From Asterias amurensis (Eukaryota > Echinodermata > Asteroidea > Forcipulatida > Asteriidae): a DNA stretch of 64,000 bases. The translations under genes were made by a program, and so were the position numbers. Location: the NCBI RefSeq assembly GCF_032118995.1, contig NC_092668.1, positions 14,053,501 through 14,117,500 on the forward strand, in the 5' to 3' direction. Positions within the stretch are counted from its first letter, which is position 1; every line of letters begins with the position of its first letter. Of the stretch, positions 1-64,000 are shown piece by piece. Under the pieces are notes generated by a model. The model was not told the DNA's origin and searched no databases. It saw only the letters and a list, made by a program, of their open reading frames with translations.

Positions 1-3000
1 ACGACTCCCGTTGAATAATCCAACGGAAATCGAATCGTGCGCAAAACCAACATCCATCCATCACATATCCAATCTCTGACTCTTCCTTCGTACAATCTCC
101 CCTTGCTTTGCCCCGAGGGGTGGTCTACGAAGATGAAGAAGAAAAAAAAGGGGGGGGGGCATACCTTTCTTCATTTCTTATTCAGAACGCAATGAATTTT
201 GTATCGTTGGTTCATTTGCTTGGGTTTGACTTTGTGTGTTTTTTCGTGAGGGAGTTAGAAACGGTGATATGCGTCACCCTATGTGACTTGGTTTTTTTCT
301 TCTTCCGTCGTCCCTGTCTCCGTCGTCATTCCACCATCCGATGATGATGCAATTTTTCCGTTGAGCTGTAAATCCACAAAATGAACTTTGTCCCCATAGC
401 AACTGTGGTAATAATTCCTCTGTAATCCGATAATAGGTGTACATGTTTGTGCTTTATTGTCCCGAGTTAATGGGGAACAAATTTGAGCGAGAAAAGTAGT
501 GAAATTAACAGCGCTATACACCACTGGTAATTGGTCGGAATTAGAATTGTTGGATTATACGTAAGTGCCTCTGTAGACAGGATAATAACTGCTAAGCATT
601 TTTGCTAGACAAAGAGGAACTTAACTCAGCAAGAAGCGGTACCCTGCTGAAAAACCATGCGATTAATGCTGCCGGCGGCTGGTGTCCTGCTAGTGTTTTT
701 GCTCCGTCTATTATATTGTAAGGCAAATAATTCAGATCCAATTTCATGGCTCTGCTGTTAGCGCAAAACTTCTGTGCTAGCTGTGTAATTGAGGAATCCT
801 TAGCAACGTTTTGCATGCACTCATACAAGCAAAAAGTCCTTGGTAACATTTAAAACACTTGAACGTGATCATAAGTGCTATTTAGTCCCTGATTATTTAA
901 GCTTAGTAATTAATTTGATCCATGCTCAGTTGCCAGTTTCACACATAGGTGCTAAGCAGAAAGCTTGATGACTGAAATGCATAAGGAAACCAGTTAGATA
1001 CACCTACAACATGATAGATCGGCAATCCGTTTTTATTTATTTATTTGGTCAGTAAATTTGTGTGCTTAGTGAAATTATACCCCTGAATCTCAGCAGTGCC
1101 CTATTTCATTCCCCCTGTTATTTTCTTTGCCAAAAGGGGGACAGGGCAAAACGTTTTCCTGTTGATTAGAACCAAACCGATGAGTAAAAATCTCCTTGCG
1201 GCATTTCGAACATAAAAGAGCTGTCCCCATGATCTATGTGTTCACTTACTTCTTGAAATCACCAGCATAAATCAATGTCATTGCAAAGCTGACTTTAGTT
1301 CCGTCAGCGACTATGCGTGCTCTTATGTTGTTATTTTTTTATTTACATATATATAAGCGAAATCGTCTCCAAGTGGAGGCATCGAGACAGGTGTGTTCTT
1401 GTTTCAGTGACTTAAACGCACACTGACATAACGCGCGTAACGCGAGCGCACGCTTGATTAAAAAATAAGTGCAGACACTGAAACTACTCTTTTCATCAAT
1501 TTAGTGTAATTAAAAGAAAGAAAAAACGTCACAGCAAATTCTGAAAACAATTTTGAACATTTGGCCAGTCCAATCAATTTTACAAGCAACAAACAGGTTC
1601 AGGTTATCTTGCTTTCAAAAAGATGAAGAAAACTTAAATGGTGTTTTGAAGAAAGCGTAAATATTTTCTTTATTTTGTCTTACTTTATGTCAACTCAGTC
1701 CCGTGGATGATAGTGGTTTTGTAACTTAAGCGTTTTCTTTTCATTTCATCTTTGTCTCTCCAGTGTGTTCTTCTTCTTTCTTGTTTTATTTCTTTCCACT
1801 CTCTTTTCTGCTGGTGTTTTTTTTTTTTCACAAGAGAGTTCCGGGAACAAAGAAATACAATTTCTTAGCGCCTCTCTTCAGAGAGGGAAAGCTTCTTTGA
1901 TGTATGTCCTAGCCACGGGCAGAAACAGATTTGTATTATTAGGTTAAAATGTCGTCCAATCTAGGACTTTCCCACTCTACCATCCCTCTCCGGAATTCCA
2001 CGGATGGTTTTACTTTCCCTCTAGCCGTCGTAACCCATCGTCTTTTGTTTTCTCCAACTGCCCCCCCGTACAAACACACACTTACAAAAAAATTAATATA
2101 TACTGAAACCTTCCACTCCAAATGTCATGTCTTTCTATTCAATATACTTTTTTCCGTTCCCGTCCACTATACCACTATTTTGTTTTACCTCGGCCTTGTG
2201 GTAAATCCATGCGTTGAGGGGGACCACCCCAAGGGAACCAGTGACTAGCTCCGTTTGAACAGAGTGAGTACTCCCCAATGTATCCGGTTACCGCACATGG
2301 AAGTTTGCTGTTGTCTTTAGTGACAAAGCTTAATCATTTTTCAAACATAAATTTTTGTGTGCGTCTGGGTTTTTTTTTCTTTCTTTTTTTCGTTCACCCT
2401 CTCTTTTCTTTCTGTCTCGGCCTGACTCGCATACTGAAGAAACAGATCGCTTTCTCATTCAACCAAAGCAGCTAGACTCTCTGGAAGGAAGGGGGTAATT
2501 TGTGAAATGTTTGTGTGCCTCAAGCGCCTGTTCCTCGGAGGATATGCTGGCGACCATTTAGAAATGAAAACACAATTACTAAGGGAGATGACATATGAAT
2601 TGCTTTATATATTTTTTTCTTCTTTTCTCCGCTCATACTTCGCCAGGGAGCTCTATATAAAAAAATATATACAAAAAAACAAAATCCAACGGAGGGGAAA
2701 TCCCTAACTCGTACGTGTAGGAGTTTTTCGCTGAAATTCGCCAACTTTTTAGTTAATTCGACTTGAGGGAGTGTAAATTCAACAAAAGAAATTGAATGGG
2801 GTTTGTTCGGATATTTTGTCCGCACTTAGCAATTGAGAAATTTTAACTGATCGGAAAAACATGTGCACAAGAGTAAAGTGGTATGTGTTGTTGTTTGTTT
2901 CTTTCTTTCTCCCCTGGACTTTCTCTAATTTTGAATTTGCACTATTTCAGATAGAAGAAGGGAAAATAACACTGTAGTCATTTGGGAAATATGCTTTGTT

Positions 3001-3529
3001 CGATGCATAGATTAAGTTTTCACTAAGGATACACTCTTTGGGAAGAGAAATTGTATAAAAAAAACATTTCAGATTGTTTTTTTGTTTTTTTCTTGAAAAA
3101 TATCTTTTCACACATGAAGCCGTTTGGCATGAAATTTACTTAAGAAACGTTTAAAATTTATAAAAATTAAATAAACATTCTCAGTTTTTCAAACATGATA
3201 GTTTAAACAAATTTATTGAATTAAAAGTAAATTATTGAAATCATAATGCGTGTAAGATTGATATAATTTGATTAACTGTGTTTGTTGTCATCAAGGTACA
3301 TTATTTAAATGCTAAGTGCCTGTGAGTTGTCGACAAGTACTCCTTCGGTCAGCAAATAAAACAAATAAATAAATTTAATTCTGAATTCATTCAGAGTTGT
3401 GTCCATTAACAATGAATATTTTTGCTTTTGATATGCCTGGCGCTTGCTGAATAAATCAGAATTTAATGGGTCTTTTCATAAAGCACTTTTTTGTAAAGAG
3501 CAAATCTCAGATGCAGGAATTGGTTGTTG

Positions 3530-4190
3530 TGTTGGTAAGGTGGTATCTTTCTGTGCCTTCCACCTCTAGGAGCTTTGTTCGAATCACACCAGGGGCACTA
3601 TGGAAGTGTCTTGGCCGAGCGGTTAAGAGCACCGAATTCAAACTCAGGTGTTTCTGATCAGCAGGGTGTGGGTTTGAATCCCCAGCCGTGACACTTGTGT
3701 CCTATTATAAGCAAGACACTTAACCATTGCTTCATCCTTCGGATGGGACGTAAAGCTGTTGGTCCCATGTGTTGTGTAACGCATGTAAAAGAACCCAGTG
3801 CACTTATCGAAAAGAGAAGGTGTTTGGCCCGGTGTTCCTGGCTGTGGCTGCTGTATGCGTTGTAGCACCTTGTAAACCTTTATAAGATGCTAAGTAATAG
3901 GGTCTCAGAATTCTATCTTTCTGAAAGTTTGTAAATACTCAGCGCCTTGAGTACCTTGTTTGGTAGATACTTGCGCTATAGAAGACTTTGATATTATGTG
4001 GATTGGGTTTTCAGTCCTACCTGACTGTGTGGGTTTTTTCCTGGTGTTCTCCGGGGTTTTCTTCCTACAACCAAAACTTGAACTTCCTTGATTGTCTACT
4101 CACCATGGGGTTTCTGGTTAGTGCATTGATTACGTTTGCTTTTCTGAGTGTCCTTCACTTAACAACAAAAATGAAATTAAATGAAATGGA
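3530..4190 (+). mobile_element. SINE (family C) interrupted by the family A SINE
   Basis: The segment up to 3602 (with 'CCTTCCACCTCTAGGA' and a box-B-like 'TTCGAATC') and the segment from about 3990 ('TGTGGATTGGGTTTTC' onward) match consecutive parts of the uninterrupted copy at 6090-6335. The break falls at the boundaries of the family A SINE. The junctions read 'cactatg' on the left and 'attatg' on the right, which fits a short target-site duplication. Confidence 0.65.
3603..3985 (+). mobile_element. tRNA-derived SINE (family A), inserted into another SINE
   Basis: The head looks like a tRNA promoter: a box-A-like 'TGGCCGAGCGGTTAAG' near 3612 and a box-B-like 'GGTTTGAATCC' near 3670. It is followed by a body with 'AAGCAAGACACTTAACC' and 'GGATGGGACGTAAAGC'. 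Other copies or pieces occur at 14665-14965, 48965-49165 and 19980-20065, so it is a dispersed family. It is not a working tRNA gene because the acceptor and anticodon arms do not pair properly and the element runs on for about 380 bp. It splits the SINE at 3530-4190. Confidence 0.7.
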
Positions 4191-6089
4191 AAAATGAAAT
4201 GGCACCAACTTGCAACAACTTGAATAATGCAAATTAAAAAAAATAAAAAATAATTTATTGTCAAACTTTTACAAAAGTTGGGTGTCAATGTGTAATAACC
4301 CTGTGATTGATGTACCATTGAGAAAAAGAAAAAGTTTTTACAAATTGTGTTCATTGATGGAAGTTTTTGGTGCGTTGGTTTTTTTTAATTTCCCGACGTG
4401 CATCGTTGGACACCTCAACCAAATTCTGAGTCTAGGGTCATTTAAATAATGGCGGAGACAACAATAGACCATTGTGAAATAAAGTGCAGTTACACTGTAA
4501 ATATTATCATGAACACTTGCTGTTTTACGACAGGGAAAATTTGTAGCTACTTTCCATGACCTTTGACCTATAGCCTCTCCATTTTGTCTCACAGGAGTTT
4601 GAGGTAGTAAATATTGGTTTCTTTCATAGCGAGATTAGGGGGTAATTTGTTTGTTAGTGGAGGTCAATGCACTTTCTGATGGAAAGGATCAGAAAGGTCG
4701 GAAACATTGCGCCATGTTGTGAGTTTGTTTTATCAAGAGATACCGCCCTCTTTTGCCAGTGGTTGTTTTGCTGTTGTTGTTGTTGTTATAACAACAAGGG
4801 TTAAAGCCACTCTTGGTAAGGGGCTACAAAAAGAAAACTATTATTTAATTTGAAAAATAACCCGGGAGCTGAAGGTAGGAATTGAAATTCCAGTCTAAAT
4901 AGTAGGATGTAGGGAAACATGCACCAGGCAAGGAGTTCAAAAGAGTTGTGCATCAACAAAAAATGGCACGGTTATTGTGATGCAAGGATGGTTGGTGTTC
5001 AATTTGTAATTTTTTTAACCAAACAAATATCAGAAAGTCAAAGTACTTTTAAAGTGATAAAATTCTGATTCTTCACATCGTCTTCTTGTCATTGTCCAGA
5101 ACCCCTTGGGGCCTTCCGGTGGTATTTTGTTTTATTTTTATGGAGTGTTTTTTTCCCAACACTTTCAGTTCTTTTCTTTAGTTGTTGTTGTTGTGGGTGT
5201 TTTTAATCCTAAATGGGCGTTAAAAAGGGGCAAAAGAGTTCGCACCCTGTTAGTAAATAATTGGGTACAGTCACGGTTCGTGGGCGTATTGTTACCCCAT
5301 CCCTGATTGCTTGATATGGTTTGATGCGTCCGTGTCTATCGTTGGAGGTCAAAGATCAATGCGGTCAACCATTGGAACAATTTTTGTCTGTTTTTGGTCC
5401 CTTCTTTCTAAAAGAGTTTCAAACAACAAAGGTTTCTGAAAGTATTTTCAGGGGGATCGGACTTTAGCAATGCCATCGTTATTCAAGCGATAGTTTGACA
5501 ATCTCTGAGTGATCTGTGTAAAACACGTTTGAAGCCTCCTCCGAACCTCCCTGCTTGAAAGTCATCAAATATTATCCAATTTGCTGGCGGCTATAAATTA
5601 ATTGCGTTGTTTGTTAACAGATCTGAGTTCTAAATAGAGAGAGTTCACCCGGGGATGTGTTGTTTTGATGATTGCAGATTTTATGACGTCCTGTGTAAAT
5701 TTGCTCTGTGGAAAAAAAGTGATTTAGATTTATTGCTTCCATTTTTTTTTTTTTTTGGGGGGGGGGGGGGGGAGGAAGTGAAGTAATTTGAATAGAAGTT
5801 ATTTAGCTCCAGTGCTCACATGAATGATAAATTTCAGACTTTAATCTGAATGCAGTCCCTTATATATCTGATCGTCTTCTGGAGAAAGCTCTTTAATCTG
5901 CTTATCTAGCTCTTCTGTTTCCAGAAGCTTTTTTTTAAAAGGGTTTTCAGATCAGTTTTCTCAAATAAGGTGTAGTTTCAGAGAGAAATATTTTGCGTGA
6001 AAAATTGTTCTAGTATGGTCTTTATCAGTGAGCTTTCAGACTTAAATTAAACAGGGATATTTGTCATCCTTAACAATTCTGTATAATGC

Positions 6090-6335
6090 CTTTACGTGGT
6101 ATCAATTACCTCGCCTTCCACCTCTAGGACCCCGGTTCAAATCAAGCTGGGACACTACATGGATTGGTTTCTGCATGGGTTTTTCCTGGAGTAATACTCT
6201 GGGGTTTTCCTCCAACATCTAAGACTGAAACTTCTTTCATTGTTTTCTCTATTGGGTTCTTGGCTATTACAGTAATTAAGTTCACTTTTGTGAGAGTCAA
6301 AGGTTTGACAACCAGAATAAATGAAATAAATTGTA
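6090..6335 (+). mobile_element. SINE (family C), uninterrupted copy
   Basis: It is a second copy of the element at 3530-4190. It has 'CCTTCCACCTCTAGGA', a box-B-like 'GGTTCAAATC' at about 6132, and the body 'ACATGGATTGGTTTC'. It sits in the intron directly upstream of the TCF C-clamp exon and ends about 30 bp before the splice acceptor. Confidence 0.65.
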
Positions 6336-6365
6336 AAACACAACTTGTGTTATTTTGTTTTTCAG

Positions 6366-6438
6366 AACCATCTACGCCAAAGAAATGTCGAGCCCGTTTC
6401 GGTGTGGATCAACAAGAGTTCTGGTGCAAGCCCTGCAG
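6366..6438 (+). CDS. TCF7L2-like (TCF/LEF): TCF/LEF transcription factor, C-clamp exon (first half)
   Basis: This internal exon follows a good acceptor (TTTTTCAG) and ends at CCCTGCAG|GTTCG. In the frame set by the next exon it encodes KKCRARFGVDQQEFW, CKPC and R, which is the C-clamp found in TCF-1E/TCF-4E and in invertebrate Pangolin/TCF. Three of the four zinc-coordinating Cys of the clamp are in this exon and the fourth is in the next. The C-clamp is a second DNA-binding module that reads helper sites next to the HMG-box site in Wnt target genes. The exon starts with two bases of a split codon. The beta-catenin-binding, Groucho-binding and HMG-box exons must lie to the left of the window. 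Confidence 0.93.
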
Positions 6439-6514
6439 GTTCGTTTATTTTATTTATTTGTTCATAACTTGCTGTCAGAGTTTGTTTTTACTGAGCCACG
6501 GCCTCTGTTTCCCT

Positions 6515-6750
6515 GGGCCCAATTTCATAGAGCTGCTAAGCATAACAACATTTTCTTAGCATGAAATTGCTTCCTTGATAACAACTGGACTACCATGCAA
6601 CCAAATTTCTTTTTGTTGCATATTGCTTGTTACTGGTATACTGAAAATCACGTGGAAATTTCCTTGGTAATCCTGTTTTTATCAAGGAAGAAATTTCATG
6701 CTTAGCAAATTCTTGTGCTTAGCAGCTTTATGAAATTCGGCCCTGGTCTT
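6515..6750. mobile_element. Inverted-repeat element (MITE family M1)
   Basis: It is bounded by 'GGGCCCAATTTCATAGAG' and an inverted 'TTTATGAAATTCGGCCC', with internal 'gcttagca/tgctaagc' motifs. The same arms bound elements at 10105-10395, 13775-14035, 17800-17985, 40495-40830 and 46225-46415, with single arms at 40248, 42290, 43440, 44385, 49690, 53870 and 54830. It has no coding capacity, so it is a non-autonomous DNA transposon or foldback repeat. Confidence 0.7.
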
Positions 6751-7357
6751 GGGGCTGGTGCCACTTCAGGAGTTTCACATAGACTTGAAGTTTTCTTAAC
6801 GGAAGTGCCCTTTGCAAAATTAATATAAACTTGCCCTCTCAAAGATGAAATTCCAGGTTTGTATTAGCTCTCTGAGTTTTTTCCCAAGTGTAGTGTTTAA
6901 TGGTCTGTAAGATTTGAATCAGGTGTTGAGGAAAATTGTGGGGGTTTGGGGGAAAATACACATAATCTGAAATGTCAAAGGTAGTATTTTTGACAGCCTT
7001 ATGAAAACATGGAGGATGTTTTTGTCATTTACTCTCTGCGACATCATTTTTTTTCTTTTTTCAAGGAGACTTCAATTATAAACCATGTCACCTCGTTTTG
7101 AAAAAATGGGTGACCTTGATTATTTCAGGTCAATTCCAGACGGATAAGAATCTAAATCATCCCTATGGCAAAATATTAAATATTTGTGAAGTTGTTTGTA
7201 TGGAACATCAAGTGTTGTAAAAGTAGAAGTTGTGGAAGTGAAGTGGTGTGGTCATAGTCTTCTTGTTCGACAGACGATAAAAATATTGACTGTTGTCTAC
7301 AAAGAGTAAGATTTTTATGTTTCCTTCAATTAAAGTGTGTACATTTTGTGCCTACAG

Positions 7358-7454
7358 GAAGTCTATGCTGGAGGGGCTCTTTAGCAACTGCGGTCCCATG
7401 AGTCACAAAGTCTGTCTCAATGAAATTAATCAATATTCATTCTGGAGATTCTAA
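7358..7454 (+). CDS. Possible alternative terminal exon of TCF/LEF
   Basis: It lies between the two firm TCF exons. A good acceptor (TGTGCCTACAG) is followed by a frame that joins the C-clamp exon in phase (AG|G) and reads KSMLEGLFSNCGPMSHK and on to a TAA at 7452-7454. Used as a last exon it would remove the last C-clamp Cys and the whole E tail. Alternative 3' exons are well known in vertebrate TCF7 and TCF7L2, but I do not recognise this sequence. A chance open frame of about 32 codons after a chance acceptor remains possible. Confidence 0.25.
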
Positions 7455-7489
7455 AATTATTTCTGTCGTCTTGTTTGTTTGTTGTTTAG

Positions 7490-8132
7490 GAGAAAGAAGA
7501 AGTGCATTCGTTACATCTGCCCCGATGAGAATGGCCAGAGCAAAGAGGACGATAGTTGCGAGAGTGACGACGAGCAGAGCATCGGGTCGCCGACAGCACA
7601 CAGAATGCCCAACAATGTCAAGCCGCCACACGAGGGCGCCCGACCACCCGCCTCCGAAACACCACCCTCTATGAGTCATAGTTTGCAGAGTAACGGAAGC
7701 AGCCACAGCCATGCAAGGGAGAGGGGGACGACCACGCCTCTTTCCTCGACGTCGTCAACGGAGCCCCGCCCGCCCCTACCGACCCAGACCTACTCAAGTT
7801 CGCCTGTGATCAGTACCCAGCCTGCAATGCATCTGGCACAGTCCCCGATGGTGACGCAAACGTCCCCGGCCATCGTTCATCTCCCGCATCCCTCCATTTC
7901 ACATGCAGGTCACCACATGTCCTTCACGAGTACATCGCCCATGATGGTGTTCCCGTCCCAGCCGCCGATTTTTGCACACACGTCGCCCCAGGTGGACATG
8001 TTGAGGGCGCCACCATTCCCCAACGGTCTCACGCCACATGGACTGCTGCAACTTCACGCACAATCACGCCCACCGCCGACACCCGAAATGCCGCAAGATC
8101 TCAGCATGAAATCTGCAACGGTTACTGCGTAG
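7490..8132 (+). CDS. TCF7L2-like (TCF/LEF): TCF/LEF transcription factor, last exon (C-clamp end and E-type tail)
   Basis: The exon follows the acceptor TTGTTTAG and joins the previous exon in phase (AG|G) to complete the C-clamp as RRKKKCIRYI. Then come an acidic Ser-rich stretch (about residues 15-40 of the exon) and a long Ser/Thr/Pro/His-rich tail of about 170 residues, presumably disordered. It ends with MPQDLSMK and a stop at 8130-8132. PQDLS fits the PxDLS motif bound by the co-repressor CtBP; vertebrate TCF7L1/TCF7L2 E-tails carry CtBP motifs of the PLSL type instead. A tail of this kind marks the long 'E' isoform, able both to activate and to repress Wnt targets in the nucleus. Isoforms without this exon are possible (see 7358-7454). 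Confidence 0.93.
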
Positions 8133-8218
8133 CTTCGACCCATCTGGGACCTCAACAAACTAAAACCTTGTTTCATAATTTAACTAAAAATGTATATAGA
8201 AGACTTATTTGAAGAGTA

Positions 8219-8224
8219 AATAAA
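8219..8224 (+). terminator. Polyadenylation signal AATAAA, TCF/LEF
   Basis: AATAAA lies 87 bp after the TCF stop codon. Longer 3' UTR forms are possible, because the DNA that follows is AT-rich with no new gene until 13.6 kb. Confidence 0.5.
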
Positions 8225-10104
8225 GTTAACAAAGAAAGACTTGACGAGATGTACCACCGGCCATTTCCCTTCTTCAGTCGTCAAGACTTTTTTTTTTTGA
8301 GACGTGGAAAGCGACTGTGTTACCTTGATGTTTTAAAAAACTAAAAAAATAGCTGTCGTCAAAAACAGAACTATTGTTTATATGTGTCTTCAGTGCTACA
8401 AATGACAGAAAGACTTTTCAAAAAGCCAGGAGTTGTTATTTGTGGTACGGTTAACTTTTTTGTTTTCGCTCCTCCGTGGACGGTATCATCTGATGTATTC
8501 GTGCTGCAACGCATAGTGGTTTTTCGGCGTAGTTGATTATTAAGTACTGAGTTAAAAGTACCAGCAAAAAAACTTGAGGAGTGGTCAACGAATTCTTATG
8601 GATAAGATGCAGAAAGTAAAACCCCCAAATTGCAAGGAAATGCATCGTTAAAGAAGCTGTCGACAATGAAATAACTTCCTTTTCCTCTCAATTGATTGTT
8701 ATCTTTGCAAGATGAAGTCGGCGAAAATGAACCGTTGACAAATGTCCCGTAAGAAGCCTGTTACATCCATCTCCTCGGCCAATGTTTTTCTTGTACCTGA
8801 AACAATGTAACCACCGAAGAAGTTGGCCACAGTTCTTAAGAATGTGGCCACAGTTCTTAAGAAGTCTGGGTACTACTTGATTTGTAAGATCTTTCACAAC
8901 ATGATCCTTTTAATTAAGTATTTTGTACTCTTGTTTTTGTTATTTTGTTTGTACTCATAGTTATTTTATCCAAAAGGATTGTATTTGTAATGATTCAGAA
9001 TTGTTTTGTATGCAAGAACCAAGTGACACTCTTAAGTTGAGTAAAATTTGTAACAAAACCATCTTCCACAAACAGTTTGTCCTTCGAAGCTAAAAGGTCT
9101 CCAACCATAGTTCTATTCCCCTTCCCCTTTTTCAGGAGTGATTTTCGTACTTTCACAATCTTTCTTGATACCTTATTTTGTTCATTTATAAAACACTCCA
9201 GTGTTGATAACCCACCTCAAAATGATGATGATAAAGTTCAATTTTGTCCATCCCGATTGCTTTTTTTTTTGTAGGGAGAGGAGGTCAAAATTAAACCAAA
9301 CAATTTCCTTTAAGAGATAAAAAATCATCTTTTTGATAAAAGAGCTTCCAGTTCCTTGCAGCTTATGATGAAAACTGCTTAAAAAAAGATCAGTTCTGAT
9401 AAACTGTTGTTATCCAAAAAAAAATTTTGAGTAGTCCATTATTTGTTGATGATAAATTGTTTACTTGTTAACCCTTTATGGTAAAAACGAGTGTTCTAAC
9501 AAAGTCTTTTCACCCTCAATTTTTTTTACCCTCATTGTCGATGGAGATACCTAAGCAAATGGCGTGTCTGGTTTGGTGGAATTGCTATGGCTATACAACC
9601 GCACTTCCATGCAGTGAAGTATAGGTCCTTAGCAACAGCAACAGCCGTAGCCTCAATTTCGGAAATGGCCTCAAGAACAAGGCCTAAAATGGAAAAAAAA
9701 ATTAAAAGTCAGTGCTTCAATGTGAAGAAAGTATATAAAATATCAGAGATCATTACATATTTAGAATTATTTTTTATATGGTTAAACCTTCCTCTTATTG
9801 TGTGAATTTATTTCATAATGTATCAAGTGACCAAACACTGCCTATTAATCAGGAACAAAATCTGTCGCCATGTTTTAATATATGCTGGCATTGTTTGAAC
9901 AACAGAGGGCAGCAGATCCATTCTCAAGTCCATCATGATTTTTTTGGCCCAAATTCTTTTATAAAGCGGGTAGTATTGCTTTACAAATGTTTTGGTGAGA
10001 ATGTACAGGGAACCAGTGACAAGTAATGCTTTCTATTCATATTGAACTCTGGCCGGTAACCTGTAGTCTATTCATTCTATGCTAAGTGAATGTTTGTACA
10101 GCTT

Positions 10105-10395
10105 GGACCAGGGCCCAATTTCATAGCGCTGCTTAACGGTAAGCAAATTTGCGTGCTTACTGTAGCAGAAATATTTGCTTAAGCCTTAGCGTATTTCACA
10201 GGTTAGCAGAAAAATTGGGCGGCCATATTGCGTGTTTACCGTGGATTTGCATTGTGACATCATTTATTTTCGTGCGGTAAGCACCGGAAGGTTAGCATGC
10301 CTTTTCGTGTGCTTACAGTTAGCAGCGCTATGAAATAGAAATCTCACAGTAAGCAAAAAATCGGCCGCTAAGCAGCGCTATGAAATTGGGCCCAG
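10105..10395. mobile_element. MITE family M1, well-formed copy
   Basis: It starts with 'GGGCCCAATTTCATAGCG' and ends with the complement 'CGCTATGAAATTGGGCCC'. Inner arms 'cagcgctatgaaat' and 'aagcaaatttgcgtgctta' add further self-complementarity. It is the cleanest copy of the family in the window. Confidence 0.75.
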
Positions 10396-10454
10396 GATGA
10401 GTCTTGTAATAATTGTTTCCCAATGGGTGACTTTGACACGCTGACTTGCAGACT

Positions 10455-10555
10455 TTGGCAGCAGACTTGCTAGGTAAATGTCCACTGTTTACATAGTTCT
10501 GAGCCTACGCACATTACCGAATACAATGGATTTACCTGGCAAGTCTGCTGCCATC
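10455..10555. repeat. Inverted repeat with 27-bp arms
   Basis: The left arm 'GGCAGCAGACTTGCTAGG' and a near-complementary right arm 'CCTGGCAAGTCTGCTGCC' flank about 40 bp. It is probably a small MITE. Confidence 0.6.
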
Positions 10556-10699
10556 TAGTGTCCCCAAAAGTCTCCCATTGTAGACCTACTTGTAACCACT
10601 TCGGGCGATATGGTCCACATATTTTGAAACCATTTGCTTTTAATAATATCTCATCGCCCAAAGCAGCTGCTAAGCAACTATAAGAAATACGCTTTCGCG

Positions 10700-10790
10700 G
10701 TCCTCACAAATAACTGTTTCGATTGAATTGGCAATTTGTTAATCAATTGCCAATGACCGAAACAGTTATTGGTTACAACTGTGAAAACTC
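10700..10790. repeat. Long near-perfect hairpin
   Basis: The arms 'AATAACTGTTTCG' and 'CGAAACAGTTATT', and the nested arms 'AATTGGCAATT' and 'AATTGCCAAT', make a hairpin of about 30 bp with a very short loop. Confidence 0.55.
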
Positions 10791-11049
10791 ACCCAAGTAT
10801 GGCAGCATGCATACCTGGCCCTTGAGTATTGTTTCGGCAGGTACACAGGGCCGCTCTCAGAATGTTCACCAAACCAAATAGCAAACAGGCGTGTCAAACT
10901 TAAATTGGTCAGTCCATGTTGTGACTGGCCATTTGCATAATGGGAGTAAAATAAGAGATGAGTTTTAAGAGCAACATTTTCTTAAACTAATTCAAATGTT
11001 ATGAGTTCTTGTTTTTATATCTTCCAGACTGCAACCATAATGCAGATCA

Positions 11050-11160
11050 GTGATGTCCCAATTACAACTCTTTCCCAACTACAGTTCTGATCACAGTGGG
11101 GAATCCCAACTACAGTTGGGCATCCCAACCATAGTTGGGCCTGTGGCAATTATAGTTTGG
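11050..11160. repeat. Cluster of 'cccaactacagttggg' palindromes
   Basis: A self-complementary 16-mer of the form CCCAAC(T)ACAGTTGGG recurs with variations three to four times in about 100 bp. No function can be assigned. Confidence 0.45.
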
Positions 11161-12789
11161 GACATGGAGGAGTGTGTATAGCACATGGACTCAATTAAAA
11201 ACTACAAGAAAAAGGGCAAAAATCTTGAAACTCCTTTAGTGTCGGAGAAAACTGAAAAACACTGCATAAAGTTTTGTGTGTCTGGTTTATTTTCTTCTCA
11301 GGTTTTTTTATGCAATATCAAAGTTGCTTGCCTGAAGAAAATTGTATTACTAAAATTGTTTCCCTGTGGCATCAAAGGAATTTTTGTTATCTGACCAATT
11401 TGTGAGTTTGAGCTTGCAGAGCATTAATCAGGGGCTTGCAATACTCAATAACAAGCTCAAAGTTTGTTTTGTTGTGAATTATTAGACTTCCAAGTTTTTC
11501 AATAATTCTTATTTAAAATAATGTCCTGAATGGCATAATTGTATTTCGGGTAAGAATGAAATAATCATAAAAATCTGACGCAGTCATAAGGGGGCAAATT
11601 TAACTTAATAACTATTTTTTAAATTATGAATATATATCCTTTTTATCGGCCCGCTTGGTTGGGATGCCGGCGATTCCGAAAGTAAGAGAAACCTCTTTTT
11701 GTTTTTTGAAATAGCATTTTAATGTTTTACTTAAAAGAAGTCTATTATCAGCATTTGAACAGGTTTAGGTCGACAAGACTTGTTCCTTCAAAAGTTGACA
11801 CAAAGTTAGAAAGCTTCTCTTTGACCTTTAACCCTTTGGTGTATAGGTCAATCAACTCGGTCTGAAAGCTACACAACATTTTGGAAGTCCATAAAACATG
11901 TCATAAGTTTGTAATAGTGTTTAGGCAAGCCAGTGTCCAATTTCATAAAGCCTGTAAGCACAACAACTTGCTTGCTAAGCACATATAAGTCTTGCTTTGC
12001 AGAAACAGGTTACCGGCCAAAGTTACCATCAGTGTGCATTGGGTGACTGGTGCCCCACTCAATATTTGCCTAGCAAAGAATTGACAGATTGGCAATTTTT
12101 GAAGGAACAAGTATTTTCTCGACCAACATTTGATGTTTACGTTGTTGTTTGGCGTTTTATAAACTGGATCTTCATAAACAGTACATGCACGGAGATTCCA
12201 TAGTGCAGTTTTATATTTAATAGTTTAAAAAAACCAATTTCTAGTAGTTTTGTTTAATACCTCCAATGCAAAGTGTTTTAAACGCTTCATTCTGTTTTGT
12301 TATTATTGTTAAACTCCCAAATGTGTTGGTTTCATTTTTTTGCACCGTGTGTAAACATAAACGGCATTGTGTTAAAATGTACGTATGTTTTGTTTTACTA
12401 TTTTTTGTTGTTCAATTTGTTCATGTACTGTGGACAAAACCCATTAATATCATGTATAAATAAATTTGTTCAGTTGGTACAAAAATGTAAATATAAAGCA
12501 GCGTTTGTTTCATGTGTTCATTTAGACTGGATGGTTCTTGACTTGGTTTTCATATCAAATGGGGGGGGGGGGACCCTGTGCTCGTTGAGACAGTTGCGAC
12601 ATAGAGGTACCAGTTGTCTTTGGTCGTGTGGTTGCTGGGCGCCATATTTGGTCCAAATTCAGCACAACCCAATGGGCAGAGTAGTCTGGCACCCAGTATT
12701 TTCCACCACGATGGAGACAAAGGCCTTCACAAATAGGGCTTTACGCCAAGTCAGGTTTCAAGACCTACAACATCTGGCATAGAATGGAG

Positions 12790-12900
12790 TTGTTGGCTAC
12801 AGCTACGGCTAGATTTTGGTGCCATCTTGTGTTGAAGTATAGTACATCCTTTCCTTAGCAACACCCTTAGCAACAGTCATAGCCGTAGCTGTAGTCACCA
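12790..12900. mobile_element. Inverted-repeat element with 'ctacagctacggc' arms
   Basis: The arms 'GGCTACAGCTACGGCTA' and the complementary 'ATAGCCGTAGCTGTAG' bound about 100 bp. The same arm occurs in the larger element at 40060-40200 and, degraded, at 9560-9680. Confidence 0.55.
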
Positions 12901-12963
12901 ATTCAAAGACCACTCTTGGGTACAAATTTCAACATACTGAGGATATTAAAATACAATTTTTCA

Positions 12964-12969
12964 TTTATT
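12964..12969 (-). terminator. Possible polyadenylation signal for the UPF0728 gene
   Basis: TTTATT on the plus strand is AATAAA on the minus strand, about 690 bp after the UPF0728 stop. Others could be used. Confidence 0.25.
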
Positions 12970-13139
12970 GAACATGCTGTACACTATTTTACAAAAGTTA
13001 TTTGGGGAAATAATATTTACAATATTTGATCTCAACTACTGGATGTGAACCATTGAACATGTACTTTCCTTATATACCACCATAGGCAAATCAACAGTAG
13101 GTGCAACTACTTGTGCTGTATACCTTGCCTGATATTGGG

Positions 13140-13420
13140 GCAGAGGGTGTCCCCCCCCCCCCCCCAAGTTCCCATACTTTAACAAACAATTTTTCTCTCG
13201 TACAGAAGACCCCCCCCCCCCCTCTAAAATCCTTGAACATTTTCTTGAGGTTCCAAACAAAAAAATTTTCTCTTGTGCAGAAGACCCCCCCCTCTCTTAA
13301 ATCCTTGAACGTTTTCTAGAGGTTCCAAACAAACAATTTATCTCTTGTACTGAAGACCCCCACCCCCCCCCCCTTCTCTAAAATCCTTGAATGTTTTCCT
13401 GAGGTTCCAAACACATAATG
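13140..13420. repeat. Minisatellite, about four units of 70-90 bp
   Basis: Units begin with a run of C and continue 'aaaatccttgaac', 'ttttctwgaggttccaaac' and 'tctcttgt(g/a)c(a/t)gaagac'. The C runs vary in length, so the sequence and assembly here may be unreliable. Confidence 0.65.
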
Positions 13421-13655
13421 AAGACAAAATAGGGGGGGTGGGAAGGTACACCATGCTAATGGTTCCAAAAACCAAAGATATACTTTGCATTTATAGAAGG
13501 GGCCTTTGAAGAAGTGATTATATAACTGCAGTTCCAACTCCTTCAAATTCAGGTAACAAAACCTTCAGGTAAGTTTTGAAGGATTGATGGTGGTAAAAAT
13601 CTAGACTTGACAGAAGAACGACCTGACTGAGATCACCGACGTCCGGCTGACGAAT

Positions 13656-15274
13656 CTAGAAAGCCTTCCTGACTGCCTCCAAGGCCTCATGACACAACTT
13701 GTCCAGCTTGCCATCACTCCCTGATGAAGAAAACAAAGGTATACATCAGACATGGCTTGCTCTTAACACTTTAAACTGCAGGGCCCACTTTCATGGCTCT
13801 GCTTACTGCCGAATTCTGAGCTTACAATCACGACTCCCCGCTTACATGCAAGCGCCGAATTTCTGCAGTAGCCTTGTAAGCGTAGAATGCCTAGTAACGT
13901 GGAGAACGCAAACGCAGAAGCCAAAATTCGCCGCTAACCCGTGAAATACGCTTGCCGTAAGCACAGTATTCCCTGCTTCCGTAAGTGCCAATTTTGTGCT
14001 TATGGTCAGAAGAGCCATGAAATTGGGCCCTGGTCTTAACGAACTTAACCCACAGCAATATTGCTGTGGTGCCCTGTGCTTTTGCTGAGGTGCCCTTTTT
14101 AAAGTTACAATACAAAAAAAACTCAAGCACATGGCCTGTCAGGTTTATCGTTGCAACTCAGAAACATAGGAATGTATTCAAGTAGTCTGAGTAATTATAT
14201 GCTTTTATTCTTCCCTATTTATATAATTAAACAAATTTGAAGCCCAACTCTGACCACAAAGACAGGTAAATGAATTTGTTTGAATACTTACCATAATCCA
14301 TTTGTGTGATGTCACATTGGTAGACTGTCTCTCCATTAACAATAAGTTCAACGGTGTTCCAGTCATCGATGGGGCTTAACTCCACTGTGTGTCCGTCCTC
14401 TGACAGCAGCGCTACAATTTTGTGGAATACAATTATTTTAATTTTATTTCTGGTAATGAAACCCAGGGCGCCTCAAATTAAGTGGACCTAATCAATGTAG
14501 CTATTCTAGCCTGAACGAGGTACTTGTAAACCAGAAACATTGTGGTTTATCCCTACTCCAAGAACTATGAGGATCGTCCTTCTATCGTTTGCACGTCATG
14601 CACGTTCACTGAGAAGATAGCGGAATGAACCTCATAGTTCTTGGAGTAGATTACCCACACCCTACCCAGGGCCTAGCGGTTCAGAATACGACTAAGAGCA
14701 ACAGACTCAAGCTCTGGTGTTTAATGATCCGCAGGGTGTGGCTTTGAGTCCCAGTTGTGACAATTGCAAGACAATGATGCTTCGTCCTTCACATGGGACA
14801 TAAAGCTGGTCTCGGTGTTGTGTAAGGCATTGTAAAAGAACCTAGTGCACTCATCAAAAAGAGAAGGATTTTGCCCCAGTGTTCATGGTTTGATTGGCAG
14901 CATATTGAACCAGTTCAAAGCACCTCGTCAACCAAACATGGTCAGTGGTGGTGTTGCTCAAAAAAAAACAAAAAAACAAAACACTGACTTAAAAAAATTA
15001 CAGTAATATGGTACCATATCATGTATTAATTTAATTTTAGCCCGAGAAATAACCAGGTTAATTAGTAAGAGTTATTATCATCTAATATATATTCAACTTT
15101 TTTTTTTATACAAATGAATGATCTAGAAATTAGTATTTAAGTTATTAACTAAATTAAAAATGAAATTATTTTGTATTCACCTTGCAAACCGTCTAGTCGT
15201 GATGTCCTGTGTTCAACTATTCCACACGCACGATACGGACCGTACCGTAACGTAACTGTCGCATTTTTAGGCAT
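13656..15274 (-). CDS. C10orf53-like: UPF0728 family protein (C10orf53-like), complete
   Basis: Three exons on the minus strand: 15274-15181 (start ATG at 15274), 14411-14292 and 13720-13656 (TAG). All donors and acceptors are canonical (GTGAAT, GTAAGT; TTGTAG, CATCAG) and every junction is phase 1, giving 92 residues. The product starts MPKNATVTLRYGPY, continues with DGHTVELSPIDDWN and ends GSDGKLDKLCHEALEAVRKA then F. It aligns over its full length with human C10orf53 (MPKNAVVILRYGPYSA... DGKLDPLCEKARIAVL). The family has no established biochemical function and no signal peptide or membrane segment is visible. It is divergently arranged with NFU1. Confidence 0.93.
13775..14035. mobile_element. 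MITE family M1 inside UPF0728 intron 2
   Basis: The arms 'GGGCCCACTTTCATGGCTC' and 'GAGCCATGAAATTGGGCCC' are about 240 bp apart. The internal sequence repeats 'gcttacngc' motifs like the copy at 10105-10395. Confidence 0.7.
14545..14650. mobile_element. Short inverted-repeat element
   Basis: The arms 'CTACTCCAAGAACTATGAGG' and its complement flank about 65 bp in UPF0728 intron 1. It is probably a MITE of a different family. Confidence 0.6.
14665..14965 (+). mobile_element. SINE family A, degraded copy
   Basis: It shares with 3603-3985 the head ('GGGCCTAGCGGTT', 'GCAGGGTGTGG'), the box-B-like 'GCTTTGAGTCC' and the body ('ATGGGACATAAAGCTGG', 'AAGAACCTAGTGCACT'). It lies in UPF0728 intron 1. 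Confidence 0.6.
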
Positions 15275-15490
15275 TCTGAATCTTACTGTCTAATGTCAGC
15301 CTTTCTAATGCGAATAAAATGTCTGATTTTAGACAAAAACAGCAGGAATTCTTGTGATATTATCTTACTTTTTCTCTTATTTACTGTTGTCTGGAAACGG
15401 ATTTGTTTGTTGTGAAATGTTTACTCTTACAATTCGTGTAGTTTTCCAACAAGAGAGGGCGCTACACGACTTGTTGTTTTTCACATCAAA
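15275..15490. promoter_or_regulatory. Bidirectional promoter between UPF0728 and NFU1
   Basis: Only 216 bp separate the two start codons, so both transcripts must start within or near this stretch. It has no TATA box at a clear position. The NFU1 start codon is embedded in 'AAAATGGCTGCG', which fits the YY1 consensus AANATGGCNGC, and a 'AGAGAGGGCGCTA' resembling part of a CTCF site lies about 35 bp before it. Motif calls are by eye. Confidence 0.6.
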
Positions 15491-18400
15491 ATGGCTGCGT
15501 GCAGGGGAATGTTGTCGCAGTCTTTGCGAAAGATTTCTGTCGTTAATTCAAGTAGACTGTAAGTATAAAATAAGTATATTTCAGGTTTTTATATCAATTA
15601 ATATTTGCCTAGTCCTGTGTCAAATGTATTTCGTAAGTTTTGGATCGAGGCAAATCTTTTACCTCTCTGCGCGTGATGTAAACAGTCCCTAGATTTATAG
15701 ATAAAATTGTTGTGGTTTGACTTGCCAGGCAATGTTAGTATGTCATTCATTGTGCACTTTGAAGGTCTTTACTTTACATTTAAAAATAACTATTACAATT
15801 GTCACTCATGATGATGTTAACTATCGTCTCCCGTACATCTCTCATGACAATAATGATACTGGTTCAATGAATTTTGGAATCACAAATCTCTTTTTTTTAA
15901 TTTTTTATCTCGCCAAAATTGGGCTCTATGTGTCCTTTGAACTCTCATTGTCCCTGGGGGCGACAGAAAAACCACTCAACAATTGCAAAAATTGTTTAAA
16001 ATGATATATTCTTAATCTTACCATAATTAAGTCCCCAACTACTCCATTTTACCACTACACTACAAATGCCGATTGTCCCCGACGTGCGCATATTTTTTTC
16101 CCAGGACAAACAAGGAGAATTATCTGCACAGGTTCGTCCAGGAAAGAAAAAAATATCCGATCCGTGCTTTGTGTACAAAACATATGGACGCACGTCTGGG
16201 AACCACAAATAGTGTGTTCCCAGACGCGTGTCCAAATTAGAGCCTAAGTTTGGCGACATAAAAAAAAAGAAAAAAGAAGAGATTTGCAATTCCAAAATTC
16301 ATTGAATCAGTATCGTGATTGTCGTGAGAGATGTACTACTATGAGGTTACGGGAGACGATAGCTGAACGAAACCGAAATAGTTCTAGCTCGGAGTAATGT
16401 GAACCCCACTTTGTTTTTCAGTGCCAGTGGACTACAGTCTAGGGATACACCAGCATCATCACGAGGAGTTCATTTCTTACAGACCAGCAACCCATCAATC
16501 AGAACGCAGCGTCCCGAGCTTCTTGGAAGATGTCTCCCAGTAATCACAGCACAACAAGGTAAGATGGGGGACTGGGAGAGTCTTAGTTGCGATAACTAAA
16601 CCCTCCTCCCGGCCTTGCTGTCGGGAGGAGGGTTACGTTATCGCAACTGGGGAAGTCTGCTTCAATATCAAAGTTCTAATTAACCAACATCTAGATTGAT
16701 CAACTGAATGACCTGGACGACCGAATGACACGACATGCCCAACGTGAACTCCAACGCATGTTAATGAGACCAATTTAATTTTTGCTGAAATTTACCCTTG
16801 CGTAGGTTATTATTACTAACTGTTGTATGATTGTTGTTATCGTTGTTTACAGTGAGAGGTATGTTTATTCAAACACAAGACACGCCCAACCCCAACAGTC
16901 TCAAGTTTATACCTGGTGTCCCCGTCTTAGATCAGGCTGGTACCGTTGACTTCCCCAGTGTCAGGACGGCGCACAACTCTCCCCTTGCAAGGTAGGGAAC
17001 TCTGGTTTCCCCTTTCCTTTTAAAGGGAAATGTTTGGTAGTCACTCTTAAAATTAATGGCAATAATAACCTACTTGGTTAGCAAGAACAGCAGCTTTCGA
17101 TAATATAAAGCATTTCGAGAATCTTCTCACTTCCAAGTAATGTGCTTGTGGAAAATAATATTTGTTTTTGTCCACCAAAATTTGAATCTGAGAAACGTCA
17201 TTGTCAGTAACATTTCTCAAATTGTGTATTCATATTAGGGATTATTTTTCCTGTGCAGACATAACAGGGGGTAACCCTGTTTCATTCATCCCCAGGAGTA
17301 GGCGGCAACTTGCCTCTAGTGACAGTTGATTTGGGTAGAAAGCCCAAATCGGTTAAGTGTAGCCTTAACCTTGAAGTGGACGTCCGGCCTTGTCATGTTA
17401 GGCAATCTCTCGTTAAAAAAAGTTAACTAAACAAAAATAATTCAATTGAAAATCACAAGACCACCAGGCTTGTCCGGTCTTCACCTTGCTGGCCCAGGGC
17501 TAAAATCAGCGGTCCAGTGTAGAATTTAAACCCTACTTTCTATGGGCATTTTTTCATGCTTTTGTTTTTTACCCTTAAGGTTATTGTTTCGCATCGATGG
17601 AGTCAAAGGTGTTTTCTTTGGCACGGATTTCATCACAATCACAAAAGTGGACGACGACACGATAGAGTGGCCAATCATGAAACCTGAGATCTACGCAACC
17701 ATTATGGACTTCTTCACTAGTGGGCTACCGGTGATAACAGATGAACAGCCTTCTGCAGATACAGGTATTGTAGAGACTGAGGTTGTACGGTCAAACAAGG
17801 CTAGTGCAGAATTTCATAGAGCTGCTAAGCAGAATGTATTGCTAAGCTATTGTCTGCCAGGCAAAAATGAGTAGGATAACAGTCACAAATGTAACATGTA
17901 GTTTTGGCTGGTAACCTCATTCTGGCAAGCATAATTTTGTTGTGCTTAGCTACTTTTTGTGCTTGAGCAGCTTTAAGAAGTTGGGCAAAGGAATTACACA
18001 GAAGCCACGTTGCCCTGGTTTTGGCATTGGTGCTCCTTCAAAAAGAGGACAAGGCCTTTTTCATTTTGCTAAGGTTTTTGTTCACATTCTCATCTGGCTT
18101 ATTTTGATTGCAGTAAACCAAATAAGCAAGAGGGATTCAAATGTAATTTGTACATAAAATCACCTCACAGAGTTGGACTTGGACCTGCAACCTCTGGATT
18201 AATGTACTGGCTCTCTACCAACTCAGCTATCTAGCCCTGATGTTGGCAGTCTCCCTATTTTGTCAATATTATTTGTTTGAGGTGCCAGTCAGAAGCCATT
18301 AAACCTGTAACTGCCATATATATATCCATGGATCACACCCAAATTTATGATACAACCTGGGATCACCTAAAGGGGATGTGACTTTTTTTAATTTCAGACA

Positions 18401-19690
18401 TCAAGTAATAATCCAGACGGGAAACAGACTGGCTAAGATATCCTGTAATATTGTTTATGACTTTTGTTTCTTATTGGTTTTTGCAGAGATTCACGACGAC
18501 GATGATGAAACTGTTGCCATGATCAAAGAGCTCTTGGATACGAGGATCAGACCAACGGTACAAGAGGATGGGGGAGACATCGTGTACATAGTGAGAAATT
18601 ATTCATCTTCATTGACACTCTCTGATTCAAATTCATGCATTTTCCCATAACCCACCCAAAACAAGGGTTTCTTTTAAAGAAATTTAAATACTCCTTTTGA
18701 CTGTTGAATGCTGAATCCACATAGCAATCATTTTGCATTGGTATAAGCCTCTATGTAGTTGTTATTGGTGCTAAAATTTAACCTACTTTGGTTTTTGTTT
18801 GTAGGGATTCGAGGATGGCATCGTGAAGCTTAAGATGCAAGGGGCTTGTACGAGCTGTCCCAGCTCAGCCCTGACGCTGAAGAGCGGAGTACAGAACATG
18901 CTTCAGTTCTACGTCCCGGAGGTCATTGGAGTTGAACAGGTAATTACTGGAGCAGGACAGGGGGACTTTTTAGAGAAAAGGGTTATATCTCCTTTACAAA
19001 TGCTGGTGTAGTGTCTATGATTATGAGTAACAAAAACTAAGCAAGTGTGATTTAGTTACTAGACGACAATACTTATACGAGTCATTGTGATTTCAGCTGT
19101 TAGCTTGGAGGGATTCGAACCCTCAACCTTGTGATTGCAAGTCCTACAGTCTAATTGAAGGGGTAACAAATCCTAAGCTGAAGTTTTTTATTAAGATGAA
19201 GCATTTTTTTTTAATTGTCTTGGTCGAGGACCCAAGTGCTCAAATTCCCTGGCCAGGATTGGAACCAACACCCGACAACACCAAAATGTTGAGTCCGTTG
19301 CACAAGTCACTTTGACATACTTTCATCTTCTCACAACCGGGTTTTCTCCTTTGTTGCGCCCCCAATATGGAACAACCTCCCAGTACGCATCAGAAATTGT
19401 AACTCTTTGACATTGTGCAAAAAATCCCTCAAAACGTATTTGTATCTGATGTAATATATTGTAGGTTTTTTTTCCTTTAGGTTTGCTCTTTTCAGCACAT
19501 TGATCTATGTATTTAAACCCCCTTAAACACCGAAACCAACAAATAAGTGCAGACATTGTGTAAGTTTTTTAGGGGAATTCTTTACAGAAATATTTTTGGT
19601 TTGATTCCTTCGTAGATCGAGGACGAGGTGGATCATGTCATCAGCGAGGAATTCAACAAACTGGAAGAATCGCTCGGAGAGAAGCCCTAG
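15491..19690 (+). CDS. NFU1: NFU1 iron-sulfur cluster scaffold, mitochondrial, complete
   Basis: Seven exons: 15491-15558, 16422-16558, 16853-16991, 17580-17764, 18487-18590, 18805-18939 and 19616-19690, together 843 nt or 280 residues. All introns are GT/AG and all junctions stay in phase. Residues 1 to about 70 are a basic, Ser-rich mitochondrial targeting region ([14 protein letters not shown]...). Next is the Nfu N domain ([33 protein letters not shown]). After an acidic linker comes the NifU C-terminal domain with [16 protein letters not shown] and the cluster-binding CxxC in GACTSCPSS. Identity with human NFU1 (254 residues) is high throughout. NFU1 passes [4Fe-4S] clusters to lipoyl synthase and complexes I and II in the matrix. 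The start was chosen because it gives the targeting peptide and a YY1-type context; Met7 is an alternative. Confidence 0.96.
15824..16365. mobile_element. Inverted-repeat element in NFU1 intron 1
   Basis: The left arm (about 15824-15895) with 'CTATCGTCTCCCGTACATC' and 'CAATGAATTTTGGAATC' is complementary to the right arm (about 16283-16365) with 'GATTTGCAATTCCAAAATT' and 'GGGAGACGATAG'. Arms are about 75 bp and the whole element about 540 bp. No open frame of note lies inside, so it is a non-autonomous DNA element. Confidence 0.7.
16583..16646. repeat. Compact perfect-type hairpin in NFU1 intron 2
   Basis: 'AGTTGCGATAAC' then 'AACCCTCCTCCCG' pairs with 'CGGGAGGAGGGTT' then 'GTTATCGCAACT' around a loop of about 8 bases. 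It lies about 25 bp after the exon 2 donor. Confidence 0.65.
17270..17420. repeat. Dispersed repeat fragment (SINE-like tail)
   Basis: 'TTGCCTCTAGTGACAGTTGA', 'GGTTAAGTGTAGCC' and 'TCTGGCCTTGT'-like stretches recur in the same order at 53925-54020. It is a shared short interspersed repeat lying in NFU1 intron 3. Confidence 0.5.
17800..17985. mobile_element. MITE family M1 in NFU1 intron 4
   Basis: It starts with 'GAATTTCATAGAGCTGCTAAG' and ends with a degraded complementary arm near 17975. It begins about 40 bp after the exon 4 donor. Confidence 0.5.
18105..18350 (-). mobile_element. tRNA-derived SINE (family B), minus orientation
   Basis: Reading on the minus strand it has 'TTGGGTGTGATCC', 'GGCACC' and a tRNA-like part 'GATAGCTGAGTTGGTAGAG' with a box-B-like end. 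Plus-strand copies lie at 46865-47085 and 57465-57640. It is in NFU1 intron 4. Confidence 0.6.
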
Positions 19691-20144
19691 TGAGAAAGAA
19701 ACGCTAAAACCGGAATGAAAACATTATATAATGGCTGACTACGAGGGCTGTTGTGCTATAACATAGGATTGAAAGGAATGAAAACATTGTTTAAGTTTTG
19801 CATAGAAGCTGACTGATTCTAGTTCATTATAGAACCATTTTTCTGTGGAATATTTTCCCTTGGAAATGATGTCATGTTCGAGAAAACTGTGTCTGAAATC
19901 AAAACAACTGATTTCACCCATTTCAACCCATTAAGCATGACACTTAACCAAAACAGCTGATTTGTGATTTCGCTCGTTTCAACCCATTATTAAGCAAGAC
20001 ACTTAACCATTGCTTCGTCCTTTGGATGGGACGTAAAGCCGTTGGTCCGTTGTGTTTTTACTTTGGTTTGTAAAGTGTTGACAATTGTTGACTTGATGTC
20101 CTTCCAGTAAACAAACTGTTTAGTTTATCAGCTTCTCAATTTGA

Positions 20145-20485
20145 TACATTTAAGGCACTGGACACTAATGGTAAAAACTCAAAATAATTTTTAGCATAAA
20201 AACTTGAGAACTGTTGATAGTATACAACATTGTGAGAAACAGCTTCCTCTGAAGTTACATAGTTTTTTAGAAAGATGTAATTTCTCACTCTTTTATCATG
20301 CATCTGGAAGCACACAAAGTAGATCAACAAGGATGTTTTTTTATATTTTATTTTATTGCAAATTCGATGATCAATTGAGCCCAAAATTTTCAGATTTGTT
20401 ATTTTAAGCCTATGTTGGGATAGACAAAGTAAGAATACTGGTCTTTGACAATTACCAAATATTGAGTCCAGTGCCTTTAAGCCAA
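20145..20485. mobile_element. Inverted-repeat element (MITE family M2)
   Basis: The ends are 'TTTAAGGCACTGGACACTA' and the complementary 'AGTCCAGTGCCTTTAA'. Inside are 'ACTGTTGATAGTATACAACA' and 'GTGAGAAACAGC'. A second, more degraded copy is at 29865-30185 and a remnant lies near 23800-24050. The flanking 'TTTAA/TTAA' may be part of the target duplication. Confidence 0.7.
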
Positions 20486-20880
20486 CATTAATGCAAAATA
20501 TAGCATTGCGCAAATATATGGCTGTCTTGTTTGCTTTGACAAGACTAAACTTGTTTATAGTGTGTACATAAAAAAAAATGTGTAATTATTATAGGGAGTG
20601 TTTTTTTGGTAATTGCTCAACCAAAAAATGACCATAAGAACTTGAAAGTGAATGTAAAGATGCCTGGAAAATGCTTTCGTTCTGACCCCTATAGTTCTAA
20701 GACAGAATTTATAACAAAGTAATTGCTGGAGATATCGATTCCTGAAAATTCATCCAGAAAAGTGCCATGTCAAATTTGAGTTATTAGTGAACAAAAGTTG
20801 CAGTTTTATAATTAACTAGATTTGTCCACTATTACCTGGGCTAATTTAATTATGTGCTGTATGACGCTGTTCTAATATGA

Positions 20881-20886
20881 AATAAA
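20881..20886 (+). terminator. Polyadenylation signal AATAAA, NFU1 candidate
   Basis: AATAAA lies about 1.2 kb after the NFU1 stop. The 3' UTR in between contains an inverted-repeat element (20145-20485), so an earlier site is equally possible. Confidence 0.35.
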
Positions 20887-21559
20887 TGTTCAATAATTGA
20901 TAACAAACTTTGTGTATTTTATAGATTTTTGGTGCACATATCAAAATTTACAAAAAAAATGCAACAGGTGTATTTAAGTACATAAGACTATACTAATAGG
21001 CAAAAACTGAAGGGAAAAAAATACTTTTATTTTGCCCTTGAATTCCTTTTACACCTGTTCAGGTAAAATTTGATAAGTACACAAGACTATAATTATTTCA
21101 GGCAAAAACTGAAAAGAAAGAAAAAAGGCTATAGCGTAACTTTTTTAATAAGCAGCAGTTTTATGAAAGTGGGCCTAGTTAACCAGCCAAAACTCCATAT
21201 AGTTTACACTGTTGCCACTCACGTTTTGCTCACTAAATTATTTGCGAAGCACATTAATTTTTTTGTTTTCGTGCTTAACAGCTTTTATAAAAATGAAAAT
21301 AAATGGGACAAGCTAGCTATTGCTGTGAATCAAAGAAGTTAATAGCAGACAACTAGCTTTCTGTTGGTGTTTATTATGAAATAACATAACAACTATGATC
21401 AAACATAATTTTTTTTTTTAAACAACAGTGCTTTTTTAAAGGATTTTCAATAATCTCAGGCATGAGGGTCGCGCTATTAATTAAGCAATAAGATCGAAGT
21501 CCACTAATTTTCAATTTTTTTTTTTAATTAAAAATAAATAAAATTTCATTAAAAACTAG

Positions 21560-22045
21560 ACAAAATTTGGCCTAAAATGTAGCCTTTTGAAACTAGTTAA
21601 AATCTATAGTCTTATGAAACAAGTCAAAATTTTGCCTAAAATCTACAAGGCTATAATAGCCTTGTGAAACTAGTCAAAATCTAGCCTTATGAAACTAGTC
21701 AAAACGTTGGCCTAAAACCTACAAGGCTATATATAGCCTTATGAAACTAGTCAAAATCTAGCCTAAAATCTACAAGGCTGAACTTGTCACATTTTGCTGG
21801 AAAAAGTCTACAAGCCTTATGAACTTTTCGCTCAACAAAAAATCACAAGGATGTAGCCTTGTGAATGGCCCCCCCCCCCTGAAAAAAATCACACTGCTAT
21901 AGCCTTGTGAACTTTTCGCTCGAAAAAAATCACACGGCTATAGCCTTGTGATTTTTTCGCTCGACAAAAATTAAGGCTTTTGAACTTTTCGCTCGAAAAA
22001 AATTGCCTTGTGAACTTTTCGTTAGAAAAAAATCATGAGGCTATA
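21560..22045. repeat. Degenerate tandem array with 'tagccttgtgaa' core
   Basis: Units of about 25-45 bp repeat two related cores: 'GAAACTAGTCAAAATCTAGCC' in the first half and 'TTGTGAACTTTTCGCTCG' plus 'AAAAAATCACACGGCTATAG' in the second half. No coding signal. Confidence 0.65.
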
Positions 22046-22299
22046 TTTGATAAAAATGCTGGACTTTACCCCTGATATTTTTCAAGCTTCGCCCCAATTC
22101 TTTCCAGTAAAAAACAAAATAACAACTTCTTAAATTATTGCTTGAAATATTATTATTGGCTTCTATTCAATAAAAAAAGGCTTCAAAAAAGCCTACTGCA
22201 TCATGAAGAGCACAACATCGCACCTTAACAAAAAAAATAGGCAATTGATAAAAGTGCTGGCCTCACCCCTATGATTCTTTCAAATTTCGGCCAATAAAA

Positions 22300-22440
22300 G
22301 GATACCGTTCGTACTACGGTCACGCGCATGCACATCGAGCAAGGCATGCTGGGAAAAGATGGCGATATCAATCACCCCTGGGAACGAGGTTGATGCACCC
22401 CTTAACTCCTCGCGGCCATTTTGTTTCTGAGCGCGGGCAT
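22300..22440. promoter_or_regulatory. Promoter-like segment with ZNF143-type and YY1-type motifs
   Basis: On the minus strand 22336-22357 contains 'TTTTCCCAGCATGCCTTGC', which fits the ZNF143/THAP11 (SBS) consensus with the core TTCCCAGCATGCCTTGC. YY1-like sites are 'AAGATGGCGATAT' at 22356 and 'CGGCCATTTTGT' at 22412. The segment is richer in GC and CpG than its surroundings, with 'GAGCGCGGGCATCG' at its right end. All are motif matches by eye. Confidence 0.5.
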
Positions 22441-23191
22441 CGTGTGTTCAAAGGCGTGTGTGTGGAGGAAAAGCAGATTTTCTGTAACATTTTACACATC
22501 AAAATTTAACAACTTACCCGATGATAACCGCACGGATGTTCATAGAATCTTCTTAATCAGGTAAGTGATTCATGTGTTGATGCAAAAGAGGAAATTTGAG
22601 GGGGTTATAAAACAAGATTGTCTCGGGCAATACAGTCAAACTATTGTCAGCTAAATGTCATAATATAACCCAAGACAAATCGAAGAAACATAGATTGTGT
22701 TAAAATTGACTAAACCACTGAATTCTCGCTCAATACAAGTGAGGAAAATATGGTTAGGGACGGATATTTTTGTTGAAACATTGACTCACATCGGTTTTGC
22801 TGATGAATTCTAACTCTTTGCACTACACGTTTTTTGTTTCTCCAATTCCTTCAAAGTTCAATGCAAGTGTTTAGAGTAAATTCACAGAGCGCACATATTT
22901 TTCTTTGAATTGTTCTCTTGTGTGTTGGGAATTAGATTTGACAACATGAGGTACTGTATGTGTCATGTTTATGTTGAGACAATTTAAAGGCCCCCTGAAG
23001 TAAAATTTCCCAATGCCTTATACTTTCTATATCCCCTCATTATGTATGAACACTAATTTACATCCATACTCTAAATATAATTTTGTTCTTTTTCAGAGTA
23101 CGTGGAGTCTGAATGTTTCCCTTTCATCAGAGTGTATGATGCCTCTCCCTACATCTCAGCAGTCTTTCCAGCCACAACAGCAGTCACTGAG
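22440..23191 (+). other. Candidate 5' exons of an unidentified plus-strand transcript
   Basis: After the promoter-like segment, DNA up to 22560 ends in a strong donor (AATCAG|GTAAGTGA). An acceptor TTTTTCAG at 23096 and a donor CACTGAG|GTACGAG at 23191 bound a possible 95-bp second exon. That exon could start translation at ATG ATG (MMPLPTSQQSFQPQQQSL). The first exon has only a tiny reading frame closed before the donor. I find no convincing downstream coding exon except perhaps the block at 25.87-26.4 kb. It could equally be a non-coding RNA. An opposing donor on the minus strand (ATCATCGG|GTAAGT, at 22518-22517) suggests transcription from both strands. Confidence 0.3.
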
Positions 23192-25080
23192 GTACGAGCC
23201 TCAACCGTTCTGTAAGGCAACCAAAATGTATATTTCTATTACTAGCTATAGGGGTAACATAATTTATACCAACACATTTGCCCAACCTTCTCTCGTACTT
23301 TTTTTATTTCTCCTAAGACCTACATTATTTATGACTTCTCTTTTTTTGTGGGGCCGCCGAAGAATCCGTTAAATTTCTTGTAAAAACTTTCATTTAGGTG
23401 AGCCCTTCTTCTCGATGAAATGTTCATACTTTTCCCTCAAGAGCCAAACATAGTTCCTGTATTACAGGCTAAGCATCATCAATTCGATACTAAACTACCC
23501 TTGAGGTCATTACCTAATATTGTGAATGAGCATTTTTGGAGTTTTGCAACTGATTCTAGTTCACCAAAAGGAACGATTACACTGTATTTCTGTACTTGCA
23601 AACATGGAATTACTGTTCATGAATAATATGTAACTCTAACCGCCCCCCCCACCCCCCCCACCCCCAGGATGTTGAGAAAAAAATTAGCTTTATAATTTTT
23701 AATGCATCCTATTAAATAGGTGTACTTTGTAGTTACTCAAAAAATTAATTACCATGACAACGATAGAGCACTGGCCATGTTGATGTTAAAACAATGTTGT
23801 TGGAAAAACACCCTTTAAAGTAAAATGTAGTTTTAGGGAGAGTGGTAATTTTTTCAAAAAATTTAATCTGAGAAAGGCTTCAGGCATGAAGCCTTTGTCA
23901 TGCATCGGAAAGCACACAATTTTATGCATGGAATGTAGATTTCCTTTCATGTTTTGTTTTCAACTTTCACTGGTTTGTTATTTATGCATTTATTGAGGCA
24001 CACAAAGTGATGAGACAGGTGTTTGAGAATTACCAAAAGTATCCCCAATCTTTATTATTTTCTAAAAGTTACTTTTAATTAGTTCATCAACACCCAGAAG
24101 GGGAATAGGGGATCACCAAAGCCGTTCATAGAACCAATAATTGTCCAAATATTAAGATTAATCAGAAACTAATAAGCAAACCAGACTAGATTGTTTATTT
24201 GAATTTTCAAGACTTTATTTGAACAAAGAAAGAAAACAAAAATAGCAGTTAGTGCATCCACACTGTTAGACATTAACCCCCACCCACCCCTACCTCAAGA
24301 GCTTGATTATGACTAAGATGTATGTTATGTTTCCGGAATGTTTTAATTAAAACAATTTTTGTTTTGGGGGTGCTTTTGCACTCATGTTGCTTCCTTACTA
24401 TTCATTTTGATAGTTGCTTAAATTGATGGTTAGAAATGTGCCAGTTGATGTAAAATAACTTAAACCTCATTGAAGTTATTTCAAAATGTCTTTTTTATTA
24501 ATGCACTTGTCAAGTGCCACAATTCAAAAATTGTATTTGTAAAAACAAATACAGCTTTCAAGTCATACTAGTCTTCATTAAACGTATTGAAATGTGTATA
24601 GTTTCAAAATTCAACTTAAACCCCCCAAACCAGTTAAGAATTTATCCTAGAAAAAACATCAGCTGGCAAATGACAACCATAGCTAAGAAATATAAATGAT
24701 CAACCAAGGAAGAAATGTAACCTGTTTTTTCCAAAAGGAGTTCACATGGCTAAAAAAAAACCTGGCCTCATGAAAACATAAATTATTTGGTTTCCACAAA
24801 CTTGTAAAATAATTGTTTGTGCTTTTTCAGAATATTCCAAGAATCAAAGCGTTTTATTTGTTTATTTCAAACAAATCTAATTAAATTTGACTCCTTTATG
24901 GTTTACAGGTTGCATTTCTTACTTATAAAGAAGGTACAACATTGGTATTCATGTACTGCATATTGAGTGCACAAATTTGAAACAAAAACCATTATCTAAA
25001 ACTTGCAGCGTTTCAAAACAAATTTCTTTATTATGAATGTTTACTTGCATGCTTACCAAAATTTACAATAGCGTAACTAC
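23192..25080. other. AT-rich non-coding stretch
   Basis: No gene can be supported. It contains C-rich runs near 23642 and 24280, a remnant of the M2 element near 23800-24060, and the left end of an inverted repeat near 24918 ('GGTACAACATTGGTA') whose complement is at 25078. Confidence 0.5.
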
Positions 25081-25084
25081 CAAT

Positions 25085-25555
25085 GTTGTATCTTCTGTAA
25101 AGGCCGCATCTTATAGCTTGTTCCGTGACTTTATAATCTCAATCTTGGAAAGTTTTTGAAGTTTTTGCCAATTCCACAAAGGGACACAGAGAGTCAATAA
25201 TTACTAAGTGTTTTTGTCAAAAAATGACTAAGTCCAAAAAAAGACTAAGTACAAACATTGACTATGAGTTTCTGCTCAAAAAATTACTAAGTACAAACAA
25301 TGGCTATTTTTTTTTGTCAAAAAATGACTAAGTCCACAAAAGGACACAGAAAGTCAATAATTACTAAGTGTTTTTGTCAAAAAATGACTAAGTCCAAAAA
25401 AAGACTAAGTACAAACATTGACTATGAGTTTCTGCTCAAAAAATTACTAAGTACAAACAATGGCTAGTTTTTTTGGTCAAAAAATGACTAAGTCCACAAT
25501 GGAACTCCATTTTATTGTTATTTAAAGTCACAACAAGCTATAAGACGATACCTTT
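25085..25555. repeat. Tandem repeat flanked by inverted arms
   Basis: Two units of about 150 bp (from about 25193 and 25345) carry 'GTCAATAATTACTAAGTG', 'TGTCAAAAAATGACTAAGTC' and 'CTATGAGTTTCTGCTC'. Outside them, 'ATCTTATAGCTTGTTC' near 25110 is complementary to 'CAACAAGCTATAAGACGAT' near 25530, so the array sits inside a foldback. Confidence 0.6.
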
Positions 25556-25866
25556 GATAAGGGGCTGCATTCCATTTTGATGTACCTAGCAATATAATCT
25601 TATGGTAATTTGAATTTGACGCCTTGTATTAAGTGTCTTATGCAAATTTCTATGTGATTACATGTTGGTGTACATTACTTTGGGATACAGTCTCTTCTGC
25701 ACCCCTATAGGGGGTGCACTTGGTTGATCATGATTTTAATAATAGGGGGGGTAGGGCCAAACTTTTTACGCAGTTAATTTCGAACCGTACAACGGCACGA
25801 GAATTTTTTTTGGCTGACTTAGTCTATATAAAAAAGGCGTTTTTTAAGGGATTTTTTTGATTTTTT

Positions 25867-26400
25867 TAAGCACCACTGAACTGTAGAAGCAGCAGAGTTG
25901 CGCAAACGTGTGTGCCGGTCGGTGTGGCCAACTACTATCTAGAAAGTGAAGCGACTAAATGATCTAAGTATTAATGGAAGGAAAGCATTTTATTAAGTTA
26001 AATCAAGTTAATGTTTCATTGATAGTCTGTTTTACCAATGTCCTGCCTTACATGATTGACAAACTAAAAAGATTGTTTTTTAAAAGTCCGAAGCCAAAAA
26101 CAAACTTAAGATTTTTTTTCCAAAGTCCAAAACAAAAGTCGGAAAGGATTCTGTTGCCCGTTAAAATGTTTGATGAATCTGAATCAAGTGTACCATCGGA
26201 CGTCTCCCCCTGTTCGGGCAAACACGTCGCTAAGTTCTTGGAGTAAAGTTTCAAGTTCGAATTTTGGTTGAAGTGTAAAAGGATGCTTCCACTCCGTCAC
26301 CGATTGAGTCCTGTACCATCAGAATAACGAAGACTTCAACCCAGATGATGATGCGCTGATCAGAGAAACAAGATTCCAACATGGCGGCTAAACTTGAACA
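25867..26400 (+). repeat. Left block of an inverted duplication (exon-like)
   Basis: It is an inverted copy of 28490-29020. From outside inward: a 78-bp core (25869-25946) with two differences from its partner; the membrane-segment block near 25985-26180; and a terminal block near 26322-26385 reading EDFNPDDDALIRETRFQHGG and stop. The two blocks keep the same order and nearly the same spacing. The frame in the terminal block is also kept at 28.5 kb and 27.8 kb. I treat it as a duplicated piece of a gene, not as transposon ends. Confidence 0.6.
25974..26246 (+). CDS. Hypothetical 90-residue membrane protein or exon
   Basis: This open frame starts MEGKHFIKLNQ, has one hydrophobic segment (about residues 12-30, VNVSLIVCFTNVLPYMIDKL), then a Lys/Arg/Phe-rich stretch and a Ser/Glu-rich tail. 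The inverted partner at 28.72-28.87 kb keeps the frame over the hydrophobic segment (VNVALVVCLTGVLPYMIDKL) with mostly conservative changes. That is the only support for it being coding. I recognise no family. It may be an exon of a larger gene or a decaying copy. Confidence 0.3.
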   Translation: MEGKHFIKLNQVNVSLIVCFTNVLPYMIDKLKRLFFKSPKPKTNLRFFFQSPKQKSERILLPVKMFDESESSVPSDVSPCSGKHVAKFLE

Positions 26401-26789
26401 ATTTTGTGAATTTTTGTGACAAGCACAAAAAAACAGAACTCGAATACGCATTTTCTTTTCAATATTAACAGCATACTCAGGAATGTATTGGTTTCACTTG
26501 CATTAGAAGTACTACACTTCTTCATAAATTTTGTTTCAAATCAATCATAAGTTTTGGATTTGTTAAAACATCACAACATTTTAACAGTGTGTGTGATTAC
26601 ACGTTCAAACAAAGTCAAATTTCAAAGTCAAAAGTGAGGTTGTACACAAACATCAAATTTGCATCTTCATTGCATTGAGTATCGTTACAGGAGATATTGT
26701 AGATGACATTGGGTTTATGGAGGATAACTAGACTGAGAAAAAAAAACTAACAAAAAACAACCTAATCTATCTCTAAACAAAATCTAAAC

Positions 26790-27268
26790 TCCTAAGTACA
26801 ACAAAGTTTCAAATCCTACGGAACTACAAATTGTTAATGAAGTCCCAATAAAGTATTGAACATCTAGGATCAACAACTACTCCTACTGATTAACTTCATG
26901 TAAACCTACAAAACCAACAAATGCATGCTAATGTTTTCGCACCAATTTTAAATTACAATGTTTTTGCATAAAAATGAGTCCGACGTCGATGTCAGAAAAT
27001 TTAGGTTTTATCAGTGACGATAAGATCCTATGTACAACAAAGTTTCAAATCCTACGGAACTACAAATTGCTGATGAAGTCCCAATAAAGTATTGAACATC
27101 TAGGATCAACAACTACTCCTACTGATTAACTACATGTACATATGCAAACCAACCACTGCATACTAATGATTTCGTACCAATTAAAAAGTACAATGTTTTT
27201 GCATAAAACTGAGTCTGACGTAGATGATGGAAAATTAAGGTTTTATTATTAAGTGACGATAAAATCGC
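26790..27268. repeat. Tandem duplication, two units of 236 bp
   Basis: Both units begin 'GTACAACAAAGTTTCAAATC' (26796 and 27032) and run through 'GATGAAGTCCCAATAAAG', 'GGATCAACAACTACTCC' and 'GTTTTTGCATAAAA' to 'AGTGACGATAA'. Identity is high in the first half and lower in the second. Confidence 0.75.
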
Positions 27269-27804
27269 TGAAAACTTGGTGTATTTTCCATCTAGAAAGA
27301 CACCTGTGATTCTGCAAACAGTGCATGACTAAAGTAACAAAGTGAGGTCTATTTAGAATACCTATTCCTGCTGTGTCTTTTTGGCATAATATTCATAACA
27401 AAATCAAGCTAACTAATTTAGTCATTTATTTAATAATTCTACACTAATACTGGACTTGTGTGTATGCTTCCTATATCTACCTAGCCATGTGACAAATTAC
27501 TGTTAGTTCTGAGGTTATTTAACTGAATAAGTCTACATTAATACGCTAATAAACACCTAGTTTGATCCATTGTACACTGCGCTGTTGTACATGTTGAGAC
27601 ATTCTCATGTTTACCATAAAAAAAATTAAAAAAATTGATGGACATCGCACAAATTTGTTTTGTTTCAAAGAGATCTTAACAAAAACAAACACAGGTAGCA
27701 TTTGTTCCCAACAGTTCTACAGGTTTATCTTAAACTTGCCTACTCTTTTCAGAACCTGTCAAAATATTAACGACCAAGTGTCTTTGTCACTTTAACAGCC
27801 TAAA

Positions 27805-27890
27805 TAACTCAAACTTCAACCCAGATGATGATGTGCTGATAAGAGAAACAAGATTCCAACATTGCGGCTAAACAAATTTTGTGAGTTTTT
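27805..27890 (+). repeat. Third copy of the terminal exon-like block
   Basis: It shares about 60 bp with 26322-26385, starting 'CTTCAACCCAGATGATGAT' and running through 'AGAGAAACAAGATTCCAACA', with about three differences. It keeps the same frame (DFNPDDD, RETRFQH). It lies 1.5 kb downstream in the same orientation. Confidence 0.65.
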
Positions 27891-28489
27891 GTAAACCGCC
27901 CGAGTGTCGTCACCATGTTCAGCTGGAAAAAGGTTAATCAGTTGTAAAAACTGTTCACAATTACAAATAATTAATACCATGAAGGATTGAAAACACCTAC
28001 TGCAGTTAAATTACAACGTTTATGAAAAATGTATACAAATCATGCACACCACAGTGGCAATATTTGTTAAAAAAGCAATGTCTATTGATCAACATCATAT
28101 TTGTAAATCATTGATCACTGATTGTCGTTAATATACCTACTGTAGAATCTGTCATAAAGCTGACCACTCAAAACCTACAATGACCAACCTAGTTACTTGG
28201 TCACTGAAATAGACCAATAGTTAACGTCATAGACTGAATATTGTCAACTACTCTAGCTTACGAAGGAGTGTACATACAACCTACTGTGGCTAAGAATTAA
28301 ACCGGTCACAATTACCTAATGCACAACAGCATCTTTCTAAGCGACCATGCTTCTTCTACAATAAAGAGCCCTGTTAACTTCCTACACAATCCCAATGTCA
28401 TCTTTGATATCTCCTTTTGATACAGTAAAAACTTCTTAACACAAGTGAAACCAATGTAAAAGCCTGAGTACCTGATAGAAATGTGAATA

Positions 28490-29020
28490 GCCATGTTCAG
28501 AATCTCGTTTCTCCGACCCTCGCACCAACATCTGGGTAGAAGTCTCCGTCATCCATCAAGTTCAGAGGCTCCCTCAGATCAGAAGAGGATGTCCAGTGTA
28601 GAGAAGTTGCTCAAAAAGTAGACCCGTTTACACAGGAACAGTATAGAGAGACGGGTACCAACTTAGGATAACAAAATGATCAGGTAAAAAATGTGCAAAA
28701 AAGTGCAATGGTCCTCAGTCCTTGACACTTTTGATACAGGCCCCCAAAGACTTCAACAGGCAACCAAATCCTTTCTTTCTTAGGTTTCGTTTTTTTGTCG
28801 GAGATCGAGAAAGTTTAAATAGTTTGTCAATCATGTAAGGTAGGACACCGGTAAGACAGACTACCAGCGCCACATTAACAAGATTTCACTTAATAAAATG
28901 CTTACCCAACCATTAACTCTTGGATCATTAGGTCGTCACACTTTCCAGATAGTAGTTGGCCACACCGACCGGCACACACGTTTGCACAACTCTGCTGCTT
29001 CTACAGTTCAGTGGTGCTTT
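28490..29020 (-). repeat. Right block of the inverted duplication (exon-like, minus strand)
   Basis: On the minus strand the order is: the core at 29016-28938, readable as KQQSCANVCAGRCGQLL and on to a donor-like GTTGG|GTAAGC; the membrane-segment block at about 28880-28720 (VNVALVVCLTGVLPYMIDKL, then SRSPTKKRNLRKK); and a terminal block at about 28612-28499 reading SLHWTSSSDLREPLNLM then DDGDFYPDVGARVGETRF and stop. The terminal block could follow an AG at 28613 in phase 1, the same phase as the array exons at 31-37 kb. It may be a paralogous set of 3' exons. It is unproven as a gene. Confidence 0.5.
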
Positions 29021-29289
29021 CTACAGCATTTAATGAATGGTAACCAATTATTTTACAACATAATTTTTCAAATTATAAAAACAGCCAAGTACAACATTTA
29101 CTATCCTTGAGTTGAAATAAAAGTTAATGTTTCTGTATTTTTTTGTATCAGCTGATGCAAAAAAAAATTAATAAAATTTAGAACTGTTTATTATTACTGT
29201 CACAGCAATGTAAAGGAGAAAAAAAAACATGTTCAAATGAAGTTTGTGACTGTTATGTAAAAAATATTGTACTTTTTAATCAATTTTTT

Positions 29290-29425
29290 TTTTAGTTTGG
29301 ACAGGTGTGCATCACACTTATCCAAACACATCATACCTAAAATGATAAATTTGGTTAACTTGATGATGTACTCGTATTTCATTTTGAGTTTGGACAGGTG
29401 TGCATCACACTTATCCAAACACGTC
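29290..29425. repeat. Two tandem units each containing a hairpin
   Basis: 'GTTTGGACAGGTGTG' CAT 'CACACTTATCCAAAC' occurs at about 29297 and again at about 29389, each a 15-bp stem with a 3-base loop and one or two mismatches. The sequence between and after the hairpins is also duplicated ('GATAAATTTGGTTAA' and 'AATAAATTTAGTTAA'). Confidence 0.7.
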
Positions 29426-29864
29426 GTACCAAAAAGGAATAAATTTAGTTAAAATGATGACCTACTTGTATGTCATGAAGATTGATCCCAAGAACACAAC
29501 TTTAGGATGTGTTCCGCTTGCATTAGTTCTTGTGTGCATGTTGTACTTGGCTTCACAATCATCAAAGTATCAATATAGAACCAGAGGCATTCACACAATT
29601 TGAGTCACAAGCAAATTTTACAGAAATTTGTGTTTTCCTAATTTTCCCAACTTGGGAAAATCTAGCAAAGAAGAGTTTTTAAAGCGAGCAAAGTTTTAAA
29701 AGTAGTAGGGAAAAAAAAAATTGCCAAGAGAGTTTTGGAAAAAAAGACTAAAGTTAAAATTCCGCATTTTGGAAAGTAAAGTCAAACGTTGTATATAAAA
29801 AATTAATGCATTTTTTACGAAGTATTGTGAACTCGTTTCGTGGGAATGTCTCGATAAAATGTAT

Positions 29865-30185
29865 TAAAGACATTGGACACTATTGGTATCTGTCAAAGAC
29901 TTGTCTTCACAGTTGACGTTTCTCAACATATGCATAAAATAACAAACCTGTGAAAATTTGAGCTTAATCGATCGTCAAAATCCTTGTCACACCATGGTCA
30001 CACAAAGTAGTGTGCTCCCAGATGCTTTATTTTGAGGCCTCAAATTCTAAATCTGAGGTCTCAAAATCAAATTCGTGGAAAATTACTTCTTTCTCGAAAA
30101 CTAAGTCACTCCAGAGAGAGCTGTTTCTCAAAATGTTTTATACTATCAACCTCTCCTCATAACTCGTTACAAAGAAAGGTTTTAA
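29865..30185. mobile_element. MITE family M2, degraded copy
   Basis: It begins 'AAAGACATTGGACACTATTGG' in the manner of 20145-20485 and carries the family's internal 'TTTCTCAAAATGTTTTATACTATC'-type stretch and 'CACACAAAGTAG'. Confidence 0.5.
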
Positions 30186-30329
30186 AATACAGAAATATTA
30201 TGCCTCGTTCGCTCTTAAAATCAATCAATCAACCCACCCCAGGGGTAAGGGGAGGACCAATCAATAACAACAATTCATAAAGGTAAAAAATGAAATTTTA
30301 GATACTCTTTTTCGAAACTAAGTTTTAGA

Positions 30330-30850
30330 TACTCGTTTTATACAAATAATGAATGTTTATGAGTGCAATGGTGCGAATACGTTCATGAGTTGAAAGATGG
30401 AATGTTCTATTCAACGAAGAGGAGCCAAGTTGAATGGAACATTCCATGTTTTAATGAATGAACATATTTGCACCCTTGCACGAATGAAAAACATTCAATT
30501 TTTGTTTTATATAACATTCAAGTAGATCTTAGTCATTTTGATTGGAGGAACAATTTTCTTAACAAACAAAGCGTAGGCCTACAATTTCTAATTGTGAAAT
30601 TACACCCGTTTCTTTTGGGTCGGTCTGTTTGACAATGTGCGTTCTGGGATACGCAGAAGCCAATCGCTAGTAATGTGCCTTGGAGTAACACTGCTGCGTT
30701 ACCAAAGACACGTACAATAGTACCTTTCGGATGGAACAAAAATGCACACTGAGTGACTTTAGCATGCAATAGTAATTTTATTTGCCAACACACGGCGGAC
30801 ACTCCTCCAATCAAATGGCAAGGATCTGCTTGGGTGTTATATAACACAAA
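30330..30850. mobile_element. Two adjacent foldback elements
   Basis: At 30335-30500, 'GAATGTTTATGAGTGCAA' and 'ATGGAATGTTCTATTCAAC' pair with 'GTTGAATGGAACATTCCAT' and 'TTGCACGAATG...CATTC'. At 30505-30850, 'ATATAACATTCAAGTAGATC' and 'TTTGATTGGAGGA' near 30535 pair with 'TCCTCCAATCAAATGGCA' and 'GATCTGCTTGGGTGTTATAT'. Both look like non-autonomous DNA elements. Confidence 0.6.
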
Positions 30851-31029
30851 CTAATGTAAGCAACACTGACAGTTGAAAAACACCTTTACCACAGTTCGGC
30901 CATTTTGTCTGGTTCCCTTGTACCGATCGAGACCCGCTCGAAACTCTCAAAGTTTGAAAAAAGAAACCAGACTAAATTTTGATGTCATTTTGTTTCTAGA
31001 GACAATCTTGATGACACTGTCAGTGATAA

Positions 31030-34000
31030 AGGATCCTTATCTTATTTAAGTACCCATACTGGGATGGCATCTCTCTGGCATCAGGTGGTCGTCGTCGTCG
31101 GTGGTGATTTCATCTCCTTGTTCCAGTGAGCTCTTGCCTTGAAGTCCTCTCAGTGTAGACTGATCCAAAGATGTTGATTCTGTTTAGGCGTACTCAATCT
31201 CTTGATGCCTGTAAATCCAAAAAAAAGAAAAATAATAAAAAAATTACTTTTACATAAAAAAATTAACCTTTGGACTTAACCATCCTGGGGTCGATTTCAC
31301 AAAGAGTTAGAAAGATGAACACGTTACAAGTTTCAGCAAAAAAGGTTAATTGGTTCTACTTGCTGAGAAAACAGAAAGAAGCAAACCCCGTCACAGTAGC
31401 GATGAATCCATCCGAGGTAAAGATTTTGATACTACAAATTACGTTTGCTTTTTTTCCCCAAATATGTAAAAACAAATCGGCCAGGGGTTTCCTTACGGGT
31501 GGCGAACCCTTTGTCACTGAATTTTTGCTCTTCTGTTTTCAGAGTTAAAAATATTAAACCAAATATTTGGGGGCTTGTTTTTCAAAACTTATAAATTACC
31601 TTATATGAAGTGGCGCAATTTTCAATGAATAAACACTGTCAAAAATCAGCCTCCTCATCAGTAAGACATCTCTCTGGCATCTGGTAGTCGTTGTTGTCGT
31701 CGTCCTCATCGTCTGTGTTGATTTCATCTTGTTCCAGTGAGCTCTTGCCTTGAGTTCCTCTCAGTTTAGACTGATCCGAAGATGTTGATTCTCTTCAGGA
31801 GTACTCAATCTCTTGATGCCTGTAAATCCAAAAATAAATAAATATAAAATTACTTTTACATAAAAAATGAACCTTTGCACTTAACCATCCTGGGGTCGCT
31901 TTCACAAAGAGTTAGAAAGATGAACACGTTGAAATTTTCAGCAAAAAAGGTTAATTGGTTCTACTTGCTGAGAAAACAGAAAGAAGCAAACCCCGTCACA
32001 GTAGCGATGAATCCATCCGAGGTAAAGATTTTGATACTACAAATTACGTTTGCTTTTTTTCCCAAACATGTAAAAAAAAAATTGGCCAGGGGTTTCCTTA
32101 CGGGTGGCGAACCCTTTGTCACTGAATTTTTGCTCTTCTGTTTTCAGAGTTAAAAATATTAAACCAAATATTTGGGGGCTTGTTTTTCAAAACTTATAAA
32201 TTACCTTATATGAAGTGGCGCAATTTTCAATGAATAAACACAGTCAAAAATCAGCCTCCTCATCAGTAAGACATCTCTCTGGCATCTGGTAGTCGTTGTT
32301 GTCGTCGTCCTCATCTTCTGTGTTGATTTCATCTTGTTCCAGTGAGCTCTTGCCTTGAGTTCCTCTCAGTTTAGACTGATCCGAAGATGTTGATTCTCTT
32401 CAGGAGTACTCAATCTCTTGATGCCTGTAAATCCAAAAATAAATAAATATAAAATTACTTTTACATAAAAAATGAACCTTTGCACTTAACCATCCTGGGG
32501 TCGCTTTCACAAAGAGTTAGAAAGATGAACACGTTGAAAGTTTCAGCAAAAAAGGTTAATTGGTTCTACTTGCTGAGAAAACAGAAAGAAGCAAACCCCG
32601 TCACAGTAGCGATGAATCCATCCGAGGTAAAGATTTTGATACAAATTACGTTTGCTTTTTTCCCCAAACATGTAAAAAAAAATTGGCCAGGGGTTTCCTT
32701 ACGGGTGGCGAACCCTTTGTCACTGAATTTTTGCTCTTCTGTTTTCAGAGTTAAAAATATTAAACCAAATATTTGGGGGCTTGTTTTCAAAACTTATAAA
32801 TTACCTTATATGAAGTGGCGCAATTTTCAATGAATAAACACAGTCAAAAATCAGCCTCCTCATCAGTAAGACATCTCTCTGGCATCTGGTCGTCATTGTC
32901 GTCCTCATCGTCTGTGTTGATTTCATCTCCTTGTTCCAGTGAGCTCTTGCCTTGAGTTCCTCTCAGTGTAGACTGATCCGAAGATGTTGATTCTCTTCAG
33001 GAGTACTCAATCTCTTGATGCCTGTAAATCCAAAAATAAATAAATATAAAATTACTTTTACATAAAAAATTAACCTTTGCACTTAACCATCCTGGGGTCG
33101 ATTTCACAAAGAGTTAGAAAGATGAACACGTTGAAAGTTTCAGCAAAAAAGGTTAATTGGTTCTACTTGCTGAGAAAACAGAAAGAAGCAAACCCCGTCA
33201 CAGTAGCGATGAATCCATCCGAGGTAAAGATTTTGATACTACAAATTACGTTTGCTTTTTTTCCCAAATATGTAAAAACAAATCGGCCAGGGGTTTCCTT
33301 ACGGGTGGCGAACCCTTTGTCACTGAATTTTTGCTCTTCTGTTTTCAGAGTTAAAAATATTAAACCAAATATTTGGGGGCTTGTTTTTTCAAAACTTATA
33401 AATTACCTTATATGAAGTGGCGCAATTTTCAATGAATAAACACTGTCAAAAATCAGCCTCCTCATCAGTAAGACATCTCTCTGGCATCTGGTAGTCGTTG
33501 TTGTCGTCGTCCTCATCGTCTGTGTTGATTTCATCTTGTTCCAGTGAGCTCTTGCCTTGAGTTCCTCTCAGTGTAGACTGATCCGAAGATGTTGATTCTC
33601 TTCAGGAGTACTCAATCTCTTGATGCCTGTAAATCCAAAAATAAATAAATATAAAATTACTTTTACATAAAAAATGAACCTTTGCACTTAACCATCCTGG
33701 GGTCGATTTCACAAAGAGTTAGAAAGATGAACACGTTGAAAGTTTCAGCAAAAAAGGTTAATTGGTTCTACTTGCTGAGAAAACAGAAAGAAGCAAACCC
33801 CGTCACAGTAGCGATGAATCCATCCGAGGTAAAGATTTTGATACTACAAATTACGTTTGCTTTTTTTTCCCAAACATGTAAAAAAAAATCGGCCAGGGGT
33901 TTCCTTACGGGTGGCGAACCCTTTGTCACTGAATTTTTGCTCTTCTGTTTTCAGAGTTAAAAATATTACACCAAATATTTGGGAGCTTGTTTTTCAAAAC

Positions 34001-37000
34001 TTATAAATTACCTTATATGAAGTGGCGCAATTTTCAATGAATAAACACAGTCAAAAATCAGCCTCCTCATCAGTAAGACATCTCTCTGGCATCTGGTCGT
34101 CATTGTCGTCCTCATCGTCTGTGTTGATTTCATCTCCTTGTTCCAGTGAGCTCTTGCCTTGAGTTCCTTTCAGTATAGACAGATCCGAAGATGTTGATTC
34201 CCTTCAGAAGTACTCAATCTTTTGATGCCTGTAAATCCAAAAATAAATAAATATAAAATTACTTTTACATAAAAAATTTACCTTTGCACTTAACCATCCT
34301 GGGGTCGATTTCACAAAGAGTTAGAAAGATGAACACGTTGAAAGTTTCAGCAAAAAAGGTTACATGGTTCTACTTGCTGAGAAAACAGAGAGAAGCAAAC
34401 CCCGTCACAGTATCGATGAATCCATCCGAGGTAAAGATTTCGATACAACAAATTACGTTTGCTTTTTTCCCCAAACATGTAAAAAGAAATCGGCCAGGGG
34501 TTTCCTTACGGGTGGCGAACCCTTTGTCACTGAATTTTTGTTCTTCTGTTTTCAGAGTTAAAAATATTAAACCAAATATTAGTGGGCGCTTGTTTTTCAA
34601 AACTTATAAATTACCTTATATGAAGTGGCGCAATTTTCAATGAATGAACACAGTCAAAAATCAGCCTCCTCATCAGTAAGACATCTCGTCGTTGTCGTCG
34701 TTGTCCTCATCGTCTGTGTTGATTTCATCTCCTTGTTCCAGTGAGCTCTTGCCTTGAGTTCCTCTCAGTGTAGACTGATCCGAAGATGTTGATTCTCTTC
34801 AGGAGTACTCAATCTCTTGATGCCTGTAAATCCAAAAATAAATAAATATAAAATTACTTTTACATAAAAAATTAACCTTTGCACTTAACCATCCTGGGGT
34901 CGATTTCACAAAGAGTTAGAAAGATGAACACGTTGAAAGTTTAAGCAAAAAAGGTTAATTGGTTCTACTTGCTGAGAAAACAGAAAGAAGCAAACCCCGT
35001 CACAGTAGCGATGAATCCATCCGAGGTAAAGATTTTGATACTACAAATTACGCTTGCTTTTTTTTCCCAAACATGTAAAAAAGAATCGGCCAGGGGTTTC
35101 CTTACGGGTGGCGAACCCTTTGTCACTGAATTTTTGCTCTTCTGTTTTCAGAGTTAAAAATATTACACCAAATATTTGGGAGCTTGTTTTTCAAAACTTA
35201 TAAATTACCTTATATGAAGTGGCGCAATTTTCAATGAACAAACACAGTCAAAAATCAGCCTCCTCATCAGTAAGACATCTCTCTGGCATCTGGTCGTCAT
35301 TGTCGTCCTCATCGTCTGTGTTGATTTCATCTCCTTGTTCCAGTGAGCTCTTGCCTTGAGTTCCTTTCAGTATAGACAGATCCGAAGATGTTGATTCCCT
35401 TCAGAAGTACTCAATCTTTTGATGCCTGTAAATCCAAAAATAAATAAATATAAAATTACTTTTACATAAAAAATTAACCTTTGCACTTAACCATCCTGGG
35501 GTCGATTTCACAAAGAGTTAGAAAGATGAACACGTTGAAAGTTTCAGCAAAAAAGGTTAATTGGTTCTACTTGCTGAGAAAACAGAGAGAAGCAAACCCC
35601 GTCACAGTATCGATGAATCCATCCGAGGTAAAGATTTCGATACAACAAATTACGTTTGCTTTTTTCCCCAAACATGTAAAAAAAAAATCGGCCAGGGGTT
35701 TCCTTACGGGTGGCGAACCCTTTGTCACTGAATTTTTGTTCTTCTGTTTTCAGAGTTAAAAATATTAAACCAAATATTAGTGGGCGCTTGTTTTTCAAAA
35801 CTTATAAATTACCTTATATGAAGTGGCGCAATTTTCAATGAATGAACACAGTCAAAAATCAGCCTCCTCATCAGTAAGACATCTCGTCGTTGTCGTCGTT
35901 GTCCTCATCGTCTGTGTTGATTTCATCTCCTTGTTCCAGTGAGCTCTTGCCTTGAGTTCCTCTCAGTGTAGACTGATCCGAAGATGTTGATTCTCTTCAG
36001 GAGTACTCAATCTCTTGATGCCTGTAAATCCAAAAATAAATAAATATAAAATTACTTTTACATAAAAAATTAACCTTTGCACTTAACCATCCTGGGGTCG
36101 ATTTCACAAAGAGTTAGAAAGATGAACACGTTGAAAGTTTAAGCAAAAAAGGTTAATTGGTTCTACTTGCTGAGAAAACAGAAAGAAGCAAACCCCGTCA
36201 CAGTAGCGATGAATCCATCCGAGGTAAAGATTTTGATACTACAAATTACGCTTGCTTTTTTTTCCCAAACATGTAAAAAAGAATCGGCCAGGGGTTTCCT
36301 TACGGGTGGCGAACCCTTTGTCACTGAATTTTTGCTCTTCTGTTTTCAGAGTTAAAAATATTACACCAAATATTTGGGAGCTTGTTTTTCAAAACTTATA
36401 AATTACCTTATATGAAGTGGCGCAATTTTCAATGAACAAACACAGTCAAAAATCAGCCTCCTCATCAGTAAGACATCTCTCTGGCATCTGGTCGTCATTG
36501 TCGTCCTCATCGTCTGTGTTGATTTCATCTCCTTGTTCCAGTGAGCTCTTGCCTTGAGTTCCTTTCAGTATAGACAGATCCGAAGATGTTGATTCCCTTC
36601 AGAAGTACTCAATCTTTTGATGCCTGTAAATCCAAAAATAAATAAATATAAAATTACTTTTACATAAAAAATTAACCTTTGCACTTAACCATCCTGGGGT
36701 CGATTTCACAAAGAGTTAGAAAGATGAACACGTTGAAAGTTTCAGCAAAAAAGGTTAATTGGTTCTACTTGCTGAGAAAACAGAGAGAAGCAAACCCCGT
36801 CACAGTATCGATGAATCCATCCGAGGTAAAGATTTCGATACAACAAATTACGTTTGCTTTTTTCCCCATACATGTAAAAAAAAAATCGGCCAGGGGTTTC
36901 CTTACGGGTGGCGAACCCTTTGTCACTGAATTTTTGCTCTTCTGTTTTCAGAGTTAAAAATATTAAACCAAATATTTGGGGGCTTGTTTTTCAAAACTTA

Positions 37001-37055
37001 TAAATTACCTTATATGAAGTGGCGCAATTTTCAATGAATAAACACAGTCAAAAAT
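31030..37055. repeat. Tandem array: ten ~600-bp units, each with a terminal exon
   Basis: The shared landmark 'TTGATGCCTGTAAATCC' recurs near 31203, 31814, 32419, 33016, 33621, 34223, 34820, 35420, 36018 and 36618, a period of 597-612 bp. Each unit holds, on the minus strand, an acceptor (GGATTTACAG) and a short coding exon. On the plus strand each holds an arm 'CCTGGGGTCGATTTCACAAAG' like that of the MITE at 45925-46085, and the sequence 'GGCCAGGGGTTTCCTTACGG'. Units differ by a few per cent; the first (31.03-31.65 kb) is the most divergent. From 34.07 to 36.5 kb the units alternate between two subtypes, forming a dimeric higher-order repeat of about 1198 bp. Confidence 0.9.
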
Positions 37056-40000
37056 CATAAAATATAAAACCTCTGAAATGAAACGAACCTATTCGTATAT
37101 CAAAATATTTGGGGGGCTTACGTTATTTTTCAAAATTTACCAAATGTCAATTTTTAACTTGAAGTGGCGCAATTTTCAATCAAACACAGTTAAAAAATTG
37201 GCCAGGGGTTTCCTCACGGGTGGCGAACCCTTTGTCACTGAATTTTTGCTCTTCTGTGTTCAGAGTTAAAAATACAAAACCAAATATTTGGGGGCTTGTT
37301 TTTCAAAACTTACCAAATGATAAATCACCTAATAAATATTAAGTGGCAAAATTTCCAACTAACAGTTTAAAAATTGGCCAGAGGTTTCCCTATGGATGGC
37401 GAACCCATATCACTGAAGTTTGCTCTTCAGTGTTAAATATAAAACCTCTGAAATAAAACAAAACTATTTCTAGTCAAATATTTGGGGAGGGGAGGATAAT
37501 TTTCAAAAATTACCAAATTATAAAAGAAATCGCCAGTTAAAATGAAGTGCTGGTACATTTTTCAATTAAACACAGTTAAAACATTGGCCAGAGCTTTCCC
37601 CTACGGTTGGCAAACCTTTATCACTGATTTTTGAGAGGGATAAAACCTCTGAAATAAAATAACAAGTACAAACAAAGAAATTTGGGGTTGCTTTTTTTTC
37701 AAAATTTACGAAATGATAAACCACCTTTTATTCAAACCAAAATTGTGCATTTATCTTTCAAACAAATTGATAATATTGACCAGAGGTTCCCCTACAGGCA
37801 GCAAACACTTTCACTGATTTGTTTTTGTTTCTTTCCTGAAATAAAATAAAACGGTAAACCTAAATATTTTGGGGGTTATATTCTTCAAAAAAAACCATAT
37901 GAAATAAATCACCGAATAAATTTCATCTATTGTGCATGTTTTTCATAAACCTATTTTAGAAATTGCCAGAGGTTTCGCTGTGGGTGGTGCACCCTTTTCA
38001 CAGATTTTATTTGTACATCTTTTTTTAAATTAATTCACAGTTAAATATAAATAATGAAACCTCTGAAAGAAAAAAATACAAACAAAATGTTTTGGTGGTT
38101 GTAGTATAGACAAATAAACAACATAAAGTACGAACATTTTTGTATGTAAACATCAAGATATAAACCTAAACAATTTGGACATTTCCTAAGATAAGGCCGA
38201 GTAAAAATAAAAACATGTTTAGCGTCCGGGTTTCTCAAAAAAGGGAAGGAGGAGGGGCTTTTTATTTTTTATTTCAAGATGGCCACCATTCTTTTTAAAA
38301 TGTCAAATATCCATTGTTTTTTCTACTGCTCAAACACACAATACATAAATGAAACGTATTGGTCAAGACATTCAGATTGTTTTAGCTGAGAACGTTTAAA
38401 AATACCCTTTTAAAAAAATGTGCGTAATTATTTTTTTTTACTGTGCATAAAAAATATATATAAAAAGTTAAAAAGGAGGCGGCATGTAAAAAGGAAGTGG
38501 TCGGGGACGCTAAAAACATGTTTCTTTTTTTAACTTGGCCTAAAACTCCAGTGTTTCACTCACCAGTGGTCCTAGGTCTTTCTGGCTGTAACCTTTTAAC
38601 GACCTTCAACATTCTTGCAAGAGTTGAGACACAGGTAAGAATGATAGACCACACCATGTAATGCAGCTGTAATGAGAAGGAAGACAAAAAGTGACTTTTC
38701 ATTCATTCAAAAATATGATGTCTGTGCTAAGGATAGTGATATATGCGGTCACCACTGAGTGATACAAAGACAAAAAAATTCACTGATAATATTAATAAAC
38801 ACAACTTTACACATTATTATGTTGAAAAACTGTGAATGAAAGGAAGGTTATTTAGTGTTGGTCGATTTTGAAATCATGAGTGCCCGGCACCGGCAGGTTG
38901 CACAGCACAGACCATGCCTCATCATAAGATTTAAAAATCTGAAACATTCATTTTTAAAAAAAGTAAGTCAGACAGTCAATGGGGATAACTTTCCGTATGG
39001 CGCCATCACTTTTTCATTTATTCTTACAAACAAAGGGATATCTCATTGAGGTAAATTAGATACTATAATATTTCATATCGAATTAAAAAGTGGTTGTACC
39101 AAGGGTATTTCTTTTAGGTTTTTTTACCACAATTAAAAAAGATTATTTATTTATTTTGTGTATATAATTTTTGGAAAAGTTTCCGTATGGCGCCACCACT
39201 TTTTCATTTGATATGAAATAATATAGGAACTTATTTACCTGATTGATATATCCCTTTTTCTAAAAATGAGTGAAAAAGTGGTGGCGCCATGCGGAAAGTT
39301 ATCCTAATTTTTTTAAATAAATTACAACATGACTAAACAACAGCGAATGAGCCACCGGGATGCAATCATTACAAAGGATGATATAAAAGGCAATCATTCA
39401 TCTTACAGACAGGCCTAGTAGTTAGTAAGCCGATTATAATGTAAATTACAAAATTAATATTGAAAACTATGTCTACTATTTTATTTATAAATATTTTTTT
39501 TTATACTAACAAAATATTCAACTTTTTTTGTAAACTACAAATTATCAGTCACATATCATTTACATCATCAGAGTCAAAGTCATTGAGCTGAATTTGCATT
39601 AATGTATTTAATATCATATTCAAAGTATGTTGCGATCATGCATCATCAGCCTCCCCCTCCCCCTAGATACGTCCCGACCCCGCCTACCCATTTTATAAAT
39701 AACGCACAAGTCCAGGGGGCCATCGCACACAACTTTACAAGCTCCGGTTTCCACAAGAAATACATTAATTCTAAACTTACTTTTTGCATTTACTTTGTGA
39801 GGGCACGTCTTGCATTTTATAACTACCGTTCATTTTTCAGGAAACGGTAAAATGGAGCCAAATTGCGGGCAAAATTCTCTTGAAGAAGCAAATGACTCCT
39901 CTCCGTCCATGTTTTTGAGAAATTCTAATCCCGCGTGCGTTTCTGAATGGGCCGCACGTGATATATCAAGCTGGACTTCATCCGATAATTCAGCGTTGAA

Positions 40001-41928
40001 TTTTGTTTAGGGTATCTGACTAGGTATTAAAATAGGAATCGCGTCCTCTGTTGGCGGATTGCGGCCATGTCCGAAACGGCGACTTCGGCTACAGCTACGG
40101 CTAGATCGCCCGCGTCTGCCTACTCTTCAACACTAGTAGACGCGCTGATCTAGACGTAGCTGTAGCCGAAGTCGTTGTTTCGGACACGGCCGTGGCCGGT
40201 GAGCAGCAACAGTGTAAACTTTAAGGAACTTTGGCTGCGGTTACCTGGGCCCAATTTCATTGAAATGCTTTCGTTAGGCAGAAAATATTACTAAATCTGC
40301 CAAAAAATTAAATAAAAGCAGGATAGTCGCATAAACAATTTATACGTACAATGACATTGTATTTTTGCTGGTGTATTATTCTGGTATGCACATGAAGTTT
40401 GGCCCTGTTTCCTGTGCTCTGATTTTTCTTGGAAGTCTAGACTAAATGAAGCTTACAAAATGCTTGTATGGGCAGTGTTGTTGTCAATACCATAGGCCCA
40501 GATTCATAGAGCTGCTTCTAAGCACAAAAAGTAGCTTAGCACAAAATGCTTAATACCAGAAAGAGCTTTACCAGCCAACCTAACCATGTCATGTTACACT
40601 TTGTGACTAGCCTGCACATTTTTTTAATTCATAAAATGGCCGACAGTGTTAGTTCGCAAAGTAAAACCAATATTGAAGCGTAGTTTCTTTGTGTGGATCA
40701 TTCTACTTTTAAAACATCTTTCTAACAATAATTATGCGTTTCATGACAAACGGTTTCGACGCTTTTCATATACCAACTCGAACCGTCCAATGCAATTAAG
40801 CAACTCTATGAAATTGAGCCTGGTACGCCTGAGACGGCAAGGTTCAAGACCAAGAGACCACGACAAAGAACACCGATATAGGGGCAGGTGTTATATTCAA
40901 GATAATTTTGATATCTTAGAGAATGATGCGCAAATTTATAAGTTGTTTACAAACCTGTAAAGAGAAGGGAAAACATTAATAAGTTATTTAAAAAACCTGT
41001 ACAGAGAAGGGAAAAATTAATAAGTTATTTACAAACCTGTAAAGAGAAGGGAAAAAATTAATAAGTTATTTACAAACCTGTACAGAGAAGGGAAAAAAAT
41101 TAACAAGTTATTTAGAACCTGTAAAGAGAAGGGAAACAATTAATAAGTTATTTACAAACCTGTAAAGAGAAGGAAACAAAATAATAAATTGTTTACAAAC
41201 CTGTACAGAGAAGGGAAAAAAATAATAAGTTATTTACAAACCTGTAAAGAGAAGGGACAAAATTAATAAGTTGTTTACAAACCTGTACAGAGAAGAGAAA
41301 AAATTAATAAGTTATTTACAAACCTGTAAAGAGAAAGGCCAAAATTAATAAGTTATTTACAAACCTGTAAAGAGAAGGGACAACATTAATACGTTATTTA
41401 CAAACCTGTAAAGAGAAGGGAAAAAATTAATAAGTTATTTACTTTAAGTTTAAACCTGTAAAGAGAAGAGAAAAAATTAATAAGTTAGGCCTATTTACAA
41501 ACCTGTAATAAGAAGAGAAAAAAGTTAATAAATATTTACAAACCTGTAAAGAGAAGGGAAAAAATTCCCCAATTAGTATCAGTTCAGCAGTTTTTATTTC
41601 CGAACAAGCAGGCATTTTGCTAAATAATGTTGGCTGACAGGATTGTATGCACATTGTGCAGTTTTGGGCGTTTCAAAATGGCGTCCGTGGCGACTTCAAA
41701 CGTAACGCACTCACCCATCCAGTGCGGTCTGAGGCCCAAACACGCAAACATAAAACATAAACGTATCAGGAAAGGCGTATTCTCAATATATCACCCTATA
41801 AAACATACCTTGGTATCTGCGGTCAGTCTCTGTCGAACAGCCACATTTACACGAATCCTATTGATGGGCTTGAAGGAGACATTTTGTCTGAAGTTTACAT
41901 CAATGGATGTCAAATTTCCCCCCTTCAT
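31150..41928 (-). CDS. Hypothetical single-pass membrane protein with alternative last exons
   Basis: Proposed exons: 41928-41809 (ATG at 41928; donor ACCAAG|GTATGT), 38666-38564 (acceptor CATTACAG, donor CCACTG|GTGAGTG) and 31208-31150 (acceptor TTTACAG, TGA). They join in phase to 93 residues: a basic N-terminus MKGGNLTSIDVNFRQNVSF, a hydrophobic segment at about residues 44-58 (MVWSIILTCVSTLARML), a basic stretch VVKRLQPERPRTTG, then IKRLSTPKQNQHLWISLH. The last exon exists in ten tandem versions, any of which fits the phase. Nine other versions lie at about 31761-31819, 32366-32424, 32963-33021, 33568-33626, 34170-34228, 34767-34825, 35367-35425, 35965-36023 and 36565-36623, reading STPEENQHLRISL in most. 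I recognise no family. The middle exon is the best supported; the link to 41.8 kb is inferred from phase only. Confidence 0.4.
37055..38060. repeat. Decayed ~190-bp units next to the 600-bp array
   Basis: 'TTGGCCAGAGGTTTCCC(T)' recurs near 37199, 37373, 37584, 37776 and 37962. Each copy is followed by 'TGGCGAACCC'-like, 'AAACCTCTGAAATAAAA' and 'AAATATTTGGGG'-like stretches, a period of about 185-210 bp. The same motifs occur once per 600-bp unit, so these look like an older or ancestral form of part of the array unit. Confidence 0.75.
38980..39303. mobile_element. Foldback element with three arms
   Basis: The outer arms 'GGATAACTTTCCGTATGGCG' (38984) and its complement ending at 39303 bound the element. 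A third arm 'GTTTCCGTATGGCGCCACC' lies inside near 39179, in the left-arm orientation. The arms continue as 'CACTTTTTCATTT'. The extra arm suggests an insertion of one copy into another or an internal duplication. Confidence 0.7.
39840..40020. other. CpG-containing segment with open frames on both strands
   Basis: On the plus strand a 53-codon frame starts MEPNCGQNSLEEAND after an acceptor-like TTCATTTTTCAG. On the minus strand a frame reads NAELSDEVQLDISRAAHS and ends PFPEK then stop. Neither has a matching donor, and I cannot choose. It may be a 5' exon or promoter region of an unidentified gene. Confidence 0.2.
40060..40200. mobile_element. Inverted-repeat element with long GC-rich arms
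   Basis: 'GGCCATGTCCGAAACGGCGA' and 'CTTCGGCTACAGCTACG' pair with 'CGTAGCTGTAGCCGAAG' and 'TTTCGGACACGGCCGTGGCC'. Arms are about 55 bp with a 40-bp centre that is itself partly self-complementary. It shares the 'ctacagctacggc' arm with 12790-12900. Confidence 0.7.
40495..40830. mobile_element. MITE family M1 copy
   Basis: The arms 'GGCCCAGATTCATAGAGCTG' and 'CAACTCTATGAAATTGAGCC' bound about 330 bp, with internal 'gcttagcac' motifs. Confidence 0.55.
40935..41570. repeat. Minisatellite, about 14 units of 45-50 bp
   Basis: The core 'TTAATAAGTTATTTACAAACC' followed by 'TGTAAAGAGAAGGGAAAAAA' repeats head to tail. Variants alternate between 'TGTAAAG' and 'TGTACAG'. It has no coding signal and lies in the proposed first intron of the hypothetical membrane protein gene. 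Confidence 0.85.
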
Positions 41929-41999
41929 TACCTTACCACAACTGAACTACAGAGGGCGCACTCCATAAATAAATAAATTAAAACGGGTGGTGTGACGCA

Positions 42000-44900
42000 A
42001 CACCAAAGACAGTCCAAACTTATATTCAGACTTTTGTGATAATATTTAATGGCAGTGTCCCGAATAACTTATGCAAAACTCTTGTTTGGCATAATTTGAA
42101 GCCTAAATTTAAACTACCAAATTGAATTAAGACGTTTCACAATGTGAACCTTCTCTTATTGTCCAATAGGGGGCAACCCCTAATGCCTCAGAAATTGCAA
42201 ATTCACTAAAAGCTATGAAGCACGAAAAAAAAAGTTGCTTATCAAATATTAAAAAAATGAATGGCAACAGTGTAACATTTATGGGGTTTCGGCCCAATTT
42301 CATAAAACTGCTTTATTTAAGCAGAAATAGGAGGCCTACTTATTAAACATTTTGCTTGAAAATGCAACAACCTGTTTACTTCAAATTTTGCCTGTAAACA
42401 TTTTCAGGCAAAACTTGATAAGACGGCCTATATACAAGGCTATGCCTTGTTGCATTTTAGTTAAAATTTGATGAGTGCTTATTGCATTTCAGGCAAAATT
42501 TGATTTTGAAGTACAAGGCTACTTGTGTACTTATCAAAGGCCTTGTGTTTTTATTGGATTGTAGCAAATTGTTTGCAAAGTGCAAGGCCTTGAAGGAAAA
42601 AATGCAAACTTTACATTTTGTTCAAACATTAGTTTTCCTCACCTGGTTTATTTTGAAAATATTCAAAAAAGTCTTAGGCCAATAACATGAGACTTAAAGT
42701 AGATATTATTTACAATGGAAAGTAGCCAGCCACAAATGTTATATCAAATCATTAAGGAAAAATTAATTAATAAAGAAGAAAATTCATGTAAATCACAAAC
42801 GATTGAATACATAACTTACAAAGTACATATACAAATTAATTAATGTAAAACCGCACACTTAACAGTACTGGAAATAACAATCTGTACAAGGCACAATTAA
42901 TTGATATTTTCGGACAACAATAATAATAATAATAATAAATGAATCAAAGATTCCTCTATGCGCCTAACAATAAAAACTAAAAGGCTAAACAAAAACAAGA
43001 CTCAAACTATATAGATATAAATCAGTTATAAACAAGCAAAAAGATTCAAGCAATAGCCACTCTGAATCTGAAATAATAAAATACAGGAAAACAGAAATAC
43101 TTCCAACAGAATTTAAAAGATATTATTTTCAAAACTTGGTTGTTGTGACGACCTATTTCCAAAGATCAAGGGGCATTAATTTACCCTGTAAATAGGAACC
43201 TTGGGCTCATGAAAATAAACAGAGGGGGCTCAGCAGAGGGAACCCCCCCCCCCCCCAAACAGAAGATTGTATCATGCACAACATTTTGTCAGACTTTAGT
43301 CTGATTTGTAGTTTGTCGTATTTGCTCTAACAAAATAAGTAAAACTGTGTTTCACAATTTCACACCAATCTTCCATAAAATGTATTGCTAATATAAAAAC
43401 CACTCCATCAACATTATGAAAAACAAATCCAATACAAAGGCCCAATCTCATACAGAGCTGCATTAAATCAACACAAAGTAGCTAAGCACAACATTATGCT
43501 TAACAGAATAAAGTTACCAGCCAAACTACAAGTCACATGAACATAAAGGGACTGGTATCCTGCTTGTTGAAGCCACTCTATGAAGATTGACCCAGTACTT
43601 GGTACTACTTGGTGATTAAAAGTCTCAGCCTCACTTTCAAAATACATAACTTAAAAATTAGCAATCTTGTCAAATACTTTCTTAAAAATATATTGTTATA
43701 TCAAGACAATCTATCAGTTGAATACTTAAACTATATAAGATATAAATCAGTTATAAAGTACTAAAAGTATCTACGTATGTGTTATACAAGTATAAAATAG
43801 GAATAGAATACGGAATATTTGAATAACACTCCGGCACTTTTAAAAAAAAACGCTGCAACCGTTTTTTTTTTAAGAATCAGACATTTCTGACGACTCTAAA
43901 CCCTGTCATTACAAACTTATATTTGTTTGTACAAAATGAAAACAATTGTTCGCAGTGCTTTGTAAGGACACTCAATGACTATTGGTAGTCTCAAAGCCAA
44001 CTGGCCCATGCCACAAAACACCACAAGTCAACAACAGACCTGAAATTTCATCTTTAAACGGGCAAGGCTATTTTCACCACGCCACAGGCACTTTCAAAGC
44101 TAGTTGTGTTTTGTTCTTCTCTAAAACGAATATAAATCCATCAATGTTTCACTATGCATTGACCAAAACTATGATAGATCTAAACAAAAGAACGATGCAG
44201 CAAATGCTAACAAAAACATCAAGCTTACAAGGAATGTTCAAATAGCATAAATTCCAAATAAAAAATCTCAACTCTTTCATGATGGTAAAATCAACGTACA
44301 ATCTGCCAGGAGAATTCCACAACAAACATTATATTAAAAACAAATTTCGTACTAACAAACATGATTACAAACAGTGTTGTTCAGGAATTCAGCTAAGTTA
44401 AATGTAACAACTCTGCTTACCACAGAATTCTGCGCTTAGAATCACACATTCTAGCGGACATCGTAAGCACAGAACTCTGTGCTAAGCAGAAATAATAACT
44501 TGGTCCCACATCGGCTGATTTCTTTATTTTAAAAATTAAAAAATACAGAACAAAGTTTTGCTGTGCCTGGCGCTTTAAACTTTTCATCAAACTGCAGTTA
44601 AAAGCCTATTTTTTTTTCTTTTAAAAATATTTACAACTTGAAGTGAAATGTCCCACAACACTACAAGGCAAGAATATAATACAATAAATAGCATTGCAAT
44701 GGCAGGAATATGAAAATAAAACAAGCAGTTATAAATGGTTAGTAATCAAACTTAAAATCAAATCTAAAAAATTAATCATACTGAAATTAAGTTTAGTCAA
44801 ACGAAACAAAAAAGGACAAGATTAAAATGAACTTTCTTTACCAAGTTCTATTTCTGAATTTGTAACTGTACATCATCTCCAAATTTCAAGACATGGTAAA

Positions 44901-45390
44901 TCATAGGTTTTTTGGAAGAGTACAATCATCCCAAGTTATTAAATTAAGGGCTGAATGACAAAGAATTAACTCAAGCGGGATTTGAACATGCGAGTTCCAG
45001 ATTAATATTTTAATACTTTTTAAAATACCACTTAATAAGAGACAATTATTTCATCTTTTTCATTCTTTTTTTTTTCATGGTGGCATGATATGAATTTTCA
45101 CAAATTTGAATTTGAATTTTTGATTTTGGCAAAAAGGAATGGATGGATTAAGTAAAAGATATTTAAGTACAGAATAATTTAGTTCGGCAAAGAAACTGAT
45201 TTACTATGAAAATCCAATTTGCTGGGTCTAATTTGCACTTCATTTTTCTTGGATCAAGAAAATACGGACGGAGTTTATATTATTACTATTATTGGTTTAT
45301 TAATAACCATACACTAAAAGCTTAAGGCTGAATTGTATAAAACACATTATTTATTTCACTTTTAATAAATAGTTAAATTTGTAACAATTA
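42000..45390. other. AT-rich non-coding stretch
   Basis: I see no gene. Degraded arms of the M1 element family occur near 42290-42420, 43440-43590 and 44385-44505. Runs of A/T and a C-run near 43242 are present. Confidence 0.55.
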
Positions 45391-45394
45391 ATGC

Positions 45395-45400
45395 TTTATT
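45395..45400 (-). terminator. Possible polyadenylation signal for PTPN13
   Basis: AATAAA on the minus strand, about 410 bp beyond the PTPN13 stop codon; other AATAAA-like sites follow. Confidence 0.3.
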
Positions 45401-45767
45401 TATTATTGAAGTAAGAAGAAAAAAGTTTGCGTCAAGGAGTAAGAAGTACGTGCAAACAAAAATAAATAAAAGCGCTGTTGATAAGTAAAGTGGAGTACGA
45501 ACACGCGAAAGCAAAAAGTTCTTATTTTGTGAAATGCATGTGACGTAAATGTGGATTCCCTGATTTCGTAAGCCCCGATTATTTGCCAACAGTAAGCAGA
45601 TCTAATCACATTTGAACTATGAGTGTGGCTAGAACTAGTAAAACACAACATAACGTTCTCCTTATTTCATCCATAAAACGGTTACCAGGGTATCTGCTGA
45701 GTGCATCTTTAAAAAAGTCACTTAACTACTTTATGAACCAAACAGGGCCATCTAGTGTTCATGATTA

Positions 45768-45784
45768 CAGCGCCCTCTAGTGTT
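45768..45784 (-). promoter_or_regulatory. CTCF-like motif after the PTPN13 stop
   Basis: On the minus strand it reads 'ACACTAGAGGGCGCTG', a close match to the CTCF core CCACYAGRKGGCRSY. It is about 25 bp beyond the stop codon. A motif match only. Confidence 0.35.
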
Positions 45785-45808
45785 CTTGATCGCTCAGTGT
45801 TTTCCTCC

Positions 45809-48800
45809 TTATATGAGTGTCTTGAGTAGCTCAATGGCCGCCTTGTAGCAGAATAAATACTGGTCCTGTCAAGACAGAGAGAAAAAAACAATCAACTTCA
45901 ATTCCCTTGAGCCTAACCTTCCAGGGGTGGAGTTCACAAAGAGTTAAGACAAGTCTTATCTTGAGTTAGGATGAGTTACTTGCCCTAACTTTTTAGGACT
46001 AGCCTTATTTTTAATTTTTTTCAATATCTCCTACGACTAGTCCTAAGTCACGTCTAGTCCCCTAACTCTTTGTGAAATCTACTCCAGAACCCATCAAAAT
46101 CACACTGCATGTTTTGTTTGATTATGTTGGACTAGGGACTGCACTGGGAAACTGATTATGCTTAGCATGGGATCAGGCATAACGCCATACCGTGTGGTGT
46201 TGGAATGAAGACCAACAAGCGTGACTTGGCATAATTTCATACAGTTGCTTAAGCACAAAACGTAGCTAAGCATAGCAACATATGCTTACCAGATTAAGTT
46301 TACCAGCCAAAATACCATGTACAATTTGTGACTGGTATCCTGCTCATTTCTGTTAGGCAGGCAAACTGTTTAGCAACATTTCCAGCTTAAGCAGCTCTAT
46401 GAAATTGAATCCTGTTAACAAAAAGCCAGTTTGAACCATGTGAGCTGTTGGTATCGTAGCAGATTGTATTGCATCGGGGATAAAGATAAAACTAAAACCC
46501 CACTGACCTTCGTCTGAATCATGCCCTGTCGTTGAGATCTCAACCCTCTCACTATGTCTCCAATCTTGAACGTCTCATCCCGATCAATCAGCCCCATCAT
46601 GGCGTCAATGGTGATCAGAGTACCGGTACGGCCAATCCCCGCGCTGCAGTGAACTATGATAGGTCCGTTGGCGTGGATCTTACGCATGTACTTTATGTAG
46701 CGGAGAAGCGGGACTGATGATGGAGGGACACCATGGTCGGTCCAGGTAGTGAAGTTGAGATGAGTCACAAAGTGGATGGTATTGGTCTAAAAGAAAACAA
46801 ATATTAAAAAAATAAATGTAGGCAGGATTTTACGAACTATTTTGTTTAATGCTGTAAATACTGATTAAACTTGGGTGTGATCCCTGGCTACATGGCAGTT
46901 AACGGCTGCCTGTCTTCTGACTGGCACCCCTAAAAAAAATGATTGACAAAATAGGGAGAGCGCCAACAAAGGGCAAGATAACTGAGTTGGTGGAGCGCTG
47001 GCACGTTAATTCTAAGGTGGTTGGTTCAAATCCTGCTCTTGTCAATTCTTCTTTGTTCAAACCCCAAATTATAAACTGATTTGAATCATGAAGTTAAAGG
47101 TAGTAGTTTGCTAAGTCTAAACCAAAGATCGTTTCAAATTAAGAAATAAATATTTGTGACGTTTCAAAATGCCTCTCTATGTCCACCATGTCCACTGTAA
47201 TATGTTTGAATACGTCCCCACCAGCACAATCTCTCAGTGGCTTACTCTATTCCAAATCCCCACAAAAGAGAAAAATTTCAATACCTTAGTATCACTCATG
47301 GATATTTTCCGGATGTCAAAGTTGTCCAATGTCTGCATACTGTCGAGTCTCAGCTGGTATCGCCCGGCTACCATCATAGGCGTCTCCATGGAATCCGGCC
47401 AATAGTGGTCACACTTTACCTGGTCATGTGACGAGAAAGGACCAATCAGTAAAAGTTCTCAGAACGAAAAGCATGCAGGGTTATGAAATTGTTGATAAGC
47501 AAATTTGCATAAAACATGCATAAAATACAAGCTTCCCAACAAAGGGAGAGAGAACCCACGGTTTATGATCAAGTTATGCTACATTCCAAAATTGCTCAAC
47601 AAATGTTTTTCGCTTAGCAACTTTTAGCAGCTAGCCAGTCATACAGTAAATTTCACTTTGTATTTTGATTGGTGACCTGTTTCTCTGAAGCAAGACTCAC
47701 TTCTGAAGTAGAACAATCGGCAGTATAAATCCTGATGCATCTATCTTACCTTGCCGCTCTCTACCGCTTGTGTCACCATGGCGATGACATCTGACCTCTG
47801 CTCCCAAACCATCTGCCAGAAGTCTCCGTTGGTCTGGGGGAGTGGTCCCTGACAGGCGATGTAGCGGTACATATCTTTACCCACTTGGACGTTGATGAAG
47901 TTGGCGTTGATGTAATCAGCGTTTCCGGCATATTGGATAACAACTCTCGTCTTATCATCTGCAAAACAAACCGAACAAAATTGTTTTGAATGTTTGAGAC
48001 AATCGCTTTCACATTGAAGATTGATCTTAAGTGCAATTTAACTGCTAGGCAAAGTATGATGTCATAATACAAGTCACTATGGTGATACTGACAACACATC
48101 TTGAGACGATGAGGAGACCAAACCTGCTCTTCTCAGAGCCAACACTCCACAAAAGAGATTTACACAGTAGTATCCGCAAGTTTTGAGAAGTTCTTTGTGA
48201 AATCGATCCTAGCAGATTTTCTAGAAGGATTAATAGCAAAAGGTTTCATCACTGCAGATGTATACTCACATGGCACGACGTTCCTGTACCGATTCTTGTC
48301 CTTGTTGTTTGGTCTCTTCGCTTCCTCGCAATTATCCGTTATTTTAACATTACGTAACATCTGTAGAACAGTAAAACAGTGAAAACAGTCATTCAAAAAC
48401 TTAATTGCGTTTTAGTAAAAAAGGTACAAAGAATCAAGTTCCTCACAAAGTAGTAAATGGAAAGAATTTGTAAATCTGTATCTTGGGTATGAGTAGTGAG
48501 GCCTGAGATTTCGTTTCTACAACGAAAAGAATAAAACGCAAACCTTAAACTCCTCAGCAGGGTCCTGCTTGTCCATCTGCTTCTGCAACGTCGCGATAAG
48601 GCTCCTCAACTGCCGTCCCGAATAGCGCCCTCCTACGGAGGGTCTGACCAGCGCAGTGCGTCGCAGCTCACCATCGCTGATGACGCTCAGGATCTTGTGG
48701 CTGGGCGTGGCCCGTGGGGTTGGGGTGTGGCCGTGATCGGTGGAGAGAGGAATGTCGGTGTCTGATCCCCAGGAGCTTGAGTCGTCGCTGTCGGGTAGCA

Positions 48801-48813
48801 TCTGACCTCGAGC
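45809..48813 (-). CDS. PTPN13: PTPN13 exons 24-29 of window: tyrosine phosphatase domain
   Basis: A complete classical PTP domain: pTyr-loop NKDKNRYRNVVPYDKTRV (human KNRYKNILPYDATRV), DYINANFINVQVGKDMY, CQGPLPQTNGDFWQMVWEQ, KCDHYWPDSMETP, HLNFTTWTDHGVPPSS, catalytic P-loop IIVHCSAGIGRTGTLI with the Cys nucleophile and Arg, and Q-loop QRQGMIQTK. The C-terminus is DQYLFCYKAAIELLKTLI, stop at 45811-45809. The general-acid loop is WTD where human PTPN13 and most PTPs have WPD; the Asp is kept. It lacks the vertebrate tail after the domain. It is expected to dephosphorylate phosphotyrosine proteins. Confidence 0.96.
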
Positions 48814-51800
48814 CTTCGGGGGAACCGAAAAAATAAATCAGTTGCTTACTTTTAGTACTAAAGAACATGTACAACATATAAAATTACCAACAACAAAAAG
48901 GTTAATTTAAACCTGATAACTTATTGCTTAAAGTTCATAATCAGCTTCCAATTGGCACCTAAAAGTATGGGTCCTGGCAGGGGAGTTTTAGCTCTACTGT
49001 TTCTGTTCAGCAGAGTGTGGGTTCGAGTCCCGGTCTTGACCTTTGTTTCCTTGAGCAAGACACTTATTGCTGGAACTTAAAGCTTTACGCCCAACGTGTT
49101 ATTATGCATGAAGGATGAGAGGGCGACTCAAAACCACACAACACCAGTGCTTTAGTCCAGTAAACTTGACCGGTTGACTTATTTCCATTTCATGACAGTA
49201 TTACCGAAAACTTCAGGGAGAAGCGCAATGCCAAAAACTACCTACCTTCAATGCTTGGCCAAACTTCACGGCAGCATTAATGCCTCTACTCTCGGATGTG
49301 GAGCGACTCTCTTTGTGGTTTGAATGAGCGTTGGAGTCATTGGGGAGATCCATAGTAGAGTTCATATCATCGTCCGTGTCATGACCTTTAAGAGTCACAT
49401 GATGAATAATTAACTGTTACTAGACTGTGATTGGTTTAGTTATAGTCACATGATGAATAATTAACTGTTATTAGACTGTGATTGGGTAAGCTTTCTACAA
49501 GAAGCTAACTGATTTGGTAATCAGTTCAAATACCAAAACCCTAAAACATTTCAAAAAATAAACAGAAACACAATTGACTGTACCTTAACCCTTTACAGAC
49601 CATTAAATGCACAACAAAATAACAAAAGAAAAAAACAAAAATTGTGTGGTGCGTGTGTGGTGCAACAGTCATAACGATGCAAACTAAATGTAATTTTTGG
49701 TTGGTCCCTTATTTCTGCTAAGCAATACTTTTCTGTGCTTAGCAAGTTTTTGTGCCTACAGGCTTTATAAAACTGGGCCCAGGTCACACCATTTTGTTGT
49801 CTTTCCATATATTTCAGTTGGCAAGGTATGTGGTAGCACCATGTGTAAATCTTTTTTAAATAGTTTAGATAAATTACGTTTTCTTATAGGGAGGTGGCGG
49901 AGGGGAATAAAGGGCCTGAAATTGTTCCTTTCTGAGAAGAGTGGAGGCGTTAGGGAAGGAGGGGGCAGCACATACCAACTTTTAAGACCCGCTTTCTCCT
50001 TAGATTTACCTGAGACGTAGCCAGTACGGAAACCGGGCGGAGGAGGTGTAATAGCAATGGAAGACACACCACCAATAGGCAACGAGTAAGAGTCAAAGTT
50101 GAGACTTGTGCTTATATCAAACTCGGACAGATCTGCATGCACACCGTGTGGAGTGTGGTGATGGGGGGTATAGGGGTGGAAGGAGGGGATATACCAAGGG
50201 GTTGTGATGAATTGGTGGGGAATTTGTGGGTGGGGTGTTAGTTTGTGGCACCGAGGCAAATGTGAGAATGTATAGTGACGTTGAAGTGGTGTTGGTGTGG
50301 ATTGAAGTGAAGGGGTAGGGGTGGAAGGAGCGGGGTGTACCATGGGGGTAGTGATGAATTGGTGGGGAATTTGTGGGTGGGGTGTTAGTTTGTGGCAATG
50401 AGGCAAATGTGAGAATGTATAGTGACGTTGAAGTGGTGTTGGTGTGGATTGAAGTGAAGGGGTAGGGGTGGAAGGAGCGGGGTGTACCATGGGGGTTGTG
50501 ATGAATTGGTGGGGAATTTGTGGGTGGGGTGTTAGTTTGTGGCACCGAGGCAAATGTGAGGATGTATAGTGACGTTGAGGTGGTGTTGGTGTGGATTGAA
50601 GTGAAGGGGTAGGGGTGGAAGTAGCAATGGGGGTAATGAGTTGTTTGTGGGGGTCAATGATAGTGATGAAGTTGGGGGTGTTAGGATGTGGCACCAAGTC
50701 CAATGTGAGGATGTATAGTGGCGTTGAGGTGGTGTTGGTGTGGATTGAAGTGAAGGGGTAGGGGTGGAAGTAGCAATGGGGGTAATGAGTTGTTTGTGGG
50801 GGTCAATGATAGTGATGAAGTTGGGGGTGTTAGGATGTGGCACCAAGTCCAATGTGAGGATGTATAGTGATGTTGGGGTGGTGTTAAGATAAAGGAAACG
50901 ATGAAGGGATATACAACCAAGGAAGACCAGGGAAAATAATTGGACACAAAAACCAAGTAACAAAGACAGAGGCAGGAAGAGGGAGCGTTTAGATAGTATG
51001 ACAAAACACCATATTAAAAACGTTCGAAAGAGAAACATCCACATGAACATTTGTAAACATAAACAACAACAAGAGGTTTGTAGAACAGGATGGCAATGAA
51101 CGTTATTGAAAAGGGTGGATGACATTAATTGAAAGAATGATCAAGAATATTTATGAAAAGACGATGTGACAATGAAGGATAAAAACAAAATGTGACAAAT
51201 AAAAGATTGATATCAACATACAAAGGGTAAAACAAAATGTGCAAAATATAAAATCATTAAAAACAAATTGTGCAAAATTCTTCATCAGGACGAGATAAAT
51301 CACAAGTGAAAAAAGTAACATTTTATACAAACTGACAAAAATAGTAACAAAATCTAACAGCAAAAAGAGTGATTTAAAGGTGACATTAAAGTGTGGAACA
51401 AATACTTGGTGCGAAATTAAAGGTGCCCACTGGTTTGTGATATTGTGACAAACATAAAGAAACTTTCTAGTGTTTATTTTTGAAGGATTTTCTTTAAAAT
51501 GTTTTTGTACCTGCGTCATCGAGCTCGGCGTCCCTAGCGGACTCGGTGTACGACTGAACCGGCGATTCTTCTTCGTTGTCGCTGTGATGAGGCAGGTTGA
51601 GGATCGGCACCGGAGATTCATGAATGAGGGGCACAGGGCGCTTTGGCTCGCTCATCTGCTGGTTGGCGATGACGGTGGATCTTGCAAGTTGCCTACAACA
51701 TCATCAAGAAAAGGCAATCAACGGTCAAAATTCTCATGGATTTTGAAAGCATTATCTCGTTGGAATTTAATGGTTCAATTCAATCAAAATTCTTATGGAT

Positions 51801-54800
51801 TTTGAAAAGCGTTATCTTGTTGGAAATGCCTGCTTTAATTCAGTCAAAATTCTTATGGAATTTTGAAAGCGTTATCTTATTTGAATTTAACTTTACAATT
51901 GAGTACCCTGATTTTACACCCTTCTGTGGGTCAAAATATTTTTAAGGTAAGAAAAGCCTATTATTTGCGGCTTTTATTTCATTTCATTACCTTGTTACAG
52001 CCAGTTTGACCACCCCTTTGCTCTTCCTCAATAGTCCGACTGCCTTATTCTGCGTCATGCCCACCAGGCTCTCTCCATTCACCTAATAGGGGAGAGGGAA
52101 AAATGAGGGGGGATACCGGTAATAGACAACTTATATCTCAACCAATCTTCTAATTTCCAATAAACATAACATCAAAGCAAGCTTTGAAAATTTCCAGGGG
52201 ACTTTATTTAACTTCACTCCCATGGAGTGAGTTCTTAATTGGTCTCTACATTTTGACTCCCCTGCTCTAGTCATCGTCAGGAGACTGAACACTTTTAAGG
52301 ACTAACCTGCAATAGCCGATCTCCAACTTGCATTCGACCATCCATTTCGGCAACACCTCCCGAATTCAGAGTTTTGATGAAGATGCTTGTTTTCCCGCCT
52401 TTCATTGCTCCAGTAAGGCTAAAGCCAAGGCTGCCATTGGCTGGCTTTTCAAGCTCGATCCAGATCACACCTCCCTATTGGATGAGAGAGATACATGAAT
52501 ATTTATGAGGACAGATACAATGATCTGATTGGTTACTTACATTAATGAAAAAAATATAAAATAGCATTTAGTAAACCCAAAGAAATTTGTGAATACATGA
52601 GTCCTTTTTGAGAACCAACTGGGGAGAAAAAGAGCTTAAAAAAATGGAACAAAAATGAAATGCCGTCAACAGAGGTAATACCCTAAGTGTGATTTTCTGA
52701 AGGGGGGGGGGAATTGGCCACTGTTAAATTGTGCTGTCCCTTAATGTATTTATCAAGATGAAAAAATCATGAATATTCATGTCGAATGTTCCATTGCATC
52801 AGAGGGTTGTCTTACCTCGGATTTGTCCACCCTTCCCTCAGAGCCTCGATCAAACTCCACCGGGGTTGTGGCCCTTTCAATGATCCCATTGCTTGCCCTG
52901 TCTACAGTCGGAGCTTCACTGGGTGTCGGCGAGTCCATGACATCCCACGATGAAACCTCGGAGGGAGCCACTTCGGGTGCAGGTGATTCCACTTCAAGAG
53001 GAGGGGGCGATAACGGGAGAGGGGGTTCTGAGTCGGGGAGGCTTGGAGGTGGACTGTCGGGTGGGGTTAGAGTTGGGGGCAGGGAAGGACTGAGGGGTGG
53101 GGTCGGCATGGGTGTGCTGCCTAGGGAGGATGGGCTCGCTGGCGGCTCATGGACATCAATCTCAGTGTCGTTTAAGAGCATACTCTGACGTTGCACTTCG
53201 GTCACCGCAACGGCTTGTACCACTTCGACATCGGGGGTCGTGTTAACCGGTGTTCCTCGGTTTTCTTTGATCTCGTCCGGTAGCGTGATGCCGTGCTCGG
53301 CTTCCAACGAGGCCAAGATGGCATCCACATCATCAAGATGTTGCTCCCTGTCACTCTCCGAAATGTCCTGCAACAACATTCCAGAGGGAGTAACCACATT
53401 AAAAATAAGGCTTGGAAAAAGTTGTAACTTTTAACATTCAAAAGAAAGTAAAATATTGTTTGGGAACATTTTGGAATGGAACTGCAAAAAAGATGCTTAG
53501 AAAGACAGCCACAATAACGGCAAAAACCCTCTTCATTGGAAATTCTTGTTAACAGCGCCCTCAATGTGAACCCACCTCCCAGTCTGTCTCTTCAGCCAGC
53601 TCCGATGACAGATCACCGAGGTCCAGATCCAGTGAGTCCATGACACCCTTCATCTCTTCCTCGACGGTCAACTCGCCATCGTCAAGATGGTAAGGGGATC
53701 GCTCTACCCTCTCAGCCCTTGAGGATAGGACCTTAGGGGAGTCTATTGAGGACATTGGGGAGGTGAGGGCCCTGGTTGGATGTACTGGTTCGCCATCCCT
53801 GGAGAGAAAGTTAAAAGTTGGGTACAATAAAAACTTAAATAAGGCAAATATACGCCTCTAACAGGAGTCAAATTCATAGCACTGCTTAACGGTAAGCAAA
53901 CTTTCATGCTAACTAGAGCAGACAAATTTGCCTCTGGTGACAGTTGAGTTGACACCTCAAATCAGTTAAGTGTTACCCTCACCATGAAGTTGCCATCTGG
54001 CCTTGTGATGTCAGGCGATAACTCACAAAAATATATAGAATGTTCTTATACAAGAAATGAGTGCAGTGAGTGGAATTCAAACCCACACTCTGACGACTCA
54101 GGCACCAGAACTTAATGTCTGGTGTACAACACAGCTCGTCGGTGATTCTAAATGAAACTGCTAGTGGGCATTATTGTTCCCTTAGGATTTAATTTGTAAT
54201 TTACCAAAAGTTGTGCAAATTTCTACGGGGGAGTTTTTTTCTCTCACCTTGTTAGTTTCAACTCCACCGTATTTGGCGCCACCTCAAGAAGGCGCCTAGC
54301 TTGCATCAAGCTCATCCCCCGAAGATTCTTCCCGTTGATGGCATGGATAAGATCATCAGACTGTATACTGCCCTCGCTGGCTGCAGGAAGGCCAGGTATG
54401 ACATCACTCACCACAATCCCTGATTTGCCGTTTTTGAGGGTAAGAGTCAGCGAGAGCCCTAGCTGCCCCATGGGGTTACGCTGGACTCGGATGATTGGAA
54501 GTTCTCGGACGTTGACGATTGCTGTTGCGTCCGATCTTGAGGAAGTAGGCGGACTTTCGGAGAGTGGGTCGGCGAGCTTCTCATGCGGGAATGTTGGAGA
54601 GTCTGGTGGCGGGGAGGTGGGAATGGGTGGGGGGACGGGCGTGGAGATGGGTGTATCCACGGGTTGCTGGTAGCGTAGGATCTTAATGGTGACCTCCTGA
54701 GGGGTCATACGGAGGAATGAGACTGCGTCAAAGTGGCTCATGTCCAGCATGCTAGTTCCGTTGACCTGAGAGGAAATAAACCAAACCAGAATGACAAGTT

Positions 54801-57800
54801 GAAGAAGCCTCAAGACACGGCCCAACACCCAATTTCATAAAGCTATTAAGCAGATAATTCTGCTTGGGAAATATCTTTGCTTAGCAAGATTTGAGCTGGT
54901 TACCAGTTGCTACAATGTAAACTTTATAGAATTTTGGCTGGTGATCAGTTTCTGTTACGCAAGATTTTTCTGGAGAACAGTATTTGAATCCCACCCTTTT
55001 GTAGGGAAGCATAGCTTATCTATCATTCAAAACCACACACAGTTGATGATATTAACTAGTCACACAGTAGGAGAGGTAAATAACCTCACTTCCTACTTAC
55101 ATTGACAAGTTTGTCTCCCTTCTTGAGTCTACCATCTGACTTGGCTGGGTCTTGTATGATGTCCTTGACATAGCATCCACCAGAGTTGGCACCACCTGCA
55201 ACTGTGAAACCTAGACCACCCCTCGCTGGCTTGGTCAGAGTCACCTCAAAGTATTCCTACAAAGAAAACGGACAGAACTTGATATACAGGTGTGCAGACA
55301 TTTTCTGCTTCATATGGGAGGGTACTTTCAGCGGAATTGTTCTTTATAACTAAGGTGCTAGCAAGAGGTTGTGGGTTCGAATCCTATCAAGCTAACCACT
55401 GATTTCACAATGACTAGAATAAGTGTTGTCGTCTAGTTACTGAATCACATTTTCCTAATTTGTGTAATTTATAATCATAGACAATAAACCAATGTGTGTA
55501 TGAGAGAGATTGGCTGTTGCCAGCTTGGTGTTTATATCCTCTTGTGGGAGTTTGCTGAGTTCCGCTTAAACTTGTTGTTAATCTTTGGGTGTTTTTAGTA
55601 ATAAATATCTAAATGCAGGAAATTTATGTACTATTTCCAAAACCAACGGTTAAATGGAACTTATTAAAGGCTTGTGACCACTTACCCCACTCCATGTATC
55701 GCCGAGCGATTTCATTGGTGAGCCCAGACTCTCCGTCGGTGATGTCACCGGAGACCTTACATTGACCCCTGACCCCTTAGGTGTTGAACCCATAACCAGC
55801 TTGGGTAACTGAGATTCTGATGAGTGGGGTTCGGAGGTCGAAGGAGGGGGTGAGAATTGGTCCGTTGTGTCCAGGAGGGTCGGGGATAAGGGGGATGGGG
55901 GGAAGTCAAAGTCTTGGGTTTGGATCTCCTTGGTGGCTTTGGGGCTCATGGGAAGTGTTGGGCTGCTCAAGACGTGCTCAAAGTGTTTCTCATCCTCCTG
56001 GGAGGAAAATATATTAACAAATCATTCAATTCCATTAATTAAATTGACCGTGCAAGTCTCACACATTATTGAAAAAGAGAAAACAACTCAAACAGAGACA
56101 ATATTTTTTCTATGAAATTAAAAAAATTTTTCTTAAAAGGACCAGTGGTTGACAACTCAACAGCTTGATCAGTATGCTCTGATCGTCTTCAGGAGGATGC
56201 ATCATGTATCATAAATAAAACATTTTAAAATTACAAGATCCTTCTAAAAAAGTATTCAAAAGTAAACCAAGGATGGATAATGAAGGAACCTTTTGGAAGG
56301 TGGGCGTGGGAAAAGAACCACACCTTTTGAAAGGTTGGGGGTGCGGGTTGGAACGAACCTTAAGGGTGATAAGATCAAGTTCTTCATCGCTGGGTCGGCA
56401 GAGAAGTAGACGGACATCTTGAGGAGCTCCTCTGAGAACAGCAACCGTGTCCTAAGAAGAATAAACAGACAAAAAACAGCTTGTAATCAGTAAGGAGCAA
56501 AGAGTGGAGGTATAACAGGATTGGTTAAGAGGGGAAAAAATGGTTTAGTTTTAGTTCAACAGCTTATTTCTTATGAAGTTGCAAAATAAAGTATATAACT
56601 GAGCAGAGTCTTTCTCAAAGGCTTTCTTTTTTTCAATGTTATTCTTTTTAGCTTTTCAGGGTCGAAATGTCGGGCCATTCACTATTTGTTTGGTAATTAT
56701 ACCATAGGTCCTTTTGGTTGGTAAGCAGTTTGCAACAGCTTATTCTATTTTCTTATTGTAATGAGAAAATAGAATTAGCTGTTATGCTTCATCAATGTAT
56801 TGCTGGACGGCCCATACCAACAACAGAAGTTTAGTGAGCAAAGAGGAGGTATTTTTTTACAGGATTAGTATAAAAACACATTCTTTAATTGTAGCTTTAC
56901 TGATTTTGAAGTTCATTCTAGACCTTTTTTGGGCTGTGAAATATTTCCCTCCAAAATGAAGACATATACAAAAAAACTGTATCTGAACTCCCCTTATTAA
57001 AAGCAAAACAGCTGATTTCAGTTGTTAACGAAAATTAAGGACAATGTGTGTATCTCATAACTTCAAGTTTCTTTTCCAACGACATACTGAATTTCTGAAC
57101 TCTGTGAAAGCTCAACGAACACAAGTTCTTACCGCATGGGTCAAATGATAAACCGGCTCTTCATTAACAGTCAAGATAACGTCTCCTTCCTCGACGAGAC
57201 CACTAGCCGAGGCTCTCTGACCAGCAAAGACTTTCTTGATACGGAGCAGACACATCTTGGGATCTTTGTGGATTCCCCTCCCACCTTGTATACTGAAGCC
57301 GAGACCTTGGGTACCCTTGGAAAGTTGGACCTCAAAACAGTTCTCTGCAGAGGAAAAAGTTCAAGAGAATTCTCTTAAAAGACTACTCCCAATTTCATGA
57401 AGCAAAAAATACTGCTTGTGTGAAATTTCTTTGCTCAGCAAAAATTAAGAGGGCCACCAGTCACAACAATGTAAACCTGGCACCCCTAAACAAAGATATT
57501 GACTAATAGGGAGACCACTAGCATAAGGCTAGATAGCTCATTTGGTAGAGAACTGGTATGTTAAACTGGAGGCTGAAGGTTCTTGTAAATTGTTCCTTGT
57601 TCAAACAAAAATTATGCATTGTAAATCTAACATCTTCACGATTAATATTTTTATCAAAACAAATTTTGCTAACCTGGAGTGACATAAGGAAGGTCTGGAA
57701 GCTCAATGTTGTTTTCTAATCCCATCGTTGAGATCATCGTCTGAGTCAGAGTGAGCGCTCCGACGCTCATCTCAGACATCGGCGAGTGCCTCGAGTCATC

Positions 57801-60800
57801 CGGTAAGTTCAGACCATCATGACCAATGATCAACGGCGGCAGATCAGGAGTGGGGCTACGGCTGGATTGGACATCACTGGGGAGAGGGAGAGAACCGTCG
57901 AGTGACGGAAACGGTGATTGTGAGTCGTTGCCGGACGGGCTGGCGGGTTCAGCCGGGGATGACACGATGAGGGCGGTGTTGATATCGGGGAGGTTGGGCG
58001 ATTTCGCGCTTAGAACAGTCCCGTCAGGGGCTAGTGAGTCATGCATGATAGCTGACGGCATCATATAATCACCATCACTCAGAAACTCATGATCTTGTAA
58101 TGAGCGACCGTCCAGCGATGGCGATCGTGATCGGTACTCCGTTGATGGCGTCAGTGACCGTTCATCATCCTCGGTCCACTGCCCAACGCTTGACCGCTGA
58201 TCGTCCGTGCTGTGTTCCATGATCGGGGCGCTGCTGCGGAACGAGGCCGCCTTGGATCCCCACATCCCTTTCTCAAGGCTACTGGTTGGGGTATTACGCC
58301 AGTCTAGATGAGCGGTTGGGGTAAGGGTGTCGGCCTCGCGGGTACTGAGGACCGGAGAGGCTATCTCGGGGTCGAAGGGAACCCCCATGATGGAGTGATC
58401 ACTGGGGAGGGGAGACTCTGACCCTGTGCTGCTTCCTTGGGGATCATCGCTCTCAGCCTCGCTCAGCGGGGCTGAATCTGGAAGCTCAAAATCCTGGATA
58501 TTGAAAGAGGAAATTGAAATATTCAAAACATACCCTAGCAGTAATTTTAGATAATATTAACAATAGTGGCTTTTTATATAATGCTATTACCCATCACTCA
58601 GTGATGCTCAAAGGGCTTCAACATTCAGTATTTTCATGCAAGTTATTATGGAGCTATATTTTCAAAAGGATGAGACCAATTCATTTTCATAAGAATTGAA
58701 TTTGAAAGATCGGCTGTTGCCAACTTGGTGTTTATATCCCTTTGTGGGAGTTTGCCGAGTTCCGTGACGGGAAGATCATCTCAACAAACAAACAAAACAA
58801 GTGAGACAATCTTACCTTAAATGCTTGAATGGTAGGCGTGGCACCTCGGGAATCTTCGGGCCCGTCCGATGGCAGAGGAAGAAGACCGTCATCATAGTAG
58901 CTGTCTTGTTCTTCTTGAGGATTTTCCTTTTCCAGGGAGAGATCAGCTTTTCTTACAGTCGACCCCCTGGAGGACATACTGTGTGGCCAATCATCGTTAT
59001 CCTCCAGCAGTGACAGACGGGGTGGGGGACCCTGTGATACAACCTGTGATACAACCGGTGAGACCAAATCATCAATGGGAGTCGCTATAGCTGAAGAGAG
59101 CATAGGGGTGGAGTCACTCTCCCGACTGAAGAGGGGCGTGTCACTAGGCGTGATTGGGTCTCTGTCCATCGGTGTCTGACGATCGTAGTCGGTGAACGAG
59201 GCAACACTGCTTGGGCGATCAGTGGTCGGGACGTCTGGCTCAGTATTGCCACTAGAGGGAGGTTCGGCATGCAACTGATTCGTTGTTTTAGACATGATGA
59301 CAACCTCGCCATTGTCACCCAGGGCGACCATCGGAGATGCCACAGGGGTTGGGGGTAGGTTGCTGGGCTTTGCTGGGGGGACGCCACGCTCTATAACCAG
59401 CAGGCTTTGTTCAGGAGCTCGGCGAAGTGTCTCGACAGCTTGACGATGGGTCACACCTTCAAGAGACTCTGAGTTTACTTCCAAGACACGATCACCTGAG
59501 GTCAAGAAAAAAGAAAGAAAAGGTCATCTCTATGCAACTCGGATTGCAGGTTCACCTCTTTACAAGAAAAATCTTTGACACAGAGCCATTTTTTTCACCA
59601 AAAAATCCACATTGAGATTGTCAGATAAAAGTTTTATCCCTGAACTGTCGGGATCAATTACTTACCGATTTGTATTCGACCATCGACATCGGCAGCTCCA
59701 CCTTTAACCATAGACTTGATGTAAATCCCTCCATGTTTCACGCTGGTATTAACGCCACCCTGCAAACCAACAACCAAAACCACCATGATTAACTAAAAGA
59801 CTTTGTTGCACATATTTTTAAATTAATGGGGGAACATTCAGACACTACTAGGTCGGATAGTAGGAGGGTTGATCTGTTGTAAAATACTTTTAAAAGGGAA
59901 TTTTTGTAAAAAAAATAAATATAAAAAAATTAATGAGAAGTTTATGACTCACCGTTACACTTATTCCGAGACTGCTGTTGCTTTTCTTCAGATGTACCCT
60001 GTAAACGTCTCCCAGCTCCAACTCCGCCTGACCTTTGCCCTCACTTTGACCCACATCTGACCTTTGGTGTTCCTCTTCTGTTCTGGTCCTATCAGTGTTG
60101 AGGTCTGTCGCGGAGTCAGCAGCCTCGCCCGGCGAGGTAAACCCACTGAGTGGAGAGTTAATGGAATTGGCCAGAGACCCGACTTTTATCAGACTTGGTT
60201 TTGTTGACTTCTGGTTCTCGTCTGGGAAGAGGTCTTCCAAATCAGAGCTTTCTGGTGTCGGAACGTCATCGCTGGCGTCTGAACTGAAATGAATATCGCT
60301 GTGAATGCTTGGCGACTTCCGTTGACTTCTAACAGACTCTTGAGCTTCTGGTTTTGGGGTGCCTTGCTCCGGTTGGGTCTCCTGGTTTGACCTGACCCCA
60401 CGAGGCGGTCTGGCGTTCTCCGCTGAGAGATAACGCGCACGGATAGTCTGTGGTGGTGTCTTGGAACCAGACCCGTCGCTCAGATGACTCGCGTCCGACA
60501 ATGCGAGACTGTAGTTAGAGCCGAAACTCTGCGGTCGTCGGCGTGGTTTCTTAGGAGGGGTGCTTTTACGTTTCTGGGTGGCTGGGCTGTCGGGCTGGGT
60601 ACCATGGGTAGGTAGTGGAAGCTGAGCGTGTGATTGGCTGGCTTGAGCTGGGGTAATCAAATCTTCTTCGACAATGTGAGGCCTCGGCTTAGAATCTGTA
60701 AAATATGTAAATAATAAAATATTATAGAGCAAACTTAATAATATGTTGAAGGCAAGGATAACAATTTTTGTAATTTTCAAACCATAAGTAGTGTATTTTT

Positions 60801-63800
60801 TTGAAGAAAATAAACAAGCAATTTGGCCAGGATTGTGGATCAATTCATTTTGTGGTCTAACCTGGACTTGATGATCTTGGCTGTGATACAATCAGCTGCA
60901 CCGTGGTGGGAGCATTACTAAGGATGTCTACTGCAACACGATGTCCGACGCCCTCAAGACTTTGACCATTGATGGAGATGATACGATCCCCCGGCTGCAG
61001 CCTGCCATCAAGGTCTGCCGGACCCCCGGGGATGACCGACTGGACAAAGATACCGAGATCAAGGTTTCGAGAGTTCTCACCTCCAACAATTGTGATACCT
61101 TTAGAGAAAAGGACGAAAGGTAGAATAGATTGTATTGGGGTAAAGTTTCACTCTGCATTTATTAAGGCGCTGCCATTTTGTTTTGAGGGTAAGTCATCTT
61201 ATAAACACATTTTATAAATTATGATTAGTCAACGATTTACAAAAGCAATTTGCATTATGGTCAGCCATGCAGCCCCGGCCTTTGCAGACACTATTGGCGG
61301 GGAAGGCGGCGGTGAGCAGCATGAGGCAGGTGGAGTAGGCGGGAAGGGGAGATCTGGGAGAGAAACTCTTGACATACCTAACCCATCCTGTGGGTGTTTC
61401 TTGAGTGTGACGATACTGATATCTCTCTCAGGTTTCTCCGGGCTTGGAAGCTCATCGAGTCTCTCCTGTAGTGTCTCACTAATCACCTCAGTGCGATCAT
61501 TGAGTGTCGACTGTCGGGTGCGCTCGTTAAGTCTGATACTCTCATCTAAAAAGCAATGATTATGACAGATTGTATATTTGGTTTCATAAAAACTACTTCT
61601 AGTCTGATCAAATCTGTGGTCTCATGGAGATTACTAAGAAAGAATATCACGCTTGATTTTGAATACAATAGATTCTGAAGGACTTAAAAATTAAAATAAA
61701 AAAAGATTTGACAGTTTAACAAGCCATTGGATTCCGCAGCACAGGTTATGATGGTAAGGTTTCTCATTTGTACCTACATTTCTAACATAAGGGCATGAGG
61801 TAATTAATACAGGGTTAAGGTATAAAACGCTAGCTAGGAAAAGCAATAGCAATAAGTATAATCAGTGTTTGCTTACCAATGACAAACGGAGCATCTACTT
61901 CATCCAAGCCCAATATCCGCCGTCCATCCAGATCATCTTCTTCCCTAGCATGCTGATTAATTTCCCGTTCCATATCCGCCACAGTGGCATACGGATGCTC
62001 ATCTTCAAAATCATCTCGGCCGAGCTGTGGTCTGGGGTCTGGTGTACGACCCTTCACCCCTGACCCACTCGGCGCACCATCTTTGTAACGAGACACCTGG
62101 CTCGGTGTTCGTTGATTGCTGGTTTCGTTGGAGCTGCCACTATGAAAGCTAAGATGCTGATTCTGTCTCTCAAGACGACTGGTACGAGACTCTGATACCC
62201 GACGACCTTGGGACTTTCGACTCTCTGATCGTTCGGCCGTCAACTCATCATAAGGGATGGTCTCCTTGCTGTGGTAGTCTTTATTGCGGCTTGGCTTCCA
62301 CCTGTCGTCTGCGGCCACAGTCTCTTCATTATCCCTCTCTCCGGTACGATACGGGTACGCTGGTTGGTTGTTATACTCCGGCGGCGGCACCCTCTCTCGA
62401 CCACCTCTCCTCTCCGGAGATGACCCTCGATCTCGATAACCGATTTCCTCGTATTCAGAAACCAGTCGTCCGTTGTTTTGGTATTCGCCGTGCTCTTGGA
62501 AAAGGCTTTCAGGGACCGAGTTCTGTACACTGCCCTCGTTGTCATCAGAAAAGTCCAGCTCGTCGTCTGGGTAGTCGTTGTACGGAGAAAAGCGCATCGA
62601 GTCGGTGTAGGATTCCGAAGCCTCCATGGGGAAATCTGGAATATTTCAAACGTAAAAAGCCAAAGCAGAGTTACGGAAGGACTCGAATATGCACAAACGT
62701 TTCTGGTATTTTATCACTATGGAGGACGTTGTTACCTTGACCAAACTTCTGTGATGTGTTAGCCTTAAGTCTCATCGCCATCTGGAACTTATGTTGCGAT
62801 GTGCACAGCTGCAGCATATAGCGCCCTCTGTTGACACAAAATGAGAATACTGTATTTAACAAGCATGTAAACAAAAAAATATTTCCCACAAAGGGATCTC
62901 TTCTCAAACTTACTTAGCATAAATTGTGAAAGTTTTTTCTTTCTTTGGGCTGATATTCCCTATCATGGTTTCAAATTTACTCACTTTTTGTAGTCCTCTG
63001 TATAGTGGATATTCTTATTGCTGGATCCATCGTTTCCTTCGACAGTGAACCTCCTCCTCTGTTAAAAAAAATAAAATTTATCTCAAATTACTTCAAACGG
63101 AAAAAAAAAAAAAGCTTGAATCTACGGACCAAATTCCTCTCAAATAAAACTGAGGAAGGCACACAATTTATTTTATTTTTTGAAAACAAAGCTGAAGAAA
63201 AATGAAGACGGGCAAGAAATTGTTAGTGAGCCTTACATTGAAGGCAATCTTCCTAGTCAGGTGCCATGGATGTGCGTGGACCTGCTGCCTGGTCCTGCCT
63301 CGTTTCTCATAGACAATGATGCCGCGAGTGCAGATACCAAGCCAGATGGAAGCGCTGGGGTCCTTCTTGCTGCGAGACGCTCGATGGAAGTGGATTCCGT
63401 ACTCCTGTAGTTTCCTTGCTTCCTGTGTTGCAAAAAAATGCCAACAAATAAGGGTCGTTATCCATTCTCAATTCTTAAGTTGAGAAGTTCAAAAGAATTG
63501 TGTCTCTCGGACATATTATTTAAACAAACTGTTCAAACTCTGATCTTCAAATGGTTTTTAACAAGAGAAGAGGTTTGTGGTAGCACCATGTGTAATCTTA
63601 TTTGAGTAATGTTGGTTCTGAAAAGAACCAGTGTTGACAACTCACGGTTCTTTCCAGAACCAACTCCACTCAAAAAGATTTACACATGGTGCCACAAATC
63701 TCACCTAGTTATACTCCCACCATGCAAAGTTTCAAATCCTAATTACCATGAGAAACTCCATCTCAGCTTGCAGTTCTCCCATGCCGATATGCGTGGCATG

Positions 63801-64000
63801 CATCGGGGGTAGCGTCTGGCGAATCCTTGGCACACCCAACGTATCAATGATCTCTGACGGGACGTAGTGTTCGGGAAGAAAGTAGTTCCGGCCCATGGTT
63901 TCGCCGTGATAGTCCCCCATCTCGGCTTGCAGGGCCAGGGAGGCGAGCTGTAAAGCGGCTTTCTCGTCGCATCGCGTCTTTTCCTCGAGGATGTCCCTAC
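45809..64000 (-). CDS. PTPN13: PTPN13-like FERM/PDZ tyrosine phosphatase, 3' 29 exons (partial)
   Basis: Twenty-nine exons on the minus strand, in transcript order: 64000-63747 (cut by the window), 63422-63237, 63058-62985, 62827-62736, 62635-61877, 61545-61378, 61098-60862, 60695-59953, 59759-59666, 59495-58816, 58493-57674, 57344-57133, 56451-56359, 55997-55686, 55256-55101, 54765-54248, 53798-53576, 53367-52816, 52474-52307, 52082-51991, 51692-51511, 50132-50010, 49385-49246, 48813-48544, 48360-48270, 47958-47750, 47419-47285, 46786-46508 and 45865-45809. All use GT/AG and every junction keeps the frame: 7919 nt, about 2638 residues plus stop. Domain order is FERM, PDZ x6, PTP, as in PTPN13 but with one more PDZ. 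The family acts at the cell cortex and on Fas, ephrin-B and other receptor tails. The KIND domain and FERM start lie beyond the right edge. Confidence 0.95.
45925..46085. mobile_element. Short MITE with 'ttcacaaagagttag' arms
   Basis: The arms 'GGAGTTCACAAAGAGTTAAG' and 'CTAACTCTTTGTGAAATCTA' flank 'gacttagtcctaa'-type sequence. One arm of this family sits in every 600-bp unit of the array at 31-37 kb. Confidence 0.7.
46225..46415. mobile_element. MITE family M1 in the last PTPN13 intron region
   Basis: The arms 'ATAATTTCATACAGTTGC' and 'CAGCTCTATGAAATTGAAT' bound it, with inner 'gcttaccag/ctggtat' motifs. It lies between the last two PTPN13 exons. Confidence 0.6.
46865..47085 (+). mobile_element. 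SINE family B, plus-strand copy
   Basis: It begins 'AAACTTGGGTGTGATCC' and contains the tRNA-like segment 'GATAACTGAGTTGGTGGAG' and box-B-like 'GGTTCAAATCC'. It matches 18105-18350 (inverted) and 57465-57640. Confidence 0.65.
48965..49165 (+). mobile_element. SINE family A, degraded copy
   Basis: 'CAGAGTGTGGGTTCGAGTCCC' with a good box B, then 'GAGCAAGACACTTATTGC' and 'AACTTAAAGCTTTACGCCC'. It lies in a PTPN13 intron. Confidence 0.6.
49246..51692 (-). CDS. PTPN13: PTPN13 exons 21-23 of window: linker before the phosphatase
   Basis: Exons 51692-51511 (QMSEPKRPVPLIHESPVP; then acidic DDA), 50132-50010 (DLSEFDISTSLNFDSYSLP; ITPPPPGFRTGYVS) and 49385-49246 (GHDTDDDMNSTMDLPNDS; AAVKFGQALK). The acceptor of the middle exon (GCATGCAG) directly follows an intronic minisatellite (50170-50890), and the frame stays open upstream into that repeat. 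The linker is disordered in character. Confidence 0.85.
49395..49500. repeat. Tandem duplication of about 55 bp
   Basis: 'GTCACATGATGAATAATTAA' then 'CTAGACTGTGATTGG' occurs twice in a row with one or two changes, in a PTPN13 intron just before the exon at 49385. Confidence 0.75.
49820..49860. repeat. Single arm of the 'gtagcaccatgtgtaaatc' foldback
   Basis: 'GTGGTAGCACCATGTGTAAA' matches the arm of the complete foldback at 63560-63705; the partner arm is absent here. Confidence 0.5.
50170..50890. repeat. Intronic minisatellite, about five units of ~147 bp
   Basis: 'GTTTGTGGCACCGAGGCAAA' recurs at about 50241, 50389 and 50535, and 'GATGTGGCACCAAGTCCAAT' at about 50688 and 50837, with 'GGTGTTGGTGTGGATTGAAG' between. 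Read on the minus strand it is Pro/Thr/His-rich and open in one frame for long stretches. It ends about 40 bp before the acceptor of the PTPN13 exon at 50132. Confidence 0.85.
51720..51895. repeat. Three tandem units of about 58 bp in a PTPN13 intron
   Basis: 'GTCAAAATTCTCATGGATTT', 'TCAAAATTCTTATGGATTTT' and 'GTCAAAATTCTTATGGAATT' begin successive units, each followed by 'GCGTTATCTTGTTGGAA'-like sequence. Confidence 0.75.
51991..52474 (-). CDS. PTPN13: PTPN13 exons 19-20 of window: extra PDZ domain (PDZ6)
   Basis: It reads VIWIELEKPANGSLGFSLTG, then IKTLNSGGVAEMDGRMQVGD, RLLQVNGESLVGMTQNKAVG and KLAVTR, a complete PDZ fold with loop SLGFS. Helix B starts with Gln, so it is not a plain class I pocket. 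Human PTPN13 has only five PDZ domains and none here, between PDZ5 and the phosphatase. The exon pair is phase 0 in and phase 2 out, so it cannot be dropped alone without frame change. Either the vertebrate line lost it or this lineage gained it. Confidence 0.92.
52816..53798 (-). CDS. PTPN13: PTPN13 exons 17-18 of window: acidic and Pro-rich linker
   Basis: Exon 17 (75 codons) ends acidic (VEEEMKGVMDSLDLDLGDL). Exon 18 (184 codons) begins DISESDREQHLDDVDAIL, then has a very Pro/Ser-rich middle (PMPTPPLSPSLPPTL) that could offer SH3 or WW sites (inference). No counterpart is recognised in human PTPN13 beyond general composition. Confidence 0.9.
53925..54025. repeat. Copy of the dispersed repeat seen at 17270-17420
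   Basis: 'TTTGCCTCTGGTGACAGTTGA', 'TCAGTTAAGTGTTACCCTC' and 'GCCATCTGGCCTTGTGATGT' match the NFU1 intron copy in order. Confidence 0.5.
54248..55256 (-). CDS. PTPN13: PTPN13 exons 15-16 of window: PDZ4 and PDZ5
   Basis: PDZ4: EYFEVTLTKPARGGLGFTV, then CYVKDIIQDPAKSDGRLKKG (human CYVHDVIQDPAKSDGRLKPG), then NGTSMLDMSHFDAVSFLR with helix-B His. A 65-residue Pro-rich spacer follows, then PDZ5: IIRVQRNPMGQLGLSLTL, DVIPGLPAASEGSIQSDDL and GMSLMQARRLLEVAPN. PDZ5 has QLGLS as the binding loop and Leu, not His, at the start of helix B, so its ligand class should differ. Both lie in one exon after the PDZ4 split. Confidence 0.92.
55500..55570. repeat. Short interspersed repeat, also at 58705-58770
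   Basis: 'GGCTGTTGCCAGCTTGGTG' and 'TTTATATCC', then 'TTGTGGGAGTTTGCTGAGTT', recur almost unchanged at 58705-58770. About 60 bp are shared; the family is unknown to me. Confidence 0.55.
55686..55997 (-). CDS. PTPN13: PTPN13 exon 14 of window: Pro/Ser-rich linker
   Basis: It encodes 104 residues, EDEKHFEHVLSSPTLPMSPK onward, rich in SP and TP steps (possible proline-directed kinase sites, inference). Phase 0 at both ends means it could be skipped without a frameshift. Confidence 0.88.
56359..57344 (-). CDS. PTPN13: PTPN13 exons 12-13 of window: PDZ3
   Basis: It reads ENCFEVQLSKGTQGLGFSI, then KKVFAGQRASASGLVEEGDV and NEEPVYHLTHADTVAVLRG, then DVRLLLCRP. It corresponds to human PDZ3 (ENTFEVKLFKNSSGLGFSF; VFLLLCRP). 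Helix B starts with His. Exon 13's donor is AAG|GTTCGT, weaker than the others here; a second in-phase GT lies downstream, so a slightly longer exon is possible. Confidence 0.9.
57465..57640 (+). mobile_element. SINE family B, copy in a PTPN13 intron
   Basis: 'AATAGGGAGACCACTAG' then 'AGATAGCTCATTTGGTAGAG' and 'CTTGTAAATTGTTCCTTG' match the family at 46865-47085. Confidence 0.55.
57674..58493 (-). CDS. PTPN13: PTPN13 exon 11 of window: long Ser/Pro/Asp-rich linker
   Basis: One 820-nt exon encodes about 273 residues of low complexity (DFELPDSAPLSEAESDD; STEYRSRSPSLDGRSL) with no fold visible. It leads to PDZ3. The frame is open throughout, both splice sites are canonical and the phases fit (0 in, 1 out). 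An overlapping plus-strand frame is a mirror effect. Confidence 0.9.
58816..60695 (-). CDS. PTPN13: PTPN13 exons 8-10 of window: linker, PDZ2 and following linker
   Basis: Exon 8 is a Ser/Pro-rich linker of about 220 residues with a basic cluster (KRKSTPPKKPRRRPQSFG), then the PDZ2 start (VYRVHLKKSNSSLGISVT). Exon 9 adds GGVNTSVKHGGIYIKSM, almost the human PDZ2 text (GGVNTSVRHGGIYVK). Exon 10 adds GDRVLEVNSESLEGVTHRQ with helix-B His, then a long Ser/Thr/Pro/Asp-rich linker. In human, PDZ2 binds the Fas and APC tails; the near identity of the pocket suggests similar class I partners (inference). Confidence 0.95.
60862..61545 (-). CDS. PTPN13: PTPN13 exons 6-7 of window: PDZ1
   Basis: Exon 6 ends in the first beta strand (ISIVTLKKHPQDGLG) and exon 7 continues with ITIVGGENSRNLDLGIFV, PGGPADLDGRLQPGDRI and NGQSLEGVGHRVAVDIL. 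The carboxylate-binding loop is GLGI and the first residue of helix B is His, so it should bind class I (S/T-x-hydrophobic) tails. It corresponds to human PDZ1 (KYGLGFQIIGGEKMGRLDLG). Confidence 0.93.
61877..62635 (-). CDS. PTPN13: PTPN13 exon 5 of window: charged linker between FERM and PDZ1
   Basis: It encodes about 253 residues rich in Glu, Asp, Arg, Ser and Tyr (e.g. YPDDELDFSDDNEGS; SPERRGGRERVPPPEYN), with no recognisable fold. Human PTPN13 also has a long disordered linker here, but the sequence is not conserved. Several Tyr and Ser/Pro sites could be phosphorylated (inference). Confidence 0.9.
62736..64000 (-). CDS. PTPN13: PTPN13 exons 1-4 of window: FERM domain, F2 end to F3
   Basis: The first exon gives the end of the FERM F2 lobe (LQLASLALQAEMGDYHG; YFLPEHYVPSEIIDTLG), closely matching human PTPN13 (LLASLALQAEYGDYQ; YFRMEHYLPARVMEKL). 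The next three give the F3 PH-like lobe (QEYGIHFHRASRSKKD; WLGICTRGIIVYEKRG; PWHLTRKIAFN) and its final helix (YMLQLCTSQHKFQMAMRLKA; human HLCSYQHKFQLQMRARQ). The FERM domain binds phosphoinositides and membrane-protein tails and places the phosphatase at the cortex. Exon 1 begins two bases into a codon, so its 5' end lies outside the window. Confidence 0.95.
63560..63705. mobile_element. Foldback element in a PTPN13 intron
   Basis: 'GAGGTTTGTGGTAGCACCAT' then 'GTGTAATCTT' pairs with 'AAGATTTACACATGGTGCCA' and 'CAAATCTC'. The centre has a second hairpin, 'GGTTCTGAAAAGAACC' and 'GGTTCTTTCCAGAACC'. A single arm is at 49820-49860. Confidence 0.7.

Follow-up and report, generated by a model that had tools for sequence, protein, structure and literature searches.

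Tandem last exons of RPA12/POLR1H in a duplicated and decayed gene copy of Asterias amurensis

Dispersed families of duplicated pseudogenes, or duplicons, that keep their introns consist of many unprocessed, decaying copies spread over several chromosomes. In Helitron-type gene capture, an intron-bearing gene piece comes to lie in a repeated block together with internal tandem repeats, and tandem exon duplication can give mutually exclusive exons. The locus described here lies in a window of 64,000 nucleotides of the Asterias amurensis genome (contig NC_092668.1, positions 14,053,501 to 14,117,500). It is like the duplicon families in having unprocessed, decaying copies on several chromosomes, and differs from them in that an array of 2–11 terminal-exon units is present in all 21 copies examined. 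As in Helitron-type capture, the block contains an intron-bearing gene piece with internal tandem repeats, but neither a helicase nor defined ends nor signs of an insertion site were found here (four open reading frames scanned; ends compared among copies). With mutually exclusive exons it shares a repeated acceptor and exon in one phase, whereas the upstream partner is missing, the products would be nearly identical and the units are truncated in the 3′UTR. No description of an RPA12-exon array family was found among the literature matches listed.

A broken RPA12 gene copy and its repeated last exon

Sequence comparison shows that the repeats of the window are a tandem series of the final exon of RPA12/POLR1H, which encodes a small subunit of RNA polymerase I and is present here as a duplicated, broken gene. 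RPA12 is the best match of the exon peptides, and the exon 1 and 2 peptide of a related copy (C21a) matches an RPA12-like protein of Asterias rubens with an E value of 6.1e-35; a Pfam search with the bare exon 1–2 peptides returned no family. The A. rubens protein P0001, which contains Zn_ribbon_TFIIS, has the C-terminus CPSCKHQEIEYS, and the HQEIEYS that ends Asterias RPA12 is also encoded by the unit exon. Intron positions and phases agree with those of the RPA12 genes on contig C15 (the exon 3 boundary, absent from the window, was taken from other copies), and a processed pseudogene or retrocopy is rejected because the introns are kept. Compared with RPA12/POLR1H (A. rubens P0001; human chain 7ob9_I), the window copy is alike in its exon peptides, intron phases and C-terminus, but it lacks exon 3, contains stops, has lost a zinc-binding Cys and carries exon 4 ten times. 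Its features are as follows.

21987 to 40061, minus strand: entire duplicated block of ~18 kb, common to the copy at C21:13.65 Mb
39781 to 39910, minus strand: RPA12-derived exon 1, N-terminal zinc ribbon (tblastn of P0001, copy alignment, C15 gene comparison)
38564 to 38666, minus strand: RPA12-derived exon 2, the upstream exon of the earlier note (tblastn, copy alignment)
37060 to 38150 (limits approximate), minus strand: intron-2 remnant with diverged direct repeats of ~200 nt and similarity to the latter half of the array unit
31061 to 37056, minus strand: array of ten exon-4 units, no exon 3 found (unit search, copy alignment, tblastn)
36599 to 36623, minus strand: coding part of exon 4 in unit 1 (HQKIEYF and stop); in the nine other units, the equivalent position from their own exon start
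30959 to 31090, minus strand: native 3′UTR tail and downstream sequence, occurring once, after the last unit
21987 to 31060, minus strand: 3′ module that accompanies the RPA12 part and ends near a palindromic minisatellite

Contig C15 provides the reference, as it holds two open RPA12 genes, for which the stretches read, of 1201 and 1001 nt, contain a single last exon per gene; the exons of the gene at C15:1.59 Mb, as read, spell P0001. Two marks distinguish the dispersed family from these genes, namely the residues CPQF, present in 6 of the 7 copies in which exon 1 was read (the seventh is frameshifted there), and a 14-nt deletion after the exon-4 TCC, present in 97/97 units with an exact preceding 12-mer.

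The ten minus-strand units with an acceptor and terminal exon that the earlier note had described are present, and the acceptor and exon start TTTACAG/GCATCA is found in 10/10, with exons beginning at 36623, 36021, 35425, 34823, 34228, 33626, 33021, 32424, 31819 and 31208. The nine complete units measure 595–611 nt, and at the proximal end only they alternate in type (1, 3, 5 versus 2, 4) in a ~1.2-kb pattern, units 1 and 3 being 100% and units 2 and 4 99.3% identical, and neighbours about 96%. The peptide given earlier for a 59-nt coding exon does occur in the sequence, but the RPA12 frame is one base off and meets a stop 25 nt past the acceptor, the remainder of the 59-nt stretch being 3′UTR. 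Read in this frame, the units end in HQEIEYS (6/10), HQKIEYF (3/10) or HQEIEYA (1/10), each followed by a stop. Similarly, the phase arithmetic that had linked the units to 38666-38564 is right, but the frame used there differs from the gene frame and was rejected on comparison with RPA12. The natural splice donor partner of the unit exon is instead, judging by phase, exon 3, whose donor TGCAA/GTAAGT contributes the AA of an AAG codon that the unit exon completes with its first base.

Exon 3 was not found in the window copy by tblastn of P0001. The exons that remain are broken: exon 1 has a TGA stop at 39832-39830 and has lost a Cys (CPQF), with a donor GTAAGT at 39780, while exon 2 is frameshifted by 1 nt when compared with the C15 gene and contains an in-frame TAA, reading TALHGVVYHSYLCLNSCKNVEGR and then a stop in the RPA12 frame. 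No open frame thus runs across all four exons. The acceptor and terminal coding exon of each unit are genuine by origin but show no sign of working here, and the copy is probably without function. Of 48 exon-1 matches, 19 contain in-frame stops (hand count).

Proposed origin, growth and dispersal of the array

We consider it very likely that the locus is a copy of RPA12/POLR1H that arose by DNA duplication and has decayed, and that its array was formed by tandem duplication and exon 3 loss before the block was dispersed. Under this scheme, a tandem duplication in one copy would have run from intron 2 to the 3′UTR of exon 4, and this duplicate would then have lost ~846 nt containing exon 3, leaving a unit of ~800 nt that consists of the intron-2 tail, the intron-3 tail, exon 4 and a truncated 3′UTR. 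The array apparently began before dispersal: the same unit junction (1898 joined to 2745 in the numbering of C21c_pre) recurs on different chromosomes, in one unit from each of C14a, L019 and C21c, and the junction of the window unit lies in the same region (1881 joined to 2745). The ~18-kb block would subsequently have reached ten contigs and at least 40 loci, while the arrays would have expanded and contracted, presumably via unequal exchange, to the 2–11 units seen at 21/21 loci examined. From the window copy, exon 3 and the stretch preceding the first unit are likewise missing.

The window array is not unique, as the genome contains at least 421 matches to the unit (31 of 129 candidates scored), and a search with an exon-4 27-mer that allowed up to 3 mismatches gave 264 occurrences, compared with 0 for its reversed control. 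Exon 3 was found at 11 of the 21 loci examined, some of them cut short. At some C19 loci exon 3 itself repeats, at about 1.5-1.9 kb, and at others at 1.3-3.3 kb, which makes the family history richer than a single line. One genome seems to hold a series leading from a single last exon (C15) through exon-3-bearing repeats (C19) to exon-4 repeats of ~800 nt and, in the C21 group, units of mostly ~600 nt; such a series could make it possible to trace how a terminal exon gives rise to a satellite-like array.

Two modes of spread are compatible with this origin. That the ~18-kb block represents a mobile element, perhaps of Helitron-like type, which captured RPA12 and multiplied, is quite possible: RPA12 sequence accompanies the 3′ module at the 40 loci on ten contigs, since in 40/40 full matches listed (40 of 106 candidates scored) the module is found downstream of, and on the same strand as, an RPA12 exon or array unit, at a distance of 1.7-5.8 kb. 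The outer 5′ flanks also differ among aligned copies, and a palindromic minisatellite lies near the 3′ end in the window, C14a, C1a and partly C21a, although its motif was not found in C21c. On the other hand, the 5′ limits vary between copies, the promoter side is common to a C15 gene, and no convincing terminal inverted repeat was seen in the window copy. Nor was a transposase found in the module, in a scan of four of the open reading frames of at least 85 aa listed for five copies, which matched no coding or transposase family at the cut-off. None of the 44 module matches listed (40 of 106 candidates scored) is on C15. In the region from 20 to 42 kb, Rfam gave three weak miRNA-family matches only, below gathering score, and a tRNA scan gave none.

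Segmental duplication via ordinary recombination, with no element involved, is almost equally possible. It would account for the retained introns and promoter side, for the concentration of 22/40 loci on C14 and C1, and for the window copy being closest to other C21 copies; the presence on ten contigs of blocks alike in ends and content argues against it.

Conservation of the exons and the case for function

The comparison of exon and unit proposed in the earlier note came out partly as expected for a conserved exon. Between loci, the 59-nt exon diverges by 0.073 versus 0.105-0.119 for other unit parts (median of equally long unit segments 0.108), but of 753 such segments 45 diverge even less; likewise, the acceptor AG is kept in 112/112 units, whereas 45 other AGs are kept at a mean of 0.898 and 3 of them do equally well, and the probe that found the units included exon 4, which may bias both figures. 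Exon 4 gives no clear codon-position signal in any frame, and HQEIEYS with its stop is encoded by 52 of the 92 units matched by regular expression, the other 20 of 112 being outside this tally.

Exon 3 is more conserved than the introns, with a pN/pS of 0.34 (14 copies; L027:1660 was left out of the exon-3 analyses as another tblastn fragment of an exon already counted). Its singleton substitutions (13 N : 5 S) do not fall below the proportion expected under neutrality (p 0.33 and 0.52 in two models) and look neutral. The founder looks constrained, the shared changes (6 N : 6 S; p 0.026 or 0.065, depending on the neutral model) being modest evidence of old constraint. In the light of this pattern, the lower divergence of the 59-nt exon suggests constraint inherited from the founder. 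Exon 3 is nevertheless open in several copies, so that death is not established for every one. It is conceivable, if improbable, that the founder was a working RPA12 paralogue with a row of interchangeable last exons, its N-terminal zinc ribbon lost but the C-terminal, TFIIS-like one maintained by selection, and that a few dispersed copies, such as the exon-3-repeating C19 loci, still make such a protein.

We find it very unlikely that the family represents a transcribed RPA12 paralogue choosing functionally among tandem last exons. Such a gene would explain the intact acceptors in 10/10 window units, the better conservation of exons 4 and 3 than of introns and the fit of the exon 3 phase to the unit exon. 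It sits poorly with the state of window exons 1 to 3 and the neutral appearance of the singleton exon-3 changes, and the idea of useful C-terminal variants finds no support in the peptides themselves, as the seven C-terminal residues are identical in 6/10 window units and change by one or two in the other 4. Nor was support found for a polyadenylation site in each unit, which the earlier note had considered, in a test that covered two kinds of sequence: the native 3′ tail occurs once per array, after the last unit, in 19/21 arrays (none by pattern in the other 2), and AATAAA/ATTAAA is absent from all 10 window units as cut. An unrelated satellite with a chance splice-like motif, which would fit the tandem, dispersed and locally homogenised units, is contradicted by the RPA12 C-terminus in correct phase after exon 3 and by the match of the unit 3′UTR in the C15 genes; the earlier suggestion of a satellite with a captured last exon was nearly right, the repeat containing a genuine last exon.

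Gene predictors may build false genes at copies of this decayed RPA12 family, and the partial A. rubens RPA12-like entries P0003 and P0008 may be such copies.

Identity of the repeated exon

The locus is a duplicated, dead gene for RPA12 (POLR1H, a small subunit of RNA polymerase I), the last exon of which has been amplified in tandem. The earlier note had reported ten units in the window, each with its own splice acceptor, and this is borne out, TTTACAG|GCATCA being read in every one; the observation stands, and its interpretation needs replacing. The features concerned, with those flanking them, are:

31061-37056, minus strand: array of ten units, each with TTTACAG|GCATCA
46.4-62 kb, minus strand: gene with PDZ and Y_phosphatase domains, which we take to be PTPN13-like
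17.5-18.6 kb, plus strand: ORFs, presumably NFU1-like

The nine complete units measure 595-611 nt, and two types alternate through units 1-5 (u1 and u3 agree at 100%, u2 and u4 at 99.3%, neighbours at about 96%). Between exons of the PTPN13-like gene lies a 147-bp tandem repeat (50171-50885) with a long Pro/Thr-rich open frame.

Alignment of the copies revealed three exons besides the unit exon. Translated exons 1 and 2 of a single copy match an RPA12-like protein of A. rubens, P0001 (E 6.1e-35, 85% identity), and there is a weak PDB match to human RPA12 (E 0.01); a Pfam search with the bare exon 1 and 2 peptides returned no family. P0001 ends in CPSCKHQEIEYS; the unit exon, read one base off the frame first proposed, gives HQEIEYS* in 6/10, HQKIEYF* in 3/10 and HQEIEYA* in 1/10 window units; and exon 3 ends TGCAA|GTAAGT, which leaves a lysine codon one base short, and the unit exon opens with the missing base. 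Together these identify the unit exon, on sequence grounds, as RPA12 exon 4. What had been described as a 59-nt terminal coding exon is thus a last exon by origin, but its coding frame lies one base away and most of it is 3'UTR.

Parent genes and decay of the copies

P0001 was searched against the genome (491,506,623 bases, 23 contigs; 150 of 169 candidates scored). Exons 1 and 2 are open at two loci of contig C15, both with the cysteine pair CPQC; exon 3 of these loci is 97% to P0001, and each has one exon 4, ending TCC TAA (stretches read: 1201 and 1001 nt). The exons of the C15 1.59-Mb locus spell P0001, and the two loci are treated here as the presumed parents of the RPA12 copy family.

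The window copy carries TGA in exon 1 (39832-39830) and a one-base deletion and TAA in exon 2; exon 3 was looked for in it and not found, intron 2 being joined straight to a unit at about 37056. Nothing suggests that this copy could make RPA12. In-frame stops occur in 19 of the 48 exon-1 matches of the genome search (a hand count that includes the C15 genes), and CPQF is read in exon 1 of 6/7 copies.

Across 112 units, the earlier note's comparison of the exon with the rest of the unit finds the exon slower: the 59 nt of exon 4 differ between loci by 0.073, versus 0.105-0.119 elsewhere. The acceptor AG is intact in 112/112 units (mean of 45 other AGs 0.898, 3/45 equally well kept). Both speak against neutrality over the entire history. 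For exon 3, pN/pS is 0.34 (14 sequences, 11 loci); comparison with the C15 gene gives pN 0.021 and pS 0.148, with 74-77% identity in intron 3 (nine full-length alignments, gaps counted). Singleton changes in exon 3 (13 N to 5 S) are not under the neutral share, among shared changes N and S stand at 6 each (p 0.026 or 0.065 depending on model), and the 2 sites that separate the family consensus from C15 exon 3 are both synonymous. Exon 3 thus points to constraint in the founder and decay of the copies once dispersed, which would also explain the well-kept exon 4. Constraint was weaker on exons 1 and 2, for which pN is 0.071 (7 copies) and 0.077 (9 copies).

Dispersal of the block and origin of the unit

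The unit has 421 matches in the genome (31/129 candidates scored), lying, among the matches listed, on C1, C7, C13, C14, C17, C19 and C21. A 27-mer of exon 4 occurs 264 times with <=3 mismatches versus 0 for the control; the 100 places listed include two on C15, one in each gene. The block common to the window and another copy, C21c, runs from 40061 to 21987, and that shared with further copies reaches about 22098 (C21a), 22274 (C1a) and 21765 (C14a). Full matches to its 3' module (28500-29300) number at least 40 and are spread over ten contigs, C14 and C1 together accounting for 22 (40/106 candidates scored). At 40/40 of these places the same strand carries, 1.7-5.8 kb upstream, either an exon of RPA12 or an array unit. 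The 5' side is also present at a C15 gene and therefore appears not to be a clean element end.

Segments 28600-29100 and 25868-26066 of the module each contain a ~200-nt stretch that recurs inverted in the other (~87%), with no match in Rfam; in bin 28500-29000 identity to the C14a copy is 99.2%, compared with 92-95% in adjacent bins. A palindromic minisatellite, TAGCCTTGTGA...TCACAAGGCTA (21574-22033), lies near the block's 3' end in the window, C14a, C1a and partly C21a; C21c has in its place an apparently inverted piece of array unit (read by eye). Just upstream of the block is a 41-bp minisatellite (40932-41566, about 15 copies), most copies of which carry the acceptor-like motif TTTACAGG or TGTACAGG on the minus strand.

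A ~800-nt unit reads intron 3 end, exon 4, part of the 3'UTR, then intron 2 end. Within it the intron 2 end, 88 nt before the exon-3 start, is fused to the final part of intron 3 (1898|2745 in C21c_pre). C14a, L019 and C21c each have one unit with this junction, and the break in the window unit falls in that region too, which points to a single event that would have produced the unit before dispersal. Exon 3 is itself repeated every ~1.5-1.9 kb at several C19 loci, and at 1.3-3.3 kb at others. The 21 loci examined hold 2-11 units each, 137 in total (lower bounds where the stretch read ends). A native 3'UTR tail stands singly after the last unit in 19/21 arrays; in L018 and L021 the search pattern detected no such tail. 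The loci L014, L015 and L012 each match exon 3 twice and have a long spacing at the first unit; they may be intermediates between repeats that include exon 3 and repeats with exon 4 only.
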